From: an uncultured Sunxiuqinia sp.
GTDB taxonomy: Bacteria > Bacteroidota > Bacteroidia > Bacteroidales > Prolixibacteraceae
Assembly (NCBI RefSeq): GCF_947495665.1
Contig: NZ_CANLZV010000021.1
Span: 1 to 52,124, forward strand
DNA: 52,124 nucleotides
Direction of reading: 5' to 3'
Part shown: positions 1 through 52,124 of the stretch, piece after piece
Position numbering within the stretch: position 1 is the stretch's first letter
Layout: each line of letters opens with the position of its first letter
Notes under the pieces: generated by a model
Told to the model about the DNA's origin: nothing
Database searches by the model: none
Seen by the model: the letters and a program-made list of their open reading frames with translations, nothing else
Position numbers and translations under genes: made by a program

Positions 1-381
1 ATTATCGCTATACTTTTCCCATTTTGGCGATAACTTCCGGCATCCGGTAAAACTTACCTTTTCATTTTGATAGGCCGTATATACAATGTCTTTGCCTTCT
101 TCACCCGAATCGTCGGGTGTAAAAAGTAGAGGTTTGGAAAAACGATATACTCCTTCCCTGAAAAAAACAGTTACCGGAGCTGATTTTTTGTTCTTTATGT
201 TTCGCACCTCATCGCGGGCACGCTCTGCGGTTGCAAAGGGTGATTCAATGGTACCCAGATTAGTATCGTTCCCGGATGGTGAAACATAGACCTCCATCGC
301 CTTCTTTGGTATAAAAACACAAGAGTTTAAAGCGAATAACAAAATAATGATAATAGCATTTATGTTCATATATATATTCAT
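1..381 (-). CDS. Partial parallel beta-helix lipoprotein (5' part only)
   Basis: An open frame runs from an ATG at 381 (or an in-frame ATG at 369) off the left edge, so only the first ~127 codons are present. The N-terminus is hydrophobic and ends in a lipobox-like LNSC, suggesting a lipoprotein. The mature start (VYVSPSGND, then SPFATAERARDEV) is the typical opening of secreted right-handed parallel beta-helix proteins, many of which are polysaccharide lyases or glycosidases. It begins 1-13 bp after the stop of the next beta-helix gene and so is probably co-transcribed with it. The catalytic part is outside the window, so no substrate can be assigned. Confidence 0.7.
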   Translation of the reverse strand, partial: MNIYMNINAIIIILLFALNSCVFIPKKAMEVYVSPSGNDTNLGTIESPFATAERARDEVRNIKNKKSAPVTVFFREGVYRFSKPLLFTPDDSGEEGKDIVYTAYQNEKVSFTGCRKLSPKWEKYSDN

Positions 382-382
382 T

Positions 383-2653
383 TTATTTTTCAAAATTGAG
401 TTGTACTGCATAGTTTATTTCTATTTTTTGAGGAGTTGAATATTCAACAGCCTGAGGAACCATCCAATTCTCAGGTGTAAATAACAGCTTCTCTCCTTTT
501 GTTATGCTAACATTTTTATGATTACTCTTTGCAATGACATTAATCGGATGGAGAGGAGGCATAGCTAAAGTAACCAAAAGAGTCTGTAGCCCTGATTTAT
601 TATTCTCGGCAGAATCATATTTACAAATAAAATTTCTGTAACCGGGAATCCAATATTCTCCACCCAATTCATAGGCACCTATGTCTGGTGCTTTTCCTAT
701 ATAATTATCATTGATCCCTTCAATTCGTCTGGCAGCATCTACCAAGGGAGAACCTTCACAGGGACGAAATTCCATTCCGGTTGAATTAACCAATAGAGAA
801 TCAGGGTTGGCAATAACTAGGTTGTTAGAAAGTCGAGGATCATCAGCAGGATATAGTCTGCCAATATGGTGATCGGTTATCTTATGAGTTAAATTATTCC
901 AAACTGGTGTATGCTTGTTTTGCTCATCTAACAATGGCCACAACTTTCGGTAATGTGGTTTGTCCGGCTCCGGCCATACCTGAACATTTAATCCCCAGTT
1001 CGATGGAGATTTAGGTTTTAGCGTAGTATTGTGGTAAACATTGTTATCTTCTCCTTTTACGACCAAACTTCCTTTGCTTGACCCCCACATTACATTATGA
1101 TGAATACAAACTCCCCGCGACTGGTCATCTGCACGGATACACAACTTATACATTGTACTGACCCAATTGTGGTGAATAGCAGACCCCCGAATTTGCGGCA
1201 ACGTAGTATAAATCATTGAAACATCATGAACGAAATGACCACCATCGTAAACGCGGTTGTAACTGATGTCATAGTTGGGCTGTTCAAAAAATCCGAGTAC
1301 AATATTTCCAGAGCCAAACAGGGTATTGTAACGGACAGCACAATTCCCTGCTGGTTTTGCCTTGTCGGGATCATGCGCAGCAACAATATTACCGGTTGAG
1401 CCACCCCATTTCACCTCTTTCAACTCTTTGGAAGTAGCTTGGGAGACTGTCTCGTTTAACATCCCTTCATATTTCAGACCACCTTCCCAGGAATAATTAT
1501 CTTCCAGACTACCCATCCATACATTTGCGTAAACCAGCGCCCCCACCCAATTTACATCGTATATCAGGTTATTTTCTACGACATTATATGAACCAAGCAT
1601 ACGAAGTCCGAATGTAGGACTATAGGCCAAGCTGGAATTGCACACCGTATTGTGATGGCCTATCATTTGTGTACATATTGTTGGCCCCGATGGTATATTT
1701 AATTCATTTAAAGTTCTGGCAGCATTAAGAAATCGCAGGTGGCAGCCATTAACTGTACAGTTATTGCATTCGCGGAAATTGAACGTGCATGCAAAAAAAT
1801 GTATTCCTTCAATCTTTAAATAATCCGATTTTTCTACTAAGAATCCATAGTTGCGTTGCTTATATTCAACATCATCTTTCCCCGGATGATCTCCTTTCGG
1901 AGTAAAAAGATAGAGATATTCGTCAATCGAATCATAAAACCACTCCTCCGGCGCATCCAGGGCCTCCAATTTCCCGGACAGATAATAAGAACCGTTACCA
2001 GCCTGGGATGGGTTTACAAATTGTTTCCATTGAAGAGCTTTTGAATAATAAAAATGATCTGCTCCCTTTTCATGATTTTCAACAATTGCGGTCCATTTAT
2101 TCCAGTTAGGTCCAGTGTTTAAGGTTACTACTGCATCGGTCCAATCAATATTCATTTCTGACAATGCAGAGTCTTTTAGCATGCCAAGAGTACTTTCATG
2201 ATGGGTAGTTCTCCATTTCTTATTGCTCCACCGTTGGTTAAATGAGGCATTTGGCCAACGCGCCCAAGTCATCAGTGAATCATTCAGAAACACCTGTAAT
2301 ATCTCATGTGTTGTTTCCAGCTTTATCCTGTATATTTTCCCTTTATAATGTTCCCATTTACCCGTAACACGTTCAGTTCCTGAAAGGATAGGTATTTCAC
2401 CAGGATAAGCTTTAAAAACAATTGGCTGCTGCCTGGTACCTCCCCTGTTTACTTTTACTGTTTCACGATAGGTACCACCGCGTATAATACATGTATCCCC
2501 GGGCTGTAAATAATAGGTAGCCTTATTAATTGTTTTGAAAGGCGCATGCAAAGTTCCGGGATTATTGTCGCTTCCACCTGGAGAGACATAATATACATTT
2601 GCAGAAGAAAATTGCACAGAATATAGAAGCAAGAAAAATAATAATAGTTTCAT
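383..2653 (-). CDS. Secreted right-handed parallel beta-helix protein, probable carbohydrate-active enzyme
   Basis: A 756-residue protein with a cleavable-looking signal peptide (residues 1-18). The mature start VYYVSPGGSDNNPGT..PFKTINKA is the hallmark opening of DUF1565-like beta-helix proteins. Asn/His-rich strands recur through the middle (for example HHNTVCNSS, VENNLIYDV, IHHNWVSTM, IHHNVMWGS, VYHNTTLKP), as expected for stacked beta-helix coils. Such folds occur in polysaccharide lyases, GH28 and GH141-like enzymes. The position downstream of SusC/SusD and near GH29 genes supports periplasmic or surface glycan degradation. The fold is confident; the reaction is not determined. It lies 33 bp downstream of the GH29-like lipoprotein gene. 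Confidence 0.8.
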   Translation of the reverse strand: MKLLLFFLLLYSVQFSSANVYYVSPGGSDNNPGTLHAPFKTINKATYYLQPGDTCIIRGGTYRETVKVNRGGTRQQPIVFKAYPGEIPILSGTERVTGKWEHYKGKIYRIKLETTHEILQVFLNDSLMTWARWPNASFNQRWSNKKWRTTHHESTLGMLKDSALSEMNIDWTDAVVTLNTGPNWNKWTAIVENHEKGADHFYYSKALQWKQFVNPSQAGNGSYYLSGKLEALDAPEEWFYDSIDEYLYLFTPKGDHPGKDDVEYKQRNYGFLVEKSDYLKIEGIHFFACTFNFRECNNCTVNGCHLRFLNAARTLNELNIPSGPTICTQMIGHHNTVCNSSLAYSPTFGLRMLGSYNVVENNLIYDVNWVGALVYANVWMGSLEDNYSWEGGLKYEGMLNETVSQATSKELKEVKWGGSTGNIVAAHDPDKAKPAGNCAVRYNTLFGSGNIVLGFFEQPNYDISYNRVYDGGHFVHDVSMIYTTLPQIRGSAIHHNWVSTMYKLCIRADDQSRGVCIHHNVMWGSSKGSLVVKGEDNNVYHNTTLKPKSPSNWGLNVQVWPEPDKPHYRKLWPLLDEQNKHTPVWNNLTHKITDHHIGRLYPADDPRLSNNLVIANPDSLLVNSTGMEFRPCEGSPLVDAARRIEGINDNYIGKAPDIGAYELGGEYWIPGYRNFICKYDSAENNKSGLQTLLVTLAMPPLHPINVIAKSNHKNVSITKGEKLLFTPENWMVPQAVEYSTPQKIEINYAVQLNFEK

Positions 2654-2686
2654 AGCGGCAGATAATTTTTACAGAACATCAATAGC

Positions 2687-4171
2687 CTATTTTTCAAATT
2701 CCTCTTTCATCTCTTTAATTATGCTTAACGAGTGATCAGAAACTGTTCCATCTTCCCACATCATCAGATTTATAGAGAGCGGGACTCTTCTTTGCTTAGC
2801 ACTTTTCAACCATTTTACTAAAGTGTCTATATCAATCCGCGGATTAATTTTCTGATTTGGTTTGTATATACCCCATCCATTTTCCATTGTGAACATCGAG
2901 TGCTGTAATAGTCCTTTTTGTGGGCCTGATGTAAAAATCCCATCGCCCCCAACAGGTGCGCTACCTTCTGAAATCTCACCATGGCTACCTTCTCCAAAAT
3001 AAACATCCTGAAAATCGGTATACCTGGCACAAATCCACGAATTGTAGGCAACCAATCTATCGGGGTTTCCTCTTCGTGCCACAGCTCCCATTTTTTCGAA
3101 AGGCGCCGGATAATAGATCAATCCATCATCGAACCACCAGCCATCAAGGTTCTTTCCTAATTTTTTTCCGATTTCACCAACAACAGACATCCAGTTTTCA
3201 AAAAACAGTTCACGATTACCTGTTCCCGTGGCAGCAAATTGTGCCGGCCATTTTTGCGCTTGCCACCAATCGGTTTTACCTCCTATATGACTGGCATGCC
3301 CAAGGTGATAGTACAACATAAACCGGATATCACTCTTCTGAAGCTCTTCTGCCAGTTTCCCTATAAAATTATATGAACTTGTTCGCTTGCTATTCCCAAC
3401 AATTTCATCGACAGCCTGCACGGGCATCATCATGTTATAATCCCACCAGGTTAAAGACCAGATGACGTACTTCGCCCCTGTTGACTTCACCATTTCGATA
3501 AATGCTGGAATGTCGAAGGTTTTGGCCAACTCATCCAGAGATTTCTTTGTGTCTCCATTTTCAGGATAAGTCCAGCCACCAAACTGAAACATTAATCCAT
3601 AGCCACTATCAGACAGCCATTGAGTATCGGCTTTAAATTCCTGAATGCGTTGCAATTGTGCTGCACGTTTGCTTTTCTCAACTAATTCCAAAGATTTTAT
3701 GCTGACAGATGAATTATTGGTAAGTTTTCTCAGGGCAATGGTGTTTATTCCTTTAGAAAGAGAAATAATTCCGGCCTCAGTTTTATCCCAGCCTTTTGTC
3801 GTTTTCTCGAACCTTGCAGACGATTGGTTATTGATTACTTCAATCTCAAAAGTCTCTCCAGTAGCCGAACTTAACAAGGCATCGACATAAAAGTCAGCTT
3901 CTTTTTCTGAATAGATTTCCCATTTCAGAAAATCTTCAGTCTGTTCTAATCCTTCTACCCAAAAATGCTTAGGCGGCTTATCCGGCCATTTTACCTGCAG
4001 GCCCTCACTCATTTCTGCACTGGCTGCCATCAGTACCGTGATATTATCGGTATTTCTTTCAAAATCGATGACGATTACATTTTCAGGTATTTTCGATTGA
4101 CCTGAAACATCTTCATCTGCGCTGCACGACAATGAAAGGAATAGAGAAAGAATAAGATATAAATATTTCAT
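2687..4171 (-). CDS. GH29-like alpha-L-fucosidase-family lipoprotein with N-terminal beta-sandwich domain
   Basis: A 494-residue protein with a lipoprotein signal (SLSC, Cys16). Residues ~35-165 look like a carbohydrate-binding beta-sandwich. Residues ~180-494 look like a GH29-type TIM barrel: YGLMFQFGGW opens it, AKYVIWSLTWWDY is the strand that carries KHHDGF in classical fucosidases, and LDGWWFDDG (Asp348/Asp349) corresponds to the nucleophile strand. The classical HHDGF motif is replaced by SLTWWDY, so it is a divergent member and fucosidase activity is only inferred. It lies just after the terminator that follows susD, so it may be expressed by read-through or from its own promoter. Confidence 0.7.
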   Translation of the reverse strand: MKYLYLILSLFLSLSCSADEDVSGQSKIPENVIVIDFERNTDNITVLMAASAEMSEGLQVKWPDKPPKHFWVEGLEQTEDFLKWEIYSEKEADFYVDALLSSATGETFEIEVINNQSSARFEKTTKGWDKTEAGIISLSKGINTIALRKLTNNSSVSIKSLELVEKSKRAAQLQRIQEFKADTQWLSDSGYGLMFQFGGWTYPENGDTKKSLDELAKTFDIPAFIEMVKSTGAKYVIWSLTWWDYNMMMPVQAVDEIVGNSKRTSSYNFIGKLAEELQKSDIRFMLYYHLGHASHIGGKTDWWQAQKWPAQFAATGTGNRELFFENWMSVVGEIGKKLGKNLDGWWFDDGLIYYPAPFEKMGAVARRGNPDRLVAYNSWICARYTDFQDVYFGEGSHGEISEGSAPVGGDGIFTSGPQKGLLQHSMFTMENGWGIYKPNQKINPRIDIDTLVKWLKSAKQRRVPLSINLMMWEDGTVSDHSLSIIKEMKEEFEK

Positions 4172-4210
4172 TTTTTGAACATTATTTGAAGTTTTTATTT
4201 TACTACAGAT

Positions 4211-4248
4211 AAAAAAATCAGGAGCTACCGTAAAATAGCCCCTGATTT
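4211..4248 (-). terminator. Rho-independent terminator after susD
   Basis: On the minus strand AAATCAGG and CCTGATTT pair, with an inner CTA/TAG pairing, followed by a run of T. It lies ~30 bp after the susD stop and should limit transcription from the susCD operon into the downstream glycosidase genes. Confidence 0.8.
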
Positions 4249-4276
4249 AGCTATATAAATATACTCAACTCAAATT

Positions 4277-5896
4277 CTAGTATCCCGGATTATTGGGTGC
4301 CAGATTTGAATTTATATCAATCTCACGTTGCGGAATTGGCCATAAATAATTTTTATCGGCAAACTCGTGCGTATATGCGACATAATGGCCATCTTCATTA
4401 ACCTGAATTGCACCAGTATAATTGCCAGGATCGTCAGTAATCTTAATCCCCACAACCGGACCATTCATTTTTTCTTTTACGATATCCCATCGGATTAAAT
4501 CCCATAGCCGCAATCCTTCAAAAGTTAATTCGATCCTGCGTTCTCTACGCACAATCTCTTTTAGTTTGGCAACATCTAGTTCTGTTACAGGAGGCATATT
4601 TACCGATGGTCTTGACCGAAGCATATTAATTGTCTGGTCGAGCAAGGTCTGATCAATGTTATCTCCTGCTTCAATTTTAGCTTCAAGATAGCTGATTAAT
4701 ACTTCTGCATACCGGATATAGACGACATCTCCACCATAAAGATCAAAGGACCCAGTGAATTCTTCGTCACAATATTTTTTTATACAATAACCATTTGAAC
4801 TGTTAAAAGGTACTGTATCGTCGGTTTTTGCCGAGTCGGGATGAGATTGATATACCTCGCCCCGATACAAAGTATAACCCGGCAAAAATACCGAATAATA
4901 CAGTCTTGGATCTCTGTTCTCGAAAGGTCTCTGCGGATTATAAAGTGGTGATTCTTCAATGGTCTTTCCATCATTCATAAGATAATCATCTACAAGATCC
5001 TGTCTTACATTTGATTCATGGAAACCACCATATCTTGTAGGATTAATAGCTCTTTGAAGACTATGACCATAACCTGCCTCTTCGAGATAAATTCTGCTGT
5101 AGATTATTTCACTGGCTGTTTCTCCCTCTCCATCAAGAAATAAATCCTTGTATTCCGGGTAAATAGTATGCACATCCAAATCAATGATTTGTTTAAAAGC
5201 TGCTGCTGCATCTGACCATTGCTTTTGTGCCATATGCAACCTTCCTTTTATTGTAAGGGCTGCCGATTTGAGAATACGCCCCCGTTCACTTGCCGGCCTG
5301 GAAGCCGGAAGCTGACTGGCAGCATCTTCAAGCTCGTTAAACACAAATTCGATGATACTTGATTTAGGGTCTCTTGAAACTTCATTGGACTCTTCAATGG
5401 TTAAAACTTTTGTAACCAATGGCACATCACCGAAAGTCTGACTCATCCAAAAATACTGATGTGCCCGCATAAACTTAACTTCGGCAATCATTTCGGCTTT
5501 TTTCGCGGCATCCATTTCAACATTTTCTATATTATCCAGAAAATTATTACAAGCTGTAATTTTAGACCACGCCCTACTCCAATATCCGGCGGGCTGTCCA
5601 TGAGAAGAAGTTAACTGGCTGTTTGACAGCCAAAGTGCATTATTATCTTTGTCGTAACTATCATCGGCAGCATTAATCATTCCTCCTTTACCGGTCATGC
5701 CTTCCCAGCCGGCATTAACGCTGTATACTCCCACCAAGGCCATCATTGCATCATCCTCGGTTTGCCAGAAAGTTCCTGATGATAATTGATTTTGTGGATA
5801 CTTTTCCAAAAAATCATCATTACATGAAGAAAAAAGAATTGATAAGACAATGAAAAGTCCCCCACTTCGCTTTAGAAAATTATTTAGTTTTTTCAT
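4277..5896 (-). CDS. SusD/RagB-family glycan-binding outer-membrane lipoprotein
   Basis: A 539-residue surface lipoprotein that caps its SusC partner and binds glycan before import. The signal peptide ends in FSSC (Cys25), followed by NDDFLEKYPQNQLSSGTFWQTEDDA, the standard SusD N-terminus. The TPR-like helical part (RAHQYFWMSQTFGDVPLV) and C-terminal RRERRIELTFEGLRLWDLIRW and LWPIPQREIDINSNLAPNNPGY are family signatures. It follows susC by 17 bp and is followed by a terminator. The ligand is not readable from the sequence; flanking GH29 genes suggest a fucosylated or fucose-rich polymer. Confidence 0.96.
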   Translation of the reverse strand: MKKLNNFLKRSGGLFIVLSILFSSCNDDFLEKYPQNQLSSGTFWQTEDDAMMALVGVYSVNAGWEGMTGKGGMINAADDSYDKDNNALWLSNSQLTSSHGQPAGYWSRAWSKITACNNFLDNIENVEMDAAKKAEMIAEVKFMRAHQYFWMSQTFGDVPLVTKVLTIEESNEVSRDPKSSIIEFVFNELEDAASQLPASRPASERGRILKSAALTIKGRLHMAQKQWSDAAAAFKQIIDLDVHTIYPEYKDLFLDGEGETASEIIYSRIYLEEAGYGHSLQRAINPTRYGGFHESNVRQDLVDDYLMNDGKTIEESPLYNPQRPFENRDPRLYYSVFLPGYTLYRGEVYQSHPDSAKTDDTVPFNSSNGYCIKKYCDEEFTGSFDLYGGDVVYIRYAEVLISYLEAKIEAGDNIDQTLLDQTINMLRSRPSVNMPPVTELDVAKLKEIVRRERRIELTFEGLRLWDLIRWDIVKEKMNGPVVGIKITDDPGNYTGAIQVNEDGHYVAYTHEFADKNYLWPIPQREIDINSNLAPNNPGY

Positions 5897-5913
5897 TTCT
5901 GATCGTTTTTAGA

Positions 5914-8900
5914 TTAAAATTTAACATCCACTCCGAAGGTTACAGTTGTTGCCAACGGATAATGAGCCCCCCAGAACCAATCATCTACTTTAATGTCCGG
6001 GTCCCACCCTTTGGGATACTTATCGAAAGTGTACAGATTAAGGGCATTTGCATATACGCGAACATTTTTTAGTCCAACTGTCTCTGTCAGGTTTCGCGGC
6101 AAAGTATAGCCCAGTTGTACATTCTTAATTTTCAGGAAAGTTCCATCTTTTAACCAGAAACTTGATTCCCATGTTGTTGGAAGCGTATTGGGTTTATACT
6201 CCAGTCTCGGATAATCGGGATATCGGGTAGGATTTGCAGGATCCCAACTGCCTTCCCATTGCCACCTTTGTATGTTTCCAAGATTATGAAATGCTGTCCC
6301 GGTCAATCCTCCCAGCTTTCTTTTCATTCCGCCTTCACCCTGAAGTTGAACAGATAAGTCGATATTTTTGTAGGCAAATGAGAATGTAGATGCATAGATA
6401 AACTTCGGCACTCTTGATCCTATTACTTTTCTATCATAAGTAGGATCTACCATACCGTCGGGGATACCATCCGGACCACTAATATCTTTGTAACGCAATT
6501 GGCCGGGAGAAGCAGAATAGGGCTGTGTTGGATAACTGTCAATATCAGCCTGATCAAGGAACATCCCATCATATACATATCCGTAGAAAGCTCCCAGTGG
6601 TTCTCCCACAAATAATCCTTTGCTAATATCCTGTTCAACAGTAGCTAACTTTACAACTTCATTTTTAACGTAAGTGAAGTTTGGTCTTATACTATAAGAA
6701 AAATCTCCTTTCTGGTTCCTGTAATTCATAGTGATTTCAAATCCCCTGTTTCTTACTTCGCCTGCATTTACTTCGGTAGGAGATAATCCCAATAAGTTAA
6801 CAACAGATATATTGTAAAGAATATCTTCTGTTTTTTTATTGAATAGTTCTGCGGTAACATCCAGTTTCCCTTTGAATAATGTCAGATCAATACCCAGGTT
6901 GGTAACATTTGTTGTTTCCCATGTAATGTCTTCATTTGCAATGGTTGTTAGTCTGGCTCCGGGAGTAATTGTACCTCCAATCGGGTAGTTATTACCTACC
7001 GCAATAGTTTGTTGATAAGGATATAGTCCGATCTGCTGGTTACCCAATTTCCCATATGAAGCCCTGAGCTTCAACTGATCCATCCATGATGCTTCAGGAA
7101 AGAAACCTTCCTCCGAAATTCTCCATGCTCCTGAAAAGGACGGGAAGAATCCCCAGCGACTGTCAGACGGGAATCTTGATGAACCATCGTAACGGAAATT
7201 TGCTTCCAGTAAATATTTATCTTTAAAATTATATTGTGCTCTTCCGAAAAAAGACCGAATGGACCAGGACGTTCCATTTCCTGTATTCGTCTGACTATCC
7301 GCATCTCCTGCACTTAATTCATGCAGATTGTTGTTAGGGAAATCTTTTCTGTATGCGTATACATAATCATTTTGAAATTCTTCCTGCTCAAAACCACCTA
7401 ATACATAAATACTATGGTCGCCAAATGTTTTATTGAACTCAGCCATAGTCCGTAATGTAAGTGTATTAGAGTTCGTATTTCTGACACTCAATTGCTCAGG
7501 ACCTGTTGTATATGTTTCATTCACATAAAAAGCACTATAAAAGCGTTTATCAAAATTCTGATTAAACGTATAGGCTGCCTCACCGGTAATAGCCAACGAC
7601 TCCAACAATTTATATTTTATTTTTGCATCTGATAACAGATAATGGGTTGTAGCAGTACGATTATTAGGGCTGTCAAGAGCAGCAAGAGGACTTGCATAAA
7701 AAAAGTTACCGTAAGTGCCATCAGCTTTTCTTCCAGGTTGTGTGGCATTAAACCATGCAGCATTGTAAACCATCACATCGGTGGCAAGTGAGCCATCCCA
7801 TAAAGTTGAATGCATTCCTAACGGTTTCGAATCAATATTCTTTATACCTGCCAGGTTTACCTTAAGATTTAATTTTTTGGTTATCTGATTATTTATATTT
7901 AACCGGATGTTGTATTTTTTTGAAACAAATTCATCAACGATACCATTGTTCTCGAGATAACCTGCTGAAAAAAAGTAAGTACTGTTTTCTCCACTTCCTG
8001 AAAAACTAAGATTATGGTTGGTTTGGAATCCGCTACCGGAACCAAATACATTTTTATAATGATTCTCATCAGGATAATTCTCCCGATCTGTTCCTGATTT
8101 GTACTTTTCAATTTCTTCCTGCGTATAAACAATACCTGAACCTACATTGATAAAAGCCTCATTAACAGCTTCGGCATATTCCCAGGAATGTAAAAAATCT
8201 GGCCATTCTATTGGCTTTTGCCAACCGGCATAAGCACTGTAATTTACTTCGAAACCTTTTCTTCCTTCTTTTGTCTCAATAAGAATTACCCCATTTGCAG
8301 CTCTGCTACCATAAATAGACGCGGAAGCTGCATCTTTTAATATAGTTACACTTTTTATATCATGAGGATTGATCCAGTTAATGCTTGTTGCAACCCCATC
8401 AATAATAATCAGTGGGTTATTTCCTGCACCACTAAATGTTCCCATTCCGCGGATTGTAATATCGGCGCCGTCTTCTCCAGGCTCACTGGATCGCTGTCTT
8501 ACCGAAATTCCAGCCATTTCACCTGTTAATGCCTGCGAGGTTTGAGTAATCGCTCTACCTTCCAAATGTTCAACATTAACAGAGCTAATTGCTCCTGTTA
8601 AATTAGCCTTTCGCTGAGTACCATAACCAACAGCAACTACTTCTTCAATACCGATGGCATCTGTCTTCATTGTTACATCAATTGATCTCTGATCGCTAAC
8701 AACAACTTCCTGGCTAAGCATTCCAATAAAAGAGAATAAAAGTGTACTATTAACAGGTACATCAGTAATAGAGTAATTACCATTAATGTCGGTTACTGTG
8801 CCATTATTAGTTCCTTTAAGAAGAACTGTTACTCCAGGAAGAGGTTCTCCACTTTCATCGGTAACTTTTCCTGAAACTGACTTTTCCTGTTCAACATTTA

Positions 8901-9285
8901 TGTCGCTACCTGAAATCTCTGGAGTTGTGAGTAAAATAAACGGGTCTTTTACTTTATATACTATATCTGTGTTGGCAAAGAGCTGGTCTAACACTTTATC
9001 TATTTTTGTATTTTTAATGTCGACTGATACCGTCCTGTTTACATCAACAAGTTTTTCGCTGTACATAAAATAAAATTCGCTTTGCGCTTCAATATCCTTA
9101 AGCACTTCTTTTACAGTACCATTTTTCATGCTAAGATTTAGCACTTTTGTTTGAGAGTAGGTTTTTCCAGCAAACACACTAATTACAGAAATTAGTAATA
9201 AAAAGACAGTTAGTTTCATTACCCTTAATAATTTTTGTAATCCGGGAATTTTCCATTCCCATAGAAAACGGTTGTTTTTTTTCAT
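5914..9285 (-). CDS. SusC/RagA TonB-linked outer-membrane transporter with STN signalling domain
   Basis: A 1123-residue TonB-dependent receptor. After the signal peptide (~1-45) comes an STN domain (~48-118), used to signal to a FecR anti-sigma factor. Next are a carboxypeptidase-D-like repeat (GEPLPGVTVLLKGT..), the EVVAVGYGTQ box, a plug (DIKSVTILKDAASASIYGSRAANG) and a 22-strand barrel ending in TVTFGVDVKF. The STN domain together with fecR and ECF sigma genes directly upstream indicates trans-envelope induction: substrate binding relieves FecR and activates the sigma factor. The 129-bp leader before it carries two stem-loops. Confidence 0.97.
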   Translation of the reverse strand: MKKNNRFLWEWKIPGLQKLLRVMKLTVFLLLISVISVFAGKTYSQTKVLNLSMKNGTVKEVLKDIEAQSEFYFMYSEKLVDVNRTVSVDIKNTKIDKVLDQLFANTDIVYKVKDPFILLTTPEISGSDINVEQEKSVSGKVTDESGEPLPGVTVLLKGTNNGTVTDINGNYSITDVPVNSTLLFSFIGMLSQEVVVSDQRSIDVTMKTDAIGIEEVVAVGYGTQRKANLTGAISSVNVEHLEGRAITQTSQALTGEMAGISVRQRSSEPGEDGADITIRGMGTFSGAGNNPLIIIDGVATSINWINPHDIKSVTILKDAASASIYGSRAANGVILIETKEGRKGFEVNYSAYAGWQKPIEWPDFLHSWEYAEAVNEAFINVGSGIVYTQEEIEKYKSGTDRENYPDENHYKNVFGSGSGFQTNHNLSFSGSGENSTYFFSAGYLENNGIVDEFVSKKYNIRLNINNQITKKLNLKVNLAGIKNIDSKPLGMHSTLWDGSLATDVMVYNAAWFNATQPGRKADGTYGNFFYASPLAALDSPNNRTATTHYLLSDAKIKYKLLESLAITGEAAYTFNQNFDKRFYSAFYVNETYTTGPEQLSVRNTNSNTLTLRTMAEFNKTFGDHSIYVLGGFEQEEFQNDYVYAYRKDFPNNNLHELSAGDADSQTNTGNGTSWSIRSFFGRAQYNFKDKYLLEANFRYDGSSRFPSDSRWGFFPSFSGAWRISEEGFFPEASWMDQLKLRASYGKLGNQQIGLYPYQQTIAVGNNYPIGGTITPGARLTTIANEDITWETTNVTNLGIDLTLFKGKLDVTAELFNKKTEDILYNISVVNLLGLSPTEVNAGEVRNRGFEITMNYRNQKGDFSYSIRPNFTYVKNEVVKLATVEQDISKGLFVGEPLGAFYGYVYDGMFLDQADIDSYPTQPYSASPGQLRYKDISGPDGIPDGMVDPTYDRKVIGSRVPKFIYASTFSFAYKNIDLSVQLQGEGGMKRKLGGLTGTAFHNLGNIQRWQWEGSWDPANPTRYPDYPRLEYKPNTLPTTWESSFWLKDGTFLKIKNVQLGYTLPRNLTETVGLKNVRVYANALNLYTFDKYPKGWDPDIKVDDWFWGAHYPLATTVTFGVDVKF

Positions 9286-9313
9286 ACTTTTGTAATGTTA
9301 AGATTTGAAATTA

Positions 9314-9379
9314 CCCTGTACGATATTACAGGGGTGGTTTTAAAACTCTCTTCAGGGAAGTGTTGGCGCATTTCCCTGA
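9314..9379 (-). promoter_or_regulatory. Two stem-loops in the leader between fecR and susC
   Basis: CCCTGTA/TACAGGG (9314-9320 with 9327-9333, 6-nt loop) and TCAGGGAA/TTCCCTGA (9352-9359 with 9372-9379, 12-nt loop) are perfect inverted repeats in the 129-bp gap. Neither is followed by a T run, so they are not classical terminators. They may shape processing or stability of the susC leader, or be protein-binding sites. Confidence 0.45.
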
Positions 9380-9414
9380 TGTTTTAATAGTTATTTACTT
9401 CATTGGCATATTTT

Positions 9415-10488
9415 TTATTCGTTTAGTTTTAGTGTTCTTTTCTCTATTCGTATTTTTTGTTTTGAGAATGTACCGTTAGCAAGCTTTTTTCGAGGATAGA
9501 CCTTGTAAGTTATATCAGTAACCTCCGCCATTAAATCCAGGATTAGTAAAAGCGGATCATCTATCAGAGTAACTGTATAAGTGTAATCCTTTATATTATT
9601 GGCAACTTCAATATCAACGTTAAACATACGACTAAGCTTTTCTGCCACACTGGTAATTGGTGCATCATCGAATATTAGTTTCCCTTCTTTCCAGGCAACG
9701 TATTTTTCAACGCTTCCTATTATTGAGGTTGTTTTACCTGAATTCAAGTTGTAATCTATATGCTGCCCCGGAACCATTGTTCCAACAGACTCTGTTTTCT
9801 CATCTGCCAATAATTTTTCAATAATAACTTTCCCTTCTACTAATGTCGTCGAAATAATATGGTCTTCGGGATATGCATGAACATTAAATTCTGTTCCCAG
9901 AGCTTTCACATTCAACTGTCCGGTTTTAACAATAAACGGTTTATCCGGATTATGAGCAACATCAAAATATCCTTCACCTTCCAGACTGATTTCTCTTGTA
10001 TCTCCTTTAAAATGTCTGGGATATTTTATTTTACTCCCATAATTCAGGTTAACCTCTGTCCCATCAGATAATTGAACAACCGTACGTGATCCTATTGGAG
10101 CAATTATCTCAAGGGAATCAACAGCAAGATCTGTATATTGATTAAATTGAGTGTTATGGTTCGCGAACAAGTATATAACCATCCCCAGTAAAGGGATAAA
10201 CAAAATTGCGGCTGCCCGGCTAAATAATGATGCCGCTTTATCCATATTTATGGTTTTGCTTTTTCGCTGTTCTTTACGCTTTATTTCGGAGTGAATTTTA
10301 TTTAGCAGCAACTGGTATTTTTGATTATCCTTATTTTTCATATCAGGATCAAGAGAGTTCCAATCGTCGAAGCCCCAACTTTTACCTTCTTTACTTGCTG
10401 CTTCTTTTATTATCCAACTGACCAAAACATCAAACTCTGCATCAGTACAATTATTATTTAAATATTTATGGAGTAATTCTTTATTCAT
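9415..10488 (-). CDS. FecR-family anti-sigma factor
   Basis: A 357-residue inner-membrane regulator. The N-terminal cytoplasmic domain begins LHKYLNNNCTDAEFDVLVSWI. One membrane helix lies near residues 88-110 (AAAILFIPLLGMVIYLFA). The periplasmic FecR domain (~125-215; TVVQLSDGTEVNLNYGSKIKYPRHF, REISLEGEGYFDVAHN) and a C-terminal DUF4974-like domain (~270-350) follow. It sits between the ECF sigma and susC genes, the standard arrangement for glycan-responsive sigma/anti-sigma control. It should hold the sigma factor inactive until the SusC STN domain signals. Confidence 0.95.
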   Translation of the reverse strand: MNKELLHKYLNNNCTDAEFDVLVSWIIKEAASKEGKSWGFDDWNSLDPDMKNKDNQKYQLLLNKIHSEIKRKEQRKSKTINMDKAASLFSRAAAILFIPLLGMVIYLFANHNTQFNQYTDLAVDSLEIIAPIGSRTVVQLSDGTEVNLNYGSKIKYPRHFKGDTREISLEGEGYFDVAHNPDKPFIVKTGQLNVKALGTEFNVHAYPEDHIISTTLVEGKVIIEKLLADEKTESVGTMVPGQHIDYNLNSGKTTSIIGSVEKYVAWKEGKLIFDDAPITSVAEKLSRMFNVDIEVANNIKDYTYTVTLIDDPLLLILDLMAEVTDITYKVYPRKKLANGTFSKQKIRIEKRTLKLNE

Positions 10489-10631
10489 GTTTTTTAAATT
10501 ATGTACCTCTCCATAAACAGAGAGGTACTAAAAACTATCTAACCAAACTAAAATCTATGCGAAAGTTTGTAAGCTGGTTTAACTATATTACGCGGAAGAA
10601 TAAAAAGAGGACTAAGAAAAATTTATTTTTT

Positions 10632-11225
10632 TTAGCTAAAAAACAAATAGAAAATCAAAACACTGACAAACTGCCCATTAGCAATGTTACATTTAAAATA
10701 TTTTAAGATAGTCACCAAATGGTTTTTTACTGTATTTTCAGAAATATCTAATTTATGGGCAATTTCTTTATGTGTGAATCCCTGCTCTCTGCTTAAAAGA
10801 TAAATCTCCTTCTGACGAGGGGTCAATTGGTTAAATAAAGATTGTATTTTTCTACTCAACTCATTAAACTGGATTTCGGAAATCACGGAATCAGAAGAAT
10901 TGATTTGTTGTAAGGATTTTAAATATTCTCTTGATTTCCTTTCACTAACTCTTTTTCGTAATAAACTAATGGTAGTGTTATAAGCAATAGTAAACAGGAA
11001 TGATTCGAAAGACGAATAAACATCAATTTTTTCCCGATTTTCCCATATCCTTAGAAATACTTCCTGCACAACTCCTTCTGCATCTTCTTTCTGCTTTAAA
11101 TACCTCAATACAAATTCATACAATTTATGGCAATATTTGTAATAGATTGTATCGAAAGCAATCATATCGCCTTTCTTCAGGAGTTTTACAAGCTCATTAT
11201 TTTCTTCGCTGTTCTTCAAATTCAT
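10632..11225 (-). CDS. ECF sigma factor, Bacteroidetes PUL type
   Basis: A 197-residue RNA polymerase sigma factor. Region 2 is ~residues 22-90 (FDTIYYKYCHKLYEFVLRYL, DAEGVVQEVFLRIWENRE) and region 4 is ~130-180 (LTPRQKEIYLLSREQGFTHKEIAHKLDISENTVKNHL, the helix-turn-helix for the -35 element). It precedes fecR by 143 bp and is the likely direct activator of the susC-susD unit. The C-terminal ~20 residues are hydrophobic, a common feature of this sigma subfamily. Confidence 0.95.
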   Translation of the reverse strand: MNLKNSEENNELVKLLKKGDMIAFDTIYYKYCHKLYEFVLRYLKQKEDAEGVVQEVFLRIWENREKIDVYSSFESFLFTIAYNTTISLLRKRVSERKSREYLKSLQQINSSDSVISEIQFNELSRKIQSLFNQLTPRQKEIYLLSREQGFTHKEIAHKLDISENTVKNHLVTILKYFKCNIANGQFVSVLIFYLFFS

Positions 11226-11239
11226 TTCTTCCAGCTATT

Positions 11240-11377
11240 TTAATTCTGCATCACAAAGTATTCCCAAAAATCCATACTGCTTCCGGCAAACGATAATGAA
11301 TCATGACCTGCACCAAGGTTGTAGCGGAATGTTTTCTGATATCTTCCGTTTTCCTCCTTTTTCACACGATCCGGTTT
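11240..11377 (-). pseudogene. Possible 3' remnant of a decayed gene
   Basis: The 492-bp gap between the sigma gene and the GH29 gene has no intact gene. On the minus strand an open stretch of ~46 codons without a start codon ends in a stop at 11240. It encodes a protein-like tail containing FRYNLGAGHDSLSFAG and SMDFWEYFVMQN. A further open stretch in another frame (11393-~11470, containing SIIITNGCSRVE) precedes it, as expected of a frameshifted remnant. GAGHDS followed by an aromatic-rich end recalls alpha/beta-hydrolase esterases, but this is weak. The rest of the gap, 11470-11717, shows nothing recognisable. Confidence 0.3.
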
Positions 11378-11717
11378 TTATGAAAATAGCTCTTACTCTA
11401 CACGAGAACATCCATTAGTAATAATGATGCTCCGGGTTGTAGTCTCTTCATAATCGCCAGTATCCTTATTTATCCCTCAATTCAAAACATGTTAATATCG
11501 CGAAATTCTAATAACTATTTGTACTGTGTCTGTAATAATCAGAATTCGACTTGAAAATATTCTTACAAAAAGTCATCATTGCGCAAGATTTGTATTTTAA
11601 ACGTCAGCATGAAATCTTTTCAGTGCTAAAGCTATAAATGCCGATTTTTCTTCAGTAAAGGTATTTATGCATACTGGGTGCTTTCTTCACTTCGAATCAT
11701 TATTAAGTACTTATTGC

Positions 11718-12743
11718 TTATTTATTCTGCCTTATCATTTCGCCAACGCGGCTCAGGGTTTTAACGTCGATATCACGAATTTTTCCTTCGTAGTTTGGTC
11801 CGACATCGATTGAAAAAATATTTCCATATTTAACCGCTCCCACGTAATCTTCATACAATTTCTCTGCAGAATGACAAAGCGTATCGTGTTTAGGCAATGA
11901 ATAAAACCAGTCGGCACCGCCTTCATGTTTTGGTAGAATCGGATAAGTGAATTCCGCAACCAAGAAATTATCATAACTGTCTTTTAAATGACCTTCGTTC
12001 CAAACGGTGCTTTTATCGCCAATTGGTCCCGGGCGTCCACGTTCCCGCAGGTTTAACCGACCGGCTGTTTCTCCGGTATTAAATCCGATAAAACAGTTGG
12101 GTTGAAACTGGTGAATAAAATCGACCGTTTCTTTGTGCGATAAACCACCGTCGCCAACTGCATGGTCCATCCAGAAGAACTCGATGGGCCCATATTTTGT
12201 GCAAAGTTCCTCTAACTGGGCTTTTTTCATTTCCGGATTAATACTTTTCCCCGAGCGCCAGCTTTTGCCATCCACTGCTCCCGGCCAGTTCCAGTCGCCT
12301 TCTGAAAAATACAGTGCCATTTTAATACCGTATTTATCGCATGATTTCCGAAGTTTTGCCAAAACATCGATACCCAATTCACTATTCGTTACCTTTTTAT
12401 CAGTGGTTTCTGTATCCCACAAACAAAAGCCATCGTGGTGCTTGGTCAGAAAAAGGATGTAGCCCATGCCAGCATCTCTGGCCGTTTTACACCACTGATC
12501 GGTATCACAGCCAGTGGCCTTAAAAAAGCTGGCATCTTTATCTAGTGTTGGAGTCCATTCGCTTCCGTAAAAAGTACTGAACGACCAGCAAATAAACATT
12601 CCCCATTTCATATCTTTAATTTGTTCCGCCCTTACTTCATTGTCTGCTTTAACCGAAAAGTTTGATTGGGAACTCAGCGTTCCTGCCGTCAGAAGAGATA
12701 TTGCCAAGGCAATCAGAATCTTCTTTCTTGAAAATGATTTCAT
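11718..12743 (-). CDS. GH29 alpha-L-fucosidase, secreted
   Basis: A 341-residue catalytic-domain-only GH29 enzyme with a signal peptide (residues 1-~25, SLLTAGTLSSQS). MKWGMFICWSFSTFYGSEWTP opens the barrel, LTKHHDGFCLWDT (~residues 100-111) is the family fingerprint, and FFWMDHA places the candidate nucleophile at Asp193. The tail (GNIFSIDVGPNYEGKIRDIDVKTLSRVGEMI) matches the usual GH29 end, and no C-terminal beta-sandwich follows. It would remove terminal fucose (or a related 6-deoxysugar) in the periplasm or at the surface. It is the last gene of the long minus-strand operon, 54 bp after the mutarotase gene. Confidence 0.92.
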   Translation of the reverse strand: MKSFSRKKILIALAISLLTAGTLSSQSNFSVKADNEVRAEQIKDMKWGMFICWSFSTFYGSEWTPTLDKDASFFKATGCDTDQWCKTARDAGMGYILFLTKHHDGFCLWDTETTDKKVTNSELGIDVLAKLRKSCDKYGIKMALYFSEGDWNWPGAVDGKSWRSGKSINPEMKKAQLEELCTKYGPIEFFWMDHAVGDGGLSHKETVDFIHQFQPNCFIGFNTGETAGRLNLRERGRPGPIGDKSTVWNEGHLKDSYDNFLVAEFTYPILPKHEGGADWFYSLPKHDTLCHSAEKLYEDYVGAVKYGNIFSIDVGPNYEGKIRDIDVKTLSRVGEMIRQNK

Positions 12744-12797
12744 ATTTTTTTTGATTAGTTAGTATTAAAAAGATGATCTAACAGTTATTTGTCGATA

Positions 12798-13235
12798 TTA
12801 ATCCAGGTGATAGACTTCTTCCATATCGGCCCACCACTCTCCCTTCCTGGCAAAAGGGACAGGTTCCTGACATGGATCGGTTAGCTTCCACCAGGCCAGG
12901 ATAGTCGAGTCGGCAGCTAATTTTCCCATATCAGCCTCCCAGTTTGTTCCGGTATATTCCAGATAACTAAACAAATACCCGTCGCGGTAAAAAATAGAAT
13001 AATTACGGATATTGCATTCCTTCAATTTTTCATTGACACTTTTCCATGGATTGGCATGAAGATCTTTATATAAATCCAGTTTGTCGGGTTTTAAGAGGAT
13101 TACCGAACCTTTTCGGATGACCTTTACCTCCTGGTGTGGCTCATTCTTGTATGTTCCCGTGCACCCATAAATACTTCCCAGAATACCGAAAACAACTATT
13201 AAATATCTCATTGTATCTTTTTTAAGGTTTTCCAT
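12798..13235 (-). CDS. L-rhamnose/L-fucose mutarotase-family lipoprotein
   Basis: Residues ~40-145 match the RhaM-type mutarotase family along their length: YSIFYRDGYLFSYLEYTGTNW, the ILAWW motif, the P-x-P segment, and the terminal EVYHLD. These enzymes interconvert alpha and beta anomers of deoxysugars and are normally cytosolic and ~105 residues long. Here a signal peptide with a lipobox (GSIYGC) precedes the domain, so this copy appears to be exported and lipid-anchored. The better start is Met9 at 13211, which puts the hydrophobic segment at the N-terminus. It lies between GH29 genes, fitting anomer equilibration of sugar released outside the cytoplasm. Confidence 0.82.
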   Translation of the reverse strand: MENLKKDTMRYLIVVFGILGSIYGCTGTYKNEPHQEVKVIRKGSVILLKPDKLDLYKDLHANPWKSVNEKLKECNIRNYSIFYRDGYLFSYLEYTGTNWEADMGKLAADSTILAWWKLTDPCQEPVPFARKGEWWADMEEVYHLD

Positions 13236-13256
13236 ATATTTTCACCATCATCGCCC

Positions 13257-13427
13257 CTATTGGTTGCGGCGAATCATTTCTCCTGCCTCTTTAAGGATTT
13301 TCGCATTCATGTTCCTCATCTTCCCATGATAATTGGGAACTCCACTAATAGAAAAACAATTAATGTGTTTTACTGCAAACAAATAGTCATCAAACCGTTT
13401 TTCAGTTTGAAGACAAAGATTATATGC
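13257..13427 (-). pseudogene. Decayed GH29 fucosidase C-terminal fragment
   Basis: A stretch of 57 open codons without a start, ending in TAG at 13257, encodes NLCLQTEKRFDDYLFAVK, then VPNYHGKMRNM and AGEMIRRNQ. This aligns directly with the C-terminus of the intact GH29 gene at 11718-12743 (TLCHSAEKLYEDYVGAVK, VGPNYEGKIRDI, VGEMIRQNK). It therefore looks like the 3' end of a former GH29 gene, truncated at its 5' side next to the stop of the 13450-15141 gene. No start codon or ribosome-binding site is visible. Confidence 0.78.
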
Positions 13428-13449
13428 TTAAACATAGAACATAATAAAT

Positions 13450-15141
13450 TCAGCTTTTCACATTCTCAGGCATTGCGACCTTACCGTGCCCATCGGCACC
13501 ATACCTTTCCTTGTTTTTCTTGTTTTCTTCTTCCGATGAATTCAGGTTTACGATAGAATAAGGCAGCTCTGATGGAATTTTCTTACAACTTATTTTTACC
13601 ACATACGCCATTTCGTCATCAAGGCTTTCGGGGATAGTAAGCTCCAATCCACTTTCTGAAACTTTCCAGTTTAACTTGTTGTTGTAGCCCACCAAATCAA
13701 CAGAGGCAATATCCTTTTCCGACCATTTTGCAAGAGAGCCGATGACTGTTTTTCCACTTGGTCTATTTAGGAATATGGCGTAAAGATGCTTGTTATTCAC
13801 CGTAAAGCGAATATCGCCCTCACTAAATGTTTTCCATGGGCGCGAACTATAAATAGCTTCACCATATTTGCTTAACCAAAAGCCAAAGTCTTGTAAAATT
13901 TCAAGAGAACTATCATCAAATGAACCATCGGGTTTGGGAGGGATATTCAACACAAAATTACAGTTTTTGGAGACTACATCAATCATTTCGTGCAACAAGC
14001 TTTTAGAAGTCCGGTAACCGGTTTCATTTCCATTGTAAAACCATGGCCCGGTAGAATTTTCCGTTTCTCTGGCCGGATATACAATGTTATTTTCGCGTGT
14101 CCTTTCCAGTACCACCGACGAAATTCCTTCGTAATAAAACCCGTGCTCTTTAATATCTTTAATAACCATTACCCCCTCGTTTTTGCCATTATGGCGAGAA
14201 GCATTATCGTTGTAGTAATGTGCAATAACTTCCATCCCGGATTTGCCACTGTCATTCATAAATGGAATGGCTCCATCGAAATAGAAATGATCGGGATGGT
14301 AATTGTCAATTAAGTCAAACATCCTGTTTTTCCATTCGGTCATCCATTTTTCAGAAGGAGTTAAAGGATGGCGAATTTGGCTATGGGTAGTTCCAATTTG
14401 TTCGGGTTTTGCTTTTTCAAGGTACAAATCTTCGTATGCCGGATCGTTTCCATCGTAGGCTACACCTTTTTTAGGCCCTTCAGAATCTGCACCTTTGTTG
14501 GTTTGAAACCAGCTGTAAGTTCTGCCTAAATGAGTTCTGACTCCCCAACGCAGACCTTCTTTTTCGCATGCCTGTTTCATTTGGCCACAAACATCCACTT
14601 TAGGGCCATAATTCAATGAGTTCCATTTGGGTTGATATTTTGAATCCCAGAAATCAAAGTTGTCATGATGAACAGCCATTGTTAAAACATACTTTGCTCC
14701 TGCATCCTTAAACTGGCGTACCCAATTTTCCGCATCAAACTTATCGGCATTCCAGGCTTCTATAATATCTTTATAACCAACTTCAGAAGGGTGCCCCCAG
14801 TTTTTCAAATGGTCGTTATACGCAGGATGCCCCTGCTCATACATGTAGCGGGCATACCAACCATTGTTACTGCTCTTCGATGCCGACTGGGCATTCCAAT
14901 GACAGTAAATTCCAAACTTGGCATCTTTAAACCACTTCGGAGTTTCGTATTGCCGAAGCGATTTAACGGTGGGCTCAAATATTACTTTTTCGGGACGATT
15001 ACACCCAAAAAGCATGAAAGCTGCTATTACAAGTAAAGGCAAACTTCGTTTCACAAAAAACATAATAATGTTTTCCATAAAAAAACATTTTATTTCCTGG
15101 TTACTTTGAACTTTATAGATTACTACAATCTGTTTGCTCAA
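13450..15141 (-). CDS. GH29-family alpha-L-fucosidase lipoprotein (tandem paralogue A)
   Basis: GH29 enzyme; the longest frame is 563 codons, but the likely start is Met22 (15078) or Met27 (15063), which places VKRSLPLLVIAAFMLFGC as the lipoprotein signal. The catalytic barrel includes WFKDAKFGIYCHW, LTMAVHHDNFDFWDS (variant of the KHHDGF fingerprint, with HHDNF) and HFYFDGAIPF (candidate nucleophile Asp289 in the longest frame). A C-terminal beta-sandwich follows from ~residue 445. It is a close paralogue of the next gene upstream (shared GHPSE.GYKD, SYSWFQ/TYSWFQ, NKGAD, YDGN), pointing to duplication. Probably acts on fucosyl substrates in the periplasm or at the surface. Confidence 0.9.
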   Translation of the reverse strand: MSKQIVVIYKVQSNQEIKCFFMENIIMFFVKRSLPLLVIAAFMLFGCNRPEKVIFEPTVKSLRQYETPKWFKDAKFGIYCHWNAQSASKSSNNGWYARYMYEQGHPAYNDHLKNWGHPSEVGYKDIIEAWNADKFDAENWVRQFKDAGAKYVLTMAVHHDNFDFWDSKYQPKWNSLNYGPKVDVCGQMKQACEKEGLRWGVRTHLGRTYSWFQTNKGADSEGPKKGVAYDGNDPAYEDLYLEKAKPEQIGTTHSQIRHPLTPSEKWMTEWKNRMFDLIDNYHPDHFYFDGAIPFMNDSGKSGMEVIAHYYNDNASRHNGKNEGVMVIKDIKEHGFYYEGISSVVLERTRENNIVYPARETENSTGPWFYNGNETGYRTSKSLLHEMIDVVSKNCNFVLNIPPKPDGSFDDSSLEILQDFGFWLSKYGEAIYSSRPWKTFSEGDIRFTVNNKHLYAIFLNRPSGKTVIGSLAKWSEKDIASVDLVGYNNKLNWKVSESGLELTIPESLDDEMAYVVKISCKKIPSELPYSIVNLNSSEEENKKNKERYGADGHGKVAMPENVKS

Positions 15142-15148
15142 ATTACCT

Positions 15149-16798
15149 TCAAAAGGAAAATGAGCGCAGATTTTTACCGCTCACCTTTAATGTCCACGCA
15201 TGCTCACAGGGTTTCTCTGTTGGTAACTCAATTTCAAGCCCTTTCGAGCTATACTGAAAAGCCAATTTAGCTGTCGAACCAAGTAATTCTACTTTATCAA
15301 TCTTTGCTTTGTTATTTGAATTTTTAGCTAACAAACGCAAAGTTAGTTTTCCATCTTCCGGCCATTTCATAAAAAAAGCATTCAATATTTCCTCTCCCTC
15401 ACACGTATAGCGAAAATCTTCGGAAGTATAAGTTTCTGCGACATCATGTGATGACGGATTAAAATCTTGTTCTTTCGTACTTTTCTTCTTTGTTGATGGG
15501 CCTTCTCCATAAACATTCCATGCTCGGGTTCCATAAAGCCCTTCTCCGTTAATTTCCATCCATTTTCCAAGCCCCTCTAAAAGGGCCCTCTCTTTTTCAT
15601 CAATCGATCCGTCGGGATGTAAAGGGATATTCAATAAAAGGTTTCCGTTTTTACTAACAATATCGATTAGGATGTGTACCACATGCTCCACAGACTTATA
15701 TTTCTGGTTGGCGTTATAGTACCAACCTCCAATACATGTTTCAGTCTGCCAGTAATCTTTACGTATATCATCGGCAATTCCGCGCTCAAACGATTGCATG
15801 GCCACTCCATCGCGAAAAGTACCGTGATTTGCAGCATTCTTATTGCTTAACACGGCTTCCAGCTTACCTCCATGACACTTCATGTTCGAATTGTAGTAAT
15901 GAGCCATTATACGCCTTCCCACAGACGATTGCTCATTCTCCGAAACCAAATCTCCCTCATTAAAAGGAATTGATCCGTCGAAATACATAAAATCAGGCTC
16001 ATATTGGTCAATCAGATCCTTGATTCGCAGATACCATTGATTTTCCCATTCTTCTGGAGGATTAATTGGGTAACGTATCTGGTAATAGTTTGTGTTTTCA
16101 GGTTGTTCAAATGGTTTGTGGTACAGTGCTTCATATTCCGGATTATTGCCATCGTATGGCACTCCTTTCATTACGCCGGAAGTGTCTGCACCTTTATTTG
16201 ATTGGAACCAGCTATAACTTCGGGCCAGATGGGTTGTAACGCCAAAACGCATATCGTTTTTTAAAGCTGCATCGCGAAATTCTCCAACCAAATCACGTTT
16301 GGGACCCTTTTTTACCGAGTTCCACTCATGGTATTTCGAGTTCCACAAATCAAAATTATCATGATGCACAGCCAGAATTACCGCATATTTACCCCCGGCC
16401 TGTTTGTAGAGTTTTAACAATTCATCGTAATTAAGTTTAGTTGGATTAAACATTTCTATTAAATCTTTATATCCAAATTCTGAAGGGTGGCCGTAATGTT
16501 CTAAATGATATCTGTTTTGCCTGCTTCCCTGCACATACATATTTCGTGCGTACCAGTCGCCTTGCAAAGGCACAGCCTGAGGACCAATAATTGACCAGAA
16601 TCCCAGTTTTGCATCGCGATACCATTCCGGAACATTGTATTTTTCAAGTGATTCCCAGGAACTATCAAAATCTCCTGTCTCCATAGGATAAGCTGACCAA
16701 TCCCGACGTTCTCCGGTTGACGATTTTGTTATTTTCGTTTGCCCCTTGCAGGCTGAAAAAATCATTGTCAGTGCTAAAATTAGAACTACATTCTTCAT
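15149..16798 (-). CDS. GH29-family alpha-L-fucosidase lipoprotein (tandem paralogue B)
   Basis: A 549-residue lipoprotein (FSAC, Cys17) of the same GH29 branch as its neighbour. Visible motifs are WYRDAKLGFW, ILAVHHDNFDLWNS, RSYSWFQSNKGAD and FMYFDGSIPF (candidate nucleophile Asp274). A C-terminal beta-sandwich (~440-549) follows. It lies 12 bp after the permease gene, consistent with one transcript. The HHDNF variant and the inserted YDGN/PE segment shared by the two paralogues separate them from the shorter GH29 at 11718, suggesting different linkage or substrate preference within one locus. Confidence 0.9.
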   Translation of the reverse strand: MKNVVLILALTMIFSACKGQTKITKSSTGERRDWSAYPMETGDFDSSWESLEKYNVPEWYRDAKLGFWSIIGPQAVPLQGDWYARNMYVQGSRQNRYHLEHYGHPSEFGYKDLIEMFNPTKLNYDELLKLYKQAGGKYAVILAVHHDNFDLWNSKYHEWNSVKKGPKRDLVGEFRDAALKNDMRFGVTTHLARSYSWFQSNKGADTSGVMKGVPYDGNNPEYEALYHKPFEQPENTNYYQIRYPINPPEEWENQWYLRIKDLIDQYEPDFMYFDGSIPFNEGDLVSENEQSSVGRRIMAHYYNSNMKCHGGKLEAVLSNKNAANHGTFRDGVAMQSFERGIADDIRKDYWQTETCIGGWYYNANQKYKSVEHVVHILIDIVSKNGNLLLNIPLHPDGSIDEKERALLEGLGKWMEINGEGLYGTRAWNVYGEGPSTKKKSTKEQDFNPSSHDVAETYTSEDFRYTCEGEEILNAFFMKWPEDGKLTLRLLAKNSNNKAKIDKVELLGSTAKLAFQYSSKGLEIELPTEKPCEHAWTLKVSGKNLRSFSF

Positions 16799-16810
16799 TT
16801 TTTTAGTTGT

Positions 16811-18013
16811 TTAGCTCTTGGCTTCTATTTTGTTAAATAAAAATCCGTAAAACGATGTTGCCAGTAAAGGAATAACGACTACAATGAGAGAGGCTTGCAG
16901 ACTAAAATAATCGGCAATTGCTCCAAAAAGCAGGGGAATAAAAAATCCTCCGGAAATGGCCATTATCACAAACGATGATGCCTCGTTTGTATGCTCGCCT
17001 AATCCCCTGGTGGCAAGAGCAAAAATGGAGGCAAACATAATAGAGATAAAAAATCCAATTGAGGTAATGGCATAAATTCCCGTTTTGCCTCCTATTATCA
17101 TCGATGTAAGCACGAGCAAAGCAGCAATTAATGCAAAGAAACCAAGAATTTTTGCAGGATTAATTTTTGTCATTGTCCATGCCCCCAATATACGTCCAGC
17201 CATTAAACCATAAAAAATAATGGCAGACAAACGTACAGCTTCTGCATTACCAATTTGTCCAACTTCTTTAAAATAAGGTGTCATAAGCTGGTACAATATA
17301 GCCTCGGCTCCCATGTATAAAAACATGATAATAAAACCAATTACAAAATGACGGTATTTGAATGCGCCTCCCGGTTTTAGTTTCCCAATTTTTCCGTCCG
17401 AATTTGCTTCTGTTGGATTGGCAGGCATTTTAGTAGTACCAACAAGCAGCGCCAGCAGAAAAAATATACCCGCAACAGCAAGGTAAAAAATTCGAATCCC
17501 GCCAAACACATTATTTTCGAACAATTCGAGCATGAACCAGCCCCCCAGCGGGGCCGTTAATGCGGCACCAATTGCACCAATTCCCTGGGCAAAATTAATC
17601 CGTGCCTCCCGGTTTTTTGAGCTGCCCAAAACGCCAATGTATGGATTACAAACCGTTTGCAAAATGGTTACTCCGCCAAAGAGTACAAATAAACCTACCA
17701 GAAATAAATTATAACTTTCGGCCAGTGACGCCGGATAAAAAAGCAGCAACCCGAAACCGGTAATAGCCGCTCCTGTTACAATTGAATTTTTAGTACCGTA
17801 TCTGTCAATAATTAGTTTTGCCGGATACGACATAAGGAAAAAGGCAAGAAACGACAATGATGTACCCAACGATACCTGAATATTGGAGAGTTCAAACGAT
17901 TCCTGAAAAAAGGTAGCCAATACATTAAACAGGTTCCATATAAATCCCCACATAAAAAAAAGAAAGAACACTAATAATAGTGATAGTAGTTTTGGTTTTG
18001 ATTGATTGTTCAT
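16811..18013 (-). CDS. MFS sugar:H+ symporter, FucP/FHS-like
   Basis: A 400-residue inner-membrane protein with ~12 hydrophobic segments. FFLFFMWGFIWNLFNVLATFF at the start, LQTVCNPYIGVLG in TM4 and FLYMGAEAILYQLMTPYF at TM7 match the fucose-galactose-glucose:H+ symporter (FHS) branch. It sits between fucosidase genes and cytosolic enzyme genes, so it probably imports the released monosaccharide, most simply L-fucose or a derivative. FucP-type substrate residues cannot be verified by eye. Confidence 0.85.
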   Translation of the reverse strand: MNNQSKPKLLSLLLVFFLFFMWGFIWNLFNVLATFFQESFELSNIQVSLGTSLSFLAFFLMSYPAKLIIDRYGTKNSIVTGAAITGFGLLLFYPASLAESYNLFLVGLFVLFGGVTILQTVCNPYIGVLGSSKNREARINFAQGIGAIGAALTAPLGGWFMLELFENNVFGGIRIFYLAVAGIFFLLALLVGTTKMPANPTEANSDGKIGKLKPGGAFKYRHFVIGFIIMFLYMGAEAILYQLMTPYFKEVGQIGNAEAVRLSAIIFYGLMAGRILGAWTMTKINPAKILGFFALIAALLVLTSMIIGGKTGIYAITSIGFFISIMFASIFALATRGLGEHTNEASSFVIMAISGGFFIPLLFGAIADYFSLQASLIVVVIPLLATSFYGFLFNKIEAKS

Positions 18014-18046
18014 TTTTTGGTTTTTAGCTGAAGAGTGGATAGTTAT

Positions 18047-18865
18047 TTAGATGTTTAATCTGTTTATTAAATAAGATTTCATTCCCAAATTAATCTGAAA
18101 TAAATCGGCAACTTCACGATTTGTAAAAGGTAGTGTTTGCAGGTAAGGCTTTGGTCCAAATTCAGTAGCAAGCGGGAATATTTTTGTCCCCAGCATTTTC
18201 TGATGATCTATTATTTTTTGCCACCAGAACAGGTGTTTATCCAGGGCCTCGTTATTTTCAGGCGCAAAGGGATGGTTCACCTGCGGCCCCTGACTGTACC
18301 CAACCCGCGCATGAATATATTTTGTTCTTTTTATGGCTTCGTACATAAGATCATCCTGGCCTTCGAGCAGGCTTTCAGATACACAACACCAGTGCGAAAA
18401 ATCGGCACTGATTTTCAACTCCGGAAGTTCGTCAAAATACAACTTTGCCATTGGGGCCGAATACAAACACCGCCCACGGTGCGTTTCGTGATAAACGTTT
18501 ACACCTGTGTTGGCTGAGATAATTTCTGCTGCCTTGATAATCCGGCAATTGTCTTCGAACGAAAAATAATCTTTACCGGTGTGCGAATTAATAAAAAGCG
18601 GATTGAACGATGCCAGATAGATGAGGTGCCTTTGCAGCTGTTCGATGTATTTTTCTATGCTCTCGTTTGCAAAAGGTATATTTTGCTGGGCAATCAGCAA
18701 CAAATTGTTTTTGCCCAGTAAATCTTTCAGCTTATCGGCATATTCTTCGTTATACGGAATCGACATTTCAACGCCATGATACCCGGAGTCTTTAATTTTT
18801 TTAAAGAAATCGGGCAGGGGAAGGTGCTCATTTCCCCAACGCGGCATGAAATATTTAATTTCCAT
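18047..18865 (-). CDS. Sugar isomerase/epimerase-like TIM-barrel protein (AP-endonuclease 2 family)
   Basis: A 272-residue cytosolic protein of the xylose-isomerase-like TIM-barrel family. GYHGVEMSIPY, FINSHTGKDYFSFED, GVNVYHETHRGRCLYS, LKISADFSHWCCVSE, YIHARVGYSQGPQV and LATEFGPKPY supply Glu, His and Asp residues placed like the divalent-metal ligands of sugar isomerases and epimerases. Members include tagatose-3-epimerases, hydroxypyruvate isomerases and inositol enzymes. It lies 9 bp after the PhyH gene and 33 bp before the permease gene, suggesting early processing of the imported sugar or of a PhyH/radical-enzyme product. The exact reaction is unknown. Confidence 0.75.
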   Translation of the reverse strand: MEIKYFMPRWGNEHLPLPDFFKKIKDSGYHGVEMSIPYNEEYADKLKDLLGKNNLLLIAQQNIPFANESIEKYIEQLQRHLIYLASFNPLFINSHTGKDYFSFEDNCRIIKAAEIISANTGVNVYHETHRGRCLYSAPMAKLYFDELPELKISADFSHWCCVSESLLEGQDDLMYEAIKRTKYIHARVGYSQGPQVNHPFAPENNEALDKHLFWWQKIIDHQKMLGTKIFPLATEFGPKPYLQTLPFTNREVADLFQINLGMKSYLINRLNI

Positions 18866-18874
18866 AATTGTGCA

Positions 18875-19855
18875 TTAATTTACTTCATCCACTTTTAGCT
18901 CTGTCCAGGTAACTCCAAAACGATTGGTTACAGGTTTTCCCACAAAGGTTTCACGCAATTTTTTAAATGCTTCATACGAATTCACCACTTCATCTTTTCG
19001 GGTTTTGCTGCGCACTAAAAAATCGGCGTCGGGGGGGTAGCATGCCGAAGGCACATCAGGATTTATATTCTTTTTTGAAGCTTCCTCAGTCTTTGTTATT
19101 TCTGCATTTGTTGGCAGGCTGGCACTTTGATACCGAAGATCCATACTCCATCTAACGCCTTGGGTTTTGTTCTTAAAACTGGCATGAATTACTTTGTTCG
19201 ACAACAATAAAAGCCCACCTTTAGGAACGGCACATTCTACCCAGTTTTCTTTCGGTACCAGTTCTTCTTTCACAGCTAGGTATTTTCCTGTTTTGTGCAT
19301 TTCGTGCTCCACCACATTTCCTTTATGTGTTCCCGGAATGACAAACAAACATCCGTTATCGGCATTCGTATCAACTAAGGGAATCCACATGGTCATTACC
19401 AGCGAATCGTCGCAGTAAGGCTCGAAATAACCCGAATCCTGGTGCCACGGAACTTCGCCGTAACCATAATTCGGAATTTTTGGACGTAGACGGTAAACCG
19501 AACTTGCAATCAACTCTTCACCACAAAATGTTTCAGCGACATCAAGCAGTTTCGGATTTGATATTAATTCAAAAATAGCCGGGCCATGTAAAATGCCATT
19601 CCAGATTGAAACAGCCAGTTTAGGTGTTTCTGCACTTATTTTGGCCAGCCTTGTTTCAAAAGGTTCATTTGCGTACAAATCCGAAATTTCGCCCTCTGCA
19701 AACAAGTCCTTTGCCCGTTTGTCAATTTCCGAATTCAACTCATCAATTACATCCTGCAGATCACTGTTTTCAATTACTTTCTCCAGAATCAAATATCCGT
19801 TTTCCTTAAAAAACTCCTTTTGTTCTGTCGATATTTCAAGTTGCTTCATACCCAT
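18875..19855 (-). CDS. PhyH-family Fe(II)/2-oxoglutarate dioxygenase
   Basis: A 326-residue phytanoyl-CoA-dioxygenase-like protein. VPWHQDSGYFEPY provides the HxD iron-binding pair, VIHASFKNKTQGVRWSMDLRY supplies the distal iron His and the 2-oxoglutarate-binding Arg, and FVIPGTHKGN is the standard PhyH loop. The family hydroxylates or oxidatively demethylates small molecules using O2. It overlaps no neighbour but lies 18 bp after the radical-SAM activase gene and 9 bp before the TIM-barrel gene. An oxygen-requiring enzyme in one transcript with an oxygen-sensitive glycyl-radical enzyme is odd. Met3 (19849) is an equally good start. Confidence 0.85.
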   Translation of the reverse strand: MGMKQLEISTEQKEFFKENGYLILEKVIENSDLQDVIDELNSEIDKRAKDLFAEGEISDLYANEPFETRLAKISAETPKLAVSIWNGILHGPAIFELISNPKLLDVAETFCGEELIASSVYRLRPKIPNYGYGEVPWHQDSGYFEPYCDDSLVMTMWIPLVDTNADNGCLFVIPGTHKGNVVEHEMHKTGKYLAVKEELVPKENWVECAVPKGGLLLLSNKVIHASFKNKTQGVRWSMDLRYQSASLPTNAEITKTEEASKKNINPDVPSACYPPDADFLVRSKTRKDEVVNSYEAFKKLRETFVGKPVTNRFGVTWTELKVDEVN

Positions 19856-19873
19856 TCGTTTTAAATTATTAGA

Positions 19874-20830
19874 CTACTTCTGAACAAATCCGGAAATTTT
19901 AATTTTTAGTCCGGCATTATCGTCCCTGAACTTCTCGATACGTTTATAATCTGCCAAATCAGATTTAGCTTGGCCCAAACTCCATGTCTTATTCAGCCGC
20001 TCGTATTTATCTTCGCAGATATCGTTAAACAAATTCATTTCCCATTCGGTAAACAGCGCTTTATATTTATCGGAAATCAGTTTTGCAATAGAATTTAAAT
20101 TTTCAGCTCCATCAGTGGCTCCTGGAATAATGGGGGTTCTGAACTGTAATTCAGGACCATCATTTTTCGATTTATAAGCGATTATCCAGTGCAGCGATTT
20201 TAGTATTTTAGAAATGCCCCGTCCTGTCCACTTTATGGCCGGTTCTTCTTCCAGTATTTTTAAATCGAAAAACACCAAGTCGGTAAACGGAATAATCTTT
20301 TCAAGTGCCATATCTGAAATTTGGCCCGAAGTATCGAACGCCGTGTGAATACCCGCTTCTCTGCATTTTTCGAAAAGCCGGCCTACAAATTCCGGATAAG
20401 TCCCGGGCTCTCCTCCGGTAACTGTTACTCCGCCTCCCGAGGCATCAATAAACGGTTTGTCTTTTAGCAAACGATTAAAAACTTCATCAACCGAATAATC
20501 TTCACCAATCTTTTCGATAGCTTTCGACGGACAGGCGTCGGCGCACCGGTAACACCCCTCGCATTTATTCCGGTCTACTTCAATTTTACCATCCTTTTGC
20601 GAAAGGGCAGAATTGGGACAGGCAAGAATACAACTTGTACAGTCAATACATTTAGAATGAATAACCCAGATCTCTTTTTTCGATGAAATACCTTCGGGGT
20701 TGTGGCACCACAAACAATTTAGGGGGCAGCCTTTTAAATAAACCACAGTGCGGTATCCCGGACCGTTGTGTGTGTTCAACGATTCAATTTTAAATATCCT
20801 GCCTTTTATCTCTTTGTTTGCCACTTGCAT
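19874..20830 (-). CDS. Glycyl-radical enzyme activase (radical SAM, with two-cluster ferredoxin insert)
   Basis: A 318-residue radical-SAM enzyme that would install the glycyl radical in the adjacent enzyme. GPGYRTVVYLKGCPLNCLWCHNP carries the CxxxCxxC cluster motif. CIDCTSCILACP and CEGCYRCADACP form two additional 4Fe-4S ferredoxin-type sites, as in activases of dehydratase-type glycyl-radical enzymes rather than short PflA. GGGVTVTGGEPGTYPEF is the SAM-binding GGE segment, and FDTSGQ follows. It starts 13 bp after its partner's stop. The partner is unambiguous; the substrate of the pair is not. Confidence 0.93.
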   Translation of the reverse strand: MQVANKEIKGRIFKIESLNTHNGPGYRTVVYLKGCPLNCLWCHNPEGISSKKEIWVIHSKCIDCTSCILACPNSALSQKDGKIEVDRNKCEGCYRCADACPSKAIEKIGEDYSVDEVFNRLLKDKPFIDASGGGVTVTGGEPGTYPEFVGRLFEKCREAGIHTAFDTSGQISDMALEKIIPFTDLVFFDLKILEEEPAIKWTGRGISKILKSLHWIIAYKSKNDGPELQFRTPIIPGATDGAENLNSIAKLISDKYKALFTEWEMNLFNDICEDKYERLNKTWSLGQAKSDLADYKRIEKFRDDNAGLKIKISGFVQK

Positions 20831-20843
20831 TCCTGTTCTCCTG

Positions 20844-23117
20844 TTACAAGCTTTTATAATTTACCCGTTCAATAAATTCTTTCTGAAATCGTTTGTCCAT
20901 ACTTACAAAATGGCTCGAATACCCGGTTACTTTAACGTTTATATCGTGATAAGCCGGATTATCGTTGTCGTGCATTGCTTCTTCAAGCACCTTTAAATCA
21001 ACTAGGTTAAAGTTAATTTGCACACCTCCTTTTTTGAAGAACGCAACAGAAAAGGCTTCCATCATTTTATCTTTTTCAACACCGGCCTTAAAGAAATCGG
21101 GAGTTAATTCAATTTGGAAAGAGCCACCCTGGTATTTTGCAAAATCCAATTTTGTGAACGAATTTACCGTGGCAGCTATACCATTATTATTACGTCCGTG
21201 CATCGGGTTCATTCCATGGGCTAGAGGTTCTTTTGCCAAGCGTCCATCGGGAGTTGCCCCCAACATTGGCCCAGCATAAGTGTGCCCCATGTACTGGAAA
21301 AGTGACGGGCGAAAAGGGAAACCTTTGTTGTTTCTTTTGCTCTCTAACACTTCTCTTACCTGCTCCGAAACCCAAACAGCCATTTCATCAGCCCCATCGA
21401 GGTCATTGCCAAATTTGGGCACATTCAGAAAGTGTTGTCTCATTACTTCGTTATCTTTCCAATCGTTGTTTATGGCGTTCTGCAAGTCAGCCAGCGAATA
21501 TCTGTTTTGCTCAAAAACGAGTTCTTTAATTGCATAAACAGAATCGGCAACATTGGGAACTCCCAGAACATTTACCGAAGTAAAATTGTAACGTACAGCA
21601 TCTTTGTCGGTGCAATCTTTTCCTTTTTCAATACAATCGTACATGCAAAACGAGGTTACCATTTCGGGCCATACTTTTGCCTGCCAATCGTAGGTTGAGT
21701 TTTTAAATTTCACCAGGGCATCGGCAGTTCGATCTACTTCATGGCAATACATCTCCCAAAACTCATCGAATGTTTTGGTGTCGTTTTCTATTGCGGCGGC
21801 AATTGCTCTTTGCATAGGCTTTACCAGCACCAAACTGTTTACATCCTGGTCGTTATATTCGGTACCTACTCCGCAATACCACTGACAACCACTATATGCC
21901 ACATTCCATGCATCTTCTTCTCGGTACCCGCTTCGCACTTCACTAGCCTTTAGTACATCGTAATTTACAAGAATCGGGACTCCGCAACCATGACGCGTTA
22001 AGACATCATTGGCATAGCGGTAAAAATCCTTGTCCATATCGTCATGCCACATTACCCCCATATGATTGATTCCGCCAACCAAATCGTATGCTTCCAGACA
22101 CACCCAGCTCATTTCATTTGTGGCATCTGACAAATCCTTTAATCGTCCGCCAAGGGCAGTGTAACTGCCATATTTAATATACATTTCGCCCACCAGTTCA
22201 CGGGCCATTTGTCGGGTAATTTTTCCTTCGGAAATATCTTTCTGATAAAACGGTTGTAAAAGCTGGTCAGTGCGTCCGTAGCCGTTTCCATGACCATGCA
22301 TCCGTTCAGCTACCTGGAAAAACCATATCCACTGAACTGCCTCGTGAAGAGTTTGTGGTGCGCGTTCCGATAAGTTCTCGCATACTTCGGCAATGGAAAG
22401 ATAAAGATCGATCTGTTTGGAATCGGAAGATTTACTCGCTTTATCCCTTGCAGCGTAGGCATGACGTTTGATAAAACGCTGAATGGAAAGCGCAATAATT
22501 TCGGAGCCATTTAAATAGTTTACCTTTTCAGTTTCTCCTGCTTTCTCAAATTTGGCAATATTGTTTCTTACCTTTTCAAGTAATCCGTTCCAACCTAAAC
22601 TCAGGCCAATGCTTAAATCGGGGCAGGTATGTGTAAAGCTTATTCCACCTGCTCCCAGTTCGCGTGCATCAAAACCAGCATCGCGCTGTTCCTGTGGGTA
22701 TTGAAAGAATCGTGCTTCATCCAACTGCCAGTGAAATTCTCCAACGATCAGTTCATTCTCATGAACTTCTGCAGGACTGTTATCGATAAAATAAACATAG
22801 TCTTGCGCCCAGTTTAAAGGCGTATATTCAAACTTACCTTGCTTCGAAGGCATTTCTTTTGCTTTTGGGAATGGTATACCTACATCAACACGTGCATTGT
22901 GGTCGCCAATATTAATGCGGTGATCAACATCGCAGGCATGTTCGCCGGTTGCAGGCGAAAACGACGCGGCTTCGCCCGACCAGTGATAAACCAGAAACTC
23001 AGCATTATCGCAATACAAATCCCGTTTTTTTTCGATTACTAATTTTAGCCTACGGGCAATCAATGCTTTCATCCTGGCATCCGGCACAAATTTCTGATTT
23101 ACATTTGTTTCCTTCAT
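20844..23117 (-). CDS. Glycyl-radical enzyme of unassigned class (PFL/dehydratase superfamily)
   Basis: A 757-residue glycyl-radical enzyme. The C-terminal loop INVKVTGYSSHFVSM places the radical Gly at residue 732, close to the usual distance from the end. The cysteine loop is AYSGCQWYCGVG, with Cys411 aligned to the thiyl-radical Cys and a second Cys at 415. In dehydratase/eliminase members the loop reads GCVEP and the Glu acts as base; here Q-W replaces V-E, and it is not the CC of pyruvate formate-lyase either. The substrate class is therefore open. It is the first gene of the long fucose-related operon, divergent from the AraC regulator. Activity needs anaerobiosis and the adjacent activase. 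Confidence 0.9.
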   Translation of the reverse strand: MKETNVNQKFVPDARMKALIARRLKLVIEKKRDLYCDNAEFLVYHWSGEAASFSPATGEHACDVDHRINIGDHNARVDVGIPFPKAKEMPSKQGKFEYTPLNWAQDYVYFIDNSPAEVHENELIVGEFHWQLDEARFFQYPQEQRDAGFDARELGAGGISFTHTCPDLSIGLSLGWNGLLEKVRNNIAKFEKAGETEKVNYLNGSEIIALSIQRFIKRHAYAARDKASKSSDSKQIDLYLSIAEVCENLSERAPQTLHEAVQWIWFFQVAERMHGHGNGYGRTDQLLQPFYQKDISEGKITRQMARELVGEMYIKYGSYTALGGRLKDLSDATNEMSWVCLEAYDLVGGINHMGVMWHDDMDKDFYRYANDVLTRHGCGVPILVNYDVLKASEVRSGYREEDAWNVAYSGCQWYCGVGTEYNDQDVNSLVLVKPMQRAIAAAIENDTKTFDEFWEMYCHEVDRTADALVKFKNSTYDWQAKVWPEMVTSFCMYDCIEKGKDCTDKDAVRYNFTSVNVLGVPNVADSVYAIKELVFEQNRYSLADLQNAINNDWKDNEVMRQHFLNVPKFGNDLDGADEMAVWVSEQVREVLESKRNNKGFPFRPSLFQYMGHTYAGPMLGATPDGRLAKEPLAHGMNPMHGRNNNGIAATVNSFTKLDFAKYQGGSFQIELTPDFFKAGVEKDKMMEAFSVAFFKKGGVQINFNLVDLKVLEEAMHDNDNPAYHDINVKVTGYSSHFVSMDKRFQKEFIERVNYKSL

Positions 23118-23139
23118 TATTCTTGTTGATATTTTGACG

Positions 23140-23194
23140 ATCTAAACTATTTAGATAATTTTACACAATCAAATCTACACATTAACAAGTAGAT
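23140..23194. promoter_or_regulatory. Divergent control region: inverted repeats and minus-strand promoter
   Basis: In the 121-bp gap between the glycyl-radical and araC genes, ATCTAAA/TTTAGAT (23140-23156, 3-bp spacer) is a perfect inverted repeat. ATCTAC/GTAGAT (23173-23194, 10-bp spacer) is a second one sharing the ATCTA half-site. A minus-strand TAGATTTG (23177-23170) fits the Bacteroidota -7 box TAnnTTTG, while no TTTG lies at the right distance for a -33 box. The GTAGAT half-site falls near that position, as expected for activator-dependent transcription by the AraC-family protein. No experimental start is known. Confidence 0.5.
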
Positions 23195-23238
23195 ATAAAA
23201 TAAACAAAACAAACCTAAAACTATACTATCTTAACTTT

Positions 23239-24066
23239 ATGGCAGCAGATTCGTTTGAATGTAAATTGATATCAGGGGGATTTAACCATTGCGACAGCTC
23301 GTGGAACAAAAGCAGTGATGAACTCGACCGGTGTTTTAAAATTTATAATCCGGTAAGCGGGAATGCAATAATCAATGTAGATAATACCGAGTACCTCATC
23401 CAGGCAGGTAATATCTATTTTATTTCAGGATTCAATATAAAATCCCAAAAGTGCACCTCTTTTATGGATATTTACTGGCTGCATTTTATCCCGGCTTCGC
23501 TTTATTTACGGCAGGTACTATTAAGTTCTAGTTCCGTTCATATCTGGGAAACAACCGACTTCCCTTTTATGAATGATTTTAACAAATTCATACAAAAGAT
23601 ATTTGGGAACAACAATCCCATTACATCCCATGTTCCACTTCTACCCTATTCGTATGAAGAAGCAAAAATTCATAGCTTTGTTTTGAATATTATCGCAGAC
23701 ATCTTACAAACGACACAGGCCATGGACGACTCTACCTCGCTGGAAATAAAAAAAATGGAACCTTCCATAAACTTTATGAACAGTGAGTTTAGAAAGAATC
23801 CTGCACTTGAAGAAATTGCATCCAAATCAGCTCTATCTCCCAATTATTTTCACCGTATTTTTAAACGAAATTTTGGGATCACACCTTTAAATTATATGAT
23901 AAGACTGCGAATGGAACTGGCCATAAAGCTGCTTACCGCAACCGACAAAAGTGTAAAAGAGGTAGCATACGATACTGGTTATCAGAACGAATTTTATTTT
24001 TATCGCCAATTTAAAAAACAGTATAATTACAGTCCGGGCAAACTTAAAAAAGTGAGACCTTTCTAA
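23239..24066 (+). CDS. AraC-family transcriptional regulator
   Basis: A 275-residue regulator with an N-terminal cupin-like sensor (~10-120, with NAIINVDNTEYLIQAGNIYFIS) and a C-terminal double helix-turn-helix (~175-270). The HTH part includes LEEIASKSALSPNYFHRIFKRNFG and VKEVAYDTGYQNEFYFYRQFKK, standard AraC/XylS features. It is transcribed divergently from the glycyl-radical/fucosidase operon and is its likely local activator, responding to a sugar or pathway intermediate. The N-terminal domain resembles sugar sensors, but the ligand is not deducible. Confidence 0.93.
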   Translation: MAADSFECKLISGGFNHCDSSWNKSSDELDRCFKIYNPVSGNAIINVDNTEYLIQAGNIYFISGFNIKSQKCTSFMDIYWLHFIPASLYLRQVLLSSSSVHIWETTDFPFMNDFNKFIQKIFGNNNPITSHVPLLPYSYEEAKIHSFVLNIIADILQTTQAMDDSTSLEIKKMEPSINFMNSEFRKNPALEEIASKSALSPNYFHRIFKRNFGITPLNYMIRLRMELAIKLLTATDKSVKEVAYDTGYQNEFYFYRQFKKQYNYSPGKLKKVRPF

Positions 24067-24264
24067 ATCCTCCAGATTTGATCCTGAAATTTCTTAGAGA
24101 TACCAATATAGAATGCATTCGGATCAGTTTAAATTTCTGGTAAGTAAAAATTATTCTCATCTTTACTTTGTATTTTTTTCATTAGTCTCCATTAAAAGTA
24201 AATTATCTGTCCAGTCATTTTTCAGCCCCACCCTGTATGACTACTTTTGATTAACCACAAAAAA

Positions 24265-24408
24265 ATGGGAAAACATCATGTAGCAGAGCGATATGTAAAA
24301 AAGTTTATCACCTGGCTTAAGAAGGGGATAAAAGCGTATACAATCATTAAATTTAACAACTTTAAACTCAGCAAATCCTTAGGTGTCCCTTCAACAAAAC
24401 GATCATGA
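24265..24408 (+). CDS. Short basic ORF, 47 residues, doubtful
   Basis: ATG at 24265 to TGA at 24408, with 11 Lys among 47 residues (VKKFITWLKKGIKAYTIIK). No family is recognised. It sits in the 391-bp gap between the AraC gene and the IS110 transposase, an interval that may include the left end of the element. It may be non-coding. Besides this ORF the gap shows no clear promoter, terminator or RNA gene. Confidence 0.2.
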   Translation: MGKHHVAERYVKKFITWLKKGIKAYTIIKFNNFKLSKSLGVPSTKRS

Positions 24409-24457
24409 TTCAGAGGAATCACCAACAGAAATGAAAGTGAATTAACTTGCGGTATCT

Positions 24458-25102
24458 ATGTACCAATATAATTTTCACACTATGTCATCAGCTGTTGAAG
24501 AGTTCCCACGAATCATTGAGCGTGGCTGTGGACTTGATGTTCATCAAGGCACAGTTTTAGCCAATATCAAAGGTAAAGATATTATTGAACGTACGGTAAC
24601 CTTTGCCACCTTCACTGAAGACCTTGAACGATTGGTTTGCTTTCTTCAAGACGAAGGAGTTACCCAAATTGCGATGGAGAGCACCGGGATATATTGGAAA
24701 CCGGGTTATTATGTATTAGAGGAATATTTTGAGATTTTTTTGTGCAATGCCCGTCATATTAAAAATGTTCCGGGACACAAAACAGATAAGAAAGACAGCG
24801 AGTGGATCGCCAAACTTTTATTAAGCGGATTACTGAAAGGAAGTTTTATTTCCCGTGAAGAGATTCGCCAGTTTCGCGATTTACATCGCCATCGCCGTAA
24901 GTTAATCAGCCAGCGGACCGCAGAAAAGAACAGGCTTCAGAATATACTCGAAGATGCCAACATCAAACTGAGTAGTGTTGTAAGTGATGTTTTTGGAAAA
25001 ACAGGAACTGCCATTATTTATGCACTGGTCGCAGGGGAAAGAAATCCGACAAAACTGGCCGGTTTGGCAAATGGCTCATTGGTTAAAAGAAAGCCGAATT
25101 GA
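24458..25102 (+). pseudogene. IS110 transposase, N-terminal half (frameshifted)
   Basis: 214 codons covering the RuvC-like DEDD domain: Asp27 (GLDVHQ), Glu74 (AMESTGIYW), Asp110 and Asp113 (HKTDKKDSEWIAKLL). The frame ends at TGA (25100-25102) in LVKRKPN, where continuation in the -1 frame gives AELKKALYGRITEHH and leads directly into the second half. IS110 transposases are normally one ~340-410-residue protein. The break is either an inactivating single-base deletion or a programmed -1 shift at the AAAAGAAAG tract; the former is simpler. Met9 (24482) is an alternative start. Confidence 0.85.
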
Positions 25103-25710
25103 AAAAAGCATTGTATGGGCGTATAACCGAACATCATACTTTCATATTACAACTGATTCTTTCATCTATTGAGCATATCAATCATCAAATTGCTTTGATA
25201 GAAAACCAAATAGACAAGCATCTAATTCCCATGCAAGAAGAGGTGGAACTGCTGCAAACAATCCCCGGAGTATCCGCGCAAATAGCCACGGGCATTCTGG
25301 CTGAAATCGGAAACGAAATGGAACATTTCCCCTCACATAAGTCACTGGCCTCCTGGGCAGATGTTTGTCCGGGGAATAACGAAAGTACCGGCAAGAAGTA
25401 CTCCTCCAAAATCACACATGGTAATAAATACCTGAAAACAACTCTTGTTGAAGCTGCATTGGGCGCATCTCATTCGAAAGACTGCCTGATGGCTGCCAAA
25501 CATAAGGCGATTGCCGCCAGAAGAGGAAGTAAGAAAGTAAACATTGCAATAGAACATAAAATCCTGACGGCTTCTTACTTCATCCTTCGAGACAAGACTC
25601 CTTACATTCAAAATAGCCAGAATAAAAATATTGCAGAGCAGCGTAGATTGAAAAAAATTGAGCGATTGGAAAAGCAGTTAAGAAACCTGAAAAGCGTCTC
25701 ATTCAATTAA
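25099..25710 (+). pseudogene. IS110 transposase, C-terminal half (frameshifted)
   Basis: 203 codons carrying the helical linker and the Transposase_20 domain: LLQTIPGVSAQIATGILAEIG and FPSHKSLASWADVCPGNNESTGKK. The conserved catalytic Ser is probably Ser96 of this frame (NNESTGKK). The 4-bp overlap with the first half and exact domain continuity show that both derive from one gene. The ATG at 25099 is likely not a natural start. Confidence 0.85.
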
Positions 25711-25847
25711 AAGGTCGTCTTTTTTTGGTGGTAAGTCCCCGGAAATAAAACTGACAACAGACGTTAAGAACCAACAGTTGTTGCCAAATAGAGCACGTGG
25801 GAAAAATTATACTTTGATTTTTATCGCTTACAGAAGAGACTTTCAAC

Positions 25848-25886
25848 AAAAAAACGGAATGCCTGCAGTTGAGACATCCCGTTTTT
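25848..25886 (-). terminator. Terminator of the kdgK-kdgA-TRAP operon
   Basis: Arms ACGGAATG (25854-25861) and CATCCCGT (25875-25882) pair, flanked by an A run on the left and a T run on the right. On the minus-strand RNA the one imperfect pair is a U-G wobble, while on the plus strand it is A-C, so it fits the minus-strand operon ending at 25908 best. It may also stop transcripts leaving the IS element. Confidence 0.75.
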
Positions 25887-25907
25887 GTAGAGCTTATTCT
25901 ATACTAA

Positions 25908-27371
25908 TCAAAATCCAAATTTTGCGGGCAACCACAAGCTAAGCTGAGGCAGGTAAGTTACCAATAACAAGACAACTACCATTGCTAAAAACATCGGGAT
26001 AAGGGGTTTTATCACCTTGTCGATGCTAAGCCCGGAAACGCTACATCCAATGAAAAGTACGGAACCTACCGGAGGTGTACACAAACCGACACTCAGGTTT
26101 AGCACCATAATGATTCCGAAGTGAATCGGATCAACTCCCATAGCCGTAACAATGGGCAGGAATATTGGCGTGAAAATCAAAACAGCCGGAGTCATGTCCA
26201 TAAAGATACCGACCACCAAAAGAATCAGGTTGATGAGTAGCAGGATGATGAACGGATTGCTTGATACCGATAACAGCCCCTCGCTAACATTTTGAGGAAT
26301 GTTTTCATAAGCCATAATCCATGATAAGCCCAAGCAGGTAGCTACCAGCAACAAAACAATACCGGTTGTTTTAACCGAGCGTAAAAGAATTTGCGGCAAA
26401 TCGTTAACCTTAATTTGGCGGTAAATGAATGCCAGAATTAGTGAGTATAACACGGCAATAGCCGAAGCTTCGGTAGCGGTAAAATAACCGGCTACAATAC
26501 CTCCAATTACAATAATCAGCATCAGCAAACTGGGAATGGCATCCAATAACTTCTTGGTGCCATCCAGGGCTTTTTCTTTGTTATTTTTGGTTTTGATGAA
26601 GGCAAAAACAGCAAATGCAGCCAGTGCAACCCCAGACAGACTTCGGTTAACAGCCGGATTAAATGATTCACGAGCCAAACTGATTCCCTGGAAAGCCAGG
26701 ACTAAAGCAATGGCAGACAGCACTGCAATGCCAAGGCCTTTTAGTGCAGCCTGAAGCCCTTTCCGCTTATAAATAAGCATCGTAACAGCCGTGATAATAA
26801 TAGCTAACCCGGTCAAAATACCCGGCACATAGCCCGCTAAAAACAAGGCCGTAATGGAAACACCACCACTTGCCAAAGAATATACGATCAGGATATTACT
26901 GGGCGGAATGGATAAACCGGTGGTTGCAGAGGTAATGTTAACTGCAGCACTGAAATTCTCAGGGTAACCTTCTTTTTTCATTTCGGGCCCCATGATACTT
27001 CCAATGGCCGATGCCGAGGCGGCAGCTGAACCGGAAATAGCTCCAAAAAGCATATTGGCCAGTACGTTTACAATGGCAACACCTCCGGGGATTCCACCAA
27101 CCAACACCCGCGCAAAATCAATCAGACGAATGGCAATTCCACCGCTATTCATGATGTTACCGGCTAAAATAAAGAACGGAATAGCCAGCAAGGCAAAACT
27201 ATCGAGCCCGGTAGCCATACGCTGCGAAAATGTAGTTAAGGCCGGAATCACATCAATACTAACCAGCATGGTCAGGATTCCGGAGATACCAATACTGAAC
27301 GCGATGGGTACACCAACGACCAGCAAGAGGATAAAACTAAAAACGAGTACAAATATTTCAAGAAATTCCAT
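25908..27371 (-). CDS. dctM: TRAP transporter large permease (DctM)
   Basis: A ~487-residue integral membrane protein with 12 or more hydrophobic segments. The best start is the ATG at 27371 (MEFLEIFVLVFSFILLLVVG), 4 bp after the dctQ stop; a longer frame to 27434 would overlap dctQ. Signatures are GVPIAFSIGISG, LLAIPFFILAGNIMNSGG, MLFGAISGSAAASASAIGSIM and MDMTPAVLIFTPIFLPI. It forms the ion-driven channel with DctQ and receives substrate from DctP. The adjacent KDG and hexuronate genes imply a sugar acid, such as a hexuronate, as cargo. Confidence 0.95.
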   Translation of the reverse strand: MEFLEIFVLVFSFILLLVVGVPIAFSIGISGILTMLVSIDVIPALTTFSQRMATGLDSFALLAIPFFILAGNIMNSGGIAIRLIDFARVLVGGIPGGVAIVNVLANMLFGAISGSAAASASAIGSIMGPEMKKEGYPENFSAAVNITSATTGLSIPPSNILIVYSLASGGVSITALFLAGYVPGILTGLAIIITAVTMLIYKRKGLQAALKGLGIAVLSAIALVLAFQGISLARESFNPAVNRSLSGVALAAFAVFAFIKTKNNKEKALDGTKKLLDAIPSLLMLIIVIGGIVAGYFTATEASAIAVLYSLILAFIYRQIKVNDLPQILLRSVKTTGIVLLLVATCLGLSWIMAYENIPQNVSEGLLSVSSNPFIILLLINLILLVVGIFMDMTPAVLIFTPIFLPIVTAMGVDPIHFGIIMVLNLSVGLCTPPVGSVLFIGCSVSGLSIDKVIKPLIPMFLAMVVVLLLVTYLPQLSLWLPAKFGF

Positions 27372-27375
27372 AATG

Positions 27376-27855
27376 CTATTTTTTCCGGTTCTCTTTAACC
27401 ATGTTGTACATATTATCCAAGTCGAAATAAGCAATCAACAAACCGCTGATTGGCAGCACCAGGTAAACCAGTCCCAGCGGTAATCCTAATGCAGCTGACT
27501 TTACCGACAAGAAAAAACGGGTGTAAACCAACCACGATCCGCCAATAACCATAACGGTAAGCGCAAACACAATGACCACCACACTAATGATCATTTCTAG
27601 TTTAAACTTCCGCTCAGGTGAGCTTCGCTGAAGCAGCAAATCGATAGCCAGGTGTTCGCGCTGACCAGCCACATATGCAGCTCCCAGCAAACCTACCCAA
27701 ATCAATAAGAAGCCCGCCAGTTCATCGGTAAAGCTGCTGGGCTCGTTCATAACATAGCGGCTGAAAACCTGCCATAGCACATCCAGCACCAGGATTCCCA
27801 TTAGAAAGACCAGCACCCACTCAATTATTTTATCAATATATTTTCGTACAGTCAT
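27376..27855 (-). CDS. dctQ: TRAP transporter small permease (DctQ)
   Basis: A 159-residue membrane protein with four hydrophobic helices (residues ~13-30, 45-65, 85-108, 125-147). Family motifs seen are VFSRYVMNEPSSFTDELAGFLLIWVGLLGAA and REHLAIDLL. It lies 12 bp after the dctP stop and 4 bp before dctM, the usual P-Q-M operon order. It is the small subunit of the inner-membrane permease. Confidence 0.93.
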   Translation of the reverse strand: MTVRKYIDKIIEWVLVFLMGILVLDVLWQVFSRYVMNEPSSFTDELAGFLLIWVGLLGAAYVAGQREHLAIDLLLQRSSPERKFKLEMIISVVVIVFALTVMVIGGSWLVYTRFFLSVKSAALGLPLGLVYLVLPISGLLIAYFDLDNMYNMVKENRKK

Positions 27856-27867
27856 GTTATTTTGATT

Positions 27868-28851
27868 TTATTCAACCGCCTGAATACGCTTGATGTATGA
27901 ATAGATTACCTCATTATCCCGGTAACTCTCCAGTAAAGGCTGTACCTTTTCAATAAAAGGAGCTTTATCCGGATAATTCACCTTAACACCTGCTTTTTGA
28001 ACTTCCTCCAGGGATTTCTTTTCGGATTCGGCCCACAGTTTACGCTGCAGAACAGCCGACTCATCAGCCGCCTGCTGAATCCATTCCTGCTCCTGAGCGG
28101 ACAACTTATCCCAGATAATCTGGCTAAAAACCAGAACATCGGGGATGGTGGTATGCTCATCCATCGAGTAGAATTTACACACTTCGTAGTGACGTGAGGT
28201 GTAAAGGCTTGGAGGGTTGTTTTCAGCGCCATCAACTACACCACTTTGCAAAGCCGTGTAAAGTTCACCCCATGAAATTGGGGTTGGCGAGCCACCCAGC
28301 GCCTTGGTCATTTCAACGGCCGTAATACTGCGCATGACCCGAATCTTCAAACCAGCCAGGTCATCGGGATGATTGATGGGTTTTGATTTGGTGTAGAAAC
28401 TACGTGATCCGGCATCGTAGTAGGTCAAACCGCGAATCCACTTATCTTCTGTACTCAGCAGCAAGTCTTTTCCGATGGGGCCATCCATAATTTTAAAGGC
28501 ATGCTCTTTGGATTTGAAAATGTAAGGCAAGCCAAAAACTTTGTAGGCATCGGTAAAGCTTTCCATTACGGCAGCCGAAACCTTCGTAATTGCCAAACTT
28601 CCAATCTGAAGTAATTCCACACACTGTTGCTCCGAGCCCAGCTGCTCGGCCGGGTAAATCTCAATCGTTAACTTGCCTTCCGACAATTCGGCTGTTCGCT
28701 GAGCCATAAACTCCATGGCTTGGTGCACCGGGTGGTCCACCGGAAGCCCATGCGCCAGCTTCAACTCCTTTTTAGCCGAAGGGCCCGTACAGGAGAAGCA
28801 ATTTATCAGCATAGCAAGTATGAATAGTTTAGTTGGACTGATTTTAGTCAT
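27868..28851 (-). CDS. dctP: TRAP transporter substrate-binding lipoprotein (DctP)
   Basis: A ~327-residue periplasmic binding protein starting at the ATG at 28851. The longer frame to 29004 overlaps kdgA and is rejected. Motifs are KLAHGLPVDHPVHQAMEFMAQR, YPAEQLGSEQQCVELLQIGSL, LAGLKIRVMRS (the Arg that holds the substrate carboxylate) and GSPTPISWGELYTALQSGVVDGAENNP. The signal ends in a Cys-rich segment (INCFSCTG), suggesting it is lipid-anchored instead of freely soluble. The carboxylate-binding Arg and neighbours support hexuronate or another sugar acid as ligand. Confidence 0.93.
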   Translation of the reverse strand: MTKISPTKLFILAMLINCFSCTGPSAKKELKLAHGLPVDHPVHQAMEFMAQRTAELSEGKLTIEIYPAEQLGSEQQCVELLQIGSLAITKVSAAVMESFTDAYKVFGLPYIFKSKEHAFKIMDGPIGKDLLLSTEDKWIRGLTYYDAGSRSFYTKSKPINHPDDLAGLKIRVMRSITAVEMTKALGGSPTPISWGELYTALQSGVVDGAENNPPSLYTSRHYEVCKFYSMDEHTTIPDVLVFSQIIWDKLSAQEQEWIQQAADESAVLQRKLWAESEKKSLEEVQKAGVKVNYPDKAPFIEKVQPLLESYRDNEVIYSYIKRIQAVE

Positions 28852-28865
28852 TTTATTGTTGTTGG

Positions 28866-29537
28866 TTATTTTTTGTACTTCTGAATGATGGCCAGCGCTT
28901 CCTGGCATTTTTCGGTAATATAGGCATAATTCTTCTGAGCCAGTACCTCTTTGGGGAACAGCTGCGAGCCCATGCCCACGCAGTGTACTCCGGCCTTGAA
29001 CCAAGAACTCAGATTGTCTTCGTCAGGCGAAACACCGCCCGTTGGCATAATGCTGGCATACGGCATTGGCCCCATTACTCCTTTTACAAAATCAGGTCCA
29101 CCCACCGATGAGCCCGGGAAAATCTTCACCACTTCGCATCCCAGTTCATGCGCACGACCAATTTCGCTTACCGAGCCACAACCCGGGCTCCAGGCAATTT
29201 TACGTTTGTTGCAAACCTTAGCCATTCCTTCATCAATCAAAGGTGAAACAATAAAGTTTGCGCCGATGGAAATGTAAAGCGCAGTGGTAGCCTCATCCAC
29301 GATGGACCCAACCCCCATAATCATTTCCGGACACTCTTTGGCAGTCCATTTGTTCAGTTCGCCAAACACTTCTGCCGCAAAATCGCCACGGTTGGTAAAT
29401 TCAAAAACACGAATGCCACCTTCGTAACAAGCTTTTACTACCTGCTTGCACAAATCAACATCAGCGTGATAGAATACCGGCACCAGGCCTGTGGTTTTCA
29501 TTGCTTGCGCTACATCTATTCTTGTAAATCGAGCCAT
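28866..29537 (-). CDS. kdgA: KDPG (2-keto-3-deoxy-6-phosphogluconate) aldolase
   Basis: A 223-residue class I aldolase, start ATG at 29537 (MARFTRIDVAQAMKTTGLVPVFYH). It cleaves KDPG to pyruvate and glyceraldehyde-3-phosphate. Motifs are VFEFTNRGD (catalytic Glu), GANFIVSPL, and VVKIFPGSSVGG (Schiff-base Lys), with MPTGGVSPDEDN for phosphate binding. It lies between kdgK and dctP in one operon and completes the lower hexuronate route. Confidence 0.93.
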   Translation of the reverse strand: MARFTRIDVAQAMKTTGLVPVFYHADVDLCKQVVKACYEGGIRVFEFTNRGDFAAEVFGELNKWTAKECPEMIMGVGSIVDEATTALYISIGANFIVSPLIDEGMAKVCNKRKIAWSPGCGSVSEIGRAHELGCEVVKIFPGSSVGGPDFVKGVMGPMPYASIMPTGGVSPDEDNLSSWFKAGVHCVGMGSQLFPKEVLAQKNYAYITEKCQEALAIIQKYKK

Positions 29538-29692
29538 TTTATCAGTTTTTTTAGTTCGAATTTCGAATGGTTCATGAGTAGATAAAGGAAAGCCAGGCCT
29601 TCCTTTCCCATCCTTTAGATTCCAGGTACTCATTTCCGCTTTCGAAACGGATTGAATTATTATTAAATATCGATACTCCTTTTCCTTGGCTA

Positions 29693-30730
29693 TTATCGGG
29701 CTACACGGCCTGAGGCATCGCCACCCATCAGTTTTTCAACTTCATGGACCGTTACCTGGTTGTAGTCGCCATAAATGGTGTGTTTCAGGCAGGATGCGGC
29801 CACTGCAAATTCCAGCGCTTTTTGGTCATCATTCGGATAGCTTAGCAATCCATAAATCAGTCCACCCATGAACGAATCTCCCCCACCAACACGGTCAACA
29901 ATATGTGTAATTTGATACTGACGTGATTCGTACAATTTTTGGCCATCCCAAAGCACACCAGCCCAGCTGTTGTGGTTAGCATTGATGGAACCACGCAAAG
30001 TCGTAATCACTTTTTTGCATCGTGGGAATTGCGCCATAATTTGTTTTGAAACCGACTCGTAAGCAGCTCCTTCCACATGACCTCCGGTCACATCAACTCC
30101 CTCAGGATGAATACCCAAAACCATGGCTGCATCTTCTTCGTTTCCAAGCACCACATCGGTTCCGGCTACCAATTCAGGCATCACCTCGCCGGCTGTCTTT
30201 CCATAGTTCCACAGATTCTTGCGGTAGTTCAAATCGCAAGAAACCGTAATTCCTTTTTCATTGGCTTTTTTGATGGCTTCCAGACACACATCGGCAGCTC
30301 CCTGCGAAATGGCCGGAGTAATTCCGGTCCAGTGGAACCAGCCGGCTCCTTCAAATACCGCATCCCAATCAATCATGCCTGGTTCAATTTCAGCAATGGC
30401 TGAATGTGCCCGGTCGTAAACCACTTTACTTCCGCGGCTTACAGCACCCGTTTCCAGGAAATAAATCCCTACACGATCACCACCAGTTACAATCTGATCA
30501 ACCCCAACACCATAGCTTTTCAAGTCCATCTTGCAGGCACGGGCAATATCATTTTCGGGCAAGCGAGTTACAAAATCAACCGGAATGCCATAGTTAGCCA
30601 ACGAAACAGCTACGTTGGCTTCACCTCCGCCAAAAGTAGCAGTCAAGCTATCAGACTGGTTAAATCTCAAATATCCGGGTGTTGCCAACCGCAACATAAT
30701 TTCTCCAAACGTAACAACTTTCTTATTCAT
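29693..30730 (-). CDS. kdgK: 2-keto-3-deoxygluconate kinase (PfkB family)
   Basis: A 345-residue ribokinase-family sugar kinase. FGEIMLRLATPGYLRF opens it, FGGGEANVAVSLANYG and CDLNYRKNLW are KDG-kinase-like, LGNEEDA precedes the ATP site, and DRVGGGDSFMGGLIYG holds the anion hole and catalytic Asp. It would phosphorylate 2-keto-3-deoxygluconate for the downstream aldolase. It is the first gene of the kdgK-kdgA-dctPQM operon, with a promoter and palindromic operator upstream. Confidence 0.92.
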   Translation of the reverse strand: MNKKVVTFGEIMLRLATPGYLRFNQSDSLTATFGGGEANVAVSLANYGIPVDFVTRLPENDIARACKMDLKSYGVGVDQIVTGGDRVGIYFLETGAVSRGSKVVYDRAHSAIAEIEPGMIDWDAVFEGAGWFHWTGITPAISQGAADVCLEAIKKANEKGITVSCDLNYRKNLWNYGKTAGEVMPELVAGTDVVLGNEEDAAMVLGIHPEGVDVTGGHVEGAAYESVSKQIMAQFPRCKKVITTLRGSINANHNSWAGVLWDGQKLYESRQYQITHIVDRVGGGDSFMGGLIYGLLSYPNDDQKALEFAVAASCLKHTIYGDYNQVTVHEVEKLMGGDASGRVAR

Positions 30731-30754
30731 TTTTCTTTCCTTTTAATCGATCAA

Positions 30755-30797
30755 TGCAATCGATTGCAAAAATATAACTCTTTTATTCAAGAACAAA
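30755..30797 (-). promoter_or_regulatory. kdgK promoter with overlapping 14-bp palindromic operator
   Basis: On the minus strand TATTTTTG (30774-30767) matches the Bacteroidota -7 box TAnnTTTG, and TTTG (30797-30794) lies 19 bp upstream, the expected -33 spacing. The perfect palindrome TGCAATCGATTGCA (30755-30768) overlaps the end of the -7 box and the start site. That layout suggests repression by a LacI-type protein. It differs from the operators at 33620 and 33710, so a second regulator may act here. Confidence 0.65.
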
Positions 30798-30834
30798 TTC
30801 AAATAGCGTCTTTTAAACGCCTTTGATCTGAAAA

Positions 30835-32238
30835 TCATTGAAATTTGAAATAATTGCGAGCATTGTTGTAGCAAATATTTTCCACCATTTCGCCCAGCAG
30901 TTTCAGGTCGTTCGGGATTTCACCATTCTCGACATCATTCCCCAGCAGGTTACATAAAGTCCGTCTGAAATATTCGTGACGAGTGTACGACAAAAAGCTG
31001 CGTGAATCCGTTAACATTCCCACAAAGCGACTCAGCAATCCCAAGTTCGATAGCGCATTCATTTGCTTTTCCATGCCGTCTTTCTGATCCAGGAACCACC
31101 AGCCTGATCCGTATTGAATTTTACCAGGAACTGATCCATCCTGGAAGTTGCCGATCATGGTGGCATACAACTCATTATCGCGTGGATTGAGGTTATACAA
31201 AATCGTTTGACTCAGTTTGTTCTCCTGATCCAGACGGTCGAGCAATTTGCCCAGCGAAGCTGCTACCGGCTTATCGCCAATGGAGTCAAAGCCCGTATCG
31301 GGACCTAACTTTTTAAACAAGCGGGTATTGTTATTGCGTTGTGCGCCAATATGAAATTGTTGAGTCCAGCCGCGCGAGTGATCCATAATACCAAACTCAT
31401 ACAACATGCACGATTTAAACTTCAGGATTTCGTTTTCATTCAAAGCTTTCAACTGCCGGATTTTATCAAAAACAACGTTAATTTCCACCATGGTATAATC
31501 CTCCGCATAAGCCGTGTCCAGTCCATGATCTGACAAACGACAGCCATTGTCGTGGAAGAACTGGTGACGCTTGTCCAAGGCAACCATGAAAGCATCGAAG
31601 CTATCAATATCCACATTAGCCACCTCGGCTAACTGGTCAACATAGTCATTGAAAAAGTCAACATTTTCAACCATCATTGCCTTGTCCGGACGCCACGCAG
31701 GCAATACCGCCACTTCAAAGCCATCCTCTTTAATAGCCTGATGGTACTCCAAGGAATCCAAAGGATCGTCGGTTGTGCAGATGGTATCAACATTGGCCAT
31801 ACGAATAATGTCGCGGCATTTATAATTGCCGGAGGTCAGTTTTTCATTGCACTCATCCCAAATTTCCCTGGCTGTTTCCGGATTCAAAACTTTGTCAATG
31901 CCGAAGAATTTTTTCAGCTCCAGATGCGTCCAATGGTAAAGCGGATTGCGCAGGGTATGCGGAACTGTTTCCGCCCATTTTTCAAACTTCTCCCAATCGC
32001 TGGCATCGCCGGTGCAATAGCGTTCGTCAACGCCATTGGTGCGCATGGCACGCCATTTATAGTGGTCGCCATACAACCAAATCTGCGTAAGGTTTTCAAA
32101 CGACTTGTTTTCTGCTATTTCCTTAGGAGAAATATGACAGTGGTAATCAAAAATCGGCATTTTAGCCGCATGCTCATGATACAGTTTCCGAGCTGTTTCG
32201 GTATGAAGCAAAAAATGCTCATCCATGAATTTTTTCAT
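30835..32238 (-). CDS. uxaC: Glucuronate/galacturonate isomerase
   Basis: A 467-residue uronate isomerase of the amidohydrolase superfamily. It converts D-glucuronate to D-fructuronate and D-galacturonate to D-tagaturonate. PIFDYHCHISPKEIAENK contains the HxH metal site, and WTHLELKKFFGI, TICTTDDPLDSLEYH and GWWFLDQKDGMEKQM are family signatures. Length and alignment are typical. It lies 79 bp downstream of uxaE, across a stem-loop, in the leftward arm of the hexuronate regulon. Confidence 0.96.
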   Translation of the reverse strand: MKKFMDEHFLLHTETARKLYHEHAAKMPIFDYHCHISPKEIAENKSFENLTQIWLYGDHYKWRAMRTNGVDERYCTGDASDWEKFEKWAETVPHTLRNPLYHWTHLELKKFFGIDKVLNPETAREIWDECNEKLTSGNYKCRDIIRMANVDTICTTDDPLDSLEYHQAIKEDGFEVAVLPAWRPDKAMMVENVDFFNDYVDQLAEVANVDIDSFDAFMVALDKRHQFFHDNGCRLSDHGLDTAYAEDYTMVEINVVFDKIRQLKALNENEILKFKSCMLYEFGIMDHSRGWTQQFHIGAQRNNNTRLFKKLGPDTGFDSIGDKPVAASLGKLLDRLDQENKLSQTILYNLNPRDNELYATMIGNFQDGSVPGKIQYGSGWWFLDQKDGMEKQMNALSNLGLLSRFVGMLTDSRSFLSYTRHEYFRRTLCNLLGNDVENGEIPNDLKLLGEMVENICYNNARNYFKFQ

Positions 32239-32267
32239 CTTCCTTTTCCTTTTTACTATTATTTACT

Positions 32268-32304
32268 GAGCCCGTTAATCAGCACACAGCAAACCAACGG
32301 GCTC
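32268..32304 (-). promoter_or_regulatory. Stem-loop between uxaE and uxaC
   Basis: A perfect 9-bp inverted repeat, GAGCCCGTT (32268-32276) and AACGGGCTC (32296-32304), with a 19-nt loop. No T run follows on the minus strand, so it is more likely a processing or stability element, or a weak attenuator, than a full terminator. Confidence 0.5.
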
Positions 32305-32317
32305 AATTCATGACTTT

Positions 32318-33565
32318 CTACAAATTAAATAAGCGCTTCAGGTGACGGTCATAGATGTTTTCTTCGACGCAAGCACCAACCACATCAGCATTTTTTTCCA
32401 GCAACGAATAATAGCGTTCGCCCATTTCGGCGGCTACTTTGTAGCCCACGTGAATAAGTTGACGGAAGTTCAGGTTGTAATCCGGGTGCCCCGGAATATG
32501 ACGTAGCGCATTGGCAAATTTTTCGCCCGACCAGCTGTTTACTTCAGCCACCGCGGGCAACTGGCTATCATCAATGTCAATCACATCGGCATACGGTCCA
32601 CACAATTCATCTTTACGCCCCAAAGCGCTGGCGTAAATCTCCTTCGCTGCTTCAAGCGCTTCTCCGTCGGCCACAGCCAGTCCAATCACTTCTTCCAGCC
32701 AAGTGGTTCCTGCGGTTTTTACATGCAGCCCTTTATCGTATTTTTTAATGACATCAGCCATAATCGGGTAAATTGAAAATTTGTCGCTGCCTGAATGAAC
32801 ACTCAGCTTCAAATCTGCCGGCAAACCAAACTCCTTGACCGCGTAATCAATTACCAGTACATCTTCTTCAAATTCTTTGGCAAACTGATCCAAATCACCT
32901 ACGTAATCCACTCCTTTATTAAAACGTCCTGTAAACTTAGGCGCGATCGTTTGTATCGGCACTTTTTTATCGGCCAGCATTTTCAAAATAAAGAACAGGT
33001 CAACCGGCGTTTGTGGCAATTCCACTTCATCCATTGACACTTCTGTAATGAAATTCCCCTCTCCTTTCTTCTCAACCAGGTACTGATAAATGCCGGCTGC
33101 CTGATCGGTTGCTGCTAAAAATTTGACTGCAATCGCAATCAACAACTCGTCATCCACTTGTATGGGCTCTGCAATTCCCGGAATTTGAAGCACTCCCTTG
33201 TATTTTTCGCATGAAGCCAGAAAAGATTCAATGGCTTCCTTGGAACTTTCGTTGCCAATAAAAGCGGCCACATCAAGCGTGAAAAAGTCAGAGGCCTCTA
33301 CAAAAGGAGCCACAGTCGTCAGGTTGATGTGGTCGGCATCCACAAAGTACGGTTTATTCCAGCCCAAAGCTTTCACGGCCGCGTCAGCTTCGGAACGTAC
33401 ATCTGCCGGAAGGGTTTTAACAATGCCGTGCTCGCGGTTCGACTTATTCCACACCGGACTAACCTCAACTCCTGCCTCATTAGCCCTGCTAATTGCCCGT
33501 AACTGAGCTTGTCCCTGATGCGAAAAACGATCGCCAACACCAAAACTATATTTACTTAATTTCAT
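32318..33565 (-). CDS. uxaE: Tagaturonate epimerase (UxaE family)
   Basis: A 415-residue protein of the UxaE family, known to interconvert D-tagaturonate and D-fructuronate so that galacturonate can enter the glucuronate branch. The start KYSFGVGDRFSHQGQAQLRA and segments DADHINLTTV, TIAPKFTGRFNKGVDYVGD, LKLSVHSGSDKFSIYPIM and HIPGHPDYNLNFRQLIHVGYKVAAEMG are recognised family features, with several His and Asp residues suited to metal binding. It is the first gene of the uxaE-uxaC unit, divergent from the LacI regulator. Confidence 0.85.
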   Translation of the reverse strand: MKLSKYSFGVGDRFSHQGQAQLRAISRANEAGVEVSPVWNKSNREHGIVKTLPADVRSEADAAVKALGWNKPYFVDADHINLTTVAPFVEASDFFTLDVAAFIGNESSKEAIESFLASCEKYKGVLQIPGIAEPIQVDDELLIAIAVKFLAATDQAAGIYQYLVEKKGEGNFITEVSMDEVELPQTPVDLFFILKMLADKKVPIQTIAPKFTGRFNKGVDYVGDLDQFAKEFEEDVLVIDYAVKEFGLPADLKLSVHSGSDKFSIYPIMADVIKKYDKGLHVKTAGTTWLEEVIGLAVADGEALEAAKEIYASALGRKDELCGPYADVIDIDDSQLPAVAEVNSWSGEKFANALRHIPGHPDYNLNFRQLIHVGYKVAAEMGERYYSLLEKNADVVGACVEENIYDRHLKRLFNL

Positions 33566-33601
33566 GGTCTATATTTTAATTGATTTTTTAAGCAATTTCT
33601 T

Positions 33602-33624
33602 CACGGAGAAAAACACACTCCGTG
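33602..33624. repeat. Inverted repeat beside operator 1
   Basis: CACGGAG (33602-33608) and CTCCGTG (33618-33624) are a perfect 7-bp inverted repeat that runs into the operator at 33620. It would lie in the leader of uxaE and could compete with operator DNA structure or fold in the transcript. Confidence 0.4.
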
Positions 33625-33636
33625 TTCGCACACGAA
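33620..33636. promoter_or_regulatory. Hexuronate regulon operator, copy 1
   Basis: CCGTGTTCGCACACGAA, built around the inverted repeat CGTGT-tcgc-ACACG. An identical 17-bp copy lies exactly 90 bp further right. It is on the uxaE side of the divergent region, ~55 bp from the uxaE start. It is the probable binding site of the adjacent LacI-family regulator. Confidence 0.75.
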
Positions 33637-33709
33637 AGTAGATCATTTCTTATTCACTACCATAGAAAAAATCAAAAATCGATCGAAAAATGTTATAAAA
33701 TAGTTTTAA

Positions 33710-33726
33710 CCGTGTTCGCACACGAA
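33710..33726. promoter_or_regulatory. Hexuronate regulon operator, copy 2
   Basis: Identical to copy 1. A TAGCTTTG (33743-33750), matching the plus-strand -7 box TAnnTTTG, lies 16 bp downstream, so this copy covers the -33 region of the regulator's own promoter. Two identical operators 90 bp apart in a divergent region suggest autoregulation with possible DNA looping. Confidence 0.75.
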
Positions 33727-33781
33727 TAAAGGAAAAATTACATAGCTTTGTTGGACTGAGATATGTTTAACGAAAAATAGG

Positions 33782-34879
33782 AAAGTTATCAAACCGACAA
33801 GAAGAATACGAATCAAGGACATTGCCGAAAAGGCCAATGTATCCATCGGCACGGTTGACCGGGTAATTCATAAGCGTGGCGAGGTATCACCAGCCACACG
33901 TGATAAAATCATGAAAATAATTGAAGAACTGGACTACCACCCGAATATACTGGCGAGCACACTGGCATCCAAAAAGGTCTATTCGCTGGGAGTAATCATC
34001 CCCGAACCTCAAACAGAAGAGGCTTACTGGAACAAACCGCTGATTGGGATCAGCCGGGCTTTCAATGAAATTCAGCAATACGGCATTGAAATTGAAATTC
34101 ATCAATTTAAACAGAATGATGTTGCAGATTTTAAGGCAAAGGCTGAGAGACTTTTAGAAAAACCTTACGATGGTGTGATGCTGGCGCCTTTCTTCTCGCG
34201 CGAATCCAAGGCCTTTATACAGAAACTGGAAGAACGTAATATTCCTTTTGTCTTCATCGACTCGAACATAAAAGACAGCAGCAAGTTAAGCTACATTGGT
34301 CAAAACTCCTTTCAAAGTGGAACCCTGGCAGCTAAACTGCTCGACTTTTCCGTTCCGAACGATGCCACCATCCTGCTTGTACATGTGGCCAAGGAAATGG
34401 ATAACCAGAACCATTTAATGCAGCGCGAAATGGGCTTTTACAACTATTTCAAAGAAAAGAAGAGCCCGGCAGACAGAAAAATTCTCACGGTTGAAATCAA
34501 CGATGCCGCTGATGATCATTGTTATCTGAAACTCGAAAATGAAATTCAAAAAGCGGGAAATGTCAAAGGAATTTTTGTCACCAATTCACGGGTTTACAAG
34601 ATTGCCGAATTTGTGGAAGCACATCCCATCCCCGACCTACGCCTGGTTGGGCACGACTTAATTCCCAACAACTCCGAATTTGTACGAAAAGGTGTTGTTG
34701 ACTTCCTGATCTGCCAACGTCCGGAAGAACAGGGTTATCAAGCCATTGTTACCTTGTTTCAGCACCTGATTCTGAAGAAAACAGTGCCTTCGGAAAATTA
34801 CACGTCAATTGATATAATAACCAAAGAAAACCTGGATTTCTACCAGGAGTTTAATACAAATAACTATGGAACCAATTAG
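33782..34879 (+). CDS. LacI-family regulator of hexuronate genes; start region frameshifted or non-canonical
   Basis: A ~365-residue LacI-family repressor. The HTH lies at RIRIKDIAEKANVSIGTVDRVIHKRGEVS, upstream of the first in-frame ATG (33911), and the periplasmic-binding-protein-like sensor (YSLGVIIPEPQTEEAYW onward) follows. No ATG, GTG or TTG starts the HTH in this frame, which is open from 33746. An ATG at 33763 reads MFNEK-stop in the next frame. Removing one A from the A5 run at 33773-33777 would give MFNENRKVIKPTRRIRIKD, a normal N-terminus. So either a homopolymer error or indel, or an unusual start, is present. It overlaps the next gene by 14 bp. The stated 5' limit is the beginning of the homologous frame. 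Confidence 0.85.
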   Translation, partial: KVIKPTRRIRIKDIAEKANVSIGTVDRVIHKRGEVSPATRDKIMKIIEELDYHPNILASTLASKKVYSLGVIIPEPQTEEAYWNKPLIGISRAFNEIQQYGIEIEIHQFKQNDVADFKAKAERLLEKPYDGVMLAPFFSRESKAFIQKLEERNIPFVFIDSNIKDSSKLSYIGQNSFQSGTLAAKLLDFSVPNDATILLVHVAKEMDNQNHLMQREMGFYNYFKEKKSPADRKILTVEINDAADDHCYLKLENEIQKAGNVKGIFVTNSRVYKIAEFVEAHPIPDLRLVGHDLIPNNSEFVRKGVVDFLICQRPEEQGYQAIVTLFQHLILKKTVPSENYTSIDIITKENLDFYQEFNTNNYGTN

Positions 34880-35717
34880 TTTTAAAGACCTAAGCGGCAA
34901 AGTATGTGTCATCACAGGCGGTGCTGGTGTTATCGGAGTTGAAATGGTAAAAGCTATGGCCTCTGTTGGAGTTAAAATTGCCATTGCCGATATTAATAAA
35001 GAAGTAGCCGAAAAAGTAGCTGCAGAAATAGCCAGTGAATTTAAATCACAGGTAATTGGCGTTGAAGCCAATGTGCTGGACCGGGCTTCGCTTGAAAAAG
35101 CCAATGAAGAAATCAAACAAAAATTAGGACCGGTTGAAGTCCTGATCAATGGCGCCGGTGGTAACCACCCTTCAGCCACCACCAAAGTGGAGCAATTGCT
35201 CGAGGAAAACATCGACAATTTGGAAGACTCTTTCTACGGATTGGAGATGGACGGCTTTGACAAGGTATTCGCCTTGAATTTTAAAGGCACCTTGCTTCCC
35301 TCCATGGTTTTTACCAAAGACATGCTCAAAAACAGAAAAGGAGTTATCCTGAACATTTCCTCCATGAACTCCTATAAGCCATTAACAAAAATCCCGGCAT
35401 ACTCAGCCGCCAAAGCATCGGTCAACAACTTTACCGAATGGCTGTCGGTTCACCTGGCAAAAGTGGGCATTCGGGTTAACGCTATTGCTCCAGGGTTCTT
35501 CATTACCAACCAAAACCGTTTCTTGGTAACCGATGAAAAAACAGGCAACTTCTCCCCTCGCGGACAAAAAATTGTGGACAACACCCCGATGGGCAAGTTT
35601 GGCGAACCGGAAGATTTGCAAGGCGCTACCTTGTTTTTGATCTCCGACATTTCTAGCTTCATCACCGGAGTAGTACTTCCGGTTGACGGCGGATACAGCG
35701 CCTTTGGCGGCGTATAA
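34866..35717 (+). CDS. uxuB: SDR-family D-mannonate oxidoreductase (fructuronate reductase)
   Basis: A 283-residue short-chain dehydrogenase. The NAD(P)-binding motif is CVITGGAGVIGVEMVKAMA, with LINGAGGNHPSATT and catalytic SSMNSYKPLTKIPAYSAAKAS (Ser, Tyr-x-x-x-Lys). The insertion ENIDNLEDSFYGLEMDGFDKVF after the NAG motif is typical of the SDR branch that reduces D-fructuronate to D-mannonate. In context it acts after UxaC and UxaE. Its start overlaps the regulator gene by 14 bp, indicating translational coupling. Confidence 0.87.
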   Translation: MEPISFKDLSGKVCVITGGAGVIGVEMVKAMASVGVKIAIADINKEVAEKVAAEIASEFKSQVIGVEANVLDRASLEKANEEIKQKLGPVEVLINGAGGNHPSATTKVEQLLEENIDNLEDSFYGLEMDGFDKVFALNFKGTLLPSMVFTKDMLKNRKGVILNISSMNSYKPLTKIPAYSAAKASVNNFTEWLSVHLAKVGIRVNAIAPGFFITNQNRFLVTDEKTGNFSPRGQKIVDNTPMGKFGEPEDLQGATLFLISDISSFITGVVLPVDGGYSAFGGV

Positions 35718-35807
35718 TCGGTTGTTACTTCATGGTCAATTTCGATCATCTGGTAATTTAATTCTCATATAAATAATCTAGTCTCCAATTTCTAAAATCG
35801 TTTAAAC

Positions 35808-36890
35808 ATGAGTCTTGAACTAAAAAATAATTGCCAATATTCCTTATTGGTTCCCACAAGTATGGGGGTGCGCATTACCCCGGTTAATGGTCAGCCCGTG
35901 CATAGCAGCGATACCTTTAAAATGCAGGCCACCAGCGCCGAAACCAATGTAGCCAGCATTGCTTCATACTTGGGCTTACCCGTTAAAGTGCTGACAACTT
36001 TTGTAAAAGGAAGCCCGATTGCTCAGTTTATAAAAAGCAATCTAAAGAGCCGCCACATGGACTACGAGGGTCCGGAAGTAGAACAGGGCGATCCGTGGGG
36101 ATACCGCCATCAGTTTAACATTGCCGATAGCGGTTACGGATCACGGGGACCTCGTGTACAAAACGACCGTGCCGGTGAAGTGGGTCGCACGCTCAATGTC
36201 AAAGACTTTGACTTGGAACGTATTTTTGGTGAAGAAGGCGTACAAATCGTTCACCTTTCCGGCTTAATCGCGGCCCTTTCGCCCGAAACAAGCGCGTTTT
36301 GCCTGGAGATTGCACGAGCAGCCAAAAAGCACGGCACCCGTATTTCCTTCGACCTGAACTACCGTGCTTCGTTCTGGAAAGGCCGCGAGCAGGAACTACG
36401 TGCAAACTTTACGGAAATCGCATCCGTAACAGATATACTGATTGGCAATGAAGAAGATTTCCAGCTTTGCCTCGGCATTCAAGGCCCCGAAGCTGGCGGA
36501 AAAGGAATTGAAGAGGAAATTGAAGGATTTAAAGGCATGATCGGGCGCGTCAAAGAAGCCTTCCCTAACGCTTCTGTATTCGCCAATACCTTGCGTGAGG
36601 TTGTTAGCGTGAATGAGCATTTGTGGGGCGCGATTATGCTGGAAGGAGAAAACAACTGGCAAGTTATTGAGCCCCGAACCATCAACGTACTTGACCGCAT
36701 TGGCGGAGGCGATGGTTTTGTTGGCGGCTTGCTTTATGGAATTCTGAAGGGGTGGGATCCCGAAAAATGGCCCCAGTTTGGATGGGCGACCGGAGCTATG
36801 GCCACCACCTTCCTGACCGACTATGCGCAGCCCGCCGATGAAGAAATGGTCTGGAGCATCTGGGAAGGCAACGCCAGGGTGAAGCGATAA
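35808..36890 (+). CDS. PfkB-family carbohydrate kinase, sugar-acid kinase-like
   Basis: A 360-residue ribokinase-family kinase related to but distinct from KdgK. SFDLNYRASFWKG, LIGNEEDFQLCLGI, and DRIGGGDGFVGGLLYGIL (anion hole and catalytic Asp) are visible. The N-terminus has MGVRITPVNG, and GYGSRGPRVQNDRAGEV sits where KdgK has the sugar-contact loop, so the substrate may differ. A second KDG kinase is possible. Given the downstream LarA-like epimerase and Gnd, a gluconate-type kinase is an alternative. The gap to uxuB is 90 bp without obvious signals. Confidence 0.82.
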   Translation: MSLELKNNCQYSLLVPTSMGVRITPVNGQPVHSSDTFKMQATSAETNVASIASYLGLPVKVLTTFVKGSPIAQFIKSNLKSRHMDYEGPEVEQGDPWGYRHQFNIADSGYGSRGPRVQNDRAGEVGRTLNVKDFDLERIFGEEGVQIVHLSGLIAALSPETSAFCLEIARAAKKHGTRISFDLNYRASFWKGREQELRANFTEIASVTDILIGNEEDFQLCLGIQGPEAGGKGIEEEIEGFKGMIGRVKEAFPNASVFANTLREVVSVNEHLWGAIMLEGENNWQVIEPRTINVLDRIGGGDGFVGGLLYGILKGWDPEKWPQFGWATGAMATTFLTDYAQPADEEMVWSIWEGNARVKR

Positions 36891-36915
36891 ATGCATTAAC
36901 CATTGAGCCAATTAC

Positions 36916-37350
36916 TATTTACAAATTACAAGCATGAACTCAGAAGAACTAAAAAAGCGGTTCAAAGTTTTTGCATTGAGAATAATTAAACTCTCTGATC
37001 GGTTGCCACATAACTTAACAGGGCAAACGATTGCGAAACAAATTATTCGTTCAGGAACATCGCCTGGCGCAAACTATCGGTCTGCTTGTCTGGGGAAATC
37101 TGATAGAGATTTTCTGAATAAATTGAAAATAGTCGAAGAAGAGCTTGATGAAACGCTTTATTGGTTGGAACTGATTATTGAGGCAGGATTGCTTAAGCCT
37201 GCCTTACTTGATGACTTAATAAAAGAAAATCAAGAGCTTTTAAAAATAATCGTGAGTTCGATTAAAACCATGAAGCAAAAAATGAACCAGGGGAAAAGCT
37301 GAACCAGCTGGATCAGAAATAGTAAATTGCAAATAGCTAAATTGTAAATA
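36916..37350. repeat. Imperfect inverted flanks around the S23-type orphan
   Basis: TATTTACAAATTAC (36916-36929), just before the start codon, matches 12 of 14 bases of TATTTACAATTTAG, the reverse complement of 37337-37350 just before larA-like. A second pair (CAATTACTATT at left; GCAATTTACTATT, reverse complement of 37319-37331) extends the similarity. This AT-rich flanking DNA differs from the tight spacing of the surrounding operon and may mark an insertion. Confidence 0.45.
36934..37302 (+). CDS. Four-helix-bundle protein (23S rRNA intervening-sequence, S23 family)
   Basis: A 122-residue helical protein of the S23/IVP family. Hallmarks are the N-terminal VFALRIIKLSDRLP, the central QIIRSGTSPGANYRSAC and DFLNKLKIVEEELDETLYWLELI, followed by a last Lys-rich helix. 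Members occur inside rRNA intervening sequences or as free-standing genes in Bacteroidota; their cellular role is unsettled. Here it interrupts a sugar-acid operon and is flanked by imperfect inverted AT-rich repeats, which suggests insertion of a mobile or selfish cassette. Confidence 0.88.
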   Translation: MNSEELKKRFKVFALRIIKLSDRLPHNLTGQTIAKQIIRSGTSPGANYRSACLGKSDRDFLNKLKIVEEELDETLYWLELIIEAGLLKPALLDDLIKENQELLKIIVSSIKTMKQKMNQGKS

Positions 37351-37356
37351 AAGAAG

Positions 37357-38646
37357 ATGTTATATTACGAAATAGGTTCAACAGAACATGAATTGACCGC
37401 GGAAGACCTAAAAAAAGGGCTTTACACGGCATTGGACAAGCTTAGCGGAATTAACAAGGTGCTGGCTATTCCTCCGGATTATACACGCTTACCCAGTCGT
37501 TCGGGAGAACTAACCGAATTTGCCTGGCAGTACTATGGCGATAAGCTCACGGATGTGCTTCCGGCCTTAGGCACCCACTCGCCCATGACCGATGAGCAAA
37601 TTGCGCACATGTTTGGCAGCTTGCCCAAATCACTCATTCGCGAGCACGACTGGCGGAATGATGTGGTGAATGTAGGCGAGGTTCCGGCTGAATTTGTAAA
37701 GGAAGTATCGGAAGGAGCAGTCGACTTTCCATGGCCTGCACAAGTCAACAAACTTTTGCTTTCCGGAAATTTCGATTTGATTCTATCCATCGGGCAGGTT
37801 GTTCCACACGAGGTGGTTGGCATGGCCAATTACAACAAAAATGTGTTTGTGGGCACGGGTGGCGTTGAAGGAATCAATAAAAGTCATTTTGTAGGGGCCG
37901 CATACGGCATGGAGCGCATGATGGGACATGCCGACACACCGGTACGCAAAATCTTTAATTACGCCTCGGATAAATTCACCAATCACCTGCCGCTACTCTA
38001 CGTACAAACCGTGGTTGGTCTGGACAAAACCGATGGCAAAGTGAAAACCCGTGGTTTATTTATTGGTGATGACTATGAGGTGTTTGACAAAGCGGCCAAG
38101 CTTTCGCTGCAAGTCAACTTTGAGATGCTGGACAAGCCTTTGAAGAAAGTGGTCGTCTGGCTCGATCCCACAGAATTTAAGTCAACCTGGCTGGGCAACA
38201 AATCGGTGTACCGTACTCGCATGGCTATTGACGACGATGGTGAACTTATCGTGCTGGCGCCGGCACTGAAAGAGTTTGGCGAGGACAAGGAAATTGATCG
38301 CTTGATTCGGAAGTACGGTTACTTTGGCACTCCGGCTACCTTAAAAGCCTGTGATGAAAACGAAGAACTTCGCAACAACCTGAGTGCAGCGGCTCACCTG
38401 ATTCACGGTTCTTCCGAAGGCCGTTTCAGCATTACGTATTGCCCGGGCAAAAAATCCGGTAACCTGACCAAAGAGGAGATTGAGAGTGTTGGCTTCAACT
38501 ATGCTGACATCGACGAAGTTACAGCACGTTACAATCCCGAAACGCTGAAAGATGGTTACAATACCTTGCCCGATGGAGAAGAAATTTTCTATATTTCCAA
38601 TCCGGCCATTGGCTTGTGGGCCTTTAAAGACCGGTTTAAGTATTAG
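37357..38646 (+). CDS. LarA-family (DUF2088) nickel-pincer racemase/epimerase homologue
   Basis: A 429-residue LarA homologue. DYTR (residues 41-44) matches the substrate/cofactor DxTR loop, and GTHSPMT gives His74. PHEVVGMANYNK gives His151 and Lys161, and NKSH gives His177. The His151-Lys161-His177 spacing (10 and 16 residues) equals that of His174, Lys184 and His200 in Lactobacillus plantarum LarA. There the Lys tethers the nickel-pincer nucleotide and the last His binds nickel. Functional cofactor binding is therefore likely. Family members racemise or epimerise 2-hydroxy acids, including aldonates. In this operon a D-mannonate/D-gluconate 2-epimerase role is plausible but unproven. No larB, larC or larE is present here. 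Confidence 0.85.
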   Translation: MLYYEIGSTEHELTAEDLKKGLYTALDKLSGINKVLAIPPDYTRLPSRSGELTEFAWQYYGDKLTDVLPALGTHSPMTDEQIAHMFGSLPKSLIREHDWRNDVVNVGEVPAEFVKEVSEGAVDFPWPAQVNKLLLSGNFDLILSIGQVVPHEVVGMANYNKNVFVGTGGVEGINKSHFVGAAYGMERMMGHADTPVRKIFNYASDKFTNHLPLLYVQTVVGLDKTDGKVKTRGLFIGDDYEVFDKAAKLSLQVNFEMLDKPLKKVVVWLDPTEFKSTWLGNKSVYRTRMAIDDDGELIVLAPALKEFGEDKEIDRLIRKYGYFGTPATLKACDENEELRNNLSAAAHLIHGSSEGRFSITYCPGKKSGNLTKEEIESVGFNYADIDEVTARYNPETLKDGYNTLPDGEEIFYISNPAIGLWAFKDRFKY

Positions 38647-38699
38647 GAGCAGAAATAGCCTTAAACATTCAGAAAGGCTGGCATTCAAAAACTTGACTC

Positions 38700-39692
38700 A
38701 TGAAGTTTGATCAGATAAATTGGGGCATAATTGGCTGTGGAAATGTGACGGAAGTCAAAAGCGGACCGGCTTTTCAAAAAGCGGAGCACTCCAGCTTGGT
38801 TGCAGTTATGCGGCGCGACAAAGAAAAAGCAGCCGATTATGCCAAGCGGCACGGCGTTCCGAAATGGTACCACCAAGCGGATGGTTTGATTAATGATCCG
38901 GAGGTGAATGCCATATACATCGCTACCCCACCCGACACACACGCCCAATACGCCATTCAGGCCATGCGTGCCGGCAAACCGGTGTATGTCGAAAAACCGA
39001 TGGCTCTAAATCATGCCGAGTGTCAGCAGATGATTGAAGTCTCCAAAGAAACCGGAATGCCACTGTTTGTAGCCTATTACCGCCGCACGCTCCCTGCATT
39101 TTTAAAAATGAAGGAACTGGTGGAAAGTGGCGTCATTGGCAAGCCGATTAGCGTGAGCATTACGCTGGTTAAGGGCGCTTCAGAACAGGATAAGAACACA
39201 TCGAATGACAATTGGCGGGTGGATCCTAAAGCTGCGGGGGCCGGCTATTTTTTCGATCTGGCTTCGCATCAGCTCGACTACCTTGATTTTTTGTTTGGCC
39301 CAATCACCCGGGTAGCCGGTACAGCTGTTAACCGGAGCGGCTTGTATCGGGCTGAAGATACGGTTGTTGCCAGTTTTGCGATGGAAAGCGGCGTGGTAGG
39401 AAACGGACTTTGGAGTTTTGTTGCTGACGAATCCGCTACAAAAGATGACTTGGAAATCATTGGTACAAAAGGAAAAATTAACTTACCCAGTTTTCAGCAT
39501 ACCGACCTGAAGCTAACAACGGCCAAAGGTACGCTGAGCTTCAGCTTCCAAAACCCGGAGAATATTTCGTATAACCTGGTAGACCAAGTGGTACAAAGCC
39601 TGCGGGGGGAGGCCGAATGTGTAAGCACCGGAGTTTCTGCAGCACGCACCAATTGGGTCATGGAACAAATTGTTCAGGATTATTATCACTGA
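38700..39692 (+). CDS. Gfo/Idh/MocA-family NAD(P)-dependent oxidoreductase
   Basis: A 330-residue sugar oxidoreductase. WGIIGCGNVTEVKSGPAF is the Rossmann motif, YIATPPDTHAQYAIQAM follows, and VYVEKPMALN carries the conserved EKP. FDLASHQLDYLDFLFGP supplies the catalytic-region D-x-x-x-H pair. The family oxidises sugars, sugar acids or inositols. It follows larA-like by 53 bp in the plus-strand operon. The substrate is probably a hexuronate-related sugar or aldonate but cannot be named. Confidence 0.9.
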   Translation: MKFDQINWGIIGCGNVTEVKSGPAFQKAEHSSLVAVMRRDKEKAADYAKRHGVPKWYHQADGLINDPEVNAIYIATPPDTHAQYAIQAMRAGKPVYVEKPMALNHAECQQMIEVSKETGMPLFVAYYRRTLPAFLKMKELVESGVIGKPISVSITLVKGASEQDKNTSNDNWRVDPKAAGAGYFFDLASHQLDYLDFLFGPITRVAGTAVNRSGLYRAEDTVVASFAMESGVVGNGLWSFVADESATKDDLEIIGTKGKINLPSFQHTDLKLTTAKGTLSFSFQNPENISYNLVDQVVQSLRGEAECVSTGVSAARTNWVMEQIVQDYYH

Positions 39693-39795
39693 CAAAGTTG
39701 AAAAAAACAACGAAAGCCCTATGATAATGGCTATTTTTGACATTTAAAACAAACATAACCACCGCTGCTAAGTCTGGCGGCCACAAACGAGGAGC

Positions 39796-40923
39796 ATGAA
39801 ATTTATTATTGACGATAAAATACCCTACATCAAGGGCGCACTGGAGCCTTTTGGAGATGTTATTTACTTGCCGGGCCCCAAAACCACACCCGAAATTGTG
39901 CAGGATGCCGACGCGATTGTTACCCGTACGCGTACCATTTGCAACGAAAGCCTGCTTGGTAATTCATCGGTCAAAATGATTGCCACGGCCACCATTGGCT
40001 ACGATCATATTGACACCGAATATTGCAAACAAGCAGGTATTGAATGGACCAACGCGCCGGGTTGTAACAGCAAGTCGGTGGAGCAGTATGTGCTTTCGGC
40101 GTTGCTGGTTCTGGCAGAGCAGAAAGGTTTCGAACTTAAAGGCAAAACCATCGGGATTATTGGCGTTGGGCAAGTGGGTTCAAAAGTGGCCCGTGTTTGC
40201 GAGCTGCTCGGAATGAACGTGCTGCTGAACGACCCGCCACGCGAGCGAGCAGAAGGCCCCGAACAGTTTGTCAGTTTTCAGCATATCATCGCAAAAGCTG
40301 ATATCATTACATTCCACGTCCCTTTAACCATGCAAGGCGAAGATGCCACGTTTCACATGGCCGACACCCTGTTTTTCGAATCCTTGCAGCAATGTCCTAT
40401 TATTCTGAACACCTGCCGCGGCGAAGTGATCGATACCTTTGCTGCCGAAACAGCCATTGAGCGCGGACAAGTTTCGGGCATGGTAATGGATTGCTGGGAA
40501 CGGGAGCCACAGATTGACCAAAACCTGCTGCAACTGGTTGATTTGGCCACTCCACACATTGCCGGCTATTCCAAAGACGGAAAAGCAAACGGAACAACCA
40601 TGAGTGTCCAAGCCATTAGTCGGTTCTTCAATCTTGGAATTGATGACTGGCAACCGCAGGGAGTCGACCTTCCGGAGCAAACAAAAATTCATTTGAATGG
40701 TTTAAATCGCACAGAAGAGGCTATTATTCGCGAAGCCGTGCTATTCACCTACGACATTCGGGAAGACGACCAACGCTTACGCACACAACCTGAGCTGTTT
40801 GAACAGCTGCGTGGCGATTATCCGGTTCGGCGCGAATACCCAGTCTTTCACATTACCCACGAAGGAGTGGATGAAAAAATCCTGGAAAAATTAAGCAAAC
40901 TGGGATTCAATATTGAAAATTAA
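39796..40923 (+). CDS. pdxB: 4-phosphoerythronate dehydrogenase-like protein (PdxB)
   Basis: A 375-residue D-2-hydroxyacid dehydrogenase. DADAIVTRTRT, KMIATATIGYDHIDTEYC, GIIGVGQVGSKVARVCELLGM (NAD site), NTCRGEVIDT, DCWEREPQID and ATPHIAGYSKDGKANGT are typical, and the C-terminal dimerisation domain (~295-375) is PdxB-specific. PdxB serves pyridoxal-phosphate synthesis, so its place between sugar-acid genes is unusual. It may be a housekeeping gene caught in the operon or act on a sugar-acid phosphate. A clear GAGGAG ribosome-binding site precedes the start; the 103-bp upstream gap may hold its own promoter. Confidence 0.88.
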   Translation: MKFIIDDKIPYIKGALEPFGDVIYLPGPKTTPEIVQDADAIVTRTRTICNESLLGNSSVKMIATATIGYDHIDTEYCKQAGIEWTNAPGCNSKSVEQYVLSALLVLAEQKGFELKGKTIGIIGVGQVGSKVARVCELLGMNVLLNDPPRERAEGPEQFVSFQHIIAKADIITFHVPLTMQGEDATFHMADTLFFESLQQCPIILNTCRGEVIDTFAAETAIERGQVSGMVMDCWEREPQIDQNLLQLVDLATPHIAGYSKDGKANGTTMSVQAISRFFNLGIDDWQPQGVDLPEQTKIHLNGLNRTEEAIIREAVLFTYDIREDDQRLRTQPELFEQLRGDYPVRREYPVFHITHEGVDEKILEKLSKLGFNIEN

Positions 40924-40966
40924 CATGAATTAGCAAACATAAAAAAAACAATAAAAGAGCAATACC

Positions 40967-42418
40967 ATGACAAAATTAGCAGACATCGGTTTAATTGGGT
41001 TAGCCGTAATGGGCGAAAACCTGGTATTAAACATGGAAAGTAAAGGCTATACGGTAGCCGTTTATAACCGCACTGTTGAGAAAGTAGACAAATTCATCAA
41101 GGGACGTGGCGCCGGCAAAAACTTCATCGGAGCGCACTCCATCAAAGAGCTTTGTGCCTCGCTGCAAAAACCCCGTAAGGTAATGATGCTGGTTAAAGCC
41201 GGACAACCGGTTGATGACTTTATCGATTTGATTATTCCTCATTTGGAAGAAGGTGACATCATCATTGACGGTGGAAACTCACACTTCCCCGACACCATTC
41301 GTCGCACCAAATACGTTGAAAGCAAAGGATTGCTGTATATCGGAACCGGGGTTTCAGGTGGTGAAGAAGGCGCACTGAAAGGGCCCTCTATGATGCCAGG
41401 CGGATCGCCAACTGCATGGCCTGCTGTCAAAGACATTTTCCAGTCGGTTGCTGCCAAGGTAGAAGATGGCTCTCCCTGTTGCGACTGGGTGGGTGAAGAT
41501 GGTGCCGGACACTTTGTAAAAATGGTACACAACGGGATTGAGTACGGCGATATGCAAATCATTTGCGAGGCCTACCAATTGATGAAAGAAATGCTGGGCA
41601 TGAGTTCCGATGAAATGCACGAAGTATTTAAAGAGTGGAACAAAGGTGACCTGGATTCTTACCTGATCGAGATTACCCGCGATATTCTGGGTTATAAAGA
41701 AGATGGCGAAGCACTGGTGGAGAAAATTCTGGATACGGCCGGACAAAAAGGCACCGGGAAATGGACTGGCGTTTCAGCGCTCGACCTCGGTATTCCGTTA
41801 ACCTTGATTGGAGAATCGGTGTTTGCCCGTTGTTTGTCAGCTCAAAAAGATTTACGCGTGGAAGCATCCAAAGTCATTGAAGGCCCCAAGGTGAAATTTG
41901 AAGGCGATAAAGCCCAAATGATCAACGACCTGAAGGACGCCTTGTTTGGAGCCAAAATCATTTCGTATGCGCAAGGTTACAACCTGATGATGGAAGCGGC
42001 CAAAGAATACAACTGGAACCTGAATTATGGCGGCATTGCCCTAATGTGGCGTGGCGGCTGTATCATTCGTTCGGTTTTCTTGGCCGATATCAAAAAAGCA
42101 TTCGACAAAAACCCAACACTGGCCAACTTGCTGCTTGACCCTTATTTCAAAGGAAAAGTAGAAAAAGCCCAGGCCGGGTGGCGTCGGGTTTGTGCAACGG
42201 CCCTGTCGTATGGAATTCCGGTTCCTGCGTTAACATCGGCTCTTTGCTATTTTGACGGCTTTCGCAGCGAGCGCTTGCCAGCCAACCTATTGCAAGCACA
42301 ACGTGACTATTTTGGAGCGCACACTTACGAGCGTATCGACAAGCCACGTGGCGAATTCTTCCACACCAACTGGACTGGTCGTGGCGGCGACACCGCTTCA
42401 ACCACCTACGACGTATAA
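40967..42418 (+). CDS. gnd: 6-phosphogluconate dehydrogenase, decarboxylating
   Basis: A 483-residue enzyme converting 6-phosphogluconate to ribulose-5-phosphate and CO2 with NAD(P)+ reduction. GLAVMGENLVLNMESKGYTVAVYNRT is the dinucleotide motif. GGNSHFPDT, GTGVSGGEEGALKGPSMMPGG, MVHNGIEYGDMQ (catalytic Lys-x-x-His-Asn), GTGKWTGVSALDLGIP and the C-terminal FHTNWTGRGGDT are invariant family segments. Length is normal. No zwf or pgl gene is adjacent, so its substrate in this context could come from gluconate phosphorylation. It is the last gene before a strong terminator. Confidence 0.97.
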   Translation: MTKLADIGLIGLAVMGENLVLNMESKGYTVAVYNRTVEKVDKFIKGRGAGKNFIGAHSIKELCASLQKPRKVMMLVKAGQPVDDFIDLIIPHLEEGDIIIDGGNSHFPDTIRRTKYVESKGLLYIGTGVSGGEEGALKGPSMMPGGSPTAWPAVKDIFQSVAAKVEDGSPCCDWVGEDGAGHFVKMVHNGIEYGDMQIICEAYQLMKEMLGMSSDEMHEVFKEWNKGDLDSYLIEITRDILGYKEDGEALVEKILDTAGQKGTGKWTGVSALDLGIPLTLIGESVFARCLSAQKDLRVEASKVIEGPKVKFEGDKAQMINDLKDALFGAKIISYAQGYNLMMEAAKEYNWNLNYGGIALMWRGGCIIRSVFLADIKKAFDKNPTLANLLLDPYFKGKVEKAQAGWRRVCATALSYGIPVPALTSALCYFDGFRSERLPANLLQAQRDYFGAHTYERIDKPRGEFFHTNWTGRGGDTASTTYDV

Positions 42419-42445
42419 GGAAATAGTTAAGTTGAAATAAACACG

Positions 42446-42481
42446 AAAAGCCACTTCTCATATTGGGAAGTGGCTTTTTTT
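42446..42481. terminator. Strong bidirectional terminator after gnd
   Basis: AAAAGCCACTTC (42446-42457) and GAAGTGGCTTTT (42467-42478) form a perfect 12-bp stem with a 9-nt loop and a T run to 42481. The A run on the other side lets it also end the convergent serine hydrolase gene. Confidence 0.92.
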
Positions 42482-42501
42482 ATTTTGAACGTATAGGCAT
42501 G

Positions 42502-43728
42502 TTACGGCTCTGATAGGCTGGTAATTTTTTCAGCAACCTGCCACAAATCCCAGTCGCCATAGTATTCCAAGGAGTTCCCACAATGAACGATGATTACTTC
42601 CTGTGAGGGAATCACATAAATGTTTTGCCCAAGGTTGCCCGAAGCGGCAAATTGAAAGGTGGAATCACAGTTGGCATGCCCCCACCACTGAAAGTTGTAA
42701 TAGGTTCGTTTACACCCTTCACCAAACCAGTCGGGATAGCTATTCCGAGGAATATTTTTATTCTCACGGGTTGATTCCACCACCCAGTCTTCCGAAACGA
42801 TTTGCCGGCCGTTCCAGTTTCCATGATGCAAATAGAGACGTCCAAATCGTGCATAATCAATAGCCCGCGCAATAAGGCGACTGGGCATGTATTCGAAGCC
42901 TGACTTCTGGCTGTCGATGGAAAAAAGAGCGTCGTATTCCATTATTTTACCCCATAACTTCTCCTCCAGGTAGGCAGATACGGTTTTGTTGGTTGCCCTT
43001 TCGATGATTAAGCCCAGGTAGCTGGTGTTGTAGTTACAATATTGAAAGGCCTGCCCCGGCTCCGACGCAATTTCGACATCTTTCAAGAGCAACTTTCGGA
43101 CATTGTTGTGGTAGTACCCCACCGCTTCGTCGTGCCAGGGTAAATGAATGTAAGTGCCCGGAAAGTACCCTGTGAAGTATTTAAGGCCCGATCGCATTTC
43201 GAGCAAATGCCGGATCGTAATTTTTTCAAAGTCCGGATCCCGTTCCTTCAGCTCCGGAATATAGCGGGTCATCGGATCATTGATTCCTCCAATAAAACCA
43301 TCATCAATGGCTGCTCCTATCAAAAACGAGATAAACGATTTGGCCATGGACTGAGAATGAAAATAAGACTCCCGGTAAAAATCGTTAAAGTACTTTTCGT
43401 ATAGAATGGTATCTCTGCGGATAAAAATCAGGGCGGTGGTTTGCGATTTTTCAGCCCATTCATCAAAGGTTTCCATCCCTGACCCTACAACCCGGTCGTG
43501 AAACAAACCTTCGACATAATCTTCATCCAATTGCTTTTGGAACTGAAAAACATCTTCAGCCCCTTGAATGACCCGGTTGTCAAAATATTGGTAGTCGTAA
43601 ACATCAGCAACATTCATGCTTACCAGGCGGTACACATACACCGGAGAATAAGCAATGGCCAAGGCGCCAAAAAACAGCACCAGCAACACCACAGGGCTTA
43701 GTAAAAGAAGTATAATTACCTTTTTCAT
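42502..43728 (-). CDS. Serine hydrolase, beta-lactamase class C / penicillin-binding-like family
   Basis: A 408-residue protein with an N-terminal membrane anchor or uncleaved signal (residues 4-26). YFHSQSMAKSF contains the SxxK catalytic motif, YCNYNTSYLGLIIE gives the YxN, and QFAASGNLGQNIYVIP near the end resembles the class C third motif region. Such proteins hydrolyse esters or peptides at the envelope; the exact substrate is not predictable. It is monocistronic, convergent with gnd. Confidence 0.88.
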   Translation of the reverse strand: MKKVIILLLLSPVVLLVLFFGALAIAYSPVYVYRLVSMNVADVYDYQYFDNRVIQGAEDVFQFQKQLDEDYVEGLFHDRVVGSGMETFDEWAEKSQTTALIFIRRDTILYEKYFNDFYRESYFHSQSMAKSFISFLIGAAIDDGFIGGINDPMTRYIPELKERDPDFEKITIRHLLEMRSGLKYFTGYFPGTYIHLPWHDEAVGYYHNNVRKLLLKDVEIASEPGQAFQYCNYNTSYLGLIIERATNKTVSAYLEEKLWGKIMEYDALFSIDSQKSGFEYMPSRLIARAIDYARFGRLYLHHGNWNGRQIVSEDWVVESTRENKNIPRNSYPDWFGEGCKRTYYNFQWWGHANCDSTFQFAASGNLGQNIYVIPSQEVIIVHCGNSLEYYGDWDLWQVAEKITSLSEP

Positions 43729-43965
43729 TGGCTTAATTTTAGAAAGGAACCCAATTTTTCAATTCCTGGACTTGGAGTCTTCGACCGGTAAAGTCATCAG
43801 AATCACCCCAATATAAGAAATTACATCCTAAGACTAATCGTAATTTGCACTTAACTTGCAATCACACAGTCAACAAGCCACGCTTCGGGTACAAGGCTTG
43901 TTTTCTCCTTGGTCAATCTGAAATTTTTTGGAAACAAACTATTGCAGAAAACTAAAAAAGCTTTT

Positions 43966-43982
43966 ACTTTGTATTTCAAAGT
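43966..43982. promoter_or_regulatory. Operator copy 1 before the membrane/HTH gene pair
   Basis: ACTTTG-tattt-CAAAGT is a perfect inverted repeat followed by ACTTTCAAA, ending 16 bp before the start at 43999. The same pattern recurs at 44938 before creD, with the HTH gene between. It is the probable autoregulatory site of that winged-helix protein. Confidence 0.65.
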
Positions 43983-43998
43983 ACTTTCAAATCAGACT

Positions 43999-44622
43999 AT
44001 GAAAACGACCGATCACTACCTGGACGAGATCAAAGAGATCAAGAAAATGATGGAACAGTCAACCCGATTCCTGTCGCTAAGCGGATTGTCGGGCGTTCTC
44101 ATTGGCGTGTATGCCCTAATTGGCTCCTTCATGGCCTATAAAATGATTTACTTGCCCGGTCCTCTGGAATACCGAAAAGTTTATGCCAATCAAATAACAA
44201 CGGAATTGTTTCTACTGGCAGCCGGCCTGCTGCTTGTTTCCTTGTCGACCGTTGTTTGGCTTACGTTCTCCAAAATAAGAAAGACGAACCAAAAATTCTG
44301 GTCTGCCGGCTCGCGGCGCTTGCTCATCAATTTAGCCATTCCGCTGATTACCGGCGGCATCCTGATTTTAATTTTCTCCTACCGGGGCGTTTACGCGGTT
44401 GTGGCTCCCTTCTGCCTGGTTTTTTATGGCTTGGCTTTGGTCAATGCCGCCAAATACACCCGACAGGAAATTTTCTACATGGGGCTCGTTGAAATTGGCC
44501 TGGGCTTGCTTTCGGCTTTGTTTCCCGGCATCGGACTCATTTTTTGGGCCCTGGGCTTTGGGCTTGTTCATCTGATTTATGGAACAGTCATGCATTTTCG
44601 CTATGACAGAAAAACAGAGTAA
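43999..44622 (+). CDS. Membrane protein of unknown function, four to six helices
   Basis: A 207-residue protein starting at the ATG at 43999; a longer frame from 43909 would run through the operator and is less likely. After a soluble N-terminus (MKTTDHYLDEIKEIKKMMEQ) hydrophobic segments occur at ~residues 30-50, 74-95, 112-132, 137-155 and 170-198. The family is known from HTH/creD neighbourhoods in Bacteroidota but has no assigned function. It ends 2 bp before the HTH gene, so the two are co-translated. Confidence 0.75.
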   Translation: MKTTDHYLDEIKEIKKMMEQSTRFLSLSGLSGVLIGVYALIGSFMAYKMIYLPGPLEYRKVYANQITTELFLLAAGLLLVSLSTVVWLTFSKIRKTNQKFWSAGSRRLLINLAIPLITGGILILIFSYRGVYAVVAPFCLVFYGLALVNAAKYTRQEIFYMGLVEIGLGLLSALFPGIGLIFWALGFGLVHLIYGTVMHFRYDRKTE

Positions 44623-44624
44623 GC

Positions 44625-44921
44625 GTGAAAAACATCATTCAAAATCTGGATAAAGCATTTGAAAACAAGTTGCGGCTAGGCATCATGTCCATTCTTTCGG
44701 TCAATGCATCCATCTCTTACAACAGCCTGAAAGAGACCCTGGAAGCCACTGACGGAAACCTGGCGAGTCACTTAAAACACCTCGAAAAGGTGGGCTACCT
44801 CTCGGTGACCAAAAGCTTTATCAACCGCAAGCCCAACACGGAGTATTCCATTACGGAAAGCGGAAAAGCAGCCTTCGAAAAACATTTAGCGGCCCTTGAA
44901 GCCATCATTAAAGGCTTGTAA
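44625..44921 (+). CDS. Winged-helix transcriptional regulator (HTH_34, MarR/ArsR-like)
   Basis: A 98-residue single-domain regulator: LRLGIMSILSVNASISYNSLKETLEATDGNLASHLKHLEKVGYLSVTKSFINRKPNTEYSITESG shows the recognition helix (DGNLASHLKHL) and beta-wing. It probably binds CTTTG-n5-CAAAG sites found before its own unit and before creD, silencing both. The start codon is GTG (44625), 2 bp after the preceding stop. Confidence 0.88.
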   Translation: MKNIIQNLDKAFENKLRLGIMSILSVNASISYNSLKETLEATDGNLASHLKHLEKVGYLSVTKSFINRKPNTEYSITESGKAAFEKHLAALEAIIKGL

Positions 44922-44937
44922 TTTTTTTTACCTGTCC

Positions 44938-44953
44938 ACTTTGAAATGCAAAG
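44938..44953. promoter_or_regulatory. Operator copy 2 before creD
   Basis: ACTTTG-aaatg-CAAAG followed by CACTTTAAA reproduces the architecture of copy 1 (inverted repeat CTTTG/CAAAG with 5-bp spacer, then yACTTTnAAA). It lies 26 bp before the creD start. Confidence 0.65.
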
Positions 44954-44979
44954 CACTTTAAACCATAAACAATTCAAAC

Positions 44980-46298
44980 ATGAAAACACAACAATTCCTG
45001 GAAGAAAAAACAAAAAGTAAAAGCTTCAGATTTAGTGTCAAACTGATGACCATTGGCTTCATCATTTTGATTTTGCTGATTCCAAAAATGATGATTATGG
45101 GCGTGATTCATGAGCGCAAAATGACCTCGGAATCAGCGCAGATGGAAGTGCACCGGTCGTGGTCGTACGAACAGACCGTCCGCGGGCCCATTCTCAGTAT
45201 TCCCTACATCGAAAAGATTGTGGATAAGGACGGAGAACTGGTTAAAGAAGACATCACGAATATCACCTGCTTCCCAAAACACTGAATGTTCAGGGCGAAC
45301 TTTTTCCCAAAGAACTGAACCGGAGCATTTACCACAGCATTGTTTATGAGAGCGAGCTTCAAATCAACGGTCATTTTGAGAAGCCGGATCTGGCAAGTTT
45401 TGGCATTAAGCCCGAAGATGTCAAGTGGGATCAGGTTCGGCTATCGCTGGCTGTGGGCGACCTACGCGGCATCAGTTCGGCGGTAGCCCTGAAGTGGAAC
45501 AACCGGACAATCCCCTTCTCCCCCGGCATGACAACCCAATTGCTGGGCAACAATGGCATTTCACTGACCCTGGCACAAAACGATATCCAGAACATGCCGG
45601 CTGACTTTGCCATCCAGCTCCAGCTTAAAGGCTCCAGTGCCATTTCCTTTGCGCCACTGGGCGAAACAACCCTTGTCAACTTGGCTTCAAACTGGAACGA
45701 TCCCAGCTTTAAGGGGCTGTTTTTACCAACCGAACGTAGCATCAGCGAGAAAGGGTTTACAGCCCAGTGGAAGGTGTTGAACTACAACCGTGATTTTCCG
45801 CAGCACTGGACCAACAATGCCTACGACCTGAAGACAAGCGACTTTGGGGTCACCCTGGTTGACATGGCCGACCACTACCAGAAAAACGAGCGAAGCGCCA
45901 AATATGGCATCCTGATTATCGTTTTCGTCTTCCTGTCCTTCTTTTTAAATGAAATCATTACCAAGCAGCGCGTTCATCCCTTTCAATACATTTTGGTGGG
46001 TTTTGCCCTGCTCATTTTCTACCTGCTGCTGCTTTCCTTCTCCGAGCATGTTGGGTTTAACCGGGCCTACCTAATCTCTGCCTTGTCGGTTATTGCCATG
46101 GTGCTTGCCTATTCGCGGTCCTTCCTAAAAACCTGGCTCAGCTCCCTGACCTTAACCGGAATTTTATCCCTGGTTTTCCTCTTCATCTTCATCCTGCTGC
46201 AACTCGAATCGTTTGCGCTGTTGGTTGGAAGCATCGGCCTGTTCCTGATTTTAGGACTCACCATGTTCTTCACCCGAAAAATCAACTGGTACGAATAA
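44980..46298 (+). pseudogene. creD: CreD-family inner-membrane protein, disrupted by a frameshift
   Basis: The first frame (44980-45285) encodes the CreD N-terminus: a membrane helix, IPKMMIMGVIHERKMTSESA, and RGPILSIPYI. It ends in an out-of-frame stop. From ~45266 the next frame continues without interruption (LPKTLNVQGELFPKELN, WNDPSFKGLFLPTERS, FTAQWKVLNYNRDFP) into the C-terminal membrane helices and ends at 46298. Joined, the length (~439 residues) is normal for CreD. A single missing base near 45262-45268 (ACCTGC where ACCCTGC would keep the frame) explains it. CreD is linked to envelope stress and beta-lactam response. Either a pseudogene or a sequence error. Confidence 0.88.
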
Positions 46299-46321
46299 GA
46301 CCTGCCCTTTCTCCATATTCC

Positions 46322-46357
46322 TGCCTGACCGGATGACTCGAGTTGTCCGGTCAGGCA
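46322..46357. terminator. Long palindromic hairpin between convergent creD and beta-barrel genes
   Basis: TGCCTGACCGGA (46322-46333) and TCCGGTCAGGCA (46346-46357) form a perfect 12-bp stem, with a further palindrome (ACTCGAGT) in the 12-nt centre. It lies between two convergent genes and probably serves both as a terminator, although only short A/T runs follow. Confidence 0.65.
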
Positions 46358-46369
46358 ACTGAAAACGAA

Positions 46370-47035
46370 TTATTGGGGTAAGCGATACTTTATTCCAAGG
46401 GCAATTGAAAACCCATAGTGCCTCAGTTGGTAGCCGTCAAAATAGCCGGAATTCGAAAAAGTGGTGAAACTGTGCTTGTAACTGAAGCTTGAACAAAGAA
46501 TAAGGCGTTCAGACAAATCCGTTTCAATACCCAATTCGCCAATACCTCCCAAATCAAACTGAGTGACATAATCCTTGTGATCAACGGTCTCCCACCCTGT
46601 GATCATCCCATTGTCATCAAAGCCTGGAACGGTAATTTCGGCCTTCATTACAAGAGCGGGAACAATGCCAATTTTCGGAATTAGTCGCACTCGATTTCCG
46701 AATACATAGCCAAATTTCAGGGGAAAACTCAAATAGTCGTAGTTCATTTCGGTCTTGATCTCTCCGGTATACACCCCGTTGTCATCCATGAGGTAAAATT
46801 TATCCTTAATGCCTCGCTGAGCATACAAAATGTCCAAGCCAAACCGGTATTTATCGTTCAGCAGCCAATCATAAGTTAGCCCGCCTATCCATCCGGTCCT
46901 GAATGTTGTATTTTCAAAACTTTCGTTCGAGCTGAAATTAGTCAGATTTACCCCTCCCTGGATTCCGATCAGGTGCTTTTGCCCTAAAGCCACTGATGAA
47001 ACCAGAAAAAAGAACAGGATGATAAAGTGTCTCAT
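46370..47035 (-). CDS. Outer-membrane beta-barrel protein (PorT/OMP_b-brl_2-like)
   Basis: A 221-residue protein with a signal peptide (residues 1-18, SSVALGQ). IGIQGGVNLTNFSS, alternating aromatic strands (YRFGLDILYAQRGIKDKF, YDYLSFPLKFGYVFGN, RLIPKIGIVPALVM) and the terminal YGFSIALGIKYRL are typical of small Bacteroidota barrel proteins. It resembles the porin-like PorT family, but no specific role can be assigned. Transcribed alone. Confidence 0.8.
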   Translation of the reverse strand: MRHFIILFFFLVSSVALGQKHLIGIQGGVNLTNFSSNESFENTTFRTGWIGGLTYDWLLNDKYRFGLDILYAQRGIKDKFYLMDDNGVYTGEIKTEMNYDYLSFPLKFGYVFGNRVRLIPKIGIVPALVMKAEITVPGFDDNGMITGWETVDHKDYVTQFDLGGIGELGIETDLSERLILCSSFSYKHSFTTFSNSGYFDGYQLRHYGFSIALGIKYRLPQ

Positions 47036-47156
47036 TAGTATCTGTTTTTAAGTTGTTCCAACATTACAGCATGTTACCTTCCCGGGTTGGCTCCAATAAT
47101 CGCCCCATCCAGTCGTACAATCTTCGCTTTCAGAGCATAGCAAGACCACAGATCCT

Positions 47157-47195
47157 CCCCCTCGGCACCGCTTCGCTAAGACGAGGGGAGTTGGG
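47157..47195. repeat. Palindromic interspersed repeat, copy 1
   Basis: A ~39-bp element with CCCCCTCG and CGAGGGG arms around GCACCGCTTCGCTAAGA, followed by AGTTGGG. A near-identical copy lies at 50298-50337, one G longer. GC-rich and palindromic, it is REP-like. The surrounding 230-bp gap (47036-47266) shows no gene. Confidence 0.85.
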
Positions 47196-47266
47196 TAGAG
47201 TCAGCAAGAAAGAAATGAACTGATTTCTAGTATTTAGCATAACTCTAATCATCTAAATACTCAATC

Positions 47267-47566
47267 TCATTTTAGTTCTCCTTTAGTATCTAGATGTTCA
47301 TATTTATCCGCAGCTATTTCTAATAATTCTTCTTTTTTCTCTGAGCTAATATCCATCCTCTCCAACATATCCACTAATTGTATCCATTGAGTTCCAAGAT
47401 CCATAGAGGAATCATAGCCATAACCAATCGCAACCAACGCCCTATCCAACTCATAAATCGATGCTTGAGAAAGTTTAGGGATATTCATATTAAGTGTCTC
47501 TATTGTTGCATTCACAATGCAGCATAATTTTCCTAACTCATAGGGTGGTTCTTTTGTAAATTTCAT
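47267..47566 (-). CDS. Hypothetical protein, 99 residues
   Basis: No family recognised. The protein is acidic, soluble and mostly helical (NATIETLNMNIPKLS, WIQLVDMLERMDISSEKKEELLEIAADKY). No signal peptide. It is preceded and followed by ~180-230 bp of non-coding DNA and lies next to a palindromic repeat, like other orphans in this part of the window. It reads as a real gene because of consistent composition, but nothing can be said of its function. Confidence 0.6.
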   Translation of the reverse strand: MKFTKEPPYELGKLCCIVNATIETLNMNIPKLSQASIYELDRALVAIGYGYDSSMDLGTQWIQLVDMLERMDISSEKKEELLEIAADKYEHLDTKGELK

Positions 47567-47750
47567 TTTCTTCTGATTTAATTAGTTTCCATTTTGATAT
47601 TTTCAATACAACTTTTCACTTATCTTCTCTAATGTCAATTAGGAATCGAGTCTCATCACAATTCAGCGAAAACTTCCAACAACTGCCTCACTATTGCTCA
47701 GGCAACTGAATACTGACCGTCATAATAAAGCTCAATTCCTAGCCTATAGC

Positions 47751-48929
47751 CTAAAGGTTTGCCTCCAAAACCTGCCTGACTTCAGCCGCTTCCGGACTTA
47801 CCAAAACAACCTTACCGGCTTTGTCAACCAGTATACAGGTTCCACCAGCCTTTTCAATGCCATAGTGTTCATTCAATCTGGAGTCAAGTTCCGGCTTATC
47901 AATCAGGGTTAACCAAGGATGCTGCTCTTTTTCCAAAAGCTTTTCCACCTTGCCTATTTCTTCATATTTTGAAGCAACACTAACAACCGTAAAGCCCCGA
48001 TCTTTGTAGTCCTCAAACACGGTTTTCATGTCACGGCTTTTGGAGATACACGAACCACACCATGGAGCCCAAATATTGATAAGCGCGTATTTCCCTTTGA
48101 TCTCATCTGAAAGCGTATATTCCCTCTCATTGAAGTCAGGTAAGGTGAAATCGAAAAAATCCCCTCCTGGCTTCATGTTCTCCATACTCCACAGAATTTC
48201 GTTACTGTATTTTGTGTAAACATGCTTCTTAAACTTCGACGCGTATCGCTTCTGCAAAGCACTGAGTTCGTCAAAATTGAAGGTTTTCGTTGCATATTTG
48301 CTCACTCTAATGGCTTGAATTAACAAATAGTAATTCGGAATCGTCAAATTCGACGCTATCCGCTCAATGCCCCTACCTTCAATCATTCTCATCACAGAAT
48401 CATTTTTAGCCACAAGTCTTTTGGCGGCTACGCTTAGCCCTTCACCCGATGGACTAAAATAATTCTTGCTATTCTGCAATACTTGCAAGCTATCCCGAAT
48501 TTGTTTTGTTTTGGTGCGAACCTCATCCATCTTTAGCTTCACAGCCACCGCAAATTGCTGATTATCCTCTCCTCCCTCAATCAGATTTTTTGCATGATCC
48601 TCCATGGGGTAAAGCTCCATTTCCAGCGTTCCATTGGTGGTAAAAAAAATAATTGGGCGCGATCGTCCTTGCTTATATTCATCCTCGAATATGAGCGTAT
48701 AAGCTTCCACATCGGTATAGTTAATCTCATAATGAAAGCTGCCGTCCTGAATGGGAATAAGCGCCACAGAGCGTGAACGAGAGTCCTCAAAAGCCTTTGT
48801 CAGCCGGAGATGGGTACTCTTTGGACGATTGATTACTTTTCCTTTAATCACGCAGGTCTTTTCTGGGGGTGTGCAGGCGGCAACCAACAGCACCAGACCA
48901 ATAAATACCAAGAGAATTTTAATTTTCAT
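47751..48929 (-). CDS. TlpA-like thioredoxin-fold lipoprotein with DUF4369-type N-terminus
   Basis: A ~392-residue periplasmic or outer-membrane lipoprotein; start ATG 48929 places LLVAACTPP as the lipobox. Residues ~25-130 resemble DUF4369 (CVIKGKVINRPKSTHLRLTK). The C-terminal thioredoxin domain (~265-392) has WAPWCGSCISKS with a CGSC redox motif, the cis-Pro region AGGTCILVDKAGKVV, and FTVVSVASKYEE. It probably reduces or isomerises disulphides in exported proteins. The 5' end of the longest frame (to 48983) is not favoured. Confidence 0.88.
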   Translation of the reverse strand: MKIKILLVFIGLVLLVAACTPPEKTCVIKGKVINRPKSTHLRLTKAFEDSRSRSVALIPIQDGSFHYEINYTDVEAYTLIFEDEYKQGRSRPIIFFTTNGTLEMELYPMEDHAKNLIEGGEDNQQFAVAVKLKMDEVRTKTKQIRDSLQVLQNSKNYFSPSGEGLSVAAKRLVAKNDSVMRMIEGRGIERIASNLTIPNYYLLIQAIRVSKYATKTFNFDELSALQKRYASKFKKHVYTKYSNEILWSMENMKPGGDFFDFTLPDFNEREYTLSDEIKGKYALINIWAPWCGSCISKSRDMKTVFEDYKDRGFTVVSVASKYEEIGKVEKLLEKEQHPWLTLIDKPELDSRLNEHYGIEKAGGTCILVDKAGKVVLVSPEAAEVRQVLEANL

Positions 48930-49134
48930 GTTAGGTTCAATTAATTTGATTCGTTTCTTTTCGCAATACGTATGTTGATTCATTTTCGTTCAAGATGGTC
49001 TTTAGGAGCGATGAGTCAATCTGACTTCAATAGTCGCGGTTCGGCTTTATTGAGTCTTAAAACCCTGCTAATGTTTGCTAGCGGGGCAGGCTAATCGATA
49101 CCAGCTGGCTTTTATTTCCTTCCTTCTGAAAGAG

Positions 49135-49626
49135 CTAATAATACAAGCCATTTTCCAGGATAGAGCTTATTGCTTTTTTCTCGTGTTGTATTAAAAGAGC
49201 ATATTTCTCTTTAGTTAGATTGCTTTTTACTCCAATGAACTTCATTTTATACTCGGCTAAAATTTCATTGAAAATCAATTTTACTCTGTCTAAATGGTAA
49301 TCTGAAGTAATTATTGTCAGGGTTGTATTCTTAAAATTCGATAAAATTGATTTTATTTTCACAGCATCATCAACAGTATTTGAGGATAAGGCAAATTCTA
49401 AGAAATCCTCTTCTGAGACGTCCTTTCTTAGCAGGTATTTTTTTGCATAACTAGCGTGAGAATAGTTTGACGTATTAAAATGTGTTCCCCACCCCCCTGT
49501 GCACAGTATCAATTTACCTTTTTCATACAGTTCTTCACAATAATCCAGTCTACTTTTGGCTATATCACTTAGTTCACCGGAAGGAGAATTGGGTGAGCCC
49601 AATACAATCAATATTTCTTTCATCAT
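49135..49626 (-). CDS. YdcF/SanA-family (DUF218) protein
   Basis: A 163-residue single-domain protein. ILIVLGSPNSPSGELSDIAKSRLDYCEELY, LILCTGGWG, SSNTVDDAVKIKSIL and LTIITSDYHLDRVKLIF are the DUF218 core motifs, including the conserved SxNT-D and SDYHLxR. No signal or membrane helix is present, unlike many ElyC/SanA members. The family is tied to envelope precursor metabolism or S-adenosylmethionine binding, but the role is unclear. It is one of several orphan genes between repeat elements. Confidence 0.82.
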   Translation of the reverse strand: MMKEILIVLGSPNSPSGELSDIAKSRLDYCEELYEKGKLILCTGGWGTHFNTSNYSHASYAKKYLLRKDVSEEDFLEFALSSNTVDDAVKIKSILSNFKNTTLTIITSDYHLDRVKLIFNEILAEYKMKFIGVKSNLTKEKYALLIQHEKKAISSILENGLYY

Positions 49627-49683
49627 ATCTTAAATAGTTCGCATTCAATACTAAAATTTAGGTGTCGTGCTTAAACTGGCAGG

Positions 49684-49747
49684 TAACGTTCCGCCGCTAT
49701 GTGCCGTAACCCATAGGGTATGGCATATGAGCGGCTGTTGTAGCACC
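49684..49747. repeat. attC-like imperfect palindrome beside an orphan gene
   Basis: TAACGTT (49684) is followed by GCCGCTATGTGCC (49693-49705) pairing with GGCATATGAGCGGC (49722-49735), with one bulged base and one G-U-type pair. A nested ACCC/GGGT stem sits in the loop, and the element ends in TGTTGTAGCACC (49736-49747). It abuts the stop codon of the 49748-50233 gene. A bulged long stem flanked by AAC/GTT boxes resembles a recombination site of cassette type. The terminal motif recurs inverted on the other side of the gene. Confidence 0.6.
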
Positions 49748-50233
49748 TTATTTATATTCATATTTACTCCGCCAAATATCTTCTCCTTTCAAAAAGTCAA
49801 GCAGTATTTCAGTCATTTGGTCAACCGTTTCGATTGGTTTTATCATCAGTATGTGGTCATCATCTGTCACAAGTCCAGAAGCCAATCCATCTTGTCCTAA
49901 ACTTCCACTTACATGCAAAGCCTTAAATCCATTACTATTTAAGTCCTCAAGTTGCACGATGTGAAATTCATTCCAGTTAATGGATTGCATCGTACTCTTA
50001 ATTAACTCTGAAGTCACATTTTTAGAAATAACTTTTTCATTTCCTCCAAAACCAGACGATACGGTCAGTCTTAGATTCCGTTCTTCTTGTCGGATTTCCT
50101 CACCCTGCTTTTCAATTCTATTTTCAACGTTTTCGGTTCTTTTTAAATTCCCTTTTGAACTCCAACTACTTAAAGTCAATATTCCAATTAAGGTTAAAAT
50201 TCCAATTGTTATGTAGGTATTCATTCTTTTCAC
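49748..50233 (-). CDS. Hypothetical membrane-anchored protein, 161 residues
   Basis: An N-terminal membrane helix or signal (TYITIGILTLIGILTLSSW) is followed by a charged coiled-coil-like segment (ENVENRIEKQGEEIRQEERNLRL). A C-terminal domain with FHIVQLEDLNSNGFKALHVSG, SGLVTDDDHILMIKPI and TEILLDFLKGEDIW follows. No family recognised. The start may be the GTG at 50233 or the ATG at 50224. The gene is bracketed by the inverted motif TGTTGTAGCAC / GTGCTACAACA, suggesting that it moves as a cassette. Confidence 0.65.
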   Translation of the reverse strand: MKRMNTYITIGILTLIGILTLSSWSSKGNLKRTENVENRIEKQGEEIRQEERNLRLTVSSGFGGNEKVISKNVTSELIKSTMQSINWNEFHIVQLEDLNSNGFKALHVSGSLGQDGLASGLVTDDDHILMIKPIETVDQMTEILLDFLKGEDIWRSKYEYK

Positions 50234-50249
50234 TAGATTTTGATTTAAT

Positions 50250-50287
50250 GTGCTACAACACTTGCATATCCAAAGTCATGTGGATAT
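50250..50287. repeat. Inverted counterpart of the cassette repeat
   Basis: GTGCTACAACA (50250-50260) is the exact reverse complement of TGTTGTAGCAC at 49736-49746. It is followed by ATATCC/GGATAT (50266-50271 with 50282-50287), a 6-bp stem with a 10-nt loop. The two motifs bracket the 161-residue gene. Confidence 0.6.
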
Positions 50288-50297
50288 ATCCGGTCTG

Positions 50298-50337
50298 CCC
50301 CCTCGGCACCGCTTCGCTAAGACGAGGGGGAGTTGGG
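50298..50337. repeat. Palindromic interspersed repeat, copy 2
   Basis: Same sequence as at 47157-47195 (CCCCCTCG..CGAGGGGG..AGTTGGG), in the same orientation, 3.1 kb apart. It directly follows the cassette-type repeat and precedes the stop of the OLD-family gene. Confidence 0.85.
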
Positions 50338-50344
50338 GCTGTAT

Positions 50345-52021
50345 TTATTCATTCCATTTTTTAATATTATCAATCAAAATGTCAAGCTTGTTCTTTAAAT
50401 CCATGATTTCCAATGTACCAGAGTCGATGTAATCTGCTATCTCAGATGAAAATACAGTTTTGTTTAAGTTATATTTTATATTGATTTTGCTATTGGAGTT
50501 GAAGATATTGTCTTCAAGTTTTGTATCTTTTTCGTTATGGAAATTTGTTATAACTCCATGTTTATCCTTCAACCAATTAGTGATAGTTTTATCAGATAAA
50601 TAGTTTTCTATTTCTCTGCCTTTTGTTATCCAACAATTACCTTCACCAATCTCGCTTGTAATTCTTTTTTTTGTTTCATTAATTTTCCCATGCATAGTTT
50701 TTCCGTCTCTATCAATTACAACAAAGGCATTGGAATTTATTTTTAATAGAGGAATCACCTCTCTATTAAACCACTCAAAGTCAAATGAAAGGTTAGATAA
50801 TAGCCGACCTCCATAAAACATAATTGAGAAGTGCAGCCCCTCCTGTAGGCCAGGAGATAGTATTTTCAACCACTTATTTATATAATTCCTATCACTTGGT
50901 CCTTCCACCCAAATCACACCGTTACTTTGGAGTATGTCACTTGCTTTAATCCCTAAATCATTCAAGATTTGTTTAGCACCATTATGGGATAATGCAGTGC
51001 TAGAACTAGACTTTAACCCATCATTGCTTACATGAATTAATTGAGAGTTTTTGTAAGTCCCAAATGCATCAATTACGACATTGGAATGAGTTGTTAAGAA
51101 AAAAAATGAAGAGTGTTTTTCTGAATAATTACGAATATAATTGTACAAACGCCTTTGAAGTGAAGGGTGAAGATTATTTTCTAATTCTTCAAATGCAAAC
51201 ACGTATGAATCATACTTTCTACTTTCTACAACTGGTCTTACAATTAGATTTAATAGAACCAGCAAAACAGTTTTAATGCCACTTCCCATCTTAGAAAGTG
51301 CAATTCGCTTTTTATTATTATCCTCAAAAAATATTTCCCAATGATTATTATCTCTTAGTTGGACAAGAATCCGTGTAAAGCGTATGTCAGGATTAATAAT
51401 AGAATTCAGCTCTTGAAGGAGTTCGTTTTCAATTAATCGGCTGTCTCTATTTGTCCTATTTATTATCTGTTGGACAATATTCGTTGCACCCGTGCCATTT
51501 GGTGCAAACTCAATATTGGCATTGGTTTGCTCTGGTAGAATATCTCTCTCAGCAGAAATATTACAAAATCTCTTACCTGTAAAAGGAGGATTAAATGTGC
51601 CTACCAAATTGTCAAATAGATTTTTTGCTTCATTTACAAATTCGGCATTTACATTAATCAACTTTTTAGTACCATTTTCTCCAAGTTGATATGTGCAAAC
51701 TTTGTTTACAAAAGTTTTTCCATACTCAAAGAAGTTTAAAGCAGGTATTCCTCCTCCACTTGTATTTTGAGGGAAAGCTTGTGCAATTTCATTTTCTTTT
51801 ATTCGATGCTCAATTAAAACTTCAGGACTTATGTTGTCTCGTCCTGTATCTATGAAATCTTTGTTTTTAGTTACGATAAATTGAATAAGGTCAATTAAGC
51901 TGCTTTTCCCAGAATTATTTTTTCCAATGATGATATTGATTGGAAGGATTTTATCAAATCCACCACCAGTAGAATCAAAGCATTTATAATTTTTTACTCT
52001 TATTTTTTGGTCTAGTATCAT
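50345..52021 (-). CDS. OLD-family ATP-dependent endonuclease (AAA ATPase plus TOPRIM)
   Basis: A 558-residue protein. Walker A is IIIGKNNSGKSSL (~31-42), the signature-like motif is ALSKMGSGIKTVLLVLL, and Walker B is FAFEELENNLHPSLQRRL. The TOPRIM domain begins at GVIWVEGPSDRNYINKW and contains FVVIDRDGKT, with acidic residues for metal binding. This is the OLD nuclease architecture, found in phage-exclusion and Gabija-like defence modules. No UvrD-like partner follows downstream; the upstream side (52022 onward) is cut by the window. A solitary OLD nuclease is possible. The neighbouring repeats suggest an acquired gene. Confidence 0.9.
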   Translation of the reverse strand: MILDQKIRVKNYKCFDSTGGGFDKILPINIIIGKNNSGKSSLIDLIQFIVTKNKDFIDTGRDNISPEVLIEHRIKENEIAQAFPQNTSGGGIPALNFFEYGKTFVNKVCTYQLGENGTKKLINVNAEFVNEAKNLFDNLVGTFNPPFTGKRFCNISAERDILPEQTNANIEFAPNGTGATNIVQQIINRTNRDSRLIENELLQELNSIINPDIRFTRILVQLRDNNHWEIFFEDNNKKRIALSKMGSGIKTVLLVLLNLIVRPVVESRKYDSYVFAFEELENNLHPSLQRRLYNYIRNYSEKHSSFFFLTTHSNVVIDAFGTYKNSQLIHVSNDGLKSSSSTALSHNGAKQILNDLGIKASDILQSNGVIWVEGPSDRNYINKWLKILSPGLQEGLHFSIMFYGGRLLSNLSFDFEWFNREVIPLLKINSNAFVVIDRDGKTMHGKINETKKRITSEIGEGNCWITKGREIENYLSDKTITNWLKDKHGVITNFHNEKDTKLEDNIFNSNSKINIKYNLNKTVFSSEIADYIDSGTLEIMDLKNKLDILIDNIKKWNE

Positions 52022-52124
52022 CGTGGTTGTTGTTTAATATTGCACCTAACGTTCTAGTATTTTATCCATCGTTCTGGCATGCTGTTAAATTAGTAATAAT
52101 AATTGATATTGTTATTTTGCTATT
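52022..52124. other. Right window edge, promoter side of the OLD gene, with a repeat-like motif
   Basis: 103 bp with no gene. It contains GCACCTAACGTTCT (near 52044-52057), sharing TAACGTTC with the element at 49684, so another cassette-type repeat may begin here and continue past the window. Confidence 0.35.

Follow-up and report, generated by a model that had tools for sequence, protein, structure and literature searches.

A LarA-type epimerase, a PfkB kinase and Gnd as a proposed route from D-mannonate to ribulose-5-phosphate in a hexuronate gene cluster of Sunxiuqinia

What becomes of D-mannonate when the operon whose products lead to it carries no gene for mannonate dehydratase? The question is raised by a stretch of 52,124 nt (the window) from an uncultured Sunxiuqinia sp. 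(GCF_947495665.1, contig NZ_CANLZV010000021.1; genome G000 below). A preliminary description of this DNA suggested that a LarA-like epimerase, a kinase and 6-phosphogluconate dehydrogenase replace the dehydratase by way of gluconate.

Gene content and control of the cluster

The genes named in that description are full-length open reading frames that match their families in NCBIfam and Pfam (Table 1). The rightward arm (34866-42418) is arranged in the order uxuB, kinX, an ORF of the 23S-rRNA-IVP type, the larA homologue, gfo/idh, pdxB and gnd and, as had been stated, the operon contains no uxuA. UxaC and UxaE had been placed in this arm together with UxuB. All three are present, but uxaE and uxaC belong to the divergent arm, which also carries kdgK, kdgA and the genes of a TRAP transporter, probably used for hexuronate uptake. 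No NCBIfam model, that of KdgK included, is above its cut-off for the KdgK of the cluster. The dctP ORF as listed has an over-long start and overlaps kdgA.

Table 1. Features of the hexuronate cluster (positions in the window)
Feature	Position	Strand	Evidence
TRAP transporter genes dctM, dctQ, dctP	25908..29004	-	Pfam DctM 385 bits, DctQ 100, DctP 289
kdgA, KDPG aldolase	28866..29633	-	NCBIfam PRK07114 375 bits, cut-off 275
kdgK, 2-keto-3-deoxygluconate kinase (PfkB)	29693..30730	-	PDB 2afb KDG kinase, E 7e-99
uxaC, uronate isomerase	30835..32238	-	NCBIfam PRK02925 674 bits, cut-off 387
uxaE, tagaturonate epimerase	32318..33565	-	Pfam UxaE 198 bits, cut-off 27
Predicted LacI-type operator, copy 1, CGTGTTCGCACACG	33621..33634		exact match
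Predicted LacI-type operator, copy 2	33711..33724		90 bp from copy 1
LacI-family regulator	33788..34879	+	probable start ATC 33788
uxuB, SDR-type fructuronate reductase / D-mannonate oxidoreductase	34866..35717	+	NCBIfam PRK08277 372 bits, cut-off 281
kinX, PfkB-family kinase	35808..36890	+	Pfam PfkB 77 bits
23S-rRNA-IVP-type four-helix protein, between kinX and larA	36934..37302	+	Pfam 23S_rRNA_IVP 59 bits
larA homologue, group 18	37357..38646	+	NF052594 664 bits, cut-off 500
Gfo/Idh oxidoreductase	38700..39692	+	Pfam GFO_IDH_MocA
pdxB, 4-phosphoerythronate dehydrogenase	39796..40923	+	NF001309 452 bits, cut-off 434
gnd, decarboxylating 6-phosphogluconate dehydrogenase	40967..42418	+	TIGR00873 762 bits, cut-off 427

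An ATC start codon is probable for the regulator gene, because the first ATG, GTG or TTG (33911) falls inside the domain. When three mismatches are allowed in the operator search, 14 of 100 shuffles equal the real count, so that the operator prediction draws its support from the exactness of the match and from its conservation: of 27 loci of relatives, 25 have a copy with two mismatches or fewer in the 600 bp upstream of lacI. The cluster appears to be a LacI-controlled hexuronate regulon. In Algoriphagus, a TRAP system is described as being under a LacI regulator together with hexuronate genes (PMC5507952).

The following route can be proposed. The sequence itself establishes the gene identities, the NPN-site residues, the cofactor genes, the single copies of Gnd and LarA and the conserved linkage; all substrates and the order of epimerase before kinase are inferred. 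Glucuronate and galacturonate would be imported by the TRAP transporter and both isomerised by UxaC. UxaE would convert tagaturonate into fructuronate, from which UxuB would form D-mannonate. The LarA homologue, for which larB, larC and larE elsewhere in the genome would supply the nickel-pincer nucleotide cofactor (NPN), would then epimerise D-mannonate at C2 to D-gluconate, and KinX, a kinase distinct from KdgK, would convert D-gluconate to 6-phosphogluconate. Gnd would decarboxylate the latter to ribulose-5-phosphate, which would enter the pentose phosphate pathway, and the one reduced cofactor spent by UxuB would be returned by Gnd. The KDG handled by KdgK and KdgA would have a different origin, or be formed by UxuA in those relatives that have it. 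With the epimerase and the kinase taken in either order, the route from mannonate through 6-phosphogluconate to ribulose-5-phosphate is likely. The explanations weighed below are not all mutually exclusive.

The LarA homologue, its neighbours and its cofactor

The LarA homologue belongs to the NCBIfam "putative hexonate epimerase" model NF052594 (group 18) and is the only Lar_N match in its genome. It matches the solved structure PDB 4nar (E 3e-36). Its active-site residues D41, R44, H74, H151, K161 and H177 correspond by motif and spacing to D72, R75, H108, H174, K184 and H200 of L. plantarum LarA and do not vary among the 40 sequences compared. E152, V153 and W278 are likewise invariant and carry the signature of groups 18-20 (E-V/S loop and alpha-11 W), W278 being the presumed alpha-11 tryptophan. 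In the literature group 18 is hypothesised to be a hexonate epimerase, and the substrate of the characterised groups 19 and 20 is given as unphosphorylated mannonate (PMC7583248). We propose that the homologue is an NPN-dependent D-mannonate/D-gluconate 2-epimerase.

The surroundings of LarA were compared in the best 80 of 573 loci from named records, a selection in which close relatives are therefore over-represented. Genes were labelled by their best BLAST hits to the proteins of the window and a few others. The full-context set consists of 43 of the 80 loci, the other 37 having been dropped for less than 5 kb of sequence on one side. Since uxuB (at least 38% identical) and gnd each lie within 6 kb of LarA in 38 of these 43 loci, their linkage to LarA is not due to chance. 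Four of the five full-context loci with no gnd within 6 kb are from Verrucomicrobia. LarA clusters with gnd are also found in Planctomycetota and Ignavibacteriota records, and one Ignavibacteria locus runs on into transketolase. Within the family to which the window belongs, 33 of 37 genomes have a group-18 LarA gene.

A genome without the lar cofactor genes had been named in advance as grounds for refuting the gluconate route. The genes larE, larC and larB are adjacent at G000:C15, all above cut-off. All three are absent from 17 of the 38 genomes carrying group-18 LarA, and the LarA proteins of genomes lacking them retain the active site. UxuA is present in 8 of the 21 LarA genomes with lar genes and in 11 of the 17 without, which is not a significant difference (p 0.19). 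For three same-genus pairs of genomes lacking the NPN genes, LarA dN is 0.08-0.13; dS is calculable in one of these pairs (1.66, dN/dS 0.08) and saturated in the other two. Among pairs with lar genes, dN/dS is 0.01-0.05 in the five where it is calculable. By this coarse test on same-genus pairs, decay of LarA where the cofactor genes are missing is unlikely. Such genomes make the sharing of the cofactor between cells a testable question.

Alternative fates of mannonate and the identity of the kinase

Mannonate might instead be converted to KDG by the single, divergent UxuA-family protein of the genome (C2) or by an enolase-superfamily sugar-acid dehydratase (C9), and KDG would then pass to KdgK and KdgA, whose genes sit in the divergent arm; LarA, KinX and Gnd would act on another sugar acid. 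The C2 protein is above the Pfam UxuA cut-off (175 bits, cut-off 23.7) and keeps the HPDDPP, C-GS, H-R and DH motifs. It is, however, below both UxuA-specific NCBIfam cut-offs (144.6 against 191 and 114 against 199.6), which no protein of the genome exceeds, and lacks the N-terminal part conserved among the compared UxuA sequences. Its gene has mannosylglycerate-hydrolase-like, sugar-epimerase-like, SDR and lactonase-like neighbours, and no copy of the operator with up to three mismatches occurs within the 19 kb around it. The C9 protein scores 198 for ManD (cut-off 550), the best of four enolase-superfamily matches in the genome, and 244 for galactonate dehydratase, also below cut-off. Taken together, the conversion of mannonate to KDG by either protein is rather unlikely. 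Consumption of 6-phosphogluconate by an Edd-type phosphogluconate dehydratase was rejected: the sole ILVD/EDD protein of the genome is IlvD (1053 bits), encoded beside ilvB, ilvH and ilvC.

The succession of mannonate, gluconate, 6-phosphogluconate and ribulose-5-phosphate put forward in the preliminary description is well supported by context. Neither a uxuA gene under the same operators nor a loss of the lar genes, the two findings named beforehand as refuting it, was found. Its claim that the dehydratase is replaced goes too far, because UxuA (above 300 bits) accompanies group-18 LarA in 19 of 38 genomes and the divergent UxuA-family gene is kept in G000, as is that of the C9 dehydratase. 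UxuA lies within the LarA cluster in 3 of 39 loci of relatives and near LarA in 8 of the 80 named-record loci. Fourteen relatives carry UxuA in a different type of uxuB-uxuA pair, which is separate and lacks the operator pattern; in G023 a pair of this kind is a second copy, and in G024 a UxuA of this kind occurs with no recognised uxuB.

The kinase might also act first. KinX would then make 6-phosphomannonate from D-mannonate, and 6-phosphogluconate would arise when the LarA homologue epimerises this phosphate ester. In extracts of Lactobacillus suebicus exactly this order has been measured, without assigned genes (PMC6978723), and the gene order uxuB-kinX-larA is compatible with it. The action of the characterised group 19 and 20 relatives on the unphosphorylated acid (PMC7583248) argues against this order, and we regard it as unlikely.

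In the epimerase-first route, KinX would be a gluconokinase; with the kinase first, a mannonate kinase. No NCBIfam model, KdgK included, is above cut-off for KinX, and the search for GntK gluconokinase (TIGR01313) that had been recommended gave no protein above cut-off in any of the 61 genomes. KinX is found in the LarA cluster in 32 of 39 loci of relatives and in 46 of the 80 named-record loci. Another kinase type lies near LarA in 11 of the remaining 34. In eight of the 11 this is a second PfkB type, which was labelled as such only if it lay directly before LarA and is thus close to LarA partly by definition; in the other three it is a PFK-family protein. The alternatives to KinX differ by lineage (the second PfkB type, or the PFK-family protein with a HAD protein), and in none of the 80 loci does KinX occur near LarA together with another of these types. 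A recognised kinase is absent from 9 of the 43 full-context loci, two of which have the HAD protein alone.

KinX is a PfkB protein whose best solved relative is the KDG kinase 2afb (E 8e-30), and could be imagined as a second KDG kinase beside a peripheral LarA homologue. It forms, however, its own deep clade of 34 rows on a very long stem (support 100/100) with KdgK in a separate clade, and has the motif SAETNV where KdgK has GGEANV. The relative G018 has no group-18 LarA; its locus is of the UxuA type, with uxuB-uxuA as part of the same cluster, and carries KdgK but no KinX. These observations, and the replacement of KinX by other kinase types described above, led to the rejection of a second KdgK, which is very improbable.

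The gnd gene of this cluster is the only copy in the genome (one match). The search for zwf had a divided outcome: zwf is present in G000, so that Gnd also has its ordinary source of substrate, which counts against the route; the relative G058, with gnd in the cluster, lacks zwf, which supports it, although G058 is also one of the genomes lacking larB, larC and larE. KguK and KguD are the kinase and the 2-hydroxyacid dehydrogenase of the 2-ketogluconate branch, which yields 6-phosphogluconate. That KinX and PdxB form such a branch, as their families would loosely permit, is the least probable explanation of all, and a dedicated role of PdxB in the pathway was rejected. PdxB exceeds the PdxB cut-off and is the only strong match of the genome (452 bits; the next listed match has 105), so that it is probably required for vitamin B6. 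The Gfo/Idh-PdxB-Gnd triplet is kept at the G017, G018 and G036 loci without KinX or LarA.

A wider proposal is possible, if tentative. KinX may represent a new PfkB specificity (gluconate or mannonate) and may belong to a set of three types of kinase that group-18 LarA has acquired across several phyla. LarA may also be working in many Prolixibacteraceae that are unable to make NPN, which would then be scavenged from neighbouring cells, or a different cofactor would stand in for it.

Comparison with known systems

With the proposed route, LarA group 18 acquires a concrete candidate substrate and pathway, and the kinase step acquires candidate genes. The findings also suggest that breaking down uronates by way of gluconate is more than a Thermotoga oddity. 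The route would keep the redox balance, which is relevant to pectin fermentation, as is argued for the L. suebicus route (PMC6978723).

The upper part of the canonical isomerase pathway (UxuA, KdgK, KdgA) and its KdgK and KdgA are present here; unlike that pathway, G000 has no UxuA above the UxuA-specific NCBIfam cut-offs. The UxuR2 regulon of Algoriphagus marincola HL-49, also from Bacteroidota, similarly combines a LacI-family regulator, a TRAP transporter and hexuronate genes, but the passages that describe it mention no LarA, kinase or Gnd route (PMC5507952). The mannonate kinase and 6-phosphomannonate 2-epimerase route of L. suebicus likewise links UxaC-UxaE-UxuB to 6-phosphogluconate and Gnd; it differs in that the kinase acts first, no genes are assigned, and the route drains into phosphoketolase (PMC6978723). 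The D-gluconate 2-epimerases GntE1 and GntE2 belong to the LarA superfamily, are described as catalysing the reaction proposed here and share the signature, but are members of groups 19 and 20, whereas the homologue here is of the hypothesised group 18 (PMC7583248).

The closest system is that of Thermotoga maritima, whose UxaR regulon is described as comprising gnd, uxaE, uxaD, gntE and gntK, and kdgA-kdgK-uxuB-uxuA (PMC3750489, PMC6978723). In both systems a single regulon unites UxaE, a LarA-superfamily epimerase, a kinase and Gnd, mannonate is proposed to be converted through gluconate to 6-phosphogluconate, and a KdgA/KdgK branch lies alongside (PMC3750489, PMC6978723). According to these accounts, GntE of T. 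maritima is in group 20, its kinase is named GntK, and its regulator is of the GntR family with uxuA kept in the regulon; here the homologue is of group 18, the kinase is a PfkB protein and the regulator is LacI. For Thermotoga, the gluconate route dates from a proposal of 2012, and the epimerase step was demonstrated in vitro in 2020 (PMC6978723, PMC7583248). The route itself is thus already published for Thermotoga, and what is new here is the LarA subgroup, the kinases and the phyla.

The hexuronate cluster and its proposed route

The genome of the window is 4.73 Mb long and 99.95% complete. The cluster consists of two divergent arms: the minus-strand arm reads dctMQP-kdgA-kdgK-uxaC-uxaE, and the plus-strand arm lacI-uxuB-kinX-IVP-larA-gfo/idh-pdxB-gnd, where KinX is a PfkB-family kinase. 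Most likely, UxaC, UxaE and UxuB would produce D-mannonate, the LarA homologue would epimerize it to D-gluconate, KinX would then yield 6-phosphogluconate, and Gnd would convert the latter into ribulose-5-phosphate, all substrates being predicted ones.

Features of the window and of related loci
Feature	Position	Description
Fucosidase run	11718-23117	alpha-L-fucosidases, MFS, TIM-barrel protein, PhyH dioxygenase, glycyl-radical enzyme and radical-SAM partner
IS110-type transposase ORF	24458-25102	flanked by AraC regulator and TRAP genes
Operator, first copy	33621-33634	CGTGTTCGCACACG
Operator, second copy	33711-33724	CGTGTTCGCACACG
LacI gene	33788-33911	start region of the gene, which runs to 34879; no ATG, GTG or TTG ahead of DNA-binding domain
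uxuB	34866-35717	
kinX	35808-36890	PfkB-family kinase
IVP gene	36934-37302	23S-rRNA-IVP-type protein, within operon
larA	37357-38646	LarA homologue (group 18)
gfo/idh-pdxB-gnd	38700-42418	triplet
CreD-like ORF	45453-46298	start missing or in another frame, because only profile positions 147-428 matched
Own-genome contig C2	L054:163-9353	mannosylglycerate-hydrolase-like, cellobiose-2-epimerase-like, RraA-like, SDR and lactonase-like genes beside divergent UxuA-family gene
PFK-family (PRK14072 type) and HAD proteins	L066:10671-12998; L073:10331-12575; L208; L236	near LarA in place of KinX

At 664 bits (cut-off 500), the LarA homologue falls into NCBIfam NF052594, a family annotated as nickel-dependent putative hexonate epimerase. 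Among solved structures, 4nar is the closest in sequence (E 3e-36); we take it to be the Thermotoga GntE protein. The counterparts, by motif and spacing, of L. plantarum LarA D72, R75, H108, H174, K184 and H200 are kept in all 40 aligned sequences, as are a W and the E-V loop, both named by Desguin and co-workers as features of LarA groups 18, 19 and 20 (PMC7583248). In that paper, epimerization of D-mannonate to D-gluconate is demonstrated for groups 19 and 20 and a hexonate substrate is hypothesized for group 18.

A PfkB tree of 60 rows places the 34 KinX rows in a single clade on a very long stem, apart from KdgK. The DLNxR motif is common to KinX and the KDG kinases, and SAETNV stands in KinX at the place of GGEANV in KdgK. 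As possible substrates of KinX, gluconate and mannonate are not distinguishable by sequence. The kinase may instead act before the epimerase, an order that has been measured in L. suebicus (PMC6978723); epimerization followed by phosphorylation is the likelier order here.

Two exact copies of the LacI-type operator lie 90 bp apart between the arms. If up to three mismatches are tolerated, an equal match count is reached in 14 of 100 shuffles, so the case for the operator rests on exactness and conservation. Of the 27 relatives' loci that include lacI, 25 have a copy, differing at no more than two positions, in the 600 bp upstream of the gene's listed start. Among the 28 cluster LacI genes (that of the window included), 20 lack ATG, GTG and TTG ahead of the DNA-binding domain; where G007 (L065) has its ATG, these 20 show ATC or ATA at that position or right beside it. 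It would be unusual for a rare start codon to be conserved.

The IVP-type gene also separates the kinase and LarA genes in L044, L045, L048 and L056. The gfo/idh-pdxB-gnd triplet is intact in three relatives' loci without LarA genes (L098, L099, L100). Gnd is inhibited by 4-phosphoerythronate, the substrate of PdxB (PMC6449344), and thus PdxB may protect Gnd.

Cofactor genes and possible competing enzymes in the same genome

The preliminary description had proposed this epimerase route and named a lack of the Lar cofactor genes as something that would refute it; they are present, larE, larC and larB adjoining one another on contig C15. They follow a NikR-type regulator and precede the gene of a 231-aa protein that matches a membrane domain. 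As the LarA homologue is the only Lar_N match in the genome, these genes have one known client.

The single Gnd match lies in this cluster, and zwf and pgl are on contig C7, without Gnd there. Thermoresistant-type GntK is over the cut-off in none of 61 genomes. The ILVD/EDD search of the own genome gave one protein, IlvD, next to ilvB, ilvH and ilvC. Four enolase-superfamily matches comprise enolase, two proteins closest to other activities, and one of the sugar-acid dehydratase type that scores under the ManD and galactonate-dehydratase cut-offs. The one UxuA-family ORF, on contig C2, passes the Pfam cut-off and stays under both of those set by NCBIfam. The HPDDPP, C-GS, H-R and DH motifs are present in it, and the conserved N-terminal part is missing. 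This ORF may encode a mannonate dehydratase of a mannose-oxidation cluster, its neighbors forming a possible oxidative mannose route.

Distribution among relatives and in wider records

Among the 61 genomes (own and 60 relatives), 38 have the LarA homologue and 42 have Gnd over the cut-off; Gnd occurs in 37 of the 38 LarA genomes versus 5 of the 23 without LarA. The 39 loci from 37 relatives hold KinX in 32 cases, Gnd in 36 and UxuA within the cluster in three. UxuA exceeds 300 bits in 24 of 61 genomes, 19 of them with LarA, and weaker matches occur in five more, the own genome included. The UxuA of 14 relatives is part of a different uxuB-uxuA pair that lacks the operator pattern. G023 has a cluster-type uxuB-uxuA elsewhere, with an exact operator copy about 70 bp upstream of uxuB; in G018, where this LarA is absent, the same cluster contains uxuB-uxuA, and its locus is without kinX. 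In G058, a draft genome of 99% completeness, gnd lies in the LarA cluster and there is no zwf match, so that a sugar acid should be the source of its 6-phosphogluconate; this is a single genome, itself without larB, larC and larE.

The same 24 of the 61 genomes score over the cut-off for both LarC and LarE, and 23 of these have LarB as well. Seventeen of the 38 LarA genomes have no match over the cut-off for any of the three (G001, G007, G008, G009, G011, G013, G015, G023, G025, G027, G028, G029, G030, G031, G033, G035 and G058), G035 being a single-contig genome (99%). Their LarA proteins keep all listed catalytic residues; in three same-genus pairs lacking the nickel-pincer nucleotide genes, LarA dN is 0.08-0.13, and dS is 1.66 for one pair and saturated for the other two. 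Cofactor uptake, another (novel) synthesis route or a different cofactor would explain such genomes. G018, G026 and G052 have larB, larC and larE with no Lar_N match found; the converse situation, in which the cofactor genes occur but larA does not, has already been published (PMC11796402).

A scan of named records gave at least 591 pattern matches and at least 573 relatives, of which the best 80 of 573 were kept; 43 of these had at least 5 kb on both sides, and neighbors were counted within 6 kb. In these 43 loci from the best 80, uxuB is near LarA in 40 by best hit (38 at ≥38% identity, 25 at ≥50%), gnd in 38, KinX in 28, a second PfkB type in five, UxuA in five and a HAD protein in three, one with a PFK partner. 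The HAD protein could remove a wrongly phosphorylated epimer. Nine of the 43 have no recognized kinase within 6 kb, two of them with the HAD protein alone; five, four Verrucomicrobia and a Phycisphaerales record, lack gnd. KinX occurs with another kinase type in none of the best 80 of 573. By record titles, these 80 include Bacteroidota, Verrucomicrobia, Planctomycetota, Ignavibacteria, Kiritimatiellae and Lentisphaerae. An Ignavibacteria locus reads uxaE-like, kdgA-like, uxuB (two ORFs), uxuA, second PfkB type, larA, pdxB, gnd, transketolase, kduI.

Relation to known systems

A literature search over titles and abstract openings, mostly outside subscription journals, found no paper describing a Bacteroidota version of the route. 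For Thermotoga, the gluconate route was proposed in 2012 by Rodionova, as recounted in PMC6978723; a study of its regulon followed in 2013 (PMC3750489), and GntE activity was demonstrated in 2020 (PMC7583248).
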